Virus record (IMG/VR): IMGVR_UViG_3300027747_002750
Span: 1 to 40,050 of that record
Length of the DNA: 40,050 nucleotides
Direction: 5' to 3' (one strand)
Source of the DNA: a virus
Shown here: piece by piece, positions 1 through 40,050 of the stretch
How the letters are laid out: every line of letters begins with the position of its first letter
How positions within the stretch are numbered: position 1 is the stretch's first letter
The notes under the pieces: generated by a model
What the model saw: the letters and a program-made list of their open reading frames with translations, nothing else
What the model was told of the DNA's origin: nothing
The model's database searches: none
Translations under genes and position numbers: made by a program

Positions 1-2
1 AG

Positions 3-1616
3 TTTTATACCGACACCCAACTATTTTCTGAGGATGATTTTGTTAAACATTATGGAAATCCTTGCGCTTCAGTATATAGAATTAGATATAGATTTTTTAT
101 TGAAGAAAGTGAAAATAAAATTTCTTTAAAGTATCAACTATACACAAAACAAAGAAGAGTTGGAGGTAAGTTTTTTGTTGAAAGAAAAACAACAGAATAT
201 TTTTCATTTAATTTCAAAACTAAATTGTTTTACTCAGGAACACTTATTACAAAGAAAAAACAAAAAATGGGGGCTCGTATGAAAGTTAACCCAACTTATA
301 ATGCGATTCAAAGTTTCTTAAGAGGTGTTCATATTGATGAAAGCGTAAAACCTGAAAATCATTTTATTTTCTTTTTAGAAAAAATATGGGATAAAATGGG
401 AATTGAAAACCCACAAAACTTTCAGTGGAATTCACCTGAATCATTTTATAGTTTAACATATTATTTGGTCAATGGAATTAAAATTCCAAACACATGGAAA
501 AAATTCACCCACATGTTTCTTTCAAAGAAAGATCTAAGATTATCAAATATGAATTTGGTCGATACTGTGATGAAACAAATCAACATGAAAGGATCTAAAG
601 TAAAACAAATTCTAAATGAATTAGAGTGGGTTGATTTTGATAGAATGTATATTGTTTATAATATCTTAGGTATTGACAGGTTTAATAAAATTGAAAACAA
701 ATATTTTGATGAATACTTTTCAAATTCATATCCTATACCTGTGGAGGATACTAAAATGGGAAGGTATTTTGAATGTTTCTATCGTCAAAATAATACTTAC
801 TTAAATAGTAGATTTTCAGTCCATCTAACACCAAAAGAAAAAGATAGAATTTTAAACATTATAACATATTTTGATTATGATAGATATAGGACTTTATTGG
901 ATCATTTAGAAATGAAACGAGACTTAATTAATCTTGGTGAAAATGTAAAATTAAAGTTTGAAAATATAAGTAGTTTTAATTTAGAACACGAGGAGTTTAG
1001 TCGTCTTTTACAATCATACAGAAAAGGTGAAGTTGAAAGATTTTATGGTGATGTAGATATTTTAGAAACACCAATCGAACACGAAGGTGAAACATATTAC
1101 CCGGTACTTCTTCGTAAAACTACGGACTATGAAAAAGAATCTCAACACCAAAGAAATTGTGTTCGTGGGTATTCAGAAAGACCAGATTGTTTGATATTCT
1201 CAATTCGTAAAGGATCAAAAGATGGTGATGATAGAATCACTGTTGAATATCGATACAAAATAGATGAAATATTGAATGTTCAAGAAAGAGCTAAGTTTAA
1301 TGAAACACCATCGTTAGAGTTTTCACAAGTTGCCAAAATACAACTTGCAAACATCAATCTTATGTATAAACTTGGAACTTTGAAGTTACCAAAGTTGGTT
1401 AAAAAATATCGTAATGGTAGAACTATAGAACAAGAAGCGACATTCAAAAGTTTGGAACATGAAGGGACTAGAGTAATTGCAATGACTCCTCATTGGGATG
1501 TTTCAACACCTGAACCACAAACTTGGCAAAATGAGATCTTAGATTTTCCACAATTGGAGCCACCAATGGATTATGAAAATGAAAATTATTTTAATATTTT
1601 GGATGAATTGCCATAA
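3..1616 (+). CDS. PcfJ-like protein, 5' end outside the window
   Basis: The frame is open from the first bases of the window to the TAA at 1614-1616, so the true start lies upstream. The first in-frame ATG is at 267, but the codons before it read as ordinary basic, aromatic-rich protein, so I treat the gene as truncated by the window edge. Around 1141-1215 it encodes HQRNCVRGY followed by a strand ending FSIRKG, and later a conserved-looking QVAKIQLANIN. This Q-x-N-C-V-x-x-Y arrangement is the signature of the PcfJ-like family, named after a plasmid pCF10 protein. I know of no established biochemical role. The C-terminal 60 residues are acidic and proline-rich. The family call is moderately secure; function is unknown. 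Confidence 0.6.
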   Translation, partial: FYTDTQLFSEDDFVKHYGNPCASVYRIRYRFFIEESENKISLKYQLYTKQRRVGGKFFVERKTTEYFSFNFKTKLFYSGTLITKKKQKMGARMKVNPTYNAIQSFLRGVHIDESVKPENHFIFFLEKIWDKMGIENPQNFQWNSPESFYSLTYYLVNGIKIPNTWKKFTHMFLSKKDLRLSNMNLVDTVMKQINMKGSKVKQILNELEWVDFDRMYIVYNILGIDRFNKIENKYFDEYFSNSYPIPVEDTKMGRYFECFYRQNNTYLNSRFSVHLTPKEKDRILNIITYFDYDRYRTLLDHLEMKRDLINLGENVKLKFENISSFNLEHEEFSRLLQSYRKGEVERFYGDVDILETPIEHEGETYYPVLLRKTTDYEKESQHQRNCVRGYSERPDCLIFSIRKGSKDGDDRITVEYRYKIDEILNVQERAKFNETPSLEFSQVAKIQLANINLMYKLGTLKLPKLVKKYRNGRTIEQEATFKSLEHEGTRVIAMTPHWDVSTPEPQTWQNEILDFPQLEPPMDYENENYFNILDELP

Positions 1617-1630
1617 AATTATTATATTTG
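1598..1630 (+). promoter_or_regulatory. Bacteroidota-type promoter, TTTG-N21-TATATTTG
   Basis: TTTG at 1598-1601 and TATATTTG at 1623-1630 are 21 bases apart, matching the Bacteroidota -33/-7 consensus. The next start codon (1635) is only 4 bases past the -7 box, so the transcript would be nearly leaderless. Confidence 0.6.
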
Positions 1631-1634
1631 TAAA

Positions 1635-2216
1635 ATGAAGACGTATAAACAATTACCAGTACCAAAAGATACTGCTTGGAGTAGAAATACCTTATACGGT
1701 AAATTACACTGGAGAATAAGATATGTTATTACAGGTGTGAAAAACATTTTTAAATGGATGCCAACTATTTATCACGACAGAGATTGGGACGGAGATTTCA
1801 TTTTAAAAATTTTACAAAAGAAAATAGAGTTTCAAAGAAAAGAACTTGTCAACGCTAACAGACATACGGCCATTGATAGAGATAATAGAGATATGACTTT
1901 GGCACTTAACTTACTTGAAAGAGTTAGAGAAGATTATTATAGGTTAGAGTGTACGGATTATTGGGACGATGATATAAGTTTTGAGGATGTCCCAAATAAA
2001 CCAAACTCAAAAAGTATTAAGATTGAAACAACTTCAGAAAGATTTGACGAATATCTAAATAAATATTCATCTTCAGTTCGTGCAATTACTAAAGAACATG
2101 GTGTAATTGAAGATAAAAAAACTTTATGTTTAAGAGTATCTTACTATAATCATAATAAAGCAAATAAACTTCTTTTTCGAGTTTTAGAAGAAAAATTAAG
2201 TTATTGGTGGGATTAA
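1635..2216 (+). CDS. Hypothetical protein with DRDWD motif
   Basis: A 193-residue soluble protein. Residues 40-52 read as an aromatic-rich stretch ending H-D-R-D-W-D (residues 47-52), followed by a long basic/acidic helical segment (about 54-105) and an alpha/beta C-terminal part. The W-x-P-x-I-x-x-D-R-D-W-D pattern looks familiar from hypothetical proteins of large environmental phages, but I cannot name a family or function. The start is fixed by the promoter box ending 4 bases upstream. It is followed after 19 bases by a small coiled-coil gene. Confidence 0.7.
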   Translation: MKTYKQLPVPKDTAWSRNTLYGKLHWRIRYVITGVKNIFKWMPTIYHDRDWDGDFILKILQKKIEFQRKELVNANRHTAIDRDNRDMTLALNLLERVREDYYRLECTDYWDDDISFEDVPNKPNSKSIKIETTSERFDEYLNKYSSSVRAITKEHGVIEDKKTLCLRVSYYNHNKANKLLFRVLEEKLSYWWD

Positions 2217-2235
2217 ACAAAAAAAACAAAAAAAT

Positions 2236-2415
2236 ATGAACGATAAAAGAATTATTCACGGACATTTGATGAATGAACATCGAAGATTGGCAAATGAAAT
2301 TGCTGACATTAAAGCTGAAAGTTACGAATTGAACGAAGAACAGAAAAGAAAAGTATCTGAGTTACAACAACGACAATTGATTATTATGAAACAATTAGAA
2401 AATTTATTAAGATAA
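2236..2415 (+). CDS. Small coiled-coil protein (59 aa)
   Basis: ATG at 2236 to TAA at 2413-2415. The product is almost entirely predicted helix with leucine/isoleucine heptad spacing in its second half and many Glu, Lys and Gln residues, suggesting a short coiled coil. It abuts the next gene exactly (TAA then ATG). An A-rich leader precedes the start. No function can be assigned. Confidence 0.65.
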   Translation: MNDKRIIHGHLMNEHRRLANEIADIKAESYELNEEQKRKVSELQQRQLIIMKQLENLLR

Positions 2416-2637
2416 ATGGAAAATAGAAGCACACATTACGGAGATGTAAAAAATTGGATTGAAAAAGTTATTGACTCTTGTGAAAACAAAGAACAACTTA
2501 TGACTACAAGAAAGTTAATTAAAAATTTTGACAAACAATTAAGAAATCGACATATTGATCGTTATTGGAATACATATTCATATGAATTAATAAAACCATT
2601 AGAATTTTATGTTGAAGAAAAAATTAAAAATATATGA
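2416..2637 (+). CDS. Hypothetical protein (73 aa)
   Basis: A small, highly charged, mostly helical protein starting directly after the preceding stop and overlapping the next gene by an ATGA junction at 2634-2637, so the three genes 2236-2888 are probably translated from one message. It has tryptophans near residues 14 and 52 and no recognisable motif. Confidence 0.65.
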   Translation: MENRSTHYGDVKNWIEKVIDSCENKEQLMTTRKLIKNFDKQLRNRHIDRYWNTYSYELIKPLEFYVEEKIKNI

Positions 2638-2888
2638 CAGGAAAAATTTCTAAAAAGGACGATCAATGGATTATTGAGTATGATAATGGTTTTGATGTTA
2701 AAAATTATGTCTTATGTGAAGAAACATTAATTTGGATTAAAAAACATTCTTTGGATAATGTTTTAGAAAACACCAAAACCGTTGATTTTGATATTGTGGT
2801 AAAGGGAGAACATTGTCCGACCAAAGAAATGCTTATTAAAAATTACTGTGCTAAGATCCGACTAATTGATTTCGATACTATTTATTAG
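2634..2888 (+). CDS. Hypothetical protein (84 aa)
   Basis: Starts inside the preceding stop (ATGA). It begins with a beta-rich stretch (KISKKDDQWIIEYDNG) that resembles a short beta-hairpin, then a mixed alpha/beta region with two cysteines (about residues 60 and 72). There is no signal peptide or membrane segment. Function unknown. Confidence 0.65.
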   Translation: MTGKISKKDDQWIIEYDNGFDVKNYVLCEETLIWIKKHSLDNVLENTKTVDFDIVVKGEHCPTKEMLIKNYCAKIRLIDFDTIY

Positions 2889-2903
2889 TAAAGAAACTTG
2901 GGG

Positions 2904-3341
2904 ATGATTGATTTAACAAACTACAAAATTAAAAAATATCAATACGAACTTTCCAGCGAAGAACTTGAGACCAAAGTTTGGGACAACATGTCTGAAGATG
3001 AAATTAAATGGGCGGTTAAAATAACTTTGGAAGGTATAAATGATACTGCAAACTTGACAGAACCAAAAGCGTGGGATTTATTCTTCTTAAATGAAGAGTT
3101 AGAAAATGAAATTGAAACAATATTAAAAAAATATGATGTTTCATTTGTTAAAGAAGATTTAACCGAAAACCTTTTAACAAATCCAAATGAAGTATTCACC
3201 GATTATTTTATTGAAAGATTAGATGAATTTCTAAATGACAACTTAGATGTTGATAGTATTTTAGATAGAATACTTGAAGTTGGTATTGATAAATTAACTT
3301 CATTTGAAAAATATTTCTTAAATAACGACACCGAAAATTAA
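2904..3341 (+). CDS. Acidic hypothetical protein (145 aa)
   Basis: I place the start at the ATG at 2904 rather than the TTG two codons upstream. The protein is very acidic and rich in Leu/Asn, and looks largely helical, with the motif DxxFL repeated loosely in its second half. It follows the previous gene by 15 bases and is the last gene before the 48-base gap that holds a TATTTATT element. No family recognised. Confidence 0.65.
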   Translation: MIDLTNYKIKKYQYELSSEELETKVWDNMSEDEIKWAVKITLEGINDTANLTEPKAWDLFFLNEELENEIETILKKYDVSFVKEDLTENLLTNPNEVFTDYFIERLDEFLNDNLDVDSILDRILEVGIDKLTSFEKYFLNNDTEN

Positions 3342-3348
3342 TTAAGTT

Positions 3349-3356
3349 TATTTATT
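3349..3356 (+). promoter_or_regulatory. TATTTATT element upstream of repeat-bearing genes
   Basis: TATTTATT lies 33 bases before the ATG at 3390. It matches the octamer found in front of many genes in this window, although the spacing here is the longest of the set, so it is a weaker member. Confidence 0.35.
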
Positions 3357-3389
3357 GTCAATTCAAAAATTAATTCATATATTTTTTAT

Positions 3390-3836
3390 ATGAATAATCC
3401 ATCAGGAAATAAATTAAAGAAACTTGTCTTTGGAATGTTTGACCAAATGGTTGAAAGTGCAGACAAGTATGTAACAAAAGAAGGCTCAACTTGGCTGATA
3501 TTCACAGAAGAAAAAAGATGGGTGGTTGAATTTACAAAGGATAAAACCTTATGGTTCAACTATAACCTATTTCAAAGTGAGTTGTATCTAGTCAGTAAGG
3601 ACTGCACTCAAGAAAGAGATTTGATCAAAAACTGGTTTGAATCAAGATTTTTGGGTATTAAACCTGTTGAAGACACCATTCAAAATGGGGTGAAACACAC
3701 CTTGCCTTGGCAATATTGTTCGCATAGGTCAGTTGAAGACACCATTCAAAATGGGGTAAAGGACACCAAAAGCCTTCGTCGCATACATAATCGAAATGTT
3801 GAAGACACCATTCAAAATGGAGAAAAAATTAAATAA
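3390..3836 (+). CDS. Repeat-array protein A
   Basis: Residues 1-92 form a compact domain that includes KRWVVEFTKDKTLWFNYN and ends WFESRFLGIKP. It is about 60% identical to residues 1-90 of the next gene. From residue 93 the frame enters an array in which the 12-residue unit VEDTIQNGVKHT appears three times (the last ends GEKIK), separated by two unrelated 10-residue inserts, LPWQYCSHRS and KSLRRIHNRN. The inserts are rich in Cys, Arg, His and Trp, unlike the Lys/Glu/Asn-rich proteins around them, and use codons such as CGC, CGT and TCG that are rare here. I recall similar domains with repeated VEDTIQNG units in environmental phage sequences but know no function. The C-terminal third may be protein, RNA or both. 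Confidence 0.75.
   Translation: MNNPSGNKLKKLVFGMFDQMVESADKYVTKEGSTWLIFTEEKRWVVEFTKDKTLWFNYNLFQSELYLVSKDCTQERDLIKNWFESRFLGIKPVEDTIQNGVKHTLPWQYCSHRSVEDTIQNGVKDTKSLRRIHNRNVEDTIQNGEKIK
3666..3820 (+). repeat. CRISPR-like mini-array A: 36-bp repeats, 30-bp spacers
   Basis: Repeat 1 (3666-3701) and repeat 2 (3732-3767) are 36 bp each and begin GTTGAAGACACCATTCAAAA. They differ only in the last third (GTGAAACACACC against GTAAAGGACACC). Repeat 3 (3798-3820) keeps the first 23 bp and then degenerates. Spacers 3702-3731 and 3768-3797 are each exactly 30 bp and unrelated to each other. The repeat contains the hairpin CCATT-CAA-AATGG. The 66-bp period equals 22 codons, so the array stays in frame with the host gene. 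There are no cas genes in the window. Confidence 0.85.
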
Positions 3837-3837
3837 A

Positions 3838-4266
3838 ATGAAAAACCCAACAGGAAAAAAATTAGAAAAAATTATCTTTAAATTGTTTGACGATGCGAGT
3901 CAAGGGGTTGATAGATATAATCACAATGGCAGTCTATGGGCTATCTTCACCAATGAGACGAAATGGGTTTTTGAATTTACAAAGGACCAAACTCTATGGT
4001 ATAACTATAGATTCTTCAATAATGAAATGGAACTAATCGGTAAGGACTGCACCGAAGAAAAAGATTTGATTAAGAATTGGTTTGAATCAAGATTTTTGGG
4101 TATTAAACCTGTTGAAGATACCATTCAAAATGGGGTGAAACACACCTTCGGACATAAAATAGATTTTCATGAAACGGTTGAAGATACCATTCAAAATGGG
4201 GTGAAACACACCGGTGGAATGTCCTTCAAACCTTATCAAACAGTTGAAGATACCATTCAAAATTAA
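3838..4266 (+). CDS. Repeat-array protein B, paralogue of A
   Basis: I choose the ATG at 3838, which gives an N-terminus (MKNPTGKKLEK) aligned with that of protein A; upstream in-frame codons overlap array A. The domain at residues 1-90 contains TKWVFEFTKDQTLWYNY and ends WFESRFLGIKP like its neighbour. Three VEDTIQN units follow, with 10-residue inserts FGHKIDFHET and GGMSFKPYQT, and the protein stops within the third unit. The pair arose by tandem duplication. The domain has drifted while the 33 bases just before the repeats are identical in both copies, which suggests recent exchange or constraint on the DNA or RNA at this point. Function unknown. Confidence 0.75.
   Translation: MKNPTGKKLEKIIFKLFDDASQGVDRYNHNGSLWAIFTNETKWVFEFTKDQTLWYNYRFFNNEMELIGKDCTEEKDLIKNWFESRFLGIKPVEDTIQNGVKHTFGHKIDFHETVEDTIQNGVKHTGGMSFKPYQTVEDTIQN
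4111..4263 (+). repeat. CRISPR-like mini-array B: 36-bp repeats, 30-bp spacers
   Basis: Repeats at 4111-4146 and 4177-4212 are identical to each other and begin GTTGAAGATACCATTCAAAA. The third (4243-4263) keeps 21 bp and then runs into the stop codon. Spacers 4147-4176 and 4213-4242 are exactly 30 bp each and share no sequence with each other or with array A. All three copies here carry GAT where all three in array A carry GAC, so each array is homogenised internally. The 33 bases before the first repeat (4078-4110) are identical to 3633-3665. Confidence 0.85.
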
Positions 4267-4284
4267 TAATAAAATACAGTAAAT

Positions 4285-4491
4285 ATGAGCGAAGATAGAA
4301 TACCTTATTTAAGATCCGACATGGATGAGGAAGAACAAAAACTTTGGGATAATACTTTAATGGACGGATTGGAAAATCTTAACAAAGAAGAATTAATTGA
4401 CAAAGTCAGAAATTATTATAATACTTGTTATAATATTGATGGAAGACCACCATCCAAATTAGATTTTAACGAATTTTTAAACACCTTATAA
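4285..4491 (+). CDS. Small acidic hypothetical protein (68 aa)
   Basis: A 68-residue acidic, helical protein starting 18 bases after array B and overlapping the next gene by one base (TAATG at 4489-4493). It has a tryptophan near residue 20 and a C-terminal half rich in Asn, Tyr and Asp. No family recognised. Its coupling to the downstream papain-like gene suggests co-expression. Confidence 0.65.
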   Translation: MSEDRIPYLRSDMDEEEQKLWDNTLMDGLENLNKEELIDKVRNYYNTCYNIDGRPPSKLDFNEFLNTL

Positions 4492-4898
4492 TGTCAAAAG
4501 AAAACATACAACTTTTTGATTTGTCTTTAAACAAAGGAGATACCTGTTTAACATATGTTCTTAAAAGACTTGGTCTTGAAGAAGACTTATGTAGTTATGA
4601 AACCTTACACGATCATTTTGATCAGTTTCAATTCTCAAGATATAAGAAAAAACTTTGTGTCGGTGATATTTTATTGTGGGATAGAGATATAAAGTGGGAA
4701 TGGATGCCATGGATAATAAAAGATAAAAACATCATTTGGAAAAACATTCCTCTTGGGGTTCATTTTGGAATAATGGAAGATGATGATCTTTTTTCTGATT
4801 GTACCAGACTAATAAAACCACCACATCCTAGTTTAAGAATTAGAAGATTAAATGAGGTTCATAAAAATCCTGATTGGGTTTTAAAGTTAAGTAAATGA
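4491..4898 (+). CDS. Papain-like (NlpC/P60-type) protein
   Basis: 135 residues. Residues 15-29 read KGDTCLTYVLKRLGL, placing Cys19 at the start of a helix. Residues 58-64 are GDILLWD, the 'GDi..w' strand typical of NlpC/P60 and related papain-like folds. His91 sits in GVHFGIMEDDD on the next strand. That Cys-then-His order with GD between them is the expected catalytic layout of an amidase/peptidase of this superfamily. A C-terminal PHPSLRIRRL completes the fold. There is no signal peptide. It could cleave peptidoglycan stem peptides or another amide. The superfamily assignment is an inference from motif order. Confidence 0.5.
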   Translation: MSKENIQLFDLSLNKGDTCLTYVLKRLGLEEDLCSYETLHDHFDQFQFSRYKKKLCVGDILLWDRDIKWEWMPWIIKDKNIIWKNIPLGVHFGIMEDDDLFSDCTRLIKPPHPSLRIRRLNEVHKNPDWVLKLSK

Positions 4899-4930
4899 AT
4901 AAAAACAAAAACATATAAAATAATTGACTA

Positions 4931-6031
4931 ATGAATAATTTAGACAAACAATACCAATCATTACTCCAAGACATTTTGGAGAATGGTGTAAAAAAAGAGA
5001 CTAGAAATGGAGATACCATTTCAGTGTTCGTTAGACAGATTCGTCATAACATGCAAGATGGATTTCCAGTTCTTACAACAAAGAAAATGGCTTGGAAAAC
5101 TATTGTGACCGAGTTGTTATGGTTTCTTCGCGGTGATACAAACATCAAGTTCCTTGTTGAAAATGGTTGTCATATTTGGGATGGTGATGCTTATAAGAAC
5201 TACTTACATAAAGTTATACGTGACAAAGACATTGTACAATACTTAAAATCATATTCAAAAGATACAAAAGGAGTCCCTACTATTGAACTCTATTCAAAAG
5301 ATGAGTTTATTGAGCGAATTAAAAATGATGATGAGTTTGCTGAGAAGTTTGGGGATTTGGGAAAAATTTATGGTAAGCAATGGAGAAAGTGGACAGGTTA
5401 TGAGAATAATACAAAAGTAAACGGGGTTTATGACGAATATCAAATTGACCAAATTACAAACCTAATCAACGACCTTAAAACAAATCCAGACTCAAGACGA
5501 TTGATGGTTAATGCTTGGAATGTTGGAGAATTGGATTCAATGGTACTTCCACCTTGTCATTATGGATTTCAAGTTTATACAAGAGAGCTAAGTTTGAGTG
5601 AAAGAACACAATATAAAAAGAAAAGAGATGGTATTGCTCGCACTTTTGCACCATACACTCATCAAATGTTAGATGGTTCAAACATACCAACCAGAGCAAT
5701 CTCTTTAATGTATAACTGCAGAAGCCAGGACGTACCATTGGGAACACCATTTAATTTGGCATCTTATGGGTTACTTCTAACAATATTGGCAAAGGAGGTT
5801 AATATGATTCCTAATGAGTTGATTTCAAATATGGGAGATTGTCACATTTATTTAAATCAGATTGATGGAGTTAAAGAACAATTAACAAGAGAACCATTTG
5901 AGTTACCAACTCTTAATCAATTTCCAACTTATGAAGGAACAAGACCATCAATAGAATCTTATGTTATTGGTGATTTCACACTTAAAAACTACCAATCACA
6001 CCCGACTATTAAAATGCCACTTTCAAATTAA
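4931..6031 (+). CDS. thyA: Thymidylate synthase (ThyA type)
   Basis: Makes dTMP from dUMP using methylenetetrahydrofolate as methyl donor and reductant. All the landmarks are present: an N-terminal R-N-G-D and FPVLTTKKMAWK segment, LLWFLRGDTNIKFL, the catalytic PPCHYGFQ with Cys209, the phosphate-binding CRSQD (Arg264), GTPFNLASYGLL, and GDCHIYLNQ near the end. At 366 residues it is about 100 longer than the E. coli enzyme. One extra segment lies near residues 85-145; another, of about 35 residues rich in Lys and Arg, lies between the active-site strand and the phosphate-binding loop (about 220-255). Phages use this enzyme to supply thymidine nucleotides for replication. No intron interrupts it, unlike T4 td. 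Confidence 0.96.
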   Translation: MNNLDKQYQSLLQDILENGVKKETRNGDTISVFVRQIRHNMQDGFPVLTTKKMAWKTIVTELLWFLRGDTNIKFLVENGCHIWDGDAYKNYLHKVIRDKDIVQYLKSYSKDTKGVPTIELYSKDEFIERIKNDDEFAEKFGDLGKIYGKQWRKWTGYENNTKVNGVYDEYQIDQITNLINDLKTNPDSRRLMVNAWNVGELDSMVLPPCHYGFQVYTRELSLSERTQYKKKRDGIARTFAPYTHQMLDGSNIPTRAISLMYNCRSQDVPLGTPFNLASYGLLLTILAKEVNMIPNELISNMGDCHIYLNQIDGVKEQLTREPFELPTLNQFPTYEGTRPSIESYVIGDFTLKNYQSHPTIKMPLSN

Positions 6032-6033
6032 AA

Positions 6034-6159
6034 ATGAAAATTGATAAAATAAAACTTAACCACAATAATCGAATGATTAGAATCGGTTTTGGAAAACACG
6101 ATGGTAATTGGTTTTTTAGAATTGATTTTTGGTTTATCGGTTATAGATTTAAAAAATAA
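6034..6159 (+). CDS. Small aromatic-rich protein (41 aa)
   Basis: ATG at 6034, two bases after the thyA stop, ending TAA at 6157-6159. The second half reads IGFGKHDGNWFFRIDFWFIG, an alternating aromatic/polar pattern suggesting a beta-hairpin rather than a membrane helix, because charged residues fall within it. I have an impression of similar tiny phage proteins but no name. The tight spacing on both sides supports real translation. Confidence 0.55.
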   Translation: MKIDKIKLNHNNRMIRIGFGKHDGNWFFRIDFWFIGYRFKK

Positions 6160-6163
6160 GATT

Positions 6164-6397
6164 ATGAATAGAGACACATCGTGGGATGACCCACAATTAT
6201 CAGACGGAGATTTCCCCTCAAATCAACCCAAGTTCAAAGTGGGTGATAAAGAGGTTAAAGTTAAAGGATATAAATTTCCTTGCACAATCGTATCAGTATT
6301 TCAAACCGTAGAAGGAAATACCAGAGTTGTTGGTGAAATGAATGAATATGGACTTCTTCACATCTTTAACGAAGATCAATTAGAAAACGCAAATTAA
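6164..6397 (+). CDS. Hypothetical protein, small beta-barrel-like (77 aa)
   Basis: The longer frame from 6089 would overlap the small gene at 6034-6159, so I place the start at the ATG at 6164, four bases after its stop. Residues 20-75 alternate short beta strands (FKVGDKEVKVKGYKFPCTIV, VEGNTRVVGEMNEYGLLHIF), resembling a small SH3-like or KOW-like barrel. That resemblance is inference only. The gene sits in a tight cluster of small genes, 6034-7055. Confidence 0.65.
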   Translation: MNRDTSWDDPQLSDGDFPSNQPKFKVGDKEVKVKGYKFPCTIVSVFQTVEGNTRVVGEMNEYGLLHIFNEDQLENAN

Positions 6398-6398
6398 A

Positions 6399-6566
6399 AT
6401 GAAAAGATATAAAGTAGATAAAATATACATTTCGGAATTGGGATATTTAATGGTTAGATTATATGATAAAGAAAAAAAAGTTTGGACAACAATTAATTCT
6501 GGTGATTGGAAAAATTGTTTGAATCTAAACACAGATAAAATAAAAATAGAAGATATAGAGTATTAA
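6399..6566 (+). CDS. Small hypothetical protein (55 aa)
   Basis: ATG at 6399, one base after the preceding stop, ending TAA at 6564-6566. The basic N-terminus (MKRYKVDKIY) is followed by short strands and a tryptophan pair; it looks like a compact beta-rich protein. No motif recognised. The next gene starts one base later, so it is clearly part of the cluster. Confidence 0.6.
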   Translation: MKRYKVDKIYISELGYLMVRLYDKEKKVWTTINSGDWKNCLNLNTDKIKIEDIEY

Positions 6567-6567
6567 A

Positions 6568-6825
6568 ATGGGACTAGTAAAAAAAGAAAATTATTATTAT
6601 AAAAAAGATAAGAAAAAGTTTAAAAACGCAGATCATCAAAAAAATGAAAATTATGATGATTTTGTGTTAAGATCAGGTGAAATACACACCATAAAAAAAC
6701 TGGTGCAAGCTGGATCATATAAAGTTGGAAAAAGTTTTCATGTTTACTTTGAGAAAAAACCAAATTCAATTCATAGGTTCTTCACCAAACTATTTTTAGG
6801 TTGGAAATGGCAAGACCAAAAGTAA
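6568..6825 (+). CDS. Lysine-rich hypothetical protein (85 aa)
   Basis: Highly basic, with a Lys/Tyr-rich N-terminal 25 residues, then LRSGEIHTIKKLVQAGSYKV and a C-terminal amphipathic stretch (RFFTKLFLGWKW). The net positive charge suggests possible nucleic-acid or membrane-surface contact, but nothing specific is recognisable. Its end overlaps the start of the next gene by 19 bases. Confidence 0.6.
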   Translation: MGLVKKENYYYKKDKKKFKNADHQKNENYDDFVLRSGEIHTIKKLVQAGSYKVGKSFHVYFEKKPNSIHRFFTKLFLGWKWQDQK

Positions 6826-7055
6826 AACGAATTCACGTTAATCAACACCATGTCAGATCCAACAAAACAAAAGGGACTGATCTTCCTGTTATTACAATAA
6901 AAGAAGGAAAAACAAATACCTATTGTAATGAAATTGAGATCTTGGGACCTAGCAAGATCATATATGGTGGTGATGGAGTGGATGCTAAACCACTTTTAAG
7001 TTGTGGTGCAAGAGTTGTGATCGAAACAACAAGTGAGATAAACATAATATCGTAA
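6807..7055 (+). CDS. Conserved small phage protein (82 aa)
   Basis: I use the ATG at 6807 (MARPKVKRIHVNQHH) in place of the upstream TTG. After the basic start comes LPVITIKEGKTNTYCNEIEI, then GPSKIIYGGD and LSCGARVVIETTSEI, giving a beta-rich domain. I recognise this arrangement from many uncharacterised phage and metagenome proteins but cannot attach a function. It is the last gene before the TATTTATA element at 7063. Confidence 0.65.
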   Translation: MARPKVKRIHVNQHHVRSNKTKGTDLPVITIKEGKTNTYCNEIEILGPSKIIYGGDGVDAKPLLSCGARVVIETTSEINIIS

Positions 7056-7062
7056 GATCAAG

Positions 7063-7070
7063 TATTTATA
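7063..7070 (+). promoter_or_regulatory. TATTTATA element before the amidase gene
   Basis: TATTTATA ends 13 bases before the ATG at 7084. This spacing is shared with the elements before 8931, 10686, 34263, 35458 and 39280 (13-15 bases). Confidence 0.5.
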
Positions 7071-7083
7071 ATCAAAAAAGACT

Positions 7084-7962
7084 ATGGAAATATTAAAATT
7101 AGGATCAAAAGGAGAAGACGTTAAAAAACTCCAAGAATATTTAGACTTAAAAGTCGACGGAGAATTCGGACCAATGACAGAAAGGGCGGTTAAAGATTTT
7201 CAAAGGAAACATATAATTTCAGTTGATGGTGTTGTTGGAAAAAAAACATGGGAAGCTATGGGATATGTTTCAACAGATTTATCTGAAAACAAAAACCAAG
7301 CAAAAGGTTTAGAAATTAAACAACACTTTTTACCTATTGGTGAATATAAAAGCCAAAAAACAAAAAAAGAATGGGTATTTCTTCATCACACAGCAGGTTG
7401 GGAAAATCCAATTAAAACAATTGATGCATGGGCAAACGATAAAAGAGGTCCAATTGCTACCGAATTTGTTTTAGGTGGTCAAAACATTAGAACATGTGAT
7501 AAAACTTACGATGGAGTTATGGTTCAAGCATTTCCAACAGGACACTACGCATGGCATTTAGGAACAGGATCAAATAAATTACATAGTTGTTCAGTAGGAT
7601 TAGAAGTTTGTAATTTTGGTCAATTAAAAGACGGAAAAACTTATGTTGGAACGGTTGCTCATCAAGCACAGATTGTAAAACTAGCAAAACCATTTCGAGG
7701 TCATCAATTTTGGCACAAATATTCTGACTTACAAATAACCGGAATTAAAGATTGGTTATTGTTTATTGCTGATCGTGATGATATCGACATTAGAAAAGGA
7801 CTTGTTGAATTAATTCATAAAAAAGGTGCGGACGCTTTTGATCACTTTGATCTTTCACTGGTGGAAAAAACAAGAGGACTTTGGACACACACAAATGTCA
7901 GAAAAGATAAAGTGGATATGTTTCCACAACCAGAATTAATAGATATGTTATTAACTCTTTAA
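7084..7962 (+). CDS. Endolysin: peptidoglycan-binding domain plus amidase
   Basis: Cuts peptidoglycan between N-acetylmuramic acid and L-alanine during lysis. Residues 1-58 are a PG_binding_1 repeat (LKLGSKGEDVKKLQEYL, then VDGEFGPMTERAVKDFQ and DGVVGKKTWEAM). Residues 95-290 are an Amidase_2/PGRP-type catalytic domain: FLHHTAGW carries the first zinc-binding His, GLEVCNFG the strand with the conserved acidic residue, and FDHFDLS the later His. There is no signal peptide, so it would need a holin to reach the wall. Unlike the two other muralytic proteins in this window it lacks the N-terminal leader. Its message probably ends at the terminator just downstream. Confidence 0.9.
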   Translation: MEILKLGSKGEDVKKLQEYLDLKVDGEFGPMTERAVKDFQRKHIISVDGVVGKKTWEAMGYVSTDLSENKNQAKGLEIKQHFLPIGEYKSQKTKKEWVFLHHTAGWENPIKTIDAWANDKRGPIATEFVLGGQNIRTCDKTYDGVMVQAFPTGHYAWHLGTGSNKLHSCSVGLEVCNFGQLKDGKTYVGTVAHQAQIVKLAKPFRGHQFWHKYSDLQITGIKDWLLFIADRDDIDIRKGLVELIHKKGADAFDHFDLSLVEKTRGLWTHTNVRKDKVDMFPQPELIDMLLTL

Positions 7963-7966
7963 AAAA

Positions 7967-7998
7967 TTAAAACCCCTTCTTAAAAGTTGGGGTTTTTT
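7967..7998 (+). terminator. Rho-independent terminator after the amidase gene
   Basis: AACCCC (7971-7976) pairs with GGGGTT (7989-7994) and is followed by a T run. It lies 9 bases after the amidase stop. Confidence 0.85.
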
Positions 7999-7999
7999 A

Positions 8000-8031
8000 T
8001 TTGATATTTCTTTTAATTTTTATTATATTTG
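8000..8031 (+). promoter_or_regulatory. Bacteroidota-type promoter, TTTG-N20-TATATTTG
   Basis: TTTG at 8000-8003 and TATATTTG at 8024-8031, 20 bases apart, directly behind the terminator. The start codon at 8038 follows 6 bases later. Confidence 0.75.
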
Positions 8032-8037
8032 TTGGGT

Positions 8038-8175
8038 ATGAAAAAAATTAAAATAGACCTAAAAAAAGTTATCAAGGTTAAACCAAAAACAATAAAAGAA
8101 GGCCCTGATGTCGGACCACTATTTGTAATGATTTTAGGATTTTTACTTGGAATGATTTTGATTTCAATAATTTAA
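8038..8175 (+). CDS. Small tail-anchored membrane protein (45 aa)
   Basis: A 45-residue protein with a lysine-rich cytoplasmic first half (about residues 1-26) and one hydrophobic helix at the C-terminus (PLFVMILGFLLGMILISII). It has its own well-formed promoter and lies just downstream of the endolysin. A holin or other lysis-timing role is possible from position and topology, but one C-terminal anchor is not diagnostic. Confidence 0.65.
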   Translation: MKKIKIDLKKVIKVKPKTIKEGPDVGPLFVMILGFLLGMILISII

Positions 8176-8185
8176 AAAAAATAAT

Positions 8186-8193
8186 TAAATTTG
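8186..8193 (+). promoter_or_regulatory. -7 element TAAATTTG before the phosphoesterase gene
   Basis: TAAATTTG ends 4 bases before the ATG at 8198. The nearest TTTG (8157-8160) is 25 bases upstream, longer than ideal, so this is a weaker match. Confidence 0.4.
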
Positions 8194-8197
8194 TATT

Positions 8198-8890
8198 ATG
8201 ATACTAACAATATTAAGCGACACTCACAACAAACACAAACACGTCACAGGTGATTTGAAGGGTGGTGATATTTTGATTTGTGCAGGAGATATTTCTTCTA
8301 TGGGATATGAGCATGAGATTCGTGAGTTTGCGAAGTGGTATAATAGTTTGGATAATTACACAACTAAAGTTTTTATTGCTGGAAATCACGATTGGGGATT
8401 TCAAAATAATGCTGAAAAAACTAAAGAGATTTTAGAAACATATAAAGACATTAAATACCTTGAAGATGAGTATTTGGGTATTATAGATGGTGGCGAACCT
8501 GAAATTAAAATTTGGGGTAGTCCTTGGCAACCTGAGTTTTATAATTGGGCGTTTAACTTACCTAAAGGTGGGTGGGAATTGGAACAAAAATGGAAAGATA
8601 TTCCTGATGATACAGATATTTTAATTACTCACGGTCCAGCTTGGGGTATGTTAGATGATGTTGAAGGTCGTCGTGGACAACATTTGGGTTGTGAATTGCT
8701 TGCCGATCGAATTAAACAAATTAAACCAAAGATTCACATTTGCGGACATATTCATAGTGGATATGGTTATTATTATGACGGACATACACATTACTTTAAT
8801 GCGTCAGTATTGAATGAACGATACCTTTATTCTCAACTGCCTTGGCACATTGATTGGAATCCAATAACAAATGAGGTTAGTTTTTTATAA
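8198..8890 (+). CDS. Calcineurin-like metallophosphoesterase
   Basis: A 230-residue two-metal phosphoesterase. The metal-binding motifs occur in the standard order: SDTHNKH (Asp8, His10), ICAGDIS, AGNHDWG, ITHGPAWG and CGHIHSGYG. The layout (short protein, WGSPWQPEF before THGP) resembles the MPPED/UPF0046-like branch rather than protein phosphatases. The substrate could be a cyclic nucleotide, another phosphodiester or a phosphoprotein; the sequence does not tell. It is presumably cytoplasmic. A strong terminator overlaps its last codons. Confidence 0.88.
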   Translation: MILTILSDTHNKHKHVTGDLKGGDILICAGDISSMGYEHEIREFAKWYNSLDNYTTKVFIAGNHDWGFQNNAEKTKEILETYKDIKYLEDEYLGIIDGGEPEIKIWGSPWQPEFYNWAFNLPKGGWELEQKWKDIPDDTDILITHGPAWGMLDDVEGRRGQHLGCELLADRIKQIKPKIHICGHIHSGYGYYYDGHTHYFNASVLNERYLYSQLPWHIDWNPITNEVSFL

Positions 8891-8905
8891 CTAATCTCAT
8901 TTTTG
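8870..8905 (+). terminator. Strong terminator overlapping the phosphoesterase stop
   Basis: AATGAGGTTAGTT (8870-8882) pairs with AACTAATCTCATT (8889-8901), 13 bp with one G-U, followed by TTTG. Its left arm lies within the last codons of the gene, and the reverse strand also ends in T-rich sequence. Confidence 0.85.
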
Positions 8906-8908
8906 ATA

Positions 8909-8916
8909 TATTTATA
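8909..8916 (+). promoter_or_regulatory. TATTTATA element
   Basis: Lies between the terminator and the ATG at 8931, ending 14 bases before it. Confidence 0.5.
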
Positions 8917-8930
8917 ATAAAATATATATT

Positions 8931-9419
8931 ATGAATAAATTAGACTTAACAGAAAAACTTAAAGAAGAGTTAAAAAGAAGAAATCTTTGGGAACAAGAAG
9001 ATGATGATCAAGATGAAACTCAAGATGATGATGAAACTGATTCATCTAATTCTAACGAAGACTTTTGTGAAATGGTATGTCAGATATTACATTCTCAAAA
9101 ACAAGCACACATATTCCATTTAGGGACAAAGTCATTTGCTGAACATATGGCGTTAAATGGATATTACGATGAGATAGATGAACTTGTGGACGGGCTCATA
9201 GAATCTTTTCAGGGAAAATATGGACTCCTTACAAACTACAAATCTTACAAGGTCCAATCTTACAAAAACAAAAAACAAGTATTAAAATACTTTACAAGTT
9301 TGTTAAATACAATTGAAGAAAAAAGAGATTCGGTTGACGATAGTTACCTTCAAAATCAAATTGATACGATTCAGGAGTTGATCTATTCAACTATGTATAA
9401 GTTGAAGTTTTTAAATTGA
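8931..9419 (+). CDS. DUF5856-like, possibly ferritin-like helical protein
   Basis: 162 residues. A charged N-terminal segment with an Asp/Glu run (about 22-45) precedes a helical bundle. HIFHLGTKSFAEHMALNGYY followed by EIDELVDGLIESFQGKYG has the H...E-H...D..D...E spacing of Dps/ferritin-like metal sites and resembles the phage family I know as DUF5856. A role in binding iron or protecting DNA would follow from that fold, but this is inference. Its last 9 bases overlap the 3' end of the convergent gene on the other strand. Confidence 0.55.
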   Translation: MNKLDLTEKLKEELKRRNLWEQEDDDQDETQDDDETDSSNSNEDFCEMVCQILHSQKQAHIFHLGTKSFAEHMALNGYYDEIDELVDGLIESFQGKYGLLTNYKSYKVQSYKNKKQVLKYFTSLLNTIEEKRDSVDDSYLQNQIDTIQELIYSTMYKLKFLN

Positions 9420-10238
9420 TGCTTTTCCGTAGTATAGAGCGACATAACCGTGATTCAAGTCCAAATTTATTAAATCATATTCATATTCGAGATCTTCGAT
9501 TGTGTATTCACTTTCGAATTGTCTATTTCTAAAATAAGGTTGTTTTAATACTCTACTATTATAAACTATTTGATTAATCAATTCATCTTCATTAAAAATT
9601 AGATCCAAATCGTTTAATGTGTAAATTAAATCTTTAGATTCATCAACCAATTGTTCATCAGTTTCTACTTCACCTGAACCATTACAACTTTCACATTCAA
9701 ATTGACCATCACCACTACAATAATCACAAGATTCAGAACCTTCTCCACCACAAGAAGAACAACTTACATCACCACTACCACCACACTGACTACAATCTTC
9801 TCCATCGATTTCACCATCACCATCACATGAATCACATGTTTCCTTACCAGATCCATCACATTCTCTACATTCTTCATTTCCTGATCCATCACAATATTCA
9901 CACTCTTCTCTTCCATAACCACGACATCTTTCACACTCTTCTATTTTATAACCACCCTGCTCAAACACCTGAAAACGATATCCTTTAAGGTTTTCTAAAA
10001 CATACTTTACTGATTTTGCAGCGTCACCATTTATATGATAAAGATAAATTGAAAAAAACAAGTATAATTCCTCAGAACCATTTAATTTAGAAAGATACAA
10101 ACTCAAAAAATCATCATTGTGGATTTCATTTTTAATGTCACCAATAGTATTAAAAATATCGGGATGGGAAGAATCTTCCAAAGCGTTATGAATTTGTTTT
10201 GTAAATTTTACTAATAGAGGGATTTTCGTGTAGTCCAT
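9411..10238 (-). CDS. Protein with eight DnaJ-type CxxCxGxG motifs
   Basis: I place the start at the ATG at 10238 (MDYTKIPLLVKF), because the upstream extension covers a promoter-like AT-rich stretch. Residues 1-100 are helical. From Cys102 to about residue 195 there are eight CxxCxGxG repeats about 11 residues apart (CERCRGYG through CESCNGSG), twice as many as in DnaJ. They could bind four zinc ions, and a DGEIDGED insertion separates motifs four and five. The C-terminal 75 residues are acidic. DnaJ uses these motifs to grip unfolded proteins, but there is no J domain here. A chaperone or scaffold role is possible. Confidence 0.75.
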   Translation of the reverse strand: MDYTKIPLLVKFTKQIHNALEDSSHPDIFNTIGDIKNEIHNDDFLSLYLSKLNGSEELYLFFSIYLYHINGDAAKSVKYVLENLKGYRFQVFEQGGYKIEECERCRGYGREECEYCDGSGNEECRECDGSGKETCDSCDGDGEIDGEDCSQCGGSGDVSCSSCGGEGSESCDYCSGDGQFECESCNGSGEVETDEQLVDESKDLIYTLNDLDLIFNEDELINQIVYNSRVLKQPYFRNRQFESEYTIEDLEYEYDLINLDLNHGYVALYYGKASI

Positions 10239-10256
10239 TATCAATTTCTTTTTTGA

Positions 10257-10264
10257 AATAAATA
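10257..10264 (-). promoter_or_regulatory. TATTTATT element (minus strand)
   Basis: Reads TATTTATT on the minus strand and ends 18 bases before the ATG at 10238 of the zinc-motif gene. Confidence 0.4.
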
Positions 10265-10307
10265 GTTTATATTTTATAATAGTATAATAATAAAAAATTA
10301 AATAAAC

Positions 10308-10661
10308 ATGGCGCATCCGATACTCCATTCGAAAAGTTCAGCCAAAAAGTTTGGTGGAAAGTGGGAAGATTACATTCATCTTCATAACTGGTTAGATGAG
10401 ACCAAAGGGTGGTATGGGCATTCATTACATAGAATGTGGAGACACCATTCAGAAGGTATATTTGAAATGGAACAAAGATTCGGATCAGAGTTTAAGAATA
10501 GTGACGGGAAAACCGTTTATACAAGATATGTTGGCGAGCAACATGTAAAAGAAGACCTTGATGGGACTATACCATCAGCATCAGATTGGATGAGAATTTT
10601 AATATCAGGTGAAAGACCAACTTGGGTGACAAGAACAAAAAAGTTAGAGTTTGAAGATTAA
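10308..10661 (+). CDS. DUF6915-like protein
   Basis: 117 residues beginning MAHPILHSKSSAKKFGG, then HLHNWLDETKGW, HRMWRHHSEGIFEMEQRFG, YTRYVGEQHVKEDL and a terminal PSASDWMRIL. This order of His-rich motifs matches the small family I know as DUF6915, present in phages and bacteria, for which I know no function. The clustered histidines and acidic residues would suit a metal site. It is divergent from the zinc-motif gene; the 69 bases between them are very AT-rich. Confidence 0.65.
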   Translation: MAHPILHSKSSAKKFGGKWEDYIHLHNWLDETKGWYGHSLHRMWRHHSEGIFEMEQRFGSEFKNSDGKTVYTRYVGEQHVKEDLDGTIPSASDWMRILISGERPTWVTRTKKLEFED

Positions 10662-10664
10662 AAG

Positions 10665-10672
10665 TATTTATT
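10665..10672 (+). promoter_or_regulatory. TATTTATT element
   Basis: Ends 13 bases before the ATG at 10686. Confidence 0.5.
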
Positions 10673-10685
10673 ATAAAACATTATT

Positions 10686-11414
10686 ATGAAACTTGATGAA
10701 AAACAAATAAAAGACCTAAATAAATTTTCACTTGTATTAAATTCATTAAACATGGAAGATGGTGTGAATTGGTTTTATCATTGTTATGATGGTTATTTTG
10801 AACCATTAAACGGGCCTTTTTATAATGGAAAACATTCTGATGAATTAGGATTTTTACCAGAATCAATTGAAGAGATTTTTGAAACAATAAAAGATAACTT
10901 TGACACAGGTAATTTTTACAATGATTATTATGATAATGAAAATGGAATTTTAGAATACACATTAAACGCAGAAAAAAAAGAACTTGATGTTAGTTATATC
11001 TATTATACAATGATCAATGAAGATAGTTATATGGAAAAAAACTTTTCAGATTTTTCAAATGTCGGTACTGGGTGGAGAGGTAATGAAAGATATGTAAAAA
11101 ATCTAACAAACCAAAATCTAGTTGATGAGTTAGTAAATCAATACGGAGATTATTGTTTAGTGAATTATGAAGGTGGTGGTGATAGTGGATGGATAAATAA
11201 CGATGTTGAATCACAAACAGGAAACAACGAAATGAATGGGAAACTTGAAGACATTTCATATGACTTGTTAGAACTTTATTATGGTGGGTGGGAAATAAAT
11301 GAAGGATCACAAGGATCAATCAAATATGATTTTCAAAGACAAACGGTTGAAATTTCCCATAATCAAAATGTTGAAAGTGATGAAGAAGAACATTATATGA
11401 CATTAAAATTTTAA
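10686..11414 (+). CDS. Acidic protein with DUF6878-like C-terminus
   Basis: 242 residues, strongly acidic and aromatic. The region YEGGGDSGWI (about residue 155), followed later by LLELYYGGWEINEGSQGSI and a final strand with SHNQN, follows the layout of the DUF6878-type domain (GSGDSG, then GWENNDG). That family has no known function that I can cite. The first 120 residues have no recognisable match. It is followed after 2 bases by the tagged nuclease gene, so the two are probably co-transcribed. Confidence 0.55.
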   Translation: MKLDEKQIKDLNKFSLVLNSLNMEDGVNWFYHCYDGYFEPLNGPFYNGKHSDELGFLPESIEEIFETIKDNFDTGNFYNDYYDNENGILEYTLNAEKKELDVSYIYYTMINEDSYMEKNFSDFSNVGTGWRGNERYVKNLTNQNLVDELVNQYGDYCLVNYEGGGDSGWINNDVESQTGNNEMNGKLEDISYDLLELYYGGWEINEGSQGSIKYDFQRQTVEISHNQNVESDEEEHYMTLKF

Positions 11415-11416
11415 AT

Positions 11417-12265
11417 ATGGATAAATTAATTATAGAAGACATAAAAAGAATAAAAAGTTTGATGATCGAATCAGAAGGTAAAAATGAATACAACTTTTGT
11501 GATAGGTTTTCAGGTAACAAACAAAAAAAGTATGTTTGTAGTAAAATTGGTTCACTAAAAGGACTTCTTTCGAGATACAATGGTCTTGATTTAAGAACGG
11601 TTATAGACAAACAAACCTCAGATTTACAAACAGAAATACCCCAAGATTTACAAGAAAAATTTATTGATTGTGCGATTTTTTTAGAATCACTTGGAAAAAT
11701 AACTGAGAAAGAAAAAAATAACTTTATAGAAAAGAAAGTAAAAAATGGCAAGTTGGTTTATTTGAATGGTGAGTGGCAACCCATAAATAAGTTAAATACA
11801 AATTATTTTGATTTGGCAGAAATACTAACTGAACTAATCTATAAAAATAAAAACAACACAACTTTTCAGGCAATCATTAATGACCCTAAAACCACTTTAA
11901 TGAATATGAAGTCAGAAATACATACAATGATTGAAGAATACTTTGATGACCCAAAGATGTTATTTGATTATACCAAAAACATACAAAGAACAACTCAACA
12001 GGGAGAAAGTGCAGAACAAAGGGTTAAAGAACATTTACAAGACAAAGGATTCAAAGTTGAATATGAAGGCGGAAATGGTGATTTAATTGATATGGTGTTT
12101 GGAACGGATTTAATCATGTCTCATCCTGACTTTGGAGTTAAAACAATCCAAGTTAAAGCAAATGAAAAATCTTATGATCAGGACTATGAATATGTTGATT
12201 GGGTTATAATCGCAACACCTTTTACTATTTATGATAATAAGACAAAAAAACCAATTCAGTTATGA
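11417..12265 (+). CDS. Leader-tagged Mrr-like PD-(D/E)xK nuclease candidate
   Basis: 282 residues. The N-terminus MDKLIIEDIKRIKSLMIES is one of the recurrent leaders of this window, with a hydrophobic-x-Glu site before Ser19. A middle region (about 25-190) is helical. The C-terminal 90 residues carry a restriction-endonuclease-like core: GESAEQRV with Glu200, GGNGDLIDMVFG with Asp225, then KTIQVKAN with Gln245-x-Lys247, the Q-x-K form of the motif seen in Mrr and archaeal resolvase relatives. It may cut DNA. If the leader sends it into the head, it could act on host DNA on entry. The fold is inferred from motif spacing. Confidence 0.6.
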   Translation: MDKLIIEDIKRIKSLMIESEGKNEYNFCDRFSGNKQKKYVCSKIGSLKGLLSRYNGLDLRTVIDKQTSDLQTEIPQDLQEKFIDCAIFLESLGKITEKEKNNFIEKKVKNGKLVYLNGEWQPINKLNTNYFDLAEILTELIYKNKNNTTFQAIINDPKTTLMNMKSEIHTMIEEYFDDPKMLFDYTKNIQRTTQQGESAEQRVKEHLQDKGFKVEYEGGNGDLIDMVFGTDLIMSHPDFGVKTIQVKANEKSYDQDYEYVDWVIIATPFTIYDNKTKKPIQL

Positions 12266-12564
12266 ATCAAGAGATACCCATTAGATTACTTAGACGAGGT
12301 GTTGAGTTAGAAAAGATTGGTAATATAATAAAATTCCAAACAGAAATACAAGATCCTTGTGATTTTGAAGATAAAGACGACTACGCCGATTTTTGTATTG
12401 GACAGGGAATTCATTTTTATTATAATGATGATGAAGATGAAGAATATGAATATCCAAGCGATGATATGTTTGAAATTCGAAATGAGGTAGAAAACTATAT
12501 AGACAACAAATACTATAACTATTTAGTTGAAATATATAACGACTTAGTTGAAGATTGTTACTAA
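12262..12564 (+). CDS. Acidic hypothetical protein (100 aa)
   Basis: Overlaps the nuclease stop by ATGA and the next start by TAATG, so it is translationally linked to both. After a short basic N-terminus (IRLLRRGVELEKIG) it becomes extremely acidic (DEDEEYEYPSDDMFE). A small acidic protein next to a nuclease could be a DNA-mimic inhibitor or immunity partner; position and charge are the only support. Confidence 0.6.
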   Translation: MNQEIPIRLLRRGVELEKIGNIIKFQTEIQDPCDFEDKDDYADFCIGQGIHFYYNDDEDEEYEYPSDDMFEIRNEVENYIDNKYYNYLVEIYNDLVEDCY

Positions 12565-12872
12565 TGAAAATACTAATATCAGAAAAACAGGCAGATAGAA
12601 TATTCAACGAAAAGATTGAATGCGAAAAGTGTGAAAACTCTTGGAAAAAAGAAAATGGTGATTCACACGCCTTTCTTTGTCATGATTGTGGGTGGGATCA
12701 AAAGAAGAAAAAATACGATAAAGAAAACCTATTCAAGTTTTGGAAGAACAAATTATCTAAAGAACCAATTGAAGAAAAGTGGTCTGAAAAACATAAAAGA
12801 TCAATCAATTGTAATAACCCAAAAGGTTTTAGTCAAAGAGCACATTGTCAGGGAAGAAAGAAAAAGAAATAA
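12564..12872 (+). CDS. Leader-tagged zinc-ribbon protein
   Basis: 102 residues from the ATG at 12564. MKILISEKQADRIFNE is a recurrent leader type with an F-N-E end. Two Cys pairs follow (CEKC near residue 20 and CHDC near residue 37), forming a small zinc ribbon. The C-terminus has CNNPKGFSQRAHCQGRKKKK, a Cys-containing basic motif similar in style to a motif of the 595-residue protein at 30448-32235. The basic, zinc-bearing build suggests nucleic-acid binding. Function unknown. Confidence 0.65.
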   Translation: MKILISEKQADRIFNEKIECEKCENSWKKENGDSHAFLCHDCGWDQKKKKYDKENLFKFWKNKLSKEPIEEKWSEKHKRSINCNNPKGFSQRAHCQGRKKKK

Positions 12873-12878
12873 GTCTAA

Positions 12879-13460
12879 TTAATTATGGACAAATAAAACT
12901 TTATCAATTTTTAAAATACTTGGGTTAGTTTTTAATATTCCATCAAAATAATGCCAATCAGCTTCATATGATGTTGAATTAAAACCTACTTTTTTTGCTA
13001 TTTCAGATTTTACCACAACACAACCCATATCTATTTTGCTTTGTTCTAATTTTGTGTTCATAAAACCGTAACTAGCCTTATTATGGTTATTTTTGTTACG
13101 GTGAGAATGAACCACGTTAAAATATATGAAATCTTCATCATACTTTAATATTTCCTCAACCAAATTAGGTGTATAATAATTATCGGCATTAGTTAACAAT
13201 ATTCTACCATTTAAGTCTAAATTTTCCAATGACCACTTACGTAGTATATGACCATAATTTTGAGTTCTTATTGGATGTTCAATAAAAATTACTTTATCGT
13301 TTAAATAATTTTCATTAGTTAATTCTTCTCTAAGAGGATGGTTTAACCCGTCGTGAATAATAAAAAGTGTCCAATTATTATTAGTTTGATTTTTTATTGA
13401 ATTAATAAAACACTTCAAGGATTCTTTATGGTTATAAGTTACTGCAACAATATTTAACAT
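12879..13460 (-). CDS. Family 2-type glycosyltransferase
   Basis: 193 residues with a GT-A fold start: MLNIVAVTYNHKESLKCFIN, a first strand and helix typical of GT2, then WTLFIIHDG. ILLTNADNYY supplies a modified D-x-D-like loop (N-A-D-N). EADWHYFDG near the end is the acidic segment often carrying the catalytic base. It is shorter than typical GT2 enzymes (220-300 residues) and may be a minimal GT-A enzyme. It is the only leftward gene of the sugar cluster and diverges from the GT9-like gene. Such enzymes in phages decorate DNA, virion proteins or host surface glycans; the acceptor is not evident. Confidence 0.7.
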   Translation of the reverse strand: MLNIVAVTYNHKESLKCFINSIKNQTNNNWTLFIIHDGLNHPLREELTNENYLNDKVIFIEHPIRTQNYGHILRKWSLENLDLNGRILLTNADNYYTPNLVEEILKYDEDFIYFNVVHSHRNKNNHNKASYGFMNTKLEQSKIDMGCVVVKSEIAKKVGFNSTSYEADWHYFDGILKTNPSILKIDKVLFVHN

Positions 13461-13543
13461 AAATGAATATTAGTTTAATTATTTTTAATGTAAAAAGTTT
13501 TTTATTTGTATATATAAAAAAGAAATATATTATAATAAAAAAT

Positions 13544-14290
13544 ATGAAAAGACCTTTAATCGAACAAAATTCAGGATATGCTTTAGGTAATTTTATAATG
13601 TTAACACCTGGAATAAAAAAGTTATCTGAAAAAATTGGTCAAAAAATTGATGTTTATTTTACCATACCTTACGTTAAAGAATGTTTTATTGATTGTGATT
13701 TTATGAATCATATTGGTAGATTACATAGACCGCCAACATTCTCATCAAAAATGATTAACTTAAATGTCCCTGACTACCAATATACATTTGAATTAATGAT
13801 TGGGGAAAAATGGTCTGAAAAATATCACACATATGTTGATACCGCAATAGAGATACCAAAGAATGATGAAGATTATTTGTTATTATTGAATGGTTTAGGT
13901 GGATTATCGCTTAATGACAATGACCCAAAACCCAAATGGTATGGTAAGAAAGAAATTCCTGAAGAAATATTCAACACAGTAAAAGAGAATAGTGGTTTAC
14001 CAATTTATTTTACAGGATCTGAATCAGATATGAAACAAAATCCATGGATGGAAAAAATATGTGATAAGATAGAAATAGGTAATATTAGAAAATCTTTATC
14101 ATTAGTAAGGGATGCAAAAAAAATTATTTCAAACGATACTGGATTGGCTCATTGTGCAGGTGCAATGAATAAAGATATTTTAATTCTTTGGAAAGATACA
14201 CCATTTATTAAAAATCAAAATCCTGGTAAAAACACAAAATACTCTCAAAAAGAAAATTGGTTAGAAGAAATAAAAGAATATTTAAGATAG
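13544..14290 (+). CDS. Glycosyltransferase family 9-like (heptosyltransferase-type)
   Basis: I start at the ATG at 13544 (MKRPLIEQNSGYALGNFIML); the upstream frame is AT-rich leader. The N-terminal GYALGNFIMLTPGIKKL resembles the GDxxxxTPxxxxL segment of ADP-heptose transferases. The C-terminal half has LPIYFTGSESDM, RDAKKIISNDTGLAHCAGAM and ILWKDTPF, the SNDTGxxHxAxA motif of the GT-B nucleotide-sugar site. At 248 residues it is shorter than bacterial heptosyltransferases (about 320-350). The sugar donor is unknown. It abuts the next gene. Confidence 0.7.
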   Translation: MKRPLIEQNSGYALGNFIMLTPGIKKLSEKIGQKIDVYFTIPYVKECFIDCDFMNHIGRLHRPPTFSSKMINLNVPDYQYTFELMIGEKWSEKYHTYVDTAIEIPKNDEDYLLLLNGLGGLSLNDNDPKPKWYGKKEIPEEIFNTVKENSGLPIYFTGSESDMKQNPWMEKICDKIEIGNIRKSLSLVRDAKKIISNDTGLAHCAGAMNKDILILWKDTPFIKNQNPGKNTKYSQKENWLEEIKEYLR

Positions 14291-14911
14291 ATGGAAATTA
14301 TAACATTTTACGACAAAAAAATAAAACCATTAATTGTTGATTTACAAAGAAGAGTTTTTGAAAGATATGGTTTTACAATAAATCAAATAATGGTTGATAA
14401 CTGGACAACACATGGAGACGCTGTTGATAATTATTTGAAAAATGTAAATGATCCTGATAAAATTATTGTTTTATTTGATATTGATGCAATTCCATTAAAT
14501 AAAAAAATAATACCACTTGCGGTTGATTGGGCAAAAAATAACATTGGATTATTTGGAAATGCTCAAGTTGCTCCTAAATTAAAAACACCACACAATAAGT
14601 TTATTTATGCAGCACCATCATTTTTAGTTTTTAGTATTGAAACTTATAATATTTTAGGTAGACCATCATTTAATACAACCCAAAGATCTGATTGTGGCGG
14701 AGAACTTTCACACATTGCAAAAGAAAAAGGATTACCTGTTAATTTATTATTACCAAATCACGCTGAGATAGTTAATTTTGATCTTGATGGACATCATAGT
14801 TTTGGTTATGGAACTACTTACAGTAATAACACATATCATGCTTTTGAATCAAGATTCGGTAAAAAAGATGTGTATTTTATTAATAAATGTAATTCAATAT
14901 TAAATGGGTGA
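14291..14911 (+). CDS. GT-A-like sugar transferase with DxD
   Basis: 206 residues. IIVLFDIDAIPLNKK holds an Asp-Ile-Asp of the metal-binding D-x-D type on a strand. YAAPSFLVFSIETYNILG, then QRSDCGGELSHIAKEKG and a His-rich DLDGHHSFGYG follow, which fits a compact GT-A transferase, though I cannot name the family. It starts directly after the GT9-like stop, and the next gene begins within a few bases, so it belongs to the glycosylation operon. Confidence 0.55.
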   Translation: MEIITFYDKKIKPLIVDLQRRVFERYGFTINQIMVDNWTTHGDAVDNYLKNVNDPDKIIVLFDIDAIPLNKKIIPLAVDWAKNNIGLFGNAQVAPKLKTPHNKFIYAAPSFLVFSIETYNILGRPSFNTTQRSDCGGELSHIAKEKGLPVNLLLPNHAEIVNFDLDGHHSFGYGTTYSNNTYHAFESRFGKKDVYFINKCNSILNG

Positions 14912-14913
14912 TT

Positions 14914-15606
14914 ATGGAATATGATTTTTGTGTTTTAATTACTACATATAATAGATCTGAAATGTTATATAAGTTATTAGATGATATCGAATCTAATAAA
15001 AAAAATTATAAAGTTCTTGTTGTTATTTTTGATGATGGGAGCACCGAAAAATTGGATTTTACTAATAGAGATGTTGTTAAAATTGGAATGTTCCCGAATA
15101 TGGGGAAAAGAAAATATTATGTTACTTTTAACGCAACATTTAGCTTTGTTAAAAATGTAAACTCAAAGTATTTTATTTATCTTCCTGATGACGTTTCTTT
15201 GGTTAATGATTTTTTTGATGAATCTAAACGTATTTACGATTCAATAACATCAACAAAAAAAATATGTTTAAGTATACTCACAGATGATAGGATCAATAGA
15301 TCACATTGGGGGTATAGTAATCCTAAAGATTTTGGTGAGTTTTTACAAACACAATGGAATGATTTATGTTTTATTTGTGAAAAAAAATTCTTTGAATCAC
15401 TTAATTATAGGATTGATAAAATTAATGAAAGTAGATGGGTTAATAATCCAAATATAAGTTCTGGTGTGGGACATCAAATAACCCAAAGATTAAATAGTGG
15501 TGGTAAATTTTTATATCACGTCAAAAACTCATTAGTCAATCACGGAAATCACGAGTCTAAAATGAATAAAGTCGAAAGAAAAAAAAATAAACTTATTACT
15601 TTATGA
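14914..15606 (+). CDS. Family 2-type glycosyltransferase
   Basis: I prefer the ATG at 14914 (MEYDFCVLITTYNRSEML) to the GTG at 14908. LITTYNRSEMLYKLLDDI and VVIFDDGS are the classic GT2 first strand and D-D-G-S. KYFIYLPDDVSLV supplies the D-D of the metal site. Later SRWVNNPNISSG and a basic tail follow. Cytoplasmic, no membrane segment. It overlaps the next gene by ATGA. Confidence 0.8.
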   Translation: MEYDFCVLITTYNRSEMLYKLLDDIESNKKNYKVLVVIFDDGSTEKLDFTNRDVVKIGMFPNMGKRKYYVTFNATFSFVKNVNSKYFIYLPDDVSLVNDFFDESKRIYDSITSTKKICLSILTDDRINRSHWGYSNPKDFGEFLQTQWNDLCFICEKKFFESLNYRIDKINESRWVNNPNISSGVGHQITQRLNSGGKFLYHVKNSLVNHGNHESKMNKVERKKNKLITL

Positions 15607-16520
15607 GTGAAAAAACTATAGTTAATGTTGCATCATATAATAGAGTTGGTAGTTTAGTAAATACAATAAATTCAATATATGATCAATGCGACGAGATTAA
15701 TATTTTTTTAAATGATCATATAGGTGAGATACCTGAAAAATTATTAGATAATAAGATAAATTTATTTTTTTCCGACAATAGTTATGGTGATGCTTTAAAA
15801 TTTGGTAAATTAATGGAGTCGGATGGTTATTATCTAACAATTGATGATGATTTAATATATCCTCCTAATTATGTGAATTATATGGTAAGTAGATGTAAAG
15901 AATACTCGAATAAAAGAGTTATAACTCTACATGGTAGAAACTTCACATCATTTCCGATAAACTCATATTATAATTCTTATTCTGAAAATTATCATTGTCT
16001 TAAACCACAAAGAAAAAATGTTTTAGTTCAGTTTGGAGGGACAGGTGTAATGTGTTTTCATACCAATTTGATGAAAATACCAATAGATTTTTTCTTGTAT
16101 CCAAATATGGCGGATATTTGGGTTGGGAAATATTGTATTGAAAATAATGTTGAAATGATCTGTATAACTCATTCAGGTGATTTTTTAAAGTATCAACCTC
16201 AAAAATCAACAATTTATGATACTGAATCAAAATCTGATGGTATACAAACAAAAATTGTCAATGAAATTTTTAATCCACAAAATGAAAATAAAGATGATTT
16301 TATCAGGTCAATTAAACAAGAACGAGAAGAAATACAAATCAAAAAAACTTTAGAGAATACAAAAAAACAAATTAATTATGATAAAGTAAATCAAATATTC
16401 AATGGTCAAAGACATGTATCTATTGTTTCTAAAACACCCGAAAACACATCACATAACCCAAAAACTAATGCTGAATTTTTAAGTAAAATTGGATCTAAAA
16501 ATAAAAAAAGAAACAGATGA
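15603..16520 (+). CDS. GT2-like glycosyltransferase with extended tail
   Basis: 305 residues. VNVASYNRVGSLVNTINSI opens a GT-A fold, YYLTIDDDLIYPPNYVN carries the D-D-D metal motif, and GGTGVMCFHTNLM followed by PNMADIWVG holds the expected acidic catalytic region. Residues from about 225 form a lysine-rich, probably helical tail containing QINYDKVNQIFNGQ, which resembles IDYNKINQITSTKQ in the next gene's tail. It overlaps both neighbours by ATGA, so the genes are co-translated. Confidence 0.7.
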   Translation: MSEKTIVNVASYNRVGSLVNTINSIYDQCDEINIFLNDHIGEIPEKLLDNKINLFFSDNSYGDALKFGKLMESDGYYLTIDDDLIYPPNYVNYMVSRCKEYSNKRVITLHGRNFTSFPINSYYNSYSENYHCLKPQRKNVLVQFGGTGVMCFHTNLMKIPIDFFLYPNMADIWVGKYCIENNVEMICITHSGDFLKYQPQKSTIYDTESKSDGIQTKIVNEIFNPQNENKDDFIRSIKQEREEIQIKKTLENTKKQINYDKVNQIFNGQRHVSIVSKTPENTSHNPKTNAEFLSKIGSKNKKRNR

Positions 16521-17473
16521 GTCTAAGTATTATAATACCCACCTTCAATTCTGTTGATTTTCTTGATGAGTTAATTAATTCAATTTTAAAAAACAATTTT
16601 AATGGTGAATATGAAGTTTTATTTGGTATTGATAGTTGTGTTAGCACTTTAACTTATGTGAAGGGAAGAAATTACCCCGACAACTTTAAATTTTTTTATT
16701 TTATTGAAAATTATGGTCCGTATATTATAAAAAATACTTTAACTGAGTTATCTAAATACGATAAGATTTTTTTCTTTGATTCAGATGATGTTATGATGCC
16801 AGACTTATTAAAAATTGTTAGTGAAAAGTTAAATAATTTTGAATGTGTTAAACCAAAATTTGTCAATTTTGAAGATAAAAAAGGTAAAAGAGAATACATA
16901 GAAGGACATAATTTATATGGTGAGGGAGTTTTTGGTATAAAAAAAGAGTTATTTTTGGCGATGAATGGGTTTGAAGGGTGGAAAGTAGCTGCTGATTCAG
17001 ACTTTATGGGTAGATTATATGGTGCTAAAAGAAAAGTTTATTTAACACCTGAAATTTTATTTCATAGGAGGTTACATTCTCAAAGTTTAACAATGAGACC
17101 TGACACTGGATATGCTTCACAACTTAGGGGTAGATATTTTACTTTAAGTAAAAACAAAAAAAACCAACCAATTCTTGACGAATTAAAAACTGGAAGTTAT
17201 CAGATTTATGATAAAGAAACTCAAACTTTGTCAGATCCAATAGTCGAAGATGTGATTGACGAAATTAGTTTAGAACAGGACATTAAAGAAAAAAAACATA
17301 AAATGTTAAATGTTATTTTTCAAAATGGACCAAAGGAAATAAAACCAAAAGAAATAAAAACAATTGATTACAATAAAATCAATCAAATAACTTCCACTAA
17401 ACAAATTTCAGTTTTAGAAAGTGCATTAAAAAAGGCAAAACTTGAAAATCTTAAAAAAATATATCGTAGTTAA
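16517..17473 (+). CDS. Family 2-type glycosyltransferase with extended tail
   Basis: 318 residues. SIIIPTFNSVDFLDELINSI is a textbook GT2 start. YDKIFFFDSDDVMMPDLL gives the D-S-D-D metal motif. NGFEGWKVAADSDFMGRLY holds the ED-like catalytic segment, and LFHRRLHSQSLT follows as in GT2 enzymes. After about residue 225 comes a charged tail ending in IDYNKINQITSTKQISVLE and a basic helix. The tail is shared in outline with the preceding gene and may be a docking element. This is the last gene of the cluster. Confidence 0.85.
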   Translation: MSLSIIIPTFNSVDFLDELINSILKNNFNGEYEVLFGIDSCVSTLTYVKGRNYPDNFKFFYFIENYGPYIIKNTLTELSKYDKIFFFDSDDVMMPDLLKIVSEKLNNFECVKPKFVNFEDKKGKREYIEGHNLYGEGVFGIKKELFLAMNGFEGWKVAADSDFMGRLYGAKRKVYLTPEILFHRRLHSQSLTMRPDTGYASQLRGRYFTLSKNKKNQPILDELKTGSYQIYDKETQTLSDPIVEDVIDEISLEQDIKEKKHKMLNVIFQNGPKEIKPKEIKTIDYNKINQITSTKQISVLESALKKAKLENLKKIYRS

Positions 17474-17484
17474 GATTTTTTTCT

Positions 17485-17492
17485 TATCTTTG
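17485..17492 (+). promoter_or_regulatory. -7 element TATCTTTG
   Basis: TATCTTTG ends 4 bases before the ATG at 17497, predicting a leaderless message. I do not see a TTTG at the ideal distance upstream. Confidence 0.5.
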
Positions 17493-17496
17493 TTTT

Positions 17497-17859
17497 ATGG
17501 AACACAAACTTAAATCAGGACATATAATTAAAGACGATCATATTAAAAGAGTTAAAAAACTTTTAAAGAAAAAAACAATTTCATTTTGTGGAAAAATTTG
17601 GAGAGATGAAGTTGAAATTGAATTAACTAATATTAGAAAATATAATCATATATGGTCTAGCAATAATAAAATAAGATATTGTTATGAAGTTGATGTCAAA
17701 GTGGATTTGAAAAACACAAGATTTCCTTTTTATATTGGAAGTAATAAAAGAAGATTAAATGATCGACTTAGAAATTGGTCTAATGAAAAATTGTTATTAG
17801 ACGAATTAGAGTTTTTTGGAATTAATGAGGTTTGTATTTCAAAGATTCAGTATGTTTAG
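17497..17859 (+). CDS. Basic hypothetical protein (120 aa)
   Basis: A lysine- and arginine-rich protein (MEHKLKSGHIIKDDHIKRVKKLLKKK). The second half contains RFPFYIGSNKRRLNDRLRNW; the Y-I-G-S-N-x-x-x-L-x-x-R-L pattern is reminiscent of a GIY-YIG endonuclease active-site strand (YVG..x..LxxR), but a first G-I-Y strand is not obvious, so I do not claim the fold. It has its own -7 element. Confidence 0.6.
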   Translation: MEHKLKSGHIIKDDHIKRVKKLLKKKTISFCGKIWRDEVEIELTNIRKYNHIWSSNNKIRYCYEVDVKVDLKNTRFPFYIGSNKRRLNDRLRNWSNEKLLLDELEFFGINEVCISKIQYV

Positions 17860-17869
17860 AATTCTTTTA

Positions 17870-17877
17870 TATTTATT
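17870..17877 (+). promoter_or_regulatory. TATTTATT element, 3 bases before a start
   Basis: Ends 3 bases before the ATG at 17881. It belongs to the close-spacing class (3-5 bases) also seen before 20766, 24839, 30448, 33006, 36802, 38039 and 39597. Confidence 0.55.
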
Positions 17878-17880
17878 AAT

Positions 17881-18789
17881 ATGAAAGTTTTAATAACCGA
17901 AGATCAATATATCTCAATACAATCTAAATTAATTTATGAACAAGTTCTTGATGATCTTGTTTTCAAGTTGTCTTTAATTACGGAAGATGATGGTAAAACT
18001 GAACCTGATATGGAGTGGAACTTTGATGATATAGAAAAAGATATTGACAAATCAAAAGAATGGGTAAAAACAAAAGAACAAGCTTTGGAATATATTTCAG
18101 TTTTAAAAGACAAAATAAAATCATTACCAAGTGATCTAAAAAAGAAGATATTAAGATATGTTCTTTATTCTTTTTTGGGTTTATTTTCCATAAGTCAAAT
18201 TCAAAACTATCTTGAACCACCAATTCAAACGGCGGTTAAAAAAGAAAAAGAAATCATTAAAAAAATAACACCTCAAATAATTAGAAAATCGTCGGAAGGT
18301 TTATTTAATCATTTAAAACAAAAAGAAGGTGTTGGAGGAAATCCTGTTTTAACTGCTTATAATCTTGGTGATGGTGCATATACAATCGGTTATGGTCATG
18401 CTATATTTCCTAATGAAAATGAAGGTTATGATTTTTTACCAAAATATAATAAAATAAGATCAGGTAGAACAAAAATTACTGACGAACAAGCTGAAATACT
18501 ATTAAAAGATGACATCAAAGTTGCTGAAGGACATTTGAATGAAATACTAAATGATTGGGAAATAGATGGAATAAAAATACCAATAACTCAGTCGATGTAT
18601 GACGCCATGATTTCTTTAATTTTTAATATGGGAAGATCAGGGTTCAGAAGAAGTGATTTTATTCAAATGGTAAAAAAGGGTGATTTAAAAGGGGCAAGAG
18701 AACAAATCTTAAATACTAGTTCTCATTTATTTAAAAAGTATCCAGGTCTTAAAAAAAGACGTGAAACTGAGTATAAAATGTTTGTGTAA
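17881..18789 (+). CDS. Leader-tagged GH24 (T4-type) lysozyme
   Basis: 302 residues. A leader (MKVLITEDQYISIQSKLIYEQ) is followed by an acidic helical region. A hydrophobic segment near residues 95-110 (VLYSFLGLFSISQI) may be a membrane or amphipathic helix. The catalytic domain starts near residue 138: KQKEGVGGNP with Glu149 as likely acid, then AYNLGDGAYTIGYGHAI with the Asp/Thr pair of GH24, and later ALISLIFNMG-like MISLIFNMGRSGF. T4 e lysozyme has only the catalytic part. The long tagged N-terminus suggests a virion-borne enzyme acting at entry rather than a free endolysin, though a signal-arrest type endolysin is an alternative. Confidence 0.82.
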   Translation: MKVLITEDQYISIQSKLIYEQVLDDLVFKLSLITEDDGKTEPDMEWNFDDIEKDIDKSKEWVKTKEQALEYISVLKDKIKSLPSDLKKKILRYVLYSFLGLFSISQIQNYLEPPIQTAVKKEKEIIKKITPQIIRKSSEGLFNHLKQKEGVGGNPVLTAYNLGDGAYTIGYGHAIFPNENEGYDFLPKYNKIRSGRTKITDEQAEILLKDDIKVAEGHLNEILNDWEIDGIKIPITQSMYDAMISLIFNMGRSGFRRSDFIQMVKKGDLKGAREQILNTSSHLFKKYPGLKKRRETEYKMFV

Positions 18790-19451
18790 TGAATCAAGAA
18801 AAAATATTAAAATTATTCAAAAGATTTGCGGGAGATGAAATTGATCTTCACGGATTAAAATGTATTCCTGTTAAAGTTGGGGAAGAAATAATATCAAAAA
18901 GACATAATAAACCTTATTATCCGATTGAATTTAAAATAGAAAATCCAAATAAAGTTTCTTATTTCTATTCGATTGTAGAAGAGGAAATTATGTATATAGT
19001 TCAAGAGTTTGGAGAATATGTAACTTATAGATTTACTCCTGAAGTTTCATGGAATGATACACCTAAATTTTATCTCAACAACGAAACAAAAAACAAAATA
19101 CAAAAAGTTTTCGACTCTTTAAGAAAAATTGAATTTACAACAGGAACCCCATTTATTGGGTATAAAAAGTATGTGATTAATATAAAGTCTGTTGGTATGA
19201 AATTAGGTTGGGACGATAGTGAAACTTATTATATTGACAATAAAGTAGAACCAATATGGGCAACTTTAAATGGAGAAAAAACTGATTTTAGGGATGCAGT
19301 TGAAGAATACATAGACAATTATTTGTATAATAAAGAGACTTATTACGAAACTGAAATGTATTATTTGAGTGTTGACTCAATATTAAATCAAGAACCTTTA
19401 TTAAAGGCCGATTGGATTGCAACCTATTATAACAATCAATTTATCCTATAA
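18789..19451 (+). CDS. Hypothetical protein (220 aa), distant paralogue of 32232-32927
   Basis: Overlaps the lysozyme stop by one base (TAATG). Residues 33-115 align loosely with the protein at 32232-32927: both have a P-N-x-x-S-Y turn, an acidic helix, an aromatic strand with a Trp, and a helix ending x-I-x-F-T. No recurrent leader of the usual form is seen here (MNQEKILKLFKRFAGDE). No known family. Its last 11 bases overlap the convergent UvrC-like gene. Confidence 0.6.
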   Translation: MNQEKILKLFKRFAGDEIDLHGLKCIPVKVGEEIISKRHNKPYYPIEFKIENPNKVSYFYSIVEEEIMYIVQEFGEYVTYRFTPEVSWNDTPKFYLNNETKNKIQKVFDSLRKIEFTTGTPFIGYKKYVINIKSVGMKLGWDDSETYYIDNKVEPIWATLNGEKTDFRDAVEEYIDNYLYNKETYYETEMYYLSVDSILNQEPLLKADWIATYYNNQFIL

Positions 19452-20715
19452 CAGATTTACTTCGTTTTTTACGGTGAAAAGTAATAACAAATCGGTGAAC
19501 TTCATTTTGAATCTCGGCCAATAAAAACCCAAAGTCACTTCTTGGGATATCATAACTTGACCCATCAATCTTGTGGATTGTTGATGATCTGTGTTTGTCG
19601 TCTTTTGAAATGGAGATCAAATCAATTCGATTCAATAAACCAAGATCCTCAAATACTTTTTTTGCAACACCCAACTGACCTTTACCTCCATCAATAATAA
19701 CAAGTGAGGGTAACTCTTGTTTTTCATTCAAAAGTCGTTTAAACCTGCGATTTAACACCTCATCAAAAGATGCATAATCATCAGGACCTTCAACGGTTTT
19801 GATGTTAAACTTACGATAGTTTGACTTATCAGTTTTACCATTCTTATAACGAACAAGAGCAGATACCTGACAATCACCAGATGTATGAGAGTTATCAAAT
19901 GCTTCAATCAAAGTTGGAACATTCAATAAACCAAATTCTTCTTTGAAAGATCTTGCAACATCACAATACTTTCTAACTCTAAATGTTTCAAGTTTTTTTT
20001 CCAACAAATCAACAACATCCATTTTATTTTTGAAGTTATTAGCCAATTCAAATTCCATATTGTCTGAGTGATACTTCATAAACTTTTTCAAACGACTTTT
20101 AACTTTGTCAAACTGAAAAGAAAATACATATCTCATTTCACTTACAATCTTCAAGTAAGAAAACTTCATGATCGAGGAAACACAAGGGGCATTACAACGA
20201 CCAAGATGAAACTCCAAACAAGTTTTGAACTTTTCATTTTGGATATTTTCTTCAGTTAAGTTATAAGAACAAGATCTTAGATTGAAAATGTCGTGAACCA
20301 TTTCATAAATCTCATAACAAGAATTGGAACTTGTACATTCCAAAAGAATTTCACCAGTAAAGTTAGAAGGATTACAAACCAAAAGTCTTGGAAATTCATC
20401 AGAACTTAAAGTAATAAACCAACGACGAGACCTGTCATCTTTTGCTTTAATATTGTATTTTGGTTTGTGTGATTTGATAAGTTCATCTTCCAATAACAAA
20501 GCCTGACTCTCATCATTAGTGGTCATAAACTCAACATCAACAATCTCATTTACCAAAGACAAAGTCTTCTGATCCTTGTGGTTTTTTTGAAAGTAAGACT
20601 TGACTCGTTTTGGAAGAAACTTTGATTTACCAACATAGATGATCTGATCCTTTTTGTTTTTGAAAAGGTAACAGCCGCTAGATTGGGGAATATTTGAAAG
20701 TTTTTCTGTAATCAC
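19441..20715 (-). CDS. uvrC: UvrC-like nuclease lacking the HhH end
   Basis: UvrC makes both incisions in nucleotide excision repair. Present are an N-terminal GIY-YIG domain (GCYLFKNKKDQIIYVGKS), the Cys cluster CLEFHLGRCNAPC, a UVR-type helical stretch, and the RNase H-like nuclease with its acidic residues in IEAFDNSHTSG and LVIIDGGKGQL and the His in EVHRFVITFHR. It stops right after this domain at 424 residues, against about 600 for bacterial UvrC, so the helix-hairpin-helix DNA-binding domain is absent. The start is a GTG, supported by a TATATTTG box 4 bases upstream. It is the only repair-like gene seen and is oriented against its neighbours. Confidence 0.9.
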   Translation of the reverse strand: MITEKLSNIPQSSGCYLFKNKKDQIIYVGKSKFLPKRVKSYFQKNHKDQKTLSLVNEIVDVEFMTTNDESQALLLEDELIKSHKPKYNIKAKDDRSRRWFITLSSDEFPRLLVCNPSNFTGEILLECTSSNSCYEIYEMVHDIFNLRSCSYNLTEENIQNEKFKTCLEFHLGRCNAPCVSSIMKFSYLKIVSEMRYVFSFQFDKVKSRLKKFMKYHSDNMEFELANNFKNKMDVVDLLEKKLETFRVRKYCDVARSFKEEFGLLNVPTLIEAFDNSHTSGDCQVSALVRYKNGKTDKSNYRKFNIKTVEGPDDYASFDEVLNRRFKRLLNEKQELPSLVIIDGGKGQLGVAKKVFEDLGLLNRIDLISISKDDKHRSSTIHKIDGSSYDIPRSDFGFLLAEIQNEVHRFVITFHRKKRSKSVIG

Positions 20716-20719
20716 AATA

Positions 20720-20727
20720 CAAATATA
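20720..20727 (-). promoter_or_regulatory. -7 element TATATTTG (minus strand)
   Basis: Read on the minus strand, TATATTTG ends 4 bases before the GTG start of the UvrC-like gene, the same spacing as at the ATG-started genes at 1635, 8198, 17497 and 37774. It therefore supports the GTG start. Confidence 0.55.
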
Positions 20728-20753
20728 ATAAAAAATATTTAATCTTAATGAAG

Positions 20754-20761
20754 TATTTATA
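20754..20761 (+). promoter_or_regulatory. TATTTATA element, 4 bases before a start
   Basis: Ends 4 bases before the ATG at 20766, at the head of the run of tagged genes 20766-24790. Confidence 0.55.
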
Positions 20762-20765
20762 ATAA

Positions 20766-21707
20766 ATGAAAAATCTAATCAGAAATATATTAAATGAGGT
20801 TTATGAATATAAAACACAAAATAATATAATAAAAGAGTGTACGATTGCTGCAGTAAGAATTGATGATGGTGTTGTTTTAGCAAAAAACAGAGACAGAGGA
20901 TATAAAGCTCGTGTTGAAATTATCCATGAAATTGTTGAGGATGTTGAAGTTGTATATTGGAGAGATATAGATACTGATTGGAGTGAAGGTATGAATGAAT
21001 TTGGAATTGGAATTGTTAATTCAAGTTTAATGGTTTCTCAAGACGAAAAAGAAGGTAAAGAGGTTGAGAAAAAAAGAAAACAAAATGACGCAACTGAAAC
21101 CAAAAGAAAATCATATGATGGTGAAAAAATAAGAAATGCTCTCACAAAAAAAACATTACCTCAGGCAATCAAATCAATTGTTGGGTATAGTGCGGATGAT
21201 AAAAAAAATGTTGGACTAAAAGGAGAAACTTTTGTTTCAGATTCAAATAATATATATGTTGTTGAAATGACATCTAAACATTCACCAATAATAAAAAAAT
21301 TAAAAAAAGAAAAAAAAGTTTTAGTTAGAACTAATCATGGTGTTTACCATAAAACTGTTGGGTACACAAAAGGTGAAAAGAAAAAATCTTCACACATGAG
21401 GTTAGAATTGGCAAAAAAACATTTAGAGGATGTAAAAAATGATACTGAAGTTATTGATAGATTAAAACAAAAATACGATAAGGATCCATTTTTAAATCCA
21501 TATAGAACCAAAAACATGTATAACATGCAAACAACAGGACAAATCATGTTAAACTTGGATAAAAAAGAAGTAACAGTCCGTATGGATAACGAAATGGGTG
21601 AATTGGTAGGTATAAAAACTAAATTACCAAAAGGATATAAAGCCAAAATAAAAATAAAAGTAGAAAGTGAAAAAACTCACGATAAAGGAAAAAAACTTCC
21701 AACATAA
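20766..21707 (+). CDS. Leader-tagged Ntn-hydrolase (AAT/choloylglycine hydrolase-like)
   Basis: 313 residues. The leader MKNLIRNILNE is followed by a short spacer and then IIKE-CTIAAVRIDDG at Cys25. VLAKNRDRG, WSEGMNEFGIGIVNSS, NIYVVEMTS and VLVRTNHGVYH then follow the pattern of N-terminal-nucleophile amidases of the acyl-coenzyme A:6-APA acyltransferase and choloylglycine hydrolase group (C-T-x-x-x, N-R-D, N-x-x-G-x-x-x-x-N, R-T-N-H). In that group the Cys must become residue 1. Here it directly follows Ile-Lys-Glu, which fits the prohead-protease consensus. It probably hydrolyses an amide; the substrate is unknown. A 60-residue Lys/Glu-rich insertion lies after about residue 95. It abuts the DHH gene. 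Confidence 0.65.
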   Translation: MKNLIRNILNEVYEYKTQNNIIKECTIAAVRIDDGVVLAKNRDRGYKARVEIIHEIVEDVEVVYWRDIDTDWSEGMNEFGIGIVNSSLMVSQDEKEGKEVEKKRKQNDATETKRKSYDGEKIRNALTKKTLPQAIKSIVGYSADDKKNVGLKGETFVSDSNNIYVVEMTSKHSPIIKKLKKEKKVLVRTNHGVYHKTVGYTKGEKKKSSHMRLELAKKHLEDVKNDTEVIDRLKQKYDKDPFLNPYRTKNMYNMQTTGQIMLNLDKKEVTVRMDNEMGELVGIKTKLPKGYKAKIKIKVESEKTHDKGKKLPT

Positions 21708-23297
21708 ATGGAAAATATAATCAGACGAATAATAAAAGAAGAAACCACAAAATTATTAAATGAGAGTGGTATTAGAGGCATCAATGATTTGGCAAAAAGA
21801 TACCAAATGGCTAAAATCTATTTTCATATGGATTTAGATGGTGTAACAACTGCCTTGGCGATGAAAGACTATTTGGAAAAAAACGGAATCAAAGTTGTTG
21901 ATGCTGAAACAATTCAATACGGAGATAAAGAATTTGCGGTTAAAAAACCTGAAGGTGAAGGTGAAATTATGCCAGTATTGGTTGATTTTGCTCACGGAAA
22001 ACCAATGTATATTATTCATACAGATCACCATGACACACAAGCAGGTGTTGAAAGTGGAACTGCAACAAGTTTTAGACCATCAAGATCCAACGTTGAAACA
22101 ATTTCTCAAGTATTATCACCAAAAGATATTTTCACTCAAGAAGATATTGAATTGATTAATATGGTTGACTCTGCAGATTTCGCCAAATACGATATTACAC
22201 CAGATGAGGTTATGAATTATCTATTTAAAGTAGATAGAGAAAGAGATGTTAAAGGAAACAAAAAAATGATGGGACTTGTTGCCAATAAATTGTTATTAGC
22301 GTTTAAGAACAAAAAAGGGTTTTTAAGACAATTGGTATTAAACTCAAAACCATCACTTTTGAACATTCTTTTGAATATTAAGGATTGGATGAAAAACAAT
22401 GGTCATTTAGATATAAGACAATTAGAAAAAAATAAAGAATCATATGTTGAAAGACAAAAAACTTCTCCAAATGTAAAAGTTATTGATGGTATTATAGCTC
22501 AATATGGTGGTGGTAATGTTTTTGATTTAGGATCTTATGATCGTTATACACCATTCAAAAACAATCCTGATGCCGACTTTTTACTTCTTGTTTGGCCTAT
22601 GGGAATGATTCAAGCTTCTTGTAACCCATTTAAAAAAGATAGAGCATTAAAAGGTGTTAATTTGGGTGAAGTTAAAGATGAGGTTTTGAAGAAATTTGAA
22701 CCAGAATTAAAAGATAAGAAAATACCTTTATCAACAATTAAATGGATATCTGAAAATAGCAAAGATTTTGGTGAAGGTTCTGTTGGGTTCACATTCAAAG
22801 ACTTTATGGCTCTTTATCCAAATTCATTTGACAAATCAGAAGGATCGGAATCTTATATGAAAATATTGGAGTCTATTATGTCAAAACCATTTAGTTCTTT
22901 GACAGACAAACAACGTGAAGTATTAGATAAAATAACAATTTCTGCTTGGGATTTGATTCTTGCCAATAGTGGTGGACACAAATGTATTACTAACATTTCA
23001 GGATTAAGTTATTTAGATAGATCAAAAAGACCTCCCGTTAGTAAATACTATAAGAAAAAAGATGGTGAGGATGCTGAATATGTTAAATTCATGAAAAAAT
23101 TGGGTAGAGAGTTTTTTGTAACCTTAAGAGATAAGATCAAACAATCAAATGATGAACGATACGAACCTGGTTTTGAAGTGGAAATGAATGAATATGGTAG
23201 ATCATTAAAAAATGCCAGACGACAAGGACAAGGGACTTATTTTCCAAAATCAGCAATTAAAGCAAATCCATATAGATTTAGACCTGAAAATAGATAA
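21708..23297 (+). CDS. Leader-tagged DHH-family phosphoesterase (RecJ-like)
   Basis: 529 residues. After the leader MENIIRRIIKEE and a second possible site LLNE-S (residues 16-20), the metal motifs of the DHH superfamily appear: YFHMDLDG (His40, Asp42, Asp44), VLVDFAHG (Asp93) and HTDHHDTQ (Asp106-His107-His108). INMVDSADFAKYD follows. Near residue 425, NSGGHKCITNISGLSYL resembles the GGH of the DHHA1 domain. RecJ-type enzymes degrade single-stranded DNA; others cut short oligonucleotides or cyclic dinucleotides. The middle 200 residues are unlike RecJ, so the substrate is open. It is in one unit with the Ntn-hydrolase and the following muramidase-like gene. Confidence 0.72.
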   Translation: MENIIRRIIKEETTKLLNESGIRGINDLAKRYQMAKIYFHMDLDGVTTALAMKDYLEKNGIKVVDAETIQYGDKEFAVKKPEGEGEIMPVLVDFAHGKPMYIIHTDHHDTQAGVESGTATSFRPSRSNVETISQVLSPKDIFTQEDIELINMVDSADFAKYDITPDEVMNYLFKVDRERDVKGNKKMMGLVANKLLLAFKNKKGFLRQLVLNSKPSLLNILLNIKDWMKNNGHLDIRQLEKNKESYVERQKTSPNVKVIDGIIAQYGGGNVFDLGSYDRYTPFKNNPDADFLLLVWPMGMIQASCNPFKKDRALKGVNLGEVKDEVLKKFEPELKDKKIPLSTIKWISENSKDFGEGSVGFTFKDFMALYPNSFDKSEGSESYMKILESIMSKPFSSLTDKQREVLDKITISAWDLILANSGGHKCITNISGLSYLDRSKRPPVSKYYKKKDGEDAEYVKFMKKLGREFFVTLRDKIKQSNDERYEPGFEVEMNEYGRSLKNARRQGQGTYFPKSAIKANPYRFRPENR

Positions 23298-23299
23298 TT

Positions 23300-24790
23300 A
23301 TGTTAATTAACGAACAAATTCTAAGAATGAAATTAATGATGGGATTGTTAAATGAACAAAAAATCTCATTACCAATTAAAGTTACAGGTAGTTATATTGC
23401 TCCAAAAGGAGATGCGGATGCTTTACACTCATTTGAAAGAAGAAAATCAGATGGTTTTGGTGGAAGAATTTCAACAAAAATTGAAGAAAAATTAAAAAAT
23501 GTTTACGATTCGGGAATTAATCCTGACATCAAAGATATTAAAATTAATATCGATTCCACTAATTATAAGGTTAGTTGGGAAGTAACAATTGATGAAAGTA
23601 AAGATGGAATTGCTTATATGGGAATTTCAACAAGAGGATCTGCTGGTAACACTGCAGACAAAAGAGCTGAAGGACAAGTAGATGATATGGTTAGAAAACT
23701 TGAAAGAAAGGGTGCAGAAAATATTAAATTAGTATTAGATTTCAAAAATCCAACTGGTGTTTATATTAGACAATTTTTCTTCAAATATTCTTTACCAAAA
23801 AAATATCCTTCACACGAAGGGAAAGGTGAATATAATAGAACAGATGAACCTACAGAAATAGAAACAAGTAACGATATGTCATATGTTGGTGGAGGATCGA
23901 TGGATAGTGAAATATCTAATGAAAATAAAAAATATTCTGATTGCGATGGACCAAATTTTAAAAAAGGTTGTAAAGATGTCGGAACTAATTATAAATCTCC
24001 AAATACTAACGGAATTATATATCAAGTACAAGGTTGCTTGGGTATAACTCAGGATGGATATTTTGGACCTAAAACTCAAAGCGCTATGGAAGAAAAAACA
24101 GGAAAAAATGAATTTAACGTATCTGACGTTCAAAAGATATGTAAAGAAAGTCAATCTGATGAAAACAAATTATCTAATGTTGATTTGTCAAATTTTGAAA
24201 ATATTACCAAAACGGTAATTGATAAGTTTGAGGGTGGATATTGGAATCCATTTTGTAAACATTCTGGTAGTAATATGGGAAAATCTACAGAAACGATGTT
24301 TGGATTGGACAGATACAATGGAAATATTGAGTCATCACCTGAAGGTAAAGAATTTTTTCAAATTATAGACGGAGAAAAATATGGTGCTGGAGCTAAGTCA
24401 AATGGTTTTGGATCAAATACTACTTGGTCAAACATGGATAACTTTTGTAAAGAATGGAAATGGTTATATCGAGGTGGAGACAAAGAACAAATTTTGAAAA
24501 ATCTGGCAGTTAAAATAATGAAAAGATCTTTTGATAGAAATATGTCAAATTTTGTAAAAGATCCAAAAACTAAAGAAAAAATTGAATCGATACCAGGTTT
24601 GACTCTTCATATGTCATATGCTTGTTGGAATGGACCAGGATTCTTCAAAAAATTCGCGGAAAGTTTGGAAAATGGAATCAAAAATGGATTATCAGATCAA
24701 CAATTAATTGAATTGGCCATTAAAGATAGAAAAAACACGAGGTTAAAAAACCAAGACAAAGTAGAAAGTGCTATCAGACAAATCAGTTAA
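23300..24790 (+). CDS. Leader-tagged peptidoglycan hydrolase candidate
   Basis: 496 residues. The leader MLINEQILRMKLMMGLLNEQ has a possible cut after Glu19. Residues 25-190 form an alpha/beta domain of unknown type. Residues 238-265 resemble a peptidoglycan-binding repeat (VQGCLGITQDGYFGPKTQSAM). From about 300, ITKTVIDKFEGGYWNPF (Glu311) followed by GSNMGKSTETMFGLDRYNG looks like the catalytic E-G-G-Y of GH108-type muramidases, and LHMSYACWNGPGFFKKF resembles their C-terminal part. This makes it the third wall-degrading enzyme of the window. The catalytic family is inferred from motifs only. Confidence 0.6.
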   Translation: MLINEQILRMKLMMGLLNEQKISLPIKVTGSYIAPKGDADALHSFERRKSDGFGGRISTKIEEKLKNVYDSGINPDIKDIKINIDSTNYKVSWEVTIDESKDGIAYMGISTRGSAGNTADKRAEGQVDDMVRKLERKGAENIKLVLDFKNPTGVYIRQFFFKYSLPKKYPSHEGKGEYNRTDEPTEIETSNDMSYVGGGSMDSEISNENKKYSDCDGPNFKKGCKDVGTNYKSPNTNGIIYQVQGCLGITQDGYFGPKTQSAMEEKTGKNEFNVSDVQKICKESQSDENKLSNVDLSNFENITKTVIDKFEGGYWNPFCKHSGSNMGKSTETMFGLDRYNGNIESSPEGKEFFQIIDGEKYGAGAKSNGFGSNTTWSNMDNFCKEWKWLYRGGDKEQILKNLAVKIMKRSFDRNMSNFVKDPKTKEKIESIPGLTLHMSYACWNGPGFFKKFAESLENGIKNGLSDQQLIELAIKDRKNTRLKNQDKVESAIRQIS

Positions 24791-24826
24791 AAACTTTAAT
24801 TAATTTGTTGGTTTTATCTTTAATGA

Positions 24827-24834
24827 TATTTATA
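24827..24834 (+). promoter_or_regulatory. TATTTATA element, 4 bases before a start
   Basis: Ends 4 bases before the ATG at 24839. It heads the run 24839-29298, in which successive genes overlap or lie within 5 bases of each other. Confidence 0.55.
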
Positions 24835-24838
24835 AAAA

Positions 24839-25273
24839 ATGAAAAACATTATTCGAAAAATATTAAAAGAAAATGAGGAAAATAATCTTGAACAAAGATT
24901 TAGAAAATCAATGCAAAAATTCCAATATATTTTTGAAAGTAGTCTTTCTTCTGATGTTGATTCTGTAGAAATAAGTGAAATCCAATTTAACCCTAAATAC
25001 CCTTATATTGAAGGAAAACTTACGGTAAAATCATACTTTGAAGACCATGATTTTGGCGCTCTTGGAAGACGAATTGATCTTTTAGAAGACGAAGTTTATG
25101 AAATTAATAGACAATTTACTTTTACTAAAAAAGGTGGTTTAATTAAAAGAGGACCTGACAATGATTGGACATTGAGTTGCATGCCAATTGGTATGAAATG
25201 GCGGACTGATGGTGATGATCCATTTATGATAACATTAGAATTTATAATATTTCAAGACGAATACGACGCATAA
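24839..25273 (+). CDS. Leader-tagged small protein (144 aa)
   Basis: Leader MKNIIRKILKEN with a possible cut after Glu11. The rest is a single alpha/beta domain: a helix (QRFRKSMQKFQYIFESSL), strands around VEISEIQFNP and IEGKLTVKSYF, a second helix and a final strand region LEFIIFQDEYDA. Its strand pattern recalls the C-terminal module of the 595-residue protein. It overlaps the next gene by one base. Function unknown. Confidence 0.65.
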   Translation: MKNIIRKILKENEENNLEQRFRKSMQKFQYIFESSLSSDVDSVEISEIQFNPKYPYIEGKLTVKSYFEDHDFGALGRRIDLLEDEVYEINRQFTFTKKGGLIKRGPDNDWTLSCMPIGMKWRTDGDDPFMITLEFIIFQDEYDA

Positions 25274-25596
25274 TGAAAGAGTTAATTAGACATATATTAA
25301 AAGAAGAAACTGAGGAAATTGACCAAAATGTTTTGAATTTTCTTTTGAGAAGATATAAAATAAAAGAATTGGATTTAGGTGAAAATTTAAAATTTAAAAA
25401 CTTATACTTAGAGATCGGAGGTGATTATTATCAACTATCTACTTGGAGAAGTAAAAAAAGTAATATTTTGGAAATTATAAATATTTTAAATGATTATGAG
25501 ATTATTGAACCTATTAATAATTTTTCAAATGAGAATGATCCATATAGACAAAAAATAGTTAGAACTATTAAAAGGTTTTTAGATAAAGTAATGTGA
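25273..25596 (+). CDS. Leader-tagged small protein (107 aa)
   Basis: Leader MKELIRHILKEETEE, nearly identical at the DNA level to the leaders of the genes at 25596 and 26674. The remaining 90 residues include NFLLRRYKIKELDLGENLKF and are mixed alpha/beta. Translationally coupled on both sides (TAATG and TGATG). No family recognised. Confidence 0.65.
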   Translation: MKELIRHILKEETEEIDQNVLNFLLRRYKIKELDLGENLKFKNLYLEIGGDYYQLSTWRSKKSNILEIINILNDYEIIEPINNFSNENDPYRQKIVRTIKRFLDKVM

Positions 25597-26033
25597 TGAA
25601 AGATTTGATTAGACAAATATTAAAAGAAGAAACGGATGATTCTGAAACTTTAAACAAAGGAATTAATCTTGCTATAAAAATTCTAAAAAAATCTTATCCA
25701 TTTATCATTGGATGGGAATTAGGTATTTATGGTAATTTTTCAATTGATATTAATATTATTTGTGATATAGAAAAACTAAAAGAATTTTATAATAGTGACT
25801 TAAGCGACTATCACAAAAGAAACAAAAATGAATTATCTAACGAAGATTATCCATATGCTGTTTCAATATTAAATATTAGAAATGAAATGACAAGTGACGA
25901 AATGTTTGAAGATTATAAAAAACTAAAACAAGAATTAAATGACATTTATGAAATGCTTCCTGAGCATTTAACGGCCAAAGATGAATTTAACGATATAAAA
26001 ACATTAGATCCAGATAGATTTAAATTTAGATGA
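25596..26033 (+). CDS. Leader-tagged small protein (145 aa)
   Basis: I start at the ATG at 25596, inside a TGATG junction, giving leader MKDLIRQILKEETDD. The body has a helix (LAIKILKKSYPFIIG), two strands (WELGIYGNFSIDINIICD), then acidic helices. That helix-strand-strand-helix order matches the small module repeated in the 874-residue protein. It overlaps the next gene by ATGA. Function unknown. Confidence 0.65.
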   Translation: MKDLIRQILKEETDDSETLNKGINLAIKILKKSYPFIIGWELGIYGNFSIDINIICDIEKLKEFYNSDLSDYHKRNKNELSNEDYPYAVSILNIRNEMTSDEMFEDYKKLKQELNDIYEMLPEHLTAKDEFNDIKTLDPDRFKFR

Positions 26034-26668
26034 GAAATTTAATTAAATTAATATTAGAAGATGAGGTTACTAGAAAATATTCTAAACCTACACCAAAGGT
26101 AGAACAACTTGTTTATAGATGGTTAAACGACTATTTTGATGGTGTAAAAATGTATTACAGTAAATCTTGGGAAACAAGACATGACTTTGAATTTTGTAAA
26201 AATGGTAGAGAAATAATGAGTCTTATATTATTTTTTGAAGATAATAGTGATATATATGACGACAGAAGAAAAACTGAAGAAAGAGATTTTGATTCAGGTT
26301 CACTTTATATTCCAAATGACATATTTAAAGAGTTGATGTCTGATATTCCTGTAAGAGCAAGTTACTTAAAATACCTTTTTGAAGAATGGTTTGAAGACAC
26401 TTATTTAGGTGAAATTCAAAGTAAGATGAGTAGAAATGACATTTATATTTCTGAATTTAAAATAGATAATAGAGACGCTCAAATTTGTGTTCCACCAATG
26501 ACAAAACCTGATGATGTGACTGAGGAGGATATGATAGAACATATTCTTAAAACCACACTTTTCAAAAGAGATGATATAATGAAACAAGAAGAAGAAAGTC
26601 CAGGATGGATTGAAAAAACATATTTAGAAAAACTTCGTAATGATGAATATGATAGATTAAGAGGATAA
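26030..26668 (+). CDS. Leader-tagged protein (212 aa), paralogue of 39597-40007
   Basis: Leader variant MRNLIKLILEDE. Around residue 90-125 it reads GSLYIPNDIFKELMSDIP and then YLKYLFEEWFED, which matches KSLYIREDIYRTIMDFIP and IIDWFNKRYDQ of the protein at 39597. The two therefore share a domain although they lie 13 kb apart. The C-terminal 80 residues here (after the shared part) are extra, acidic, and include VPPMTKPDDVTEEDM. No known family. It is followed after 5 bases by the large polyprotein candidate. Confidence 0.65.
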   Translation: MRNLIKLILEDEVTRKYSKPTPKVEQLVYRWLNDYFDGVKMYYSKSWETRHDFEFCKNGREIMSLILFFEDNSDIYDDRRKTEERDFDSGSLYIPNDIFKELMSDIPVRASYLKYLFEEWFEDTYLGEIQSKMSRNDIYISEFKIDNRDAQICVPPMTKPDDVTEEDMIEHILKTTLFKRDDIMKQEEESPGWIEKTYLEKLRNDEYDRLRG

Positions 26669-26673
26669 TAAAA

Positions 26674-29298
26674 ATGAGAGAACTGATTAGACATATCTTA
26701 AAAGAAAATAGACTTCAACATGAGTTGAAACAAGTTATCGAAGATAATGGTATCTTTGATGCTATTGATATGGTTGGAGGGTTAGAAAACCTTAAAAGAA
26801 TATTCAAAGGAGATCCCGAATTTAGTTCTTTATTTGAGAAACTAACAGGAATAGTTACTTTTTATTATGTAGGATATTTGGAATTTCCTTTAGAGTATGA
26901 AATAATTGGTAGACGTAGTAATGTTCATAACACTAACCACTGGCCCGAAATAAATGTTTTATATGATGAAAACAAATTAACATCCGAAGAAAACGAAGTT
27001 TTCAAAGAGATGATTAAGTATTTAGTGGATGAGGCACAACATAGTGGGTTCGAAAGTAAATTTAATGATGGTAGGATATTCAATACAAATTACCTTACGG
27101 TTGCAGAAATAAATGGTCAAGACATTAATTCGATAGATTATGGTTATGATTTTAGTAACGAGGACTTTGAAGTTAAAAACATCCATAATAAACTTTATGG
27201 TGAGTCTGAAAGTTTAAACGAAAGTGAAAGGGATGTAAAAAAACTTTTCAAAATAGTAAAAATGATTATGGAAGATATGATACTTCCTGAATATAATCAT
27301 CTTATTTGTTCTTATGAAATAACATTAAACAAAGTTTTTAATATACCTGAAGTTACAGTTTTATTTATTGGTGGTTACGGAACAAAACTTTGGCCCATGA
27401 CACAAGGTATAAGACAAATGTATTTAGATGTTTTAGAGGACATTTCAAAAGAAATTGCAAACTATACTGGAGTAGTAATTGGTGTTCGTGGAGAACAAAC
27501 ACCAAAGTGTGACGATAAAGAAAATATTTATCTAAGAGAAAGTAAAACAGAAGACAAAGAATATAGTCCAGCAGGAAAAGAAATAACACCAAAAGAAAAA
27601 GTTTATCATCAATCAAATCCTATGTTTAGAAATAAAATTGAAGAACAGGGATTAAAAGTTCGTGCTGGTGAATGTTATAAAATATATGCAGGATATGGTG
27701 AAAAATGTATTCCTGCCATATTTGCAACCAACTCATCAAACAAAAGGGCTTGGTTTGATTCAACATATGACGACGATGTTTGGGAGATTGACACAACAAA
27801 AATACCAAATGTTAAGTGGTATAAAGATAGACATTATGAATCAAGGTCAAAACATATAGTAACCTTTCAAGACATACCTAAAGAGGCAATCAAACTTATC
27901 TATGAAGGTTCAGGTAAAGATACAAATTTCTTTAACTACGATGATAAACTGATGGAATCAGAAAATAAATCAGAAGACAAAAAACTTAAGTTAGTAAAAG
28001 AAATGATTTATAGTCTTTTCGATGAGGTTGAATTTATTGAAGTTGATACAAATTATGAAGGAAAACCACTTATCAAAATCTATCATGATGTGGAAGATAC
28101 TGCGGCAAACTACGATAATTGGTTTTCACATAGAATACAAGATGAGATTAAAGAAATGACAGGAGATGGTATTATTTTATCTCCATGGTGGGCAGCAGGT
28201 TGGGATTGGAAATATAAGAATGCAGACTTTTTTATTGATGTTCAAAAAATAGACTATGACGATGAAGGTAATGTTATAAACGAATCTGACGAATCTAAAC
28301 AAGAAAGAAAGTTTAATAAGTTAGTTCAAAAAATAGAAGATTATTTAAACTCCAACGAATATCCAAGTGTTAAAAAATTTACTGTGTATTATGATGACAC
28401 ACACGATGATGTTATTGTTAATATATTCTTTAATGTTCAAGACTCGATTAAATTGGGTGGAGGAATTAACTCTGTTATTAAAAGAGTTGGGAAACAAGTT
28501 ATGGAAGACTTGGAGGTATTTCCTATGGACTTCAAATATTACATACATTTCGATAGAGATATAAATGAATCAGAAGAAAAACAACCAAAGTATTTGAATA
28601 TTATTAAAGATCTTGTAGAACCATTCAAAGACGAAGATTGTGTTTGTGATATTAGAGTTTTGTATAATGAAGAAGATGACATGTATCTTATTGATTTAAA
28701 TATGGGAACGGAAGAATTGAATGAGAAGTTTTTTGCTGTTATTGGTATGAGTCATTATGTTAGTAAATTAAGACGAGATATTAAAGAAACAATCAAAGAT
28801 TATCTCCCAATAGATAATTTTTATGTTGGTTCATATGCATCACCAAATTGTAAGTGGAAACCTCTAAATGAATCTTCAATTAAAGAAAAATCTTTAATCA
28901 AACTATTAGAGAAAGACGGACTATATGACTTTATTGAAATGACAGGATTAGACTTCAATCAAGTTAGATCATTGTTAAAACATATAGATAATCCCAAAGA
29001 ACTATTAAAACAATATATTAGAGAATTTGTTTTAGAACATGGTGGCGGATATGATGAAAATTATGGTTCTATTTTTAATGTTCAAATACCATTAAGTGAT
29101 ACCAAATATGTTGAGGACATATTAGTACATGATGCTGATTCTATTGCCATTGAAATGTGGGAATATCATCTTGATGAATATGGGCATAGAGAACAAAAAG
29201 ACCAATATCTAACAACAATTAACAACCTAACTAATGACGAGTTACTATCAATCATTTCTTGGATGATGGAAACAATTCAAAATGGTTATCGGGATTAG
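26674..29298 (+). CDS. Leader-tagged multidomain protein, probable polyprotein (874 aa)
   Basis: Leader MRELIRHILKEN (site after Glu11). Six internal [L/I]-x-Glu-Ser sites follow, after Glu183, 289, 428, 537, 632 and 733, spaced about 95-140 residues apart. They fall between modules: 184-289, 429-537, 538-632 and 633-733 look like copies of one helix-strand-strand-helix-strand module. Residues 290-428 are different and contain KVYHQSNPMFRNKIEEQGL, then IFATN, WEIDTTKI and IPKEAIKLIYEG, an ADP-ribosyltransferase-like layout similar to part of the 595-residue protein. The N-terminal NGIFDAIDMVGGLENLKRI is echoed by DGLYDFIEMTGLDFNQVRS near residue 745. Cleavage at these sites would release seven products. 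Processing and function are inferred. Confidence 0.7.
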   Translation: MRELIRHILKENRLQHELKQVIEDNGIFDAIDMVGGLENLKRIFKGDPEFSSLFEKLTGIVTFYYVGYLEFPLEYEIIGRRSNVHNTNHWPEINVLYDENKLTSEENEVFKEMIKYLVDEAQHSGFESKFNDGRIFNTNYLTVAEINGQDINSIDYGYDFSNEDFEVKNIHNKLYGESESLNESERDVKKLFKIVKMIMEDMILPEYNHLICSYEITLNKVFNIPEVTVLFIGGYGTKLWPMTQGIRQMYLDVLEDISKEIANYTGVVIGVRGEQTPKCDDKENIYLRESKTEDKEYSPAGKEITPKEKVYHQSNPMFRNKIEEQGLKVRAGECYKIYAGYGEKCIPAIFATNSSNKRAWFDSTYDDDVWEIDTTKIPNVKWYKDRHYESRSKHIVTFQDIPKEAIKLIYEGSGKDTNFFNYDDKLMESENKSEDKKLKLVKEMIYSLFDEVEFIEVDTNYEGKPLIKIYHDVEDTAANYDNWFSHRIQDEIKEMTGDGIILSPWWAAGWDWKYKNADFFIDVQKIDYDDEGNVINESDESKQERKFNKLVQKIEDYLNSNEYPSVKKFTVYYDDTHDDVIVNIFFNVQDSIKLGGGINSVIKRVGKQVMEDLEVFPMDFKYYIHFDRDINESEEKQPKYLNIIKDLVEPFKDEDCVCDIRVLYNEEDDMYLIDLNMGTEELNEKFFAVIGMSHYVSKLRRDIKETIKDYLPIDNFYVGSYASPNCKWKPLNESSIKEKSLIKLLEKDGLYDFIEMTGLDFNQVRSLLKHIDNPKELLKQYIREFVLEHGGGYDENYGSIFNVQIPLSDTKYVEDILVHDADSIAIEMWEYHLDEYGHREQKDQYLTTINNLTNDELLSIISWMMETIQNGYRD

Positions 29299-29312
29299 TC
29301 AAATAATTTTAT

Positions 29313-29320
29313 TATATTTG
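29313..29320 (+). promoter_or_regulatory. -7 element TATATTTG
   Basis: TATATTTG ends 6 bases before the ATG at 29327. No clear TTTG at the ideal distance. Confidence 0.4.
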
Positions 29321-29326
29321 CCATTA

Positions 29327-29599
29327 ATGGTAAAAGACATTTCAAAAGTAATAGAACAATATGTATATAATCATCTTTCACATAGAGATGATATCGAGGT
29401 CCAAGTGACTAACTCACCAAAAAGATATGAGGTTCGTATTGTGGTTGATTTAAAACCAACTGATGGATTATGGGCGACAATCAACAAAGGTATTGATAGG
29501 CACGATCTTATGAATGGTTTAAGAGACTACCTGAATTTAGATTGGGACAACTGTATGATTAGTTATGAATATAACGAATATGAACTTAAAACACCATAA
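29327..29599 (+). CDS. Small alpha/beta module protein (90 aa)
   Basis: The ATG at 29327 follows a -7 element by 6 bases, so I prefer it to the upstream in-frame start inside the preceding gene. VKDISKVIEQYVYNHLSHRD is a leader-like first helix without a clear x-Glu end. It is followed by strands IEVQVTNSPKRYEVRIVVDL, a helix and a final strand. This is a stand-alone version of the module seen repeatedly in the 874-residue protein. Its message likely ends at the terminator at 29607. Confidence 0.65.
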   Translation: MVKDISKVIEQYVYNHLSHRDDIEVQVTNSPKRYEVRIVVDLKPTDGLWATINKGIDRHDLMNGLRDYLNLDWDNCMISYEYNEYELKTP

Positions 29600-29606
29600 A
29601 ATAATT

Positions 29607-29640
29607 TGATCCTCCACTTGTGAAATTGGGGGATTTTTTT
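29607..29640 (+). terminator. Rho-independent terminator
   Basis: ATCCTCCA (29609-29616) pairs with TGGGGGAT (29627-29634) and a T run follows. The start of this element (AATAATTTGATCCTCC) recurs at 32961-32976. Confidence 0.8.
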
Positions 29641-29648
29641 TATCTTAG
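29641..29648 (+). promoter_or_regulatory. -7-like element TATCTTAG
   Basis: TATCTTAG, one base off the Bacteroidota -7 consensus, ends 5 bases before the ATG at 29654 and directly follows the terminator. Confidence 0.35.
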
Positions 29649-29653
29649 CGTTA

Positions 29654-29893
29654 ATGAAAGATTTATCCAAATATATATCAAGTCTTCTCGAAGATACAGA
29701 TTTAGGTGCTGATTACAGAGTCTATTACAACGGAAAAATTTATGTTATTGACATATACCTTAGAGATCTTAGATATGAAATTGACTTTGTCAAAAAAATT
29801 ATTAAAGAATTGGTATCAAGTATAATGAATACTTACTTCTTAAACGATAGTATAAAATATCTTATTAATGTCCGAATTGAATATATATCATGA
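29654..29893 (+). CDS. Leader-tagged small module protein (79 aa)
   Basis: MKDLSKYISSLLEDT is a variant leader with L-L-E before Asp. It is followed by YRVYYNGKIYVIDIYL (two strands), a helix and a last strand, the same small module as its neighbours. It overlaps the next gene by ATGA. Function unknown. Confidence 0.65.
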   Translation: MKDLSKYISSLLEDTDLGADYRVYYNGKIYVIDIYLRDLRYEIDFVKKIIKELVSSIMNTYFLNDSIKYLINVRIEYIS

Positions 29894-30192
29894 AAGACTT
29901 ATCCAAATATATTGAATCCCTTATTGATGAGGTTAACCTCCCGTTAGACATTACCTTACAGGAAGATGGGTCGTATCGTATTGTTGTTACCCAAGACCTC
30001 AAAGAAAGCACGGTAAGATACACAAATGCTGCGTGGAATAATGAAAATGATATTAGATGGATTAGAGTTCAATTAAAGAGATATCTCCCAAATCTTAAAA
30101 TCGAATTAATGGTGGGGTATATCAATTACCCTAAGATCTACACTACACCATTAGTTAAAGAATATAAATACGGAGCATGGAAAATAAATTAG
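29890..30192 (+). CDS. Leader-tagged small module protein (100 aa)
   Basis: MKDLSKYIESLIDEVNLPLD is almost the same leader as in the previous gene, and the body (LDITLQEDGSYRIVVTQDL, a helix, then KIELMVGYINY) is a further copy of the module. This indicates tandem duplication of the pair. Its end overlaps the next gene by 16 bases. Confidence 0.65.
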   Translation: MKDLSKYIESLIDEVNLPLDITLQEDGSYRIVVTQDLKESTVRYTNAAWNNENDIRWIRVQLKRYLPNLKIELMVGYINYPKIYTTPLVKEYKYGAWKIN

Positions 30193-30434
30193 ATAAACTA
30201 ATATTAGACTATTTCAAACTGATCATTCCACATGATTATGATAATTTGAAATTCAGATATAGTGATAAGAAACATATTATATTTATAACTGTTTGTTGTG
30301 ATACAGCCCAAAAGGCACATAGGTTTTTTGGAAGAAAAGGTAGAGATTTAAATATACTAAAACAATTAGAGGAAGATATGTCAAATATGTTCCCATTTGA
30401 TTTTTATATCAACTGCGAATTTAAAGTTTCTTAG
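30177..30434 (+). CDS. Small module protein (85 aa)
   Basis: MENKLDKLILDYFKLIIP is a first helix without a clear cleavage motif. It is followed by LKFRYSDKKHIIFITVCCD, a helix with HRFFGRKGRDLNIL, and FDFYINCEFKV. The same helix-strand-strand-helix-strand order as its two upstream neighbours suggests a third tandem relative. Function unknown. Confidence 0.6.
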   Translation: MENKLDKLILDYFKLIIPHDYDNLKFRYSDKKHIIFITVCCDTAQKAHRFFGRKGRDLNILKQLEEDMSNMFPFDFYINCEFKVS

Positions 30435-30435
30435 A

Positions 30436-30443
30436 TATTTATT
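30436..30443 (+). promoter_or_regulatory. TATTTATT element, 4 bases before a start
   Basis: Ends 4 bases before the ATG at 30448, two bases after the preceding stop. Confidence 0.55.
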
Positions 30444-30447
30444 TGAT

Positions 30448-32235
30448 ATGAATCTACAAGAACAAATATCAAGAATACAAGAAATGATGGGGGTAATCAA
30501 AGAAGAATTACACAATACATCGTCTGAAGACATAAAGACAATTCAATCTGAACTAATAGATATGTTGGGTAATTCCAATACAGATAATGGTGATAGAGTT
30601 GAATTTGTTAATAGAGTATTTGGTTCTGATTCTAGTTTTGACATAATTGTTGACAATTTAGATCAAGAAATTTTAGATAAGATAAATGAGTTCATGGATG
30701 AGAAAGGTTGGTTTCCTGCCAATATTGGGTTTTCAGGTATGAAAGGACGTATATATTCACAAAATTTTAAAGATTATTTAGGTGAGGACGATGTTCAAAT
30801 TACTTACGAGGCACATTCGCCTGATGAGATCAAAATTACTCAAACCAAAGCTTATCATGTAACACCTGACATTTTTTTTAATAAAATAAATCAAGAAGGT
30901 CTTATACCTAAATCTGAAAGTAAATTATCTAACCATCCTGATAGGGTTTATTTATATCGAAATCAAGACAAACACAAAGATATAGTTTGGACATTATGGA
31001 ATTCTTTAAGTAAAGAAAGACAAGAGCAGATAAAAAATTACTATGTGTTAGAAATCGATTTGACACAAATACCAAATTATAATTTTTTCAAAGATCCTCA
31101 AGCAATGGCAGACTATGGTGCTATCTATACTGATAAACCGATTCCAAAATCTGCGATCAGGGTTATTGATAAGATAGATACTAAGGGTATTGAAACTGTT
31201 GATAAAGATGAGATGTCAAAAGAAGAAGAAAAAATCGCTAGTAATGAATTAAAACAAAGAGAGAAAGAAAGAATAGACCGTGAAAAAGAACAAGAAAAGT
31301 CTGATTCAGAATATGCCGAATATAGTAAAAAAGTTAATGATCTTCCTGACAATTTAAAAAACATAGATATAGATGATTTATTAAGTTTGGAAGAACAAAT
31401 AAAAAAAGTAATAAAAAAAGTAATTAATGAAAGTGACCCAAAGGTCGGAACTGGTAAAAAACCAAAGGGTTCTGAAAGAAGATTATATACAGATGAAAAT
31501 CCAAGTGATACGGTGTCCGTTAAGTTTAAAACAAAACAAGATGTTATTGATACTCTAAACAAAGATAGTTTTAAATCCAAATCACACGCCAGACAATCAC
31601 AAATTATTAATCTTATACATCAGAGATTAAGAGTGGCGTTAGAAAGAGCAAAAGACCCTGAAGTAAAGAAAAGATTAAGAACCGCATTTGAATACATTGA
31701 GTCTAAAAAAGAAGCATCCAAGAGAAAGACTCAAGAAATGAAAGAAGAAGAACTAACAGAAAAGTGTTGGAAAGGATATACTCAAAAAGGTATGAAGACA
31801 ATGTTTGGTAAGAGATACCCCAATTGTGTTAAAAAAAAAAGTAAAACATTAAAAGAATCCAAAACTTCAAAAGAAGATTATTCTGATATAGAAACTGTGA
31901 TAAATAAAATTATACCAAAGAGTTTTTCTTGGTTTAAAGAAATAGAAATAGATAATATTAGTTATTCTGAATTTTCCAACACATTAACAATTTACGGAGA
32001 ATTAAAAGTAGATGAAGAGTGGGGAGCAAAACAATGGAGAGAATATTATGAATATAAACCTTTCCCTTCAAATAGTGGATGGGAAGAAGAAGATCCTGTT
32101 AGACTAGGTGATATCGTAGGAAAAGGAGAACTTGATGATCTAAACGACCAAATGGAAGTTATAGTATCATCAGTGGGTAATTACTCAATTATAGATACTA
32201 TAAGATTAGGACAATTAAAGTTATATTTTGTATGA
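30448..32235 (+). CDS. Leader-tagged ADP-ribosyltransferase-like polyprotein candidate (595 aa)
   Basis: Start at 30448, set by the TATTTATT element; leader MNLQEQISRIQEMMGVIKEE (site after Glu19). About residues 130-255 read KAYHVTPDIFFNKINQEGLI, then DRVYLYRNQD, YVLEIDLTQIPN and AIYTDKPIPKSAIRVID, an ADP-ribosyltransferase-like order (H-x-T near the start, GL-x-P, then I-P-x-x-A-I). A charged linker ends VINE-S (Glu328). Next comes a basic region with RRLYTDENPSDTVSVKFKTK and CWKGYTQKGMKTMFGKRYPN, ending LKE-S (Glu470), then a C-terminal alpha/beta module. T4 Alt is a known packaged ADP-ribosyltransferase, so the parallel is attractive but unproven. It overlaps the next gene by ATGA. Confidence 0.65.
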   Translation: MNLQEQISRIQEMMGVIKEELHNTSSEDIKTIQSELIDMLGNSNTDNGDRVEFVNRVFGSDSSFDIIVDNLDQEILDKINEFMDEKGWFPANIGFSGMKGRIYSQNFKDYLGEDDVQITYEAHSPDEIKITQTKAYHVTPDIFFNKINQEGLIPKSESKLSNHPDRVYLYRNQDKHKDIVWTLWNSLSKERQEQIKNYYVLEIDLTQIPNYNFFKDPQAMADYGAIYTDKPIPKSAIRVIDKIDTKGIETVDKDEMSKEEEKIASNELKQREKERIDREKEQEKSDSEYAEYSKKVNDLPDNLKNIDIDDLLSLEEQIKKVIKKVINESDPKVGTGKKPKGSERRLYTDENPSDTVSVKFKTKQDVIDTLNKDSFKSKSHARQSQIINLIHQRLRVALERAKDPEVKKRLRTAFEYIESKKEASKRKTQEMKEEELTEKCWKGYTQKGMKTMFGKRYPNCVKKKSKTLKESKTSKEDYSDIETVINKIIPKSFSWFKEIEIDNISYSEFSNTLTIYGELKVDEEWGAKQWREYYEYKPFPSNSGWEEEDPVRLGDIVGKGELDDLNDQMEVIVSSVGNYSIIDTIRLGQLKLYFV

Positions 32236-32927
32236 CAAGTATCAGACAACATATCAAAAGAGTTTTAAACGAAGAAAAAAACAGTCTTAAAAACGACCCT
32301 GTAAAGCATTATTATTACAATTATTTAAACGAAGAACCAATAGAATTTAAAGGAATTTATTTAGTTCCAAAATGGACAGGAGAAAGAATAGAATGGGAAG
32401 TTGACAACCCAAATGATTATTCATATGGAAAAGCTTTATTAAATGAAGTTTTATATGATGAGTTTGAATCATTTTGTGAAATAACTAACACAAACTATCT
32501 CAAATACCGTCATAATTCTTCATGGATGGAAAACATTCCAAATGGTTGTTATATATCAAAACAAGATAGAAAAGAAATTAATAGACATGGAAAACAAATT
32601 CAACAAATTAAATTTACAGGAGAAGATAGTCGTTATATATTTAACTTTGACTATGAAAGAACTTCAATAACTTGTTTTTCTATTGAGATTGAAATTTATG
32701 TTTATGGTAATATAATAAATTTAATAAAAACTAATCTTAATGGTGGAGGAACATATCCTGTGAACCCAAGACATTTTATTTCTGATATGACAGACTCTGA
32801 TTACGACCTTTGGAAAGAAGAGTTATTTAATATTTTGAAAGATATATATGGTGTTTTAACACAAAACCCAAGAATCTACGATAACCGTATGGACTATTTA
32901 GATTTAGGACTTCAACAAACACCTTGA
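32232..32927 (+). CDS. Leader-tagged protein (231 aa), distant paralogue of 18789-19451
   Basis: MTSIRQHIKRVLNEEKN is a leader with L-N-E before Glu. Residues 37-120 share the P-N-x-x-S-Y turn, acidic helix, W-containing strand and the I-x-F-T helix end with the protein at 18789. Later IFNFDYERTSITCFSIEIEI gives strongly alternating strands. It is coupled to the 595-residue gene by ATGA and is followed by the degenerate cassette at 32932-33005. Function unknown. Confidence 0.65.
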   Translation: MTSIRQHIKRVLNEEKNSLKNDPVKHYYYNYLNEEPIEFKGIYLVPKWTGERIEWEVDNPNDYSYGKALLNEVLYDEFESFCEITNTNYLKYRHNSSWMENIPNGCYISKQDRKEINRHGKQIQQIKFTGEDSRYIFNFDYERTSITCFSIEIEIYVYGNIINLIKTNLNGGGTYPVNPRHFISDMTDSDYDLWKEELFNILKDIYGVLTQNPRIYDNRMDYLDLGLQQTP

Positions 32928-32931
32928 TAAA

Positions 32932-32994
32932 TATTTATTAGATATGAACCTACAAGAACAAATAATTTGATCCTCCGTTTGTAAAGATGGGGAA
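32932..32994 (+). pseudogene. Degenerate cassette: promoter element, seven leader codons, terminator
   Basis: TATTTATT (32932-32939) is followed after 4 bases by an ATG at 32944 that opens ATGAACCTACAAGAACAAATA, the same 21 bases that start the intact gene at 33006. The frame then ends at TGA 32968-32970 (product MNLQEQII). A terminator-like GATCCTCC...GGGGA follows at 32969-32992, closely related to the one at 29607, and the intact gene's own TATTTATT begins at 32995. It looks like a cassette whose gene body has been deleted. Confidence 0.6.
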
Positions 32995-33002
32995 TATTTA
33001 TT
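32995..33002 (+). promoter_or_regulatory. TATTTATT element, 3 bases before a start
   Basis: Ends 3 bases before the ATG at 33006 and is fused directly to the GGGGA arm of the terminator-like sequence before it. Confidence 0.55.
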
Positions 33003-33005
33003 AAC

Positions 33006-33335
33006 ATGAACCTACAAGAACAAATAAGAACAATATTAAGGGAAGAGGTGGGACTTAGCCCAAGATTCCTTAGAAGAGTTCCTATGGAGAAGTTAGAGGA
33101 GTCTTTTGGTCACGCATTAAAACAAGCAACAAAAAAATATTATAGATATCTACCTGTGTTAGATGATGATTACAAATTACATTTTTTTACAAAGGAAGTT
33201 GTTGAGTTATTATTAAATTCAGTATCACATTTAATGTACCCAACAATAAAGGGATCGTGGTATGATGAAGAGTTTTCAAATGTAAAAAAATACTTTAAAG
33301 ATAGAATAACAGAATGGTGGGAAACCTTAGATTGA
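33006..33335 (+). CDS. Leader-tagged small protein (109 aa)
   Basis: Leader MNLQEQIRTILREE, sharing its first seven codons with the degenerate copy upstream and its first seven residues with the 595-residue protein. The body is helical and aromatic (ATKKYYRYLPVLDDDYKLHF, then EFSNVKKYFKDRITEWWETL). It is the last gene before the long non-coding stretch. Function unknown. Confidence 0.65.
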   Translation: MNLQEQIRTILREEVGLSPRFLRRVPMEKLEESFGHALKQATKKYYRYLPVLDDDYKLHFFTKEVVELLLNSVSHLMYPTIKGSWYDEEFSNVKKYFKDRITEWWETLD

Positions 33336-33481
33336 TTAAGAGTATACGATCAATTCATTCGGTTCATAGTCCTCCACTACGTTACACTCCGTTTCAGAAT
33401 TCACCTCATAAATTTATCCTACACTCTTACATTTCTATATAGGATATGTCCCATTAATTACCACATATTCTAAACAGTATT

Positions 33482-33514
33482 GTAATGGTCATTACTGTAA
33501 TGTATATTACATTA
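33482..33514. promoter_or_regulatory. Nested GTAATG/CATTAC palindromes
   Basis: GTAATG at 33482 and again at 33497, CATTAC at 33490, and TACATTA at 33508 form two adjacent inverted repeats with loops of 2 and 3 bases. This is the look of a cooperative protein-binding site. Confidence 0.5.
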
Positions 33515-33569
33515 ACACGATGAGGTTCTCATGTATAAATAATTCATTTTTCTATACATTATAATATTG

Positions 33570-33667
33570 TACCCGATAGGGTACAAAATAATACCTTTAG
33601 TAAACAATCATACCCGATAGGGTACAAAATAATACCTTTAGTAAACAATCATACCCAATAGGGTACA
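33570..33667. repeat. 41-bp direct repeats with dyad TACCC-GATA-GGGTA
   Basis: Copies begin at 33570, 33611 and 33652; the first two are identical over 41 bp (TACCCGATAGGGTACAAAAT and onward) and the third covers the first 16 bases with one change (CAATA for CGATA). Each core is an inverted repeat TACCC/GGGTA. The layout resembles replication or partition iterons. Confidence 0.8.
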
Positions 33668-33700
33668 ATTCCCCCATTCATTACAAGACCCCATTTATAA

Positions 33701-33728
33701 GTGTCGGAGACCGACACGCAGTGGAGTG
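33701..33728 (-). repeat. Dispersed element copy 1 (CACTCCACT-CGTGTCGG)
   Basis: Perfect hairpin GTGTCGG-AGA-CCGACAC followed by GCAGTGGAGTG. Read on the minus strand it is CACTCCACTGCGTGTCGGTC, which recurs on the plus strand at 34579 and 37656. Confidence 0.65.
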
Positions 33729-34236
33729 ACAGAAATAAGATAGACATTTAGTGATCAGATGAGTAAACATTTTAGATAAGTGTACCACTTTCTACCACCA
33801 AATTTAGTAGATCATTTAGTATATGGATGAGGTTCATTTATTGATATAACCTTCGGTTAATTTATTAAAATGAAAGAACTAAACATAGGTTTACATGTCT
33901 ATAAAGTGTGTCTATATTTACGGGGTCAAATGTTAAGTTGGTCACCTAAAGGGTCGTTGAAGTTGTATATAATATACCATTCTAACGTCCTAAAGGACTG
34001 TCCACGCACATTGTTCTATAACTACACCTTTTTAGCTGGAAAATATAACTACCTAAAAAAGTGGTCCTGTAGGGGTCAAGAGAGGGGTTTTTTTTACTCT
34101 TACCATAGCAACAGGACCAATAGTGGTGGTAGAAAGTGGTAATGAATTGTGGGAGTTTGTGGTATAAAAGTGGGGGAGGGGATTGTGTTGTGAAGCGACT
34201 GACACTGACATTTTGACATAATCAAGTTTTTTAACA

Positions 34237-34248
34237 TATTTATTTATT
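34237..34248 (+). promoter_or_regulatory. Overlapping TATTTATT elements
   Basis: TATTTATTTATT holds two overlapping copies of the octamer. The second ends 14 bases before the ATG at 34263. Confidence 0.5.
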
Positions 34249-34262
34249 AACAATTCCCCCTT

Positions 34263-34571
34263 ATGATACAACTAATAGACAAATTCGAAACAACTGTAAG
34301 TGAAAATAATGGTTCTATAATGGTCAATTATAGACATGACACATTGACGGGTTACTGTGAATATAGAATTATTGAGGTAAATAACGCCTCCCCAATGGTC
34401 GGGACTGTTAAAAGATTCAAACAAAAAGCTTGGTTACTAATCAACACAGATATGGGGGATGTAATAGAGTATATACATTCCAACTCCCCACTGTCAGATA
34501 AAGATTTACAAGATGTGAATAAGTTAATTAGAGACCATTCACTCTCACGAGTTCAAAGTCTCGCTCGTTGA
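34263..34571 (+). CDS. Hypothetical protein (102 aa)
   Basis: Begins MIQLIDKFETTVSENNGSIM, which may be a divergent leader (V-S-E before Asn), then strands (YCEYRIIEVNN), a basic stretch KRFKQKAWLLINTD and a helical C-terminus. Codon use is less AT-biased than in the genes to the left. Its TATTTATT element supports it being real. It stands alone between non-coding sequence on the left and a leftward small gene on the right. Function unknown. Confidence 0.55.
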   Translation: MIQLIDKFETTVSENNGSIMVNYRHDTLTGYCEYRIIEVNNASPMVGTVKRFKQKAWLLINTDMGDVIEYIHSNSPLSDKDLQDVNKLIRDHSLSRVQSLAR

Positions 34572-34578
34572 TTGAGAT

Positions 34579-34606
34579 CACTCCACTGGCGTGTCGGTCT
34601 TTGACA
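34579..34606 (+). repeat. Dispersed element copy 2
   Basis: CACTCCACTGGCGTGTCGGT followed by a short loop and GACAC, so GTGTC/GACAC can pair. It lies 8 bases after the stop of the gene at 34263 and 9 bases beyond the stop of the convergent small gene, so it may act as a shared terminator or processing site. Confidence 0.6.
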
Positions 34607-34614
34607 CTCACTAC

Positions 34615-34779
34615 TCAGGGTTCAAAATCTTGATCGGTGATGATATGTTTTTTAATCCAACTTGATACTTTAAGGTTGGGGAAACGTTTCACCAATATAA
34701 TGGATATAATAATAAACGAAAATATGGGGACAAGACATATGGCCACAATTAGCCCCAAGTAATAAAGTATATCAGACAT
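34615..34779 (-). CDS. Small single-span membrane protein (54 aa)
   Basis: ATG at 34779, TGA at 34615-34617. Residues 4-30 are a hydrophobic helix (ILYYLGLIVAICLVPIFSFI and on to the second IIL), followed by a basic stretch KRFPNLK and a short C-terminal tail. A TATTTATT element ends 3 bases before the start on the minus strand, the same spacing as for the tagged genes. This supports a genuine leftward gene although it is too short to stand out on length. The topology would allow a holin, antiholin or membrane anchor; no family recognised. Confidence 0.6.
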   Translation of the reverse strand: MSDILYYLGLIVAICLVPIFSFIIISIILVKRFPNLKVSSWIKKHIITDQDFEP

Positions 34780-34782
34780 AAT

Positions 34783-34790
34783 AATAAATA
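34783..34790 (-). promoter_or_regulatory. TATTTATT element (minus strand)
   Basis: Ends 3 bases before the ATG of the small membrane protein. Confidence 0.5.
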
Positions 34791-34820
34791 TAAGAATAAT
34801 ATTTTATATAATCAAATTAA

Positions 34821-34901
34821 AGATTGGGGAATCTTTATATATAATATAAAGCAGGTCGGAGTCTACACTCCAAGAGGTGTTGCTCCCCCAGCCCGACTCT
34901 G
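34821..34901 (-). ncRNA. Candidate structured RNA
   Basis: Read on the minus strand, CAG(A)GTCGG (34901-34893) pairs with CCGACCTG (34859-34852), an 8-bp stem with one bulged A. Inside it are two small hairpins, GCT-GGGGG-AGC and ACA(C)CTC-TTG-GAGTGT, giving a three-way junction of about 50 bases. Next come two perfect hairpins, CTTTATAT-TAT-ATATAAAG and AAAGATT-CCCC-AATCTTT. A well-formed leftward promoter lies just upstream (34920-34951). There is no open frame. It could be a small regulatory RNA or the structured leader of the membrane-protein gene. Confidence 0.45.
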
Positions 34902-34919
34902 ATCCCTCAACCGTCAATA

Positions 34920-34951
34920 CAAAGATAAGAAATATATTTGACATAAACAAA
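34920..34951 (-). promoter_or_regulatory. Leftward promoter copy 1, TTTG-N20-TATCTTTG
   Basis: On the minus strand TTTG (34951-34948) and TATCTTTG (34927-34920) are exactly 20 bases apart. The surrounding 50 bases are repeated at 35174-35225. Confidence 0.7.
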
Positions 34952-35174
34952 TAAATCATTGATCTTTTTTAAACTATTAATATATTTATAGTAGAACTTT
35001 ATTTTCCCCACAGTTGGGAATTAGTTAATCAATGATCCAAGTGACATGTAAAGATTAAGATGAGGTTTAAAACAAATAAGACATACGAACTTCTAACGAG
35101 GGGTTTTTTAATCTAATCTTCTTCTAATAGGTGGGGAATTTTTTTATGCTTTATAGTTTTATAAAGCACCAACA

Positions 35175-35206
35175 CAAAGATAAGGAATATATTTGACACC
35201 CCCAAA
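35175..35206 (-). promoter_or_regulatory. Leftward promoter copy 2, TTTG-N20-TATCTTTG
   Basis: On the minus strand TTTG (35206-35203) and TATCTTTG (35182-35175), again exactly 20 bases apart. The transcript would open with the perfect hairpin GCTTTATA-AAAC-TATAAAGC (35167-35148). No leftward open frame follows. Confidence 0.7.
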
Positions 35207-35359
35207 TAAATAATAATCTTTTTATTTATTAACAAACTACTCCCTCCCTTCTATCTTGGCATGGGGGCCTATGTCGTTATTAGCCCCCTCCCCCCTACCG
35301 TATTCCCCCCATATATGACTTTTTGACAGGGGAAAGGGGGATTCAATCCCCTTTATCAA

Positions 35360-35404
35360 GTATTCGTAAAAAAAATTCTAGAAAAATTTTTGGGAAAAAA
35401 TTGG
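35360..35404. repeat. A-tract/T-tract intergenic element, copy 1 of 3
   Basis: TATTCGTAAAAAAAATTCTA, then GAAAAATTTTTGGGAAAAAA. It resembles 36241-36272 and 37710-37743, each placed shortly before a gene. Such phased A/T tracts are usually bent. Confidence 0.5.
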
Positions 35405-35434
35405 AACTATTCCCCTTTTTCTATATAGGGGGTA

Positions 35435-35442
35435 TATTTATT
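35435..35442 (+). promoter_or_regulatory. TATTTATT element
   Basis: Ends 15 bases before the ATG at 35458. Confidence 0.5.
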
Positions 35443-35457
35443 ACTAAAGAATATATT

Positions 35458-36165
35458 ATGAAATTTACTATAACTGAAGAAGAAAGAAGATCCATTAGAG
35501 GTATGTACTTAATGGAACAAGTAACACCCATGAGTATAGGTGGGGGAACACCGTCACCTCAAGCGGATGTTAAATACAAAGATTATAATGGGTTTTATTC
35601 GATTGCCTATTCTCCTGAAAGTAACATTAGTTCTGTAATCAATTCTTACAATGGTGGAAAATCCGAATCAAAGAGATACGACTTTTCGGGGAATGACTTA
35701 TCACTTAACCCCCAAACTCAATATATCGCATTTAGTTATTGGTTTGATAATAAATCAGGTAACGCTATGAAGGTTACTGTTAATGCAAAAACTTCAGACG
35801 GTAAGACAGTAACAAATTCTTGGGCTAATAGAGGTCCTGATTCTGTGGATACCAAATATTTTGGGAGATTCAATATTGGACCATTACCTGACAATTCAAC
35901 TATTACAGTTTCTATTGCAGGTGACGGATTTAATTCATTAACAATCACTACAAAACAAACTCCTGATCCATCGGTAAATTGTGATGCAGAATGGAAAGTT
36001 GTGTATGAAAAATTAGAGGATGCCGCAAATGAAAATACTAGTGTTGACATAAGACCATATTATTGTAATAAAGACCAAACCAATTACATTAAAGGAATAT
36101 ATCCTGATATCGATAACTCTAAATTAATATGTTTAAAAAAGAAAATAAAAACACAGTATTGTTAG
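35458..36165 (+). CDS. Leader-tagged beta-sandwich protein (235 aa)
   Basis: The ATG at 35458 gives the leader MKFTITEEERRSIRGMYLMEQ with L-M-E before Gln21; upstream in-frame codons are A-tract intergenic sequence. Residues 40-165 are strand-rich, with NPQTQYIAFSYWFDN, MKVTVNAKTSDGKTVTNSW and LPDNSTITVSIAGDGFNSLT, the look of an immunoglobulin-like or carbohydrate-binding beta-sandwich. The C-terminal 60 residues hold four cysteines. It is less charged than most neighbours. A terminator follows. It might be a virion-borne binding protein, but nothing specific is recognised. Confidence 0.65.
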   Translation: MKFTITEEERRSIRGMYLMEQVTPMSIGGGTPSPQADVKYKDYNGFYSIAYSPESNISSVINSYNGGKSESKRYDFSGNDLSLNPQTQYIAFSYWFDNKSGNAMKVTVNAKTSDGKTVTNSWANRGPDSVDTKYFGRFNIGPLPDNSTITVSIAGDGFNSLTITTKQTPDPSVNCDAEWKVVYEKLEDAANENTSVDIRPYYCNKDQTNYIKGIYPDIDNSKLICLKKKIKTQYC

Positions 36166-36171
36166 AATTTT

Positions 36172-36201
36172 AAATCCCCTCCATTAAAGTGGGGTTTTTT
36201 G
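36172..36201 (+). terminator. Rho-independent terminator
   Basis: ATCCCC pairs with GGGG followed by TTTTTT, 7 bases after the stop at 36165. Confidence 0.75.
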
Positions 36202-36240
36202 TTTTCCATAAACATGACCCCCTTTTCAAATAGACCCCTA

Positions 36241-36272
36241 ATACTAAAAAAAAAATTTTTAAAAAAAATTGA
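36241..36272. repeat. A-tract/T-tract intergenic element, copy 2 of 3
   Basis: ATACTAAAAAAAAAATTTTT, then AAAAAAAATTGA. It matches 37710-37743 at both ends, and a GACCCCC run lies about 25 bases upstream in both places. Confidence 0.5.
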
Positions 36273-36297
36273 GTATTTAATATAAACTATTATTACT

Positions 36298-36726
36298 ATG
36301 AAAAAATTAAATTTTAATGAAATGTTAAACAAGTGTTGGGAAACTGCTCTTGGTATGACAAAAATGGCAAAACTTTATCAAGGATCATCACCAAATGATT
36401 TAAGTTTTATTCATTGTATCTTTAGAGGAAACGATGAGTATGCAACAATTATGGTTAATTGTACAAGTCACGGGAAAGTATCAGTTCAAACTGTTGATAG
36501 TCCTTATTTGGATGACTTGGTTATTCACCCCCCACTTCAAATGACACAAGAAGAATCTGAACAATGTTTAATCAATGCTGGATACACTGGTCGTTGGTCC
36601 GTTGTGTTGTTAAGAGCTCCACTTTATTCGGTAGTATATCCACCACTATATATTTATACCGTGGAGAATGTTGGGTACATTGCGGTGGATTCGACGGATG
36701 GAACAAATGTGTTTCAACTTTATTAA
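36298..36726 (+). CDS. Hypothetical protein (142 aa)
   Basis: MKKLNFNEMLNKCWETALGM does not follow the usual leader pattern. The body is alpha/beta with ATIMVNCTSHGKVSVQTVDS and a C-terminal YTVENVGYIAVDSTDG; the strand order could suit a small binding or enzyme domain, but no motif is diagnostic. Four cysteines are spread along it. It has its own terminator and no clear TATTTATW element (closest is TATTTAAT, about 16 bases upstream). Function unknown. Confidence 0.6.
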   Translation: MKKLNFNEMLNKCWETALGMTKMAKLYQGSSPNDLSFIHCIFRGNDEYATIMVNCTSHGKVSVQTVDSPYLDDLVIHPPLQMTQEESEQCLINAGYTGRWSVVLLRAPLYSVVYPPLYIYTVENVGYIAVDSTDGTNVFQLY

Positions 36727-36748
36727 TAATAAACCAATTTGTTTTTAT

Positions 36749-36777
36749 AACCTCATCTTCAACAGGTGGGGTTTTTT
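36749..36777 (+). terminator. Rho-independent terminator
   Basis: AACCTCATC pairs with GGTGGGGTT (9 bp including two G-U pairs) and is followed by TTTTT. Confidence 0.8.
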
Positions 36778-36788
36778 GTTTTATCATA

Positions 36789-36796
36789 TATTTATT
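36789..36796 (+). promoter_or_regulatory. TATTTATT element, 5 bases before a start
   Basis: Ends 5 bases before the ATG at 36802, 12 bases after the preceding terminator. Confidence 0.55.
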
Positions 36797-36801
36797 ATTA
36801 T

Positions 36802-37653
36802 ATGAAAATCATTATAACTGAAGATCAGTACGAACAATTAACTAACATCGTTAAACGAGTGATTAGTGAAAATAACTCCATGACAGAAAAAAAATATAAA
36901 ACATATTCAAAACTTTTAAATAAACTAACAGAAAAATTTGATTGGGTATCTAAAATTGATGTTAAATTAAGTTCTACCGCCGACGCAGGTGGGTGGAGAG
37001 GTGAAGAGAGTAAACCACTATTAATTGTATCGGTTTATTTTAAAAACTATCAAAAAATTCGAATGGTGACACAGTTTGAGTTATTTGATGAAATAAGCTT
37101 TATTCACGATATGTTTTTTCCTCATCTAACCGGTGACCCTCTTATATATTCAGATAATGTTACCGCATATTTTTCAGTTAAATCAGTTTTTCCAAACGGT
37201 AAAACGGACTCCTTCCCAATCCAAATTGTTTCGGGGGATTATGACGCTGTAAGTCAAATTAGTGAATCACAATTAACTAACATCGTTAAACGAGTGATTA
37301 GTGAAAATGACTCTATGTTAGAAAAAAACAAAAAGTTTTTAAAAAACAAGTTGGGTATTGATTTTACAAATGGTATTCAACAAGTAACCTCAACATATGA
37401 TGTACCAATGGAATTTGATTATGGTATTAGTTCTGATTCAATTAGACGTTATTTAAACAATTTTGGACCTATGTATCTTTTTGAACTTGATGGTATAAAA
37501 TATCTTTATCAAGACAGGGGGTTTGAATTTTTTATTGATGAGAATGGATTCGACTATGTTGATGGTGAAATCCCCGAGATGCTTGGAATCGATGAAATGG
37601 GTTTAAGGTTTTCGAATATTATTGATCTCTATTTCAAAGAAGAGGATTTCTAA
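36802..37653 (+). CDS. Fusion of two leader-tagged proteins (283 aa)
   Basis: Leader MKIIITEDQYEQLTNIVKRV ending I-S-E (Glu23). Residues 30-140 form an alpha/beta module (KLLNKLTEKFDWVSKIDVKL, then strands LLIVSVYFKNY). At residues 156-168 the leader core reappears as SQLTNIVKRVISE, preceded by ISE-S (Glu155). At the DNA level 39 bases are identical between the two copies. Residues 170-283 are a second, unrelated domain with FDYGISSDSIRRYLNNFG and LDGIKYLYQDRGFEFFIDEN. Cuts at 23, 155 and 168 would give two separate products. The domains themselves are not recognised. Confidence 0.7.
   Translation: MKIIITEDQYEQLTNIVKRVISENNSMTEKKYKTYSKLLNKLTEKFDWVSKIDVKLSSTADAGGWRGEESKPLLIVSVYFKNYQKIRMVTQFELFDEISFIHDMFFPHLTGDPLIYSDNVTAYFSVKSVFPNGKTDSFPIQIVSGDYDAVSQISESQLTNIVKRVISENDSMLEKNKKFLKNKLGIDFTNGIQQVTSTYDVPMEFDYGISSDSIRRYLNNFGPMYLFELDGIKYLYQDRGFEFFIDENGFDYVDGEIPEMLGIDEMGLRFSNIIDLYFKEEDF
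36835..36873 (+). repeat. 39-bp exact repeat, copy 1 (leader core)
   Basis: Begins CAATTAACTAACATCGTTAA and is identical to 37270-37308. It encodes QLTNIVKRVISEN in both places. Confidence 0.9.
37270..37308 (+). repeat. 39-bp exact repeat, copy 2 (internal leader)
   Basis: Identical to 36835-36873 and in the same reading frame, 435 bases downstream. It marks the junction of two fused genes. Confidence 0.9.
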
Positions 37654-37655
37654 AA

Positions 37656-37684
37656 CACTCCACTTCGTGTCGGTCTAAAACACG
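37656..37684 (+). repeat. Dispersed element copy 3
   Basis: CACTCCACTTCGTGTCGGTC followed by TAAAACACGA. It starts 3 bases after the stop of the fused gene; CGTGT can pair with the downstream ACACG. Confidence 0.6.
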
Positions 37685-37709
37685 ACCCCCCCATTTCAAT
37701 TATAGTCAA

Positions 37710-37743
37710 ATACTGAAAAAAAAATTTCCAGAAAAAATTTGAG
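37710..37743. repeat. A-tract/T-tract intergenic element, copy 3 of 3
   Basis: ATACTGAAAAAAAAATTTCC, then AGAAAAAATTTGAG. Its last TTTG doubles as the -33 element of the promoter at 37738. Confidence 0.5.
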
Positions 37744-37769
37744 AAAACTGGGAACTTATATTATCTTTG
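37738..37769 (+). promoter_or_regulatory. Bacteroidota-type promoter, TTTG-N20-TATCTTTG
   Basis: TTTG at 37738-37741 and TATCTTTG at 37762-37769, 20 bases apart. The ATG at 37774 follows 4 bases later. Confidence 0.8.
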
Positions 37770-37773
37770 TTAT

Positions 37774-38001
37774 ATGAAAAATCTTATCACATATTATTGT
37801 CGTTTTCTATATGACATTTTTTGGGGTTTAATCTTTATCAACCTTTCAATTAAATCATTCAACGATCAATCCATTTTTATGTTTATTTTGTTTACCACCG
37901 TTTTTTGTTGGGGGGCAAGAGATCTTATTAATAAACACATTAACTTTATGAAGTATTATCCCCATTTTGAACATAAGTGGGATGACTTAAGTTTTTCATA
38001 A
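37774..38001 (+). CDS. Small membrane protein, two predicted spans (75 aa)
   Basis: Two hydrophobic segments, about residues 9-26 (CRFLYDIFWGLIFINLSI) and 33-50 (QSIFMFILFTTVFCWGA), are joined by a short polar loop, and a basic/aromatic C-terminal tail follows. It has a strong host-type promoter rather than the TATTTATW element, so its timing probably differs from its tagged neighbours. Size and topology would suit a class II holin, superinfection-exclusion protein or membrane-modifying protein; none is proven. Confidence 0.65.
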   Translation: MKNLITYYCRFLYDIFWGLIFINLSIKSFNDQSIFMFILFTTVFCWGARDLINKHINFMKYYPHFEHKWDDLSFS

Positions 38002-38027
38002 AAGAGGGGGTTTTTTGTTTTATAATA

Positions 38028-38035
38028 TATTTATT
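38028..38035 (+). promoter_or_regulatory. TATTTATT element, 3 bases before a start
   Basis: Ends 3 bases before the ATG at 38039 and follows a GGGGG-T6 tract that resembles half a terminator. Confidence 0.55.
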
Positions 38036-38038
38036 AAT

Positions 38039-38686
38039 ATGAATAAATTTATCATTTCAGAAGAGGAAAGAAGTAGAATACTTAATATGTATAATCTTAT
38101 TAGTGAAGAACCCGTAGATCCTGCACAAGATATAAAAAAAGAGGTTCAAAACATAACTACTTTGGCAAAACAATTATCTTCTAAACCTAACACTCAAACC
38201 CCCCTATCACAGTTTACAAAAGATATAGCAACTATTTATGGGATACCTGAAGAAGAAGCTTCTAGTTTGGAAGTATTTAATGATAATTTAGATGAACCTA
38301 CTCGAGCATACTACCATAAGTTTTACGCAAGTCAAATGAATAATTTTAAAGATTCTGTTGGGAAAATAAGTCAAAGTGGAAAGTTTGATGAATTTTTAAA
38401 CCAACTTAAAACTTATAATGGTCAAATGACTGAAAACCAAAAAAAGTTTTTAACAACAGTCATTTCATCATTGGAATCCTATAAAAATGTTTTGCCTAAA
38501 CCAAACCAACAACAAGGTCAATCCCCACAACAAAATCAAGGTGAAAAGATCAACACCACTCATGATGACTCATATGATTATAAATTAAGTGGGGGAAAAT
38601 ACTATTACTCTAAAAAAGGTCAAAACAAATGGGTTGAGGCTAAAGGAAATGGTCTTGATGCAATAAAATCTAAGATTAAATTTTAA
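38039..38686 (+). CDS. Leader-tagged protein (215 aa)
   Basis: Leader MNKFIISEEERSRILNMYNL ending I-S-E-E (about residue 23). The middle is helical and rich in Gln, Ser and Thr. A low-complexity linker (PKPNQQQGQSPQQNQG) precedes a compact C-terminal domain DYKLSGGKYYYSKKGQNKWV followed by GNGLDAIKSKIKF. The modular end looks like a small binding domain; I have seen similar Y-Y-x-K-K-G endings in environmental phage proteins but know no function. Tandem terminators follow. Confidence 0.65.
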   Translation: MNKFIISEEERSRILNMYNLISEEPVDPAQDIKKEVQNITTLAKQLSSKPNTQTPLSQFTKDIATIYGIPEEEASSLEVFNDNLDEPTRAYYHKFYASQMNNFKDSVGKISQSGKFDEFLNQLKTYNGQMTENQKKFLTTVISSLESYKNVLPKPNQQQGQSPQQNQGEKINTTHDDSYDYKLSGGKYYYSKKGQNKWVEAKGNGLDAIKSKIKF

Positions 38687-38722
38687 TTTTCTTCCTTTTT
38701 GTGGGGGGCCGGAAACCAAAAC

Positions 38723-38768
38723 CCGACTTCGTCGGAATTTTTTCGACCGAACCCTTCGGGTTTTATTT
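38723..38768 (+). terminator. Two tandem terminators
   Basis: CCGAC-TTC-GTCGG (38723-38735) then AATTTTTT, followed by AACCC-TTC-GGGTT (38750-38762) then TTATTTT. These tight TTC-loop hairpins differ from the CCCC/GGGG type used elsewhere. Confidence 0.75.
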
Positions 38769-38856
38769 TGTTTTATATAATAACTTATTTAATGACTCAC
38801 ACAAAAAAAGGTTTTTTGTTTTTTTTTTGAATGATGGTTTTTTTTAATTTTCGATA

Positions 38857-38864
38857 TATTTATT
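38857..38864 (+). promoter_or_regulatory. TATTTATT element
   Basis: Ends 27 bases before the ATG at 38892; an A-rich leader lies between. Confidence 0.4.
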
Positions 38865-38891
38865 AGTAAATTAAATAAAAAAAATTAAGTT

Positions 38892-39209
38892 ATGAAAAAA
38901 ATAGTTAGACTTACAGAATCGGATTTAGCAAGAATTGTTAGACGAGTTATTAAAGAATCAGAATCAGACCGTGATCATGATTTATTATCTCTTTCTAAAT
39001 TAAAGAAAGAATTTAAAGACATTATCACTCAAGCAAAAGATAAAGACGAATTTGAAGGTGATGCTTATGATTTTATAAATACTTTTGATGAAGATATGGA
39101 AAATCTAAGTGATGAAGAATACGAAGAGTTTAATAATTATATGGGTCGTTTACAGAAAAAATATAATTATGAACCAGATTTTGAACCTTATAAGAAAAAA
39201 AATAAATAA
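38892..39209 (+). CDS. Leader-tagged acidic protein (105 aa)
   Basis: Leader MKKIVRLTESDLARIVRRVI followed by K-E-S, a near-ideal I-x-E-S site at Glu22. The mature part is short, helical and acidic (KLKKEFKDIITQAKDKDEFE, NTFDEDMENLSDEEYEEF) with a basic end. The leader is the closest relative of the one in the next gene (39280), which shares the R-L-T-E-x-D-L-x-R-I-V-x-R-V core. Function unknown. Confidence 0.7.
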   Translation: MKKIVRLTESDLARIVRRVIKESESDRDHDLLSLSKLKKEFKDIITQAKDKDEFEGDAYDFINTFDEDMENLSDEEYEEFNNYMGRLQKKYNYEPDFEPYKKKNK

Positions 39210-39213
39210 GATC

Positions 39214-39246
39214 TAACCCCATTTCTAATAAGAGTGGGGTTTTTTA
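39214..39246 (+). terminator. Rho-independent terminator
   Basis: AACCCCA (39215-39221) pairs with TGGGGTT (39235-39241), followed by TTTT. Confidence 0.85.
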
Positions 39247-39256
39247 TTTTATGTGA

Positions 39257-39264
39257 TATTTATT
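39257..39264 (+). promoter_or_regulatory. TATTTATT element
   Basis: Ends 15 bases before the ATG at 39280, 10 bases after the preceding terminator. Confidence 0.5.
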
Positions 39265-39279
39265 AAAAAAGAATATATT

Positions 39280-39528
39280 ATGAAAAAAGTAATTAGATTA
39301 ACAGAAAAAGATTTATCACGTATTGTTAAACGTGTTGTTAATGAAGACTATAGAAACTCTTCTGAGTTATTTGATATGGAATATAGAAAAATTATTAGAG
39401 GTCTTCACCAAGTGCAACAAACTGCAGAAAGTGGTGACGGAGAACAAGCGGCGTTTATTACAGGAAACATATTAATGGCAATGGATAGATTAAAATCATT
39501 CGTTGATGAAATGAGAGAAACAAGATAA
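39280..39528 (+). CDS. Leader-tagged small helical protein (82 aa)
   Basis: Leader MKKVIRLTEKDLSRIVKRVV then N-E-D. The mature part, about 60 residues, looks like two amphipathic helices (FDMEYRKIIRGLHQVQQTAE and AAFITGNILMAMDRLKSFVD). The same 18-base stretch AAAGAATATATTATGAAA-type context precedes both this gene and the one at 35458, so the 5' parts of cassettes have been exchanged or duplicated. Function unknown. Confidence 0.7.
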   Translation: MKKVIRLTEKDLSRIVKRVVNEDYRNSSELFDMEYRKIIRGLHQVQQTAESGDGEQAAFITGNILMAMDRLKSFVDEMRETR

Positions 39529-39542
39529 AAATTATATATTAG

Positions 39543-39574
39543 AAATCCCCCATCTTCACAGGTGGGGTTTTTTT
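39543..39574 (+). terminator. Rho-independent terminator
   Basis: CCCCCATC pairs with GGTGGGG, followed by seven T. Confidence 0.85.
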
Positions 39575-39585
39575 GTTTTATAAAC

Positions 39586-39593
39586 TATTTATA
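39586..39593 (+). promoter_or_regulatory. TATTTATA element, 3 bases before a start
   Basis: Ends 3 bases before the ATG at 39597. Confidence 0.55.
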
Positions 39594-39596
39594 ATT

Positions 39597-40007
39597 ATGG
39601 ATCATCTAATTAAAAGAATTATTAACGAAACACTTATTGAGAAATTCTTTGACTCAATGTTTTCTGACTTGGACTTAGATAATTTGGAATCTATGGTTAT
39701 TAGAGACAATAGAAGTGTTCATAAAACTAGTGTTGGGTATTATACCCCTGATCTAAATAAACCTGATCTAAAAAAAATGGTCTTTAGAGTTGTAGAACCA
39801 TTTAAAAGTTCCTATTGGGATTCAGATGATCCACAAAGTAGAATTATACCAATTAATAATCCAAAAAGTTTGTATATTAGAGAAGACATTTATAGAACAA
39901 TTATGGATTTTATTCCTAATGAACAAATGATAATTGATTGGTTTAACAAAAGATATGATCAAAATGTTGAAAAGATACTAAACGGAGGATTTCATTTATT
40001 TTTATGA
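39597..40007 (+). CDS. Leader-tagged protein (136 aa), paralogue of 26030-26668
   Basis: Leader MDHLIKRIINET (I-N-E before Thr12). The C-terminal half, KSLYIREDIYRTIMDFIP then IIDWFNKRYDQNVEKIL, aligns with the middle of the protein at 26030, so one domain has been reused behind different leaders. The first half (DLDLDNLESMVIRDNRSVHK) has no match here. It overlaps the next gene by ATGA. Function unknown. Confidence 0.65.
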   Translation: MDHLIKRIINETLIEKFFDSMFSDLDLDNLESMVIRDNRSVHKTSVGYYTPDLNKPDLKKMVFRVVEPFKSSYWDSDDPQSRIIPINNPKSLYIREDIYRTIMDFIPNEQMIIDWFNKRYDQNVEKILNGGFHLFL

Positions 40008-40050
40008 AAATAATAATTACAGAAGATCAAGTTGAATCTCTTAGAAAGAT
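40004..40050 (+). CDS. Leader-tagged protein, cut by the window end
   Basis: Only 15 codons are visible: MKIIITEDQVESLRK. The first nine residues are identical to the leader at 36802, which is enough to identify it as another member of the tagged set. It overlaps the preceding stop by ATGA. Confidence 0.65.
   Translation, partial: MKIIITEDQVESLRK

Follow-up and report, generated by a model that had tools for sequence, protein, structure and literature searches.

The CRISPR arrays of Flavobacterium types II-C and VI-B combine 36-bp repeats with spacers that are mostly 30 bp long, and the F. columnare repeat has its GTTGT end away from the leader (PMC8092290). Arrays of this general kind are also carried by viruses. 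The repeats of viral mini-CRISPR arrays and RNA anti-CRISPRs copy those of the host, and the spacers of mini-arrays target related viruses (PMC11656645). The short arrays of Thermus Lalka phages have 29-bp repeats and spacers of 32-33 bp, lie adjacent to a tnpB-like gene and are not described as coding (PMC11437467).

The window analysed here, by which we mean the whole 40,050-nt stretch of viral DNA, contains two tandem genes (3390-3836 and 3838-4266), each with three terminal repeats at 66-nt spacing and inserts of exactly 30 nt. Sequence and repeat calls confirm what the preliminary description had reported, namely paired tandem genes ending in 36-bp repeats with four 30-bp spacers and a degenerate last repeat. 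The core repeat occurs in six copies in the 40-kb record and in none in a backwards control. All four inserts are 30 nt long and mutually unrelated, as had also been claimed. The genes themselves are paralogues (82% over the 206-nt pair). Every repeat of array 1 contains GAC where those of array 2 contain GAT, so the repeats are closer within an array than between arrays. The second gene most likely starts at 3838, one base past the stop of the first, rather than at 3796. The features are as follows.

3390..3836, + strand: array gene 1, 148 aa, N-terminal domain and three units (ORF call; family members)
3390..3665, + strand: N-terminal domain of gene 1, ~92 residues, no named relative (alignment; Pfam, PHROGs, PDB; AlphaFold)
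3666..3701, + strand: repeat 1 of array 1, VEDTIQNGVKHT (sequence and repeat calls)
3702..3731, + strand: insert 1 of array 1, 30 nt, LPWQYCSHRS (viral contigs with a match: L025 and L069 only)
3732..3767, + strand: repeat 2 of array 1, VEDTIQNGVKDT (sequence and repeat calls)
3768..3797, + strand: insert 2 of array 1, 30 nt, KSLRRIHNRN (viral contigs with a match: L025 and L069 only)
3798..3833, + strand: repeat 3 of array 1, worn at its 3' end, VEDTIQNGEKIK, followed by the stop (sequence and repeat calls)
3838..4266, + strand: array gene 2, paralogue of gene 1 (ORF call; 82% over 206 nt)
3838..4110, + strand: N-terminal domain of gene 2 (ORF call; repeat calls; alignment)
4111..4146, + strand: repeat 1 of array 2 (sequence and repeat calls)
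4147..4176, + strand: insert 1 of array 2, 30 nt, FGHKIDFHET (viral contigs with a match: L025 and L069 only)
4177..4212, + strand: repeat 2 of array 2 (sequence and repeat calls)
4213..4242, + strand: insert 2 of array 2, 30 nt, GGMSFKPYQT (viral contigs with a match: L025 and L069 only)
4243..4263, + strand: repeat 3 of array 2, truncated to 21 nt by the stop, VEDTIQN (sequence and repeat calls)

Related arrays terminate likewise, in VEDTIQNGEKIK or VENTIQNGEKIK. Elsewhere in the window there is a 41-nt tandem repeat (2.4 copies at 98%, 33570-33668) outside the listed ORFs, and a protein on the minus strand (9411-10328) with a CxxC-GxG run that is DnaJ zinc finger-like, with no obvious J domain. 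In addition, many otherwise unrelated window proteins open with a short helix-like tag that has an acidic end (MKNLIRxILKEE and variants, MNLQEQI..., ITEDQY...); they start near 11417, 20766, 21708, 24839, 25273, 25593, 26030 and 26674, and further along near 32232, 33006, 38892, 39253 and 39573. It may serve proteins packaged in the virion as a signal for capsid targeting or for the prohead protease.

About 150 IMG/VR contigs of large viruses of Bacteroidota carry standalone genes of the family to which the array genes belong; in this family a conserved N-terminal domain of ~90 residues is followed by 2-28 units of VEDTIQNGVKHT plus 10 variable residues. The exact 23-nt core is present in at least 119 viral contig stretches, so the feature is not unique to the phage in the window, and an alignment search found relatives of the N-terminal domain encoded in 163 viral contig stretches, 80 of which were retained. 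Contigs with family members reach 281-309 kb. All inspected members that extend well beyond the domain have arrays, of up to 28 units, and the few members that lack one run into a contig end or have an early stop. No conserved partner gene was found; the neighbours are mosaic and differ from phage to phage, and the array gene therefore stands alone. Comparison of the gene pair with named phages returned chance fragments only, and no description of such a family was found in the open-access literature. For the N-terminal domain, comparison with Pfam, PHROGs and the PDB gave nothing significant. AlphaFold predicts it as a helix, four strands and two helices (pLDDT ~90), and a fold search gave no PDB match below E 0.001. 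The same kind of search in BFVD led to uncharacterised proteins of uncultured Caudovirales; three of these predicted structures (A0A6J5L9N2, A0A6J5L6U7 and A0A6J5L9L5) have 19-26% identity to the domain and are probably distant family members.

The array is clearly translated and selected as a protein. All 329 distinct segments flanked by well-kept repeats keep the phase and lack in-frame stops. Exactly 30 nt is the length of 297 of the 329, and these have no in-frame stops against ~151 of 297 expected from shuffling, while stops are present in 107 and 172 of the 297 in the remaining two forward frames. Spacings within arrays are multiples of three, 66 being dominant and 63, 69, 72, 60 and 57 also present; core copies share the reading frame of their own array gene, and the few counts outside it arise where tandem genes overlap. 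As repeats age, their glycine codon has undergone 179 synonymous and 4 other changes and their valine codon 146 and 38, numbers that overstate the constraint because the motif used to find units favours G and V. Spacings that are multiples of three, the lack of stops in 329 segments and the mostly synonymous change in the G/V core support the earlier proposal of a repeat protein with hypervariable inserts; the test that the preliminary description had set for a repeat protein comes out in favour of one.

The 12-residue repeat VEDTIQNGVKHT is likely to form a beta-hairpin with an NG turn. MORN-type repeats have a hairpin-like unit of ~22 residues with an NG turn and resemble the array unit; a 24-unit member of the family gave no Pfam match to the MORN profile at E 1. 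The model of a six-unit tail consists of stacked beta hairpins (pLDDT 81), and the tail of the window protein is disordered in the AlphaFold prediction. AlphaFold2 is known to favour stacked beta models for tandem repeats. We keep the beta-hairpin tail model, for which no match to solved structures was found below E 0.001, as a hint and no more. The protein's structure might itself require the exact 22-residue period.

In a set of 379 distinct 30-nt inserts, nearest-neighbour distances are mostly either up to ~8 nt, as in shared cassettes, or 11-17 nt, as for unrelated sequence; in the absence of a continuum of distances, inserts do not drift into one another. The comparison of closely related phages firmly indicates that whole 66-nt units are gained and lost. 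L094 and L095 have arrays with 4 and 6 unshared units between flanks of 99.9% and 99.7% identity, and the differences between L008 and L010 (99%) include a clean one-unit insertion. The window inserts recur in L025 (99.9% identical) and, in contrast to L094 and L095, are unchanged in L069 (97.4% identical), so turnover is uneven. Variable length and conservation between related phages had been named in the preliminary description as signs of a plain repeat protein. The outcome is mixed: the length proved to be nearly fixed, and phages of 97% identity have the same inserts in the present case, but elsewhere inserts turn over at 99.7% identity.

The arrays are also clearly polar, with the young end adjoining the N-terminal domain. 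The share of unique inserts is 45% beside this domain and 12% at the far end (Spearman p ~1e-12); intact repeats concentrate near the domain, and the far end has worn repeats and cassettes common to many phages, such as EDGDWLDGDER. The mean difference between repeats is 6.4 nt for neighbouring copies and 8.0 nt for those at least six units apart, a family-wide trend that is weaker than the GAC/GAT distinction in the window, and adjacent inserts differ at 21.5 of 30 positions, which is the level of unrelated sequence. Most insert families (239 of 338) are restricted to one array, and the incidence data suggest at least ~900 cassette families. The same cassettes reappear in differing orders among phages. 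One long cassette, TPSGYLGSIEMKGKIVHQIESPKQNNE, with its variants, occupies mid-array positions in L033, L035, L087, L094, L095, L104 and others, whose arrays are otherwise different; its recurrence suggests strong retention of particular peptides.

Young inserts have 38-39% GC, whereas the phages themselves have 29-32%, and they display little codon-position structure, with near-maximal entropy at each position. Searches at the blastn level found no source for the inserts among phages and plasmids in the searched collections, and matches to the family's own phage contigs were little above controls after the repeat motif and neighbouring units were excluded. The comparison of the four window spacers with phage and plasmid sequences that had been suggested earlier gave no target; viral matches to these were limited to L025 and L069. 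Bacterial genomes did provide matches. A set of 70 inserts matched 12 of 395 Bacteroidota genomes (best E 2.9e-5) against 3 of 395 for reversed inserts (best 0.003), and a second set matched 41 of 395 against 1 of 186 for reversed inserts, a genome-level signal that depends on few inserts, rpoB foremost, counted repeatedly across several genomes. One insert, AGATATGCCGTTCCTAGAAGATGGAACGCC, accounts for most of the 41 genomes and matches ~37 genomes at 90-93% over its full length. It translates in frame +1 to DMPFLEDGTP, which we take to be a conserved motif of the RNA polymerase beta subunit (rpoB). Another insert (PDTIFGVSF, frame +2) matches leuS at 27 of 30 nt and 9 of 9 residues, its three mismatches being synonymous in leuS; in the matching genome (2.8 Mb), reversed inserts never rose above 23 of 30. 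The rpoB and leuS inserts are in the sense orientation, and those assigned to dnaK (SDEEIKRMKA), gatA (QRLIDQDAIV) and pyk (AEVNDVANA) are antisense.

These gene names are based on the open frames at the matches and on known motifs. Sources were assigned for ~10 of ~340 insert families, some weakly, with none of the four window inserts among them, and a protein-level test against one Bacteroidota genome gave an excess confined to the very top. The assignment of one insert to cysS is weak, as the insert terminates in DDDLP where the enzyme reads DDDFNTP; crtI, accA, clpX, mutL, a TonB-receptor-like sequence (NVSVSGTTI) and a PKD-like sequence (AGTYNVTLTD) are plausible but tentative assignments. 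The best-assigned bacterial inserts are mostly in the front half of their arrays (L107 unit 5, L058 unit 7, L045 unit 1, L007 unit 1, L094 unit 6). It is well supported that some inserts are bacterial chromosomal DNA from Bacteroidota housekeeping genes, with controlled matches for a handful of them; young inserts in general may derive from bacterial chromosomal genes. The occurrence of both strands and several frames makes the source look like DNA taken regardless of reading frame. Peptide mimicry does not account for the choice of inserts, nor does antisense RNA targeting. A strand bias towards antisense RNA had been considered because the first matches were mostly antisense, but it was dropped given the sense orientation of rpoB and leuS. 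No PAM motif was seen around the sources, which are few and come from relatives only.

In their construction the arrays follow CRISPR arrays closely, with constant 36-nt direct repeats, unrelated spacers of near-constant 30-nt length and polarity with worn repeats at one end, but here, unlike in F. columnare, units are youngest towards the GTTG side. The spacers of CRISPR arrays match phages or mobile elements, and none of the inserts does so at the blastn level; CRISPR arrays give non-coding transcripts that are processed to crRNA, and all inserts here are under coding constraint. The match to host CRISPR repeats that had been raised as a possibility was not found at the exact level in ~85,000 species genomes. 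This search used the exact 21-nt core, covering exact matches and not diverged repeats, and it returned no host CRISPR array and four isolated single matches. No cas1 was found in 12 related phage records (positive controls were detected), and the repeat matches no Rfam CRISPR family. The hairpin noted earlier (CCATT-CAA-AATGG) is present, but its stability does not exceed that of shuffled sequences (z -0.13 to -0.42). With no cas1, exact host repeat, Rfam family, stable hairpin, phage or plasmid targets or strand bias among the identified inserts found, the suggestion of a guide array, in the sense of a working CRISPR, is unsupported. For the lack of a host repeat, cas1, Rfam family and hairpin stability, and because of coding selection and a young end on the opposite side, we do not file the locus as a CRISPR array even though it is built like one. 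The resemblance is nevertheless no accident of geometry, in view of the whole-unit turnover, the polarity and the bacterial inserts. Neither a plain repeat protein alone nor a guide array alone covers the observations.

We propose a translated cassette array fed by the capture of host DNA, a reading that as a whole we consider about evenly balanced between right and wrong. The phage protein would comprise the conserved N-terminal domain and a C-terminal tail of 22-residue units (12 fixed and 10 variable), and the array would be renewed at the DNA level by gain and loss of whole 66-nt units. Each new unit would consist of a copied nearby 36-nt repeat and 30 nt of bacterial chromosomal DNA, presumably that of the host, captured from either strand and in any frame and retained only where it has no in-frame stop. 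Useful cassettes would age in place towards the 3' end and spread between phages by recombination, followed by amino-acid selection. Most inserts would then be host-derived, and the 30-nt ruler and the copying of the repeat may reflect an integrase like that of CRISPR adaptation. To name the capture enzyme is to guess; it is perhaps a host Cas1-Cas2 acting in trans, because no Cas1 was found in these phages. The product might serve as a hypervariable peptide display, decoy or inhibitor directed at proteins of the host or of rival phages. In its most specific form, which we regard as possible and put forward tentatively, an adaptation integrase, probably host Cas1-Cas2 acting on a coding mimic of its repeat, would write 30-bp host scraps into the phage ORF during infection, and the translated scraps would form a constantly refreshed peptide library against host or competitors.

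Exchange of units between phages could explain most of the turnover, and host capture would be rare or incidental if the arrays encode a hypervariable repeat protein whose old phage cassettes recombine at the 36-nt repeats. The shared cassettes in different orders point this way, as do the many insert families present in at least two arrays and the small number of inserts with an assigned bacterial source, but 239 of 338 families are confined to a single array, the GC content of the inserts is unlike that of the phages, and real inserts match Bacteroidota genes far more than reversed ones; on balance we find this account rather unlikely. An improbable variant on the protein side takes the 22-residue period as a demand of folding, so that illegitimate insertions of any length occur, only those of 30 nt survive and no ruler integrase is involved. 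It would accommodate the 27- and 33-nt inserts and the longer cassettes, which are commoner in worn units, and it agrees with the stacked hairpins of the six-unit model (pLDDT 81). However, the inserts that would be required to fold are near-random sequence, the window tail is predicted to be disordered, stacked beta models are a known AlphaFold2 weakness and no solved structure matches below E 0.001.

Slightly less probable again is a guide-RNA array within a coding transcript, whose repeats would be processed by host type II-C or VI-B Cas proteins and whose 30-nt guides would act against host genes, in a takeover, or tie up Cas9 or Cas13b as decoys, the frame being kept so that translation protects the RNA. 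The 36/30 geometry equals that of the II-C and VI-B arrays of Flavobacterium, phage and host contribute VI-B spacers in about equal parts (PMC8092290), and polarity and whole-unit turnover are in keeping with the idea. Set against these are the amino-acid selection on the repeat and the lack of stops, a repeat that at the exact level forms no array in 85,000 species genomes, the missing Rfam CRISPR family, a hairpin at the shuffled level, identified inserts in both orientations, and a young end at the GTTG side, opposite to that of F. columnare. A diversity-generating retroelement, or another form of targeted mutation of the inserts, would account for hypervariable fixed-frame cassettes in phage genes, but we regard it as scarcely credible: no RVT_1 was found in 12 phage records, which include six of 230-309 kb, and the inserts lie at random distance from one another, not as variants of a template.

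Should the translated cassette array fed by host DNA be correct, a victim's random DNA would be continually recorded in a viral genome and translated. This would amount to a new route to protein diversity and possibly to a new use or imitation of CRISPR adaptation, and each array would be a readable record of the last host infected by its phage lineage. The safe part is a widespread unnamed phage family in which turnover of whole cassettes outpaces point mutation in the flanks, and this points to a strong, unexplained arms race in Bacteroidota phages.

Among known systems, the phage arrays are like the II-C and VI-B arrays of Bacteroidota (PMC8092290) in their 36-nt repeats starting with GTTG, mostly 30-nt spacers, gain of whole units, polarity and host chromosomal spacers. 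They are unlike them in being an ORF under amino-acid selection with no cas genes nearby, in having a repeat with no known match in host arrays and in having the young end on the opposite side. Viral mini-CRISPR arrays and RNA anti-CRISPRs (PMC11656645) are likewise phage-borne CRISPR-like repeats that come without cas genes; the repeats described here, in contrast, are not known host repeats at the exact level, and no virus target was found for the inserts. The Thermus Lalka arrays (PMC11437467) share with them a phage-borne location and a repeat that matches no known host repeat. Diversity-generating retroelements also produce hypervariable segments in phage proteins, but here no reverse transcriptase was found and the inserts have no template-like relation. 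Finally, unlike MORN-type proteins, the phage proteins devote nearly half of each array unit to unconstrained sequence.

What the first reader, a model, noticed from the sequence alone, without database searches (positions are those of the whole stretch)
30448..32235. Second polyprotein candidate with an ADP-ribosyltransferase-like domain, parallel to T4 Alt
Sites after Glu19, Glu328 (VINE-S) and Glu470 (LKE-S) split the protein into an ADP-ribosyltransferase-like part, a basic middle with CWKGYTQKGMKTMFGKRYPN, and an alpha/beta module. The Y-H-V-T-P ... GLIP ... IPKSAIRVI layout is shared with residues 290-428 of the 874-residue protein. T4 Alt is a packaged ADP-ribosyltransferase injected with the DNA, which makes a functional parallel plausible.
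Basis: inference. Interest (0 to 1): 0.7.

Follow-up and report, generated by a model that had tools for sequence, protein, structure and literature searches.

The report
Packaged Tpt1-like ADP-ribosyltransferase in phage polyprotein
A jumbo-phage gene appears to encode a string of proteins that is loaded into the virus head and cut apart there; one piece folds like an NAD-using enzyme related to the RNA-repair enzyme Tpt1, suggesting that very large phages inject their own kind of ADP-ribosylating enzyme into bacteria.

Summary
ORF 30448-32235 (595 aa) starts with a helix ending in Glu19, like a T4 capsid-targeting sequence; 15 of 57 window genes start this way (0.15 in shuffles). The [LIVM]xE motif alone is not enriched (13 against 13.8). 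Related phages encode a T4-type prohead protease and gp23 capsid proteins with a matching site.

Residues 20-246 are predicted to fold as an ADP-ribosyltransferase, closest to Tpt1/KptA NAD+ lobes (Z 11.4), above DarT (7.6). It is not a Tpt1: the Arg-His-Arg-Arg tetrad does not map and it fails the family cut-off. Relatives lie in jumbo and huge phages, including Lak. Best reading: a head-packaged, protease-released, injected ADP-ribosyltransferase of a clade I could not find described. Packaging, cleavage, activity and target are inferred. The target may be a nucleic-acid phosphate.

The parts
30448..32235 (+). 595-aa polyprotein candidate (P0001)
30448..30504 (+). N-terminal CTS-like helix MNLQEQISRIQEMMGVIKE, predicted cleavage after Glu19
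   Evidence: same N-terminus type on unrelated proteins in the window and in the 308-kb relative
30505..30801 (+). Accessory lobe of the ART module (about residues 20-118), mixed alpha/beta, with the conserved GWFP/GYF motif
   Evidence: a few small alpha/beta folds (S6, PulM) among weak Foldseek rows
30802..31185 (+). ADP-ribosyltransferase-fold domain (about residues 119-246), closest to the Tpt1/KptA NAD+ lobe; invariant H137, G151, K155, R166, Y168, near-invariant D216
31186..31377 (+). Charged linker (residues 247-310), also the C-terminal tail of the ART module in L021
31378..31431 (+). Internal CTS-like helix LLSLEEQIKKVIKKVINE, predicted cleavage after Glu328
   Evidence: hydrophobic-x-Glu at this junction in 41 of 50 contexts
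31432..31761 (+). Basic, mostly helical module SDPKVGTGKKPKGSERRLYTDENP... (residues 329-438), predicted cleavage after Glu438
31762..31857 (+). Basic Cys module KCWKGYTQKGMKTMFGKRYPNCVKKK... (residues 439-470), predicted cleavage after Glu470
   Evidence: also in cyanophage record OQ504983
31858..32232 (+). C-terminal acidic alpha/beta module (residues 471-595), fused to other N-termini in L004 and L005
   Evidence: model of low confidence
27562..27921 (+). Second, degenerate ART-like domain (about residues 297-416) in the neighbouring 874-aa protein; lacks the HPDRVYL motif

Best explanation
The gene encodes a head-targeted polyprotein. Its N-terminal helix recruits it to the prohead core, as the T4 CTS does. 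The phage's S77 (gp21-type) prohead protease then cuts after Glu19, Glu328, Glu438 and Glu470, removing the targeting peptide and releasing an ART-fold enzyme (20 to about 328), two basic modules and an acidic alpha/beta module. These stay in the head and enter the host with the DNA. There the ART binds NAD+ through its H-x-T motif (H137/T139) and transfers ADP-ribose to a host target. The Tpt1-like pocket, and the lack of a recognisable acceptor glutamate, make a phosphate on nucleic acid somewhat more plausible than a protein side chain. Supported by computation: the fold, the module boundaries, and protease and capsid genes in relatives. Inferred: packaging, cleavage, ejection, catalysis and target.
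For: Fold: AF2 pLDDT 79.9, pTM 0.68. The 18 best PDB hits are all Tpt1/KptA (Foldseek E 3e-5 to 1.4e-2). VIA Z 11.4, rmsd 2.5, 98 residues against Tpt1, above DarT 7.6 and DarT1 7.4. Profiles: Tpt1 7kw8 E 0.0021; PHROG_5470 RNA 2'-phosphotransferase matched by 5 of 18 members, best 2.3e-4; hhalign to KptA E 1.5e-4 over the NAD lobe only. H, G, K, R and Y invariant in 24 of 24, D in 23 of 24. Packaging: CTS-like N-termini on 15 of 57 window genes and 16 of 375 genes of the 308-kb relative, against 0.15 and 0.55 in shuffles. Processing: Glu in 38 of 48 contexts at the mid-module junction against a 7.5% background, and 35 of 36 contexts for the Cys module; all 26 ART-family proteins examined start right after hydrophobic-x-Glu. 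S77 protease over the cut-off in 8 of 18 related records, most of the others being fragments; T4-type gp23 in 6 of 7. gp23 proteins of three jumbo relatives carry LINE|A at residue 60, those of Lak and two huge phages an NE| near the N-terminus. T4 Alt itself carries a CTS and is cut by gp21 at both ends (PMC7411985, PMC5694885).
Against: No virion proteomics and no assay. The window is a 40-kb fragment in which no protease or capsid gene was identified. The 308-kb relative that has the protease shows no match to the ART module. The Tpt1 arginine cage and RNA-lobe residues do not map, so activity may be altered or lost. The sequences compared share ancestry, so the context counts are not independent. 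In one search the ART sequences were cut at that Glu, so its 24/24 there is by construction; searches show the uncut contexts.
Confidence: 0.6

Rival explanations
1. A packaged RNA-repair enzyme: a divergent Tpt1 that removes 2'-phosphates from tRNAs or RNAs damaged by host nucleases early in infection.
For: Closest structural and profile relatives are Tpt1/KptA. Jumbo phages are proposed to use KptA for RNA repair (PMC7824862, PMC9503650).
Against: hhalign aligns the NAD lobe only; the RNA-lobe Arg-His and Arg of the essential tetrad have no counterpart conserved in the family; record G008 has a canonical KptA as well as this family.
Confidence: 0.12
2. A polyvalent injected protein that works uncut: modules were fused and recombine at flexible linkers, and the Glu sites are remnants of former CTS-bearing N-termini.
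For: Fusion of formerly separate genes is visible: in L021 the ART module ends in a stop where the window protein continues into the internal CTS. The motif count in the protein is at chance level. Multidomain injected proteins are a known class (PMC5512222).
Against: Hydrophobic-x-Glu is retained at the Cys-module junction in 35 of 36 contexts and at the mid-module junction in 41 of 50 although the surroundings diverge; a gp21-type protease is encoded by relatives.
Confidence: 0.15
3. The ART fold is a non-catalytic domain that binds NAD, ADP-ribose or nucleic acid.
For: No acceptor glutamate was recognised at the third ART motif, and the Tpt1 arginine cage is not conserved in place.
Against: H137, K155, R166, Y168 and D216 are kept across very divergent phages, which suggests an active site; Tpt1 works with a tetrad of Arg and His, not a glutamate (PMC6333775).
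Confidence: 0.13

Closest known systems
Tpt1/KptA RNA 2'-phosphotransferase (PF01885)
   Same: ART-fold NAD+ lobe, H-x-T motif, best structure and profile match
   Different: No Arg-His-Arg-Arg tetrad, no aligned RNA lobe, below the family cut-off; CTS-like leader and polyprotein context
Phage T4 Alt
   Same: Works alike if the reading is right: head-packaged, CTS-bearing, gp21-processed, injected ADP-ribosyltransferase (PMC7411985, PMC5694885)
   Different: No sequence relationship shown here; Alt is not, to my knowledge, part of a multi-product polyprotein
DarT ssDNA ADP-ribosyltransferase
   Same: ART fold (VIA Z 7.6; DarT1 7.4)
   Different: Clearly weaker match than Tpt1
Polyvalent proteins of phages (Iyer et al. 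2017, PMC5512222)
   Same: Multidomain proteins predicted to be packaged and injected; ART domains common among them
   Different: There, processing is attributed in some cases to the protein's own peptidase domain; here the prohead protease is the candidate and a CTS-like helix recurs inside the chain

Membership tests
ADP-ribosyltransferase superfamily | Split beta-sheet NAD-binding fold | tested here: met
   AF2 model matches Tpt1, DarT and other ARTs; a predicted model, not a solved structure
ADP-ribosyltransferase superfamily | First-motif His/Arg of the NAD pocket | tested here: met
   H137 invariant in 24/24 and aligned with the His of the KptA HGT motif
ADP-ribosyltransferase superfamily | NAD+-dependent transferase activity | not testable with these tools
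   needs an assay
Tpt1/KptA (PF01885) | Score above the family cut-off | tested here: not met
   Members reach at best E 0.11; of seven records searched only G008 has a match, a separate canonical gene
[quoted passage not shown]
   Three of the four lie in the RNA lobe, which does not align; no conserved Arg-His or Arg in the N-terminal lobe of the family; the fourth Arg falls in a gap
Tpt1/KptA (PF01885) | Winged-helix RNA lobe | tested here: inconclusive
   Predicted N-lobe secondary structure is mixed alpha/beta; VIA rows mostly cover model residues 105-228 only
DarT | Structural match better than to other ARTs | tested here: inconclusive
   DarT appears at Z 7.6, below Tpt1 at 11.4; DarT-specific catalytic residues were not mapped
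T4-type CTS-bearing packaged protein | Short N-terminal targeting peptide ending in hydrophobic-x-Glu | tested here: met
T4-type CTS-bearing packaged protein | gp21-type (S77) prohead protease in the phage | tested here: inconclusive
   Present in relatives; the window's own genome is held only as a 40-kb fragment
T4-type CTS-bearing packaged protein | Present and processed in virions | not testable with these tools
   needs virion proteomics
T4 Alt family | Sequence homology to Alt | not tested
   No Alt sequence was compared directly; no Alt family appeared in the Pfam or PHROGs scans

The most novel reading that the evidence does not exclude
An undescribed, apparently virus-restricted clade of Tpt1-like ADP-ribosyltransferases is head-packaged throughout huge and jumbo phages and modifies nucleic-acid phosphates of the host on entry. 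In the lineage of this window it is delivered inside a prohead-processed polyprotein with an internal targeting helix, so that the capsid serves as a processing compartment for several effectors from one gene.
Probability: 0.3. Interest if true: 0.78.

Novelty: new variant of a known kind. Interest (0 to 1): 0.6.

Why it matters
T4 Alt is the classic packaged ADP-ribosyltransferase. This would be a separate ART lineage doing a similar job in the largest known phages, including Lak phages of the gut, with a pocket closest to an enzyme that acts on RNA phosphates. The module-swap pattern also gives a simple way to predict head-packaged effectors in uncultured phages: look for modules that always start just after the capsid-protease motif.

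Tried and rejected
Direct Pfam and PHROG scans of the whole protein gave no family. Motif count as evidence: rejected, equal to shuffles. My first idea that the N-terminal lobe is the Tpt1 winged helix (the 7kw8 hit spans it): not upheld by hhalign or the predicted secondary structure. ART module in the 308-kb relative G001: not found. Structure of residues 329-595: low confidence (pLDDT 55), so no fold search was made with it. Promoter/terminator scan: at chance level. Literature: no description found of this ART clade or of a prohead-processed effector polyprotein, in an open-access library only.

Full report
Observation. Window 30448-32235 (+) is an open frame of 595 codons, identical in a second contig of the same virus and partly conserved in others. 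By number, [LIVM]xE is not enriched (13 found, 13.8 in shuffles), so the sites need other support.

N-terminus. Fifteen of 57 window genes start with one of four related short helices ending in Glu, on otherwise unrelated proteins; shuffles give 0.15. In the 308-kb relative G001 it is 16 of 375 against 0.55. This matches the T4 capsid targeting sequence as described in PMC7411985: 10-20 residues, removed by gp21. The patterns were written after seeing the window, so the G001 count is the fairer test.

Module boundaries. In related contigs the modules of this protein occur in other orders and with other N-termini. The module SDPKVGTGKKP... is nearly invariant, while the sequence before it varies freely (about 3 to 3.6 bits in most columns) except for Glu (38 of 48) and a hydrophobic residue two places before it. 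Of 50 distinct contexts, 41 have hydrophobic-x-Glu at the junction. In several cases the upstream part is a complete N-terminal CTS, for example L008 MIQLKRLLME|SDPK and L007 ...VKRVINE|SDLK. The Cys module has hydrophobic-x-Glu just upstream in 35 of 36 contexts. In L021 the ART module follows ...RRMLKE|E and ends in a stop where the window protein continues with its internal helix. So Glu19, Glu328 and Glu438 are recurrent junctions; Glu470 rests on L004 and L005 alone. These counts come from related sequences and are not independent events.

Protease and capsid. A T4 gp21-type protease (Peptidase_S77) is in G001 (E 1.6e-24), in six of seven other records with the mid module, in Lak (7e-16) and, below the curated cut-off, in the two other huge phages. 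The window is too short to show one. T4-type gp23 is in six of seven records. The gp23 proteins of G001, G014 and one of the two in G013 carry L-I-N-E|A at residue 60, and those of Lak and the two huge phages an N-E| near the N-terminus. The same xNE| motif precedes the ART module in those three (LLNE|G, FLNE|T, SLNE|G). That these capsid proteins are cut there is itself presumed from T4 gp23.

ART module. Relatives were found in viral contigs and, among the phage records, in Lak phages and three uncultured huge-phage records. In all 26 proteins examined, this one included, the module begins directly after hydrophobic-x-Glu, with leaders of different length and sequence (in one search the script scored L021 as negative because I had cut it one residue too late, the site being MLKE|E). 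Lak copies read through in genetic code 15. AF2 on 18 sequences gave pLDDT 79.9. Foldseek and VIA put Tpt1/KptA first; the best Tpt1 Z of 11.4 stands about 3 units above the other ARTs. Profile searches agree. Invariant residues are H137, I147, G151, K155, R166 and Y168, with D216 in 23 of 24. H137/T139 matches the HGT motif that binds the adenosine ribose in Tpt1 (PMC6333775). The tetrad Arg-His-Arg-Arg does not map, and the accessory lobe is predicted as mixed alpha/beta, so this is a Tpt1-like ART and not a Tpt1.

Second ART-like domain. The 874-aa neighbour carries a related domain that lacks the HPDRVYL motif; it may be degenerate or have another role.

Mechanism. Supported by computation: fold, module boundaries, protease and capsid genes in relatives. 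Inferred from T4: recruitment, cutting, ejection. Inferred from the pocket: NAD+ use, and a possible nucleic-acid phosphate acceptor. The target is open.

Novelty. Packaged ARTs are known (T4 Alt) and predicted to be widespread (PMC9503650), and KptA is known in jumbo phages as an RNA-repair enzyme. I found no description of a packaged Tpt1-like clade or of a prohead-processed effector polyprotein in the papers held; subscription papers and preprints could not be searched.

Noticed in passing
20766-40007: A + strand run of genes with CTS-like N-termini on unrelated proteins (AAT-like, DHH-like, many unknown; a lysozyme at 17881 too), apparently a large packaged-protein arsenal.
   Followed up: partly
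36799-37653: Another polyprotein candidate: N-terminal MKIIITEDQYEQLTNIVKRVISE and an internal copy ISESQLTNIVKRVISE at about residues 154-169 of the same protein.
   Followed up: no
26674-29298: 874-aa protein with repeated NE-S type sites between domains and a second ART-like domain.
   Followed up: partly
4931-6031: Thymidylate synthase about 100 residues longer than the Pfam profile, suggesting an insertion.
   Followed up: no
L156 and L157: Both ART-family hits in the prokaryote genome collection lie on one 400-kb contig of a rumen Erysipelotrichaceae MAG, plausibly a mis-binned huge phage.
   Followed up: no
L058 (record G008): A phage fragment encoding a canonical KptA and also a member of the divergent ART family.
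   Followed up: partly
L018: In the 735-kb phage the ART module is followed by FLNE|S and further sequence, so it too may be a polyprotein.
   Followed up: no
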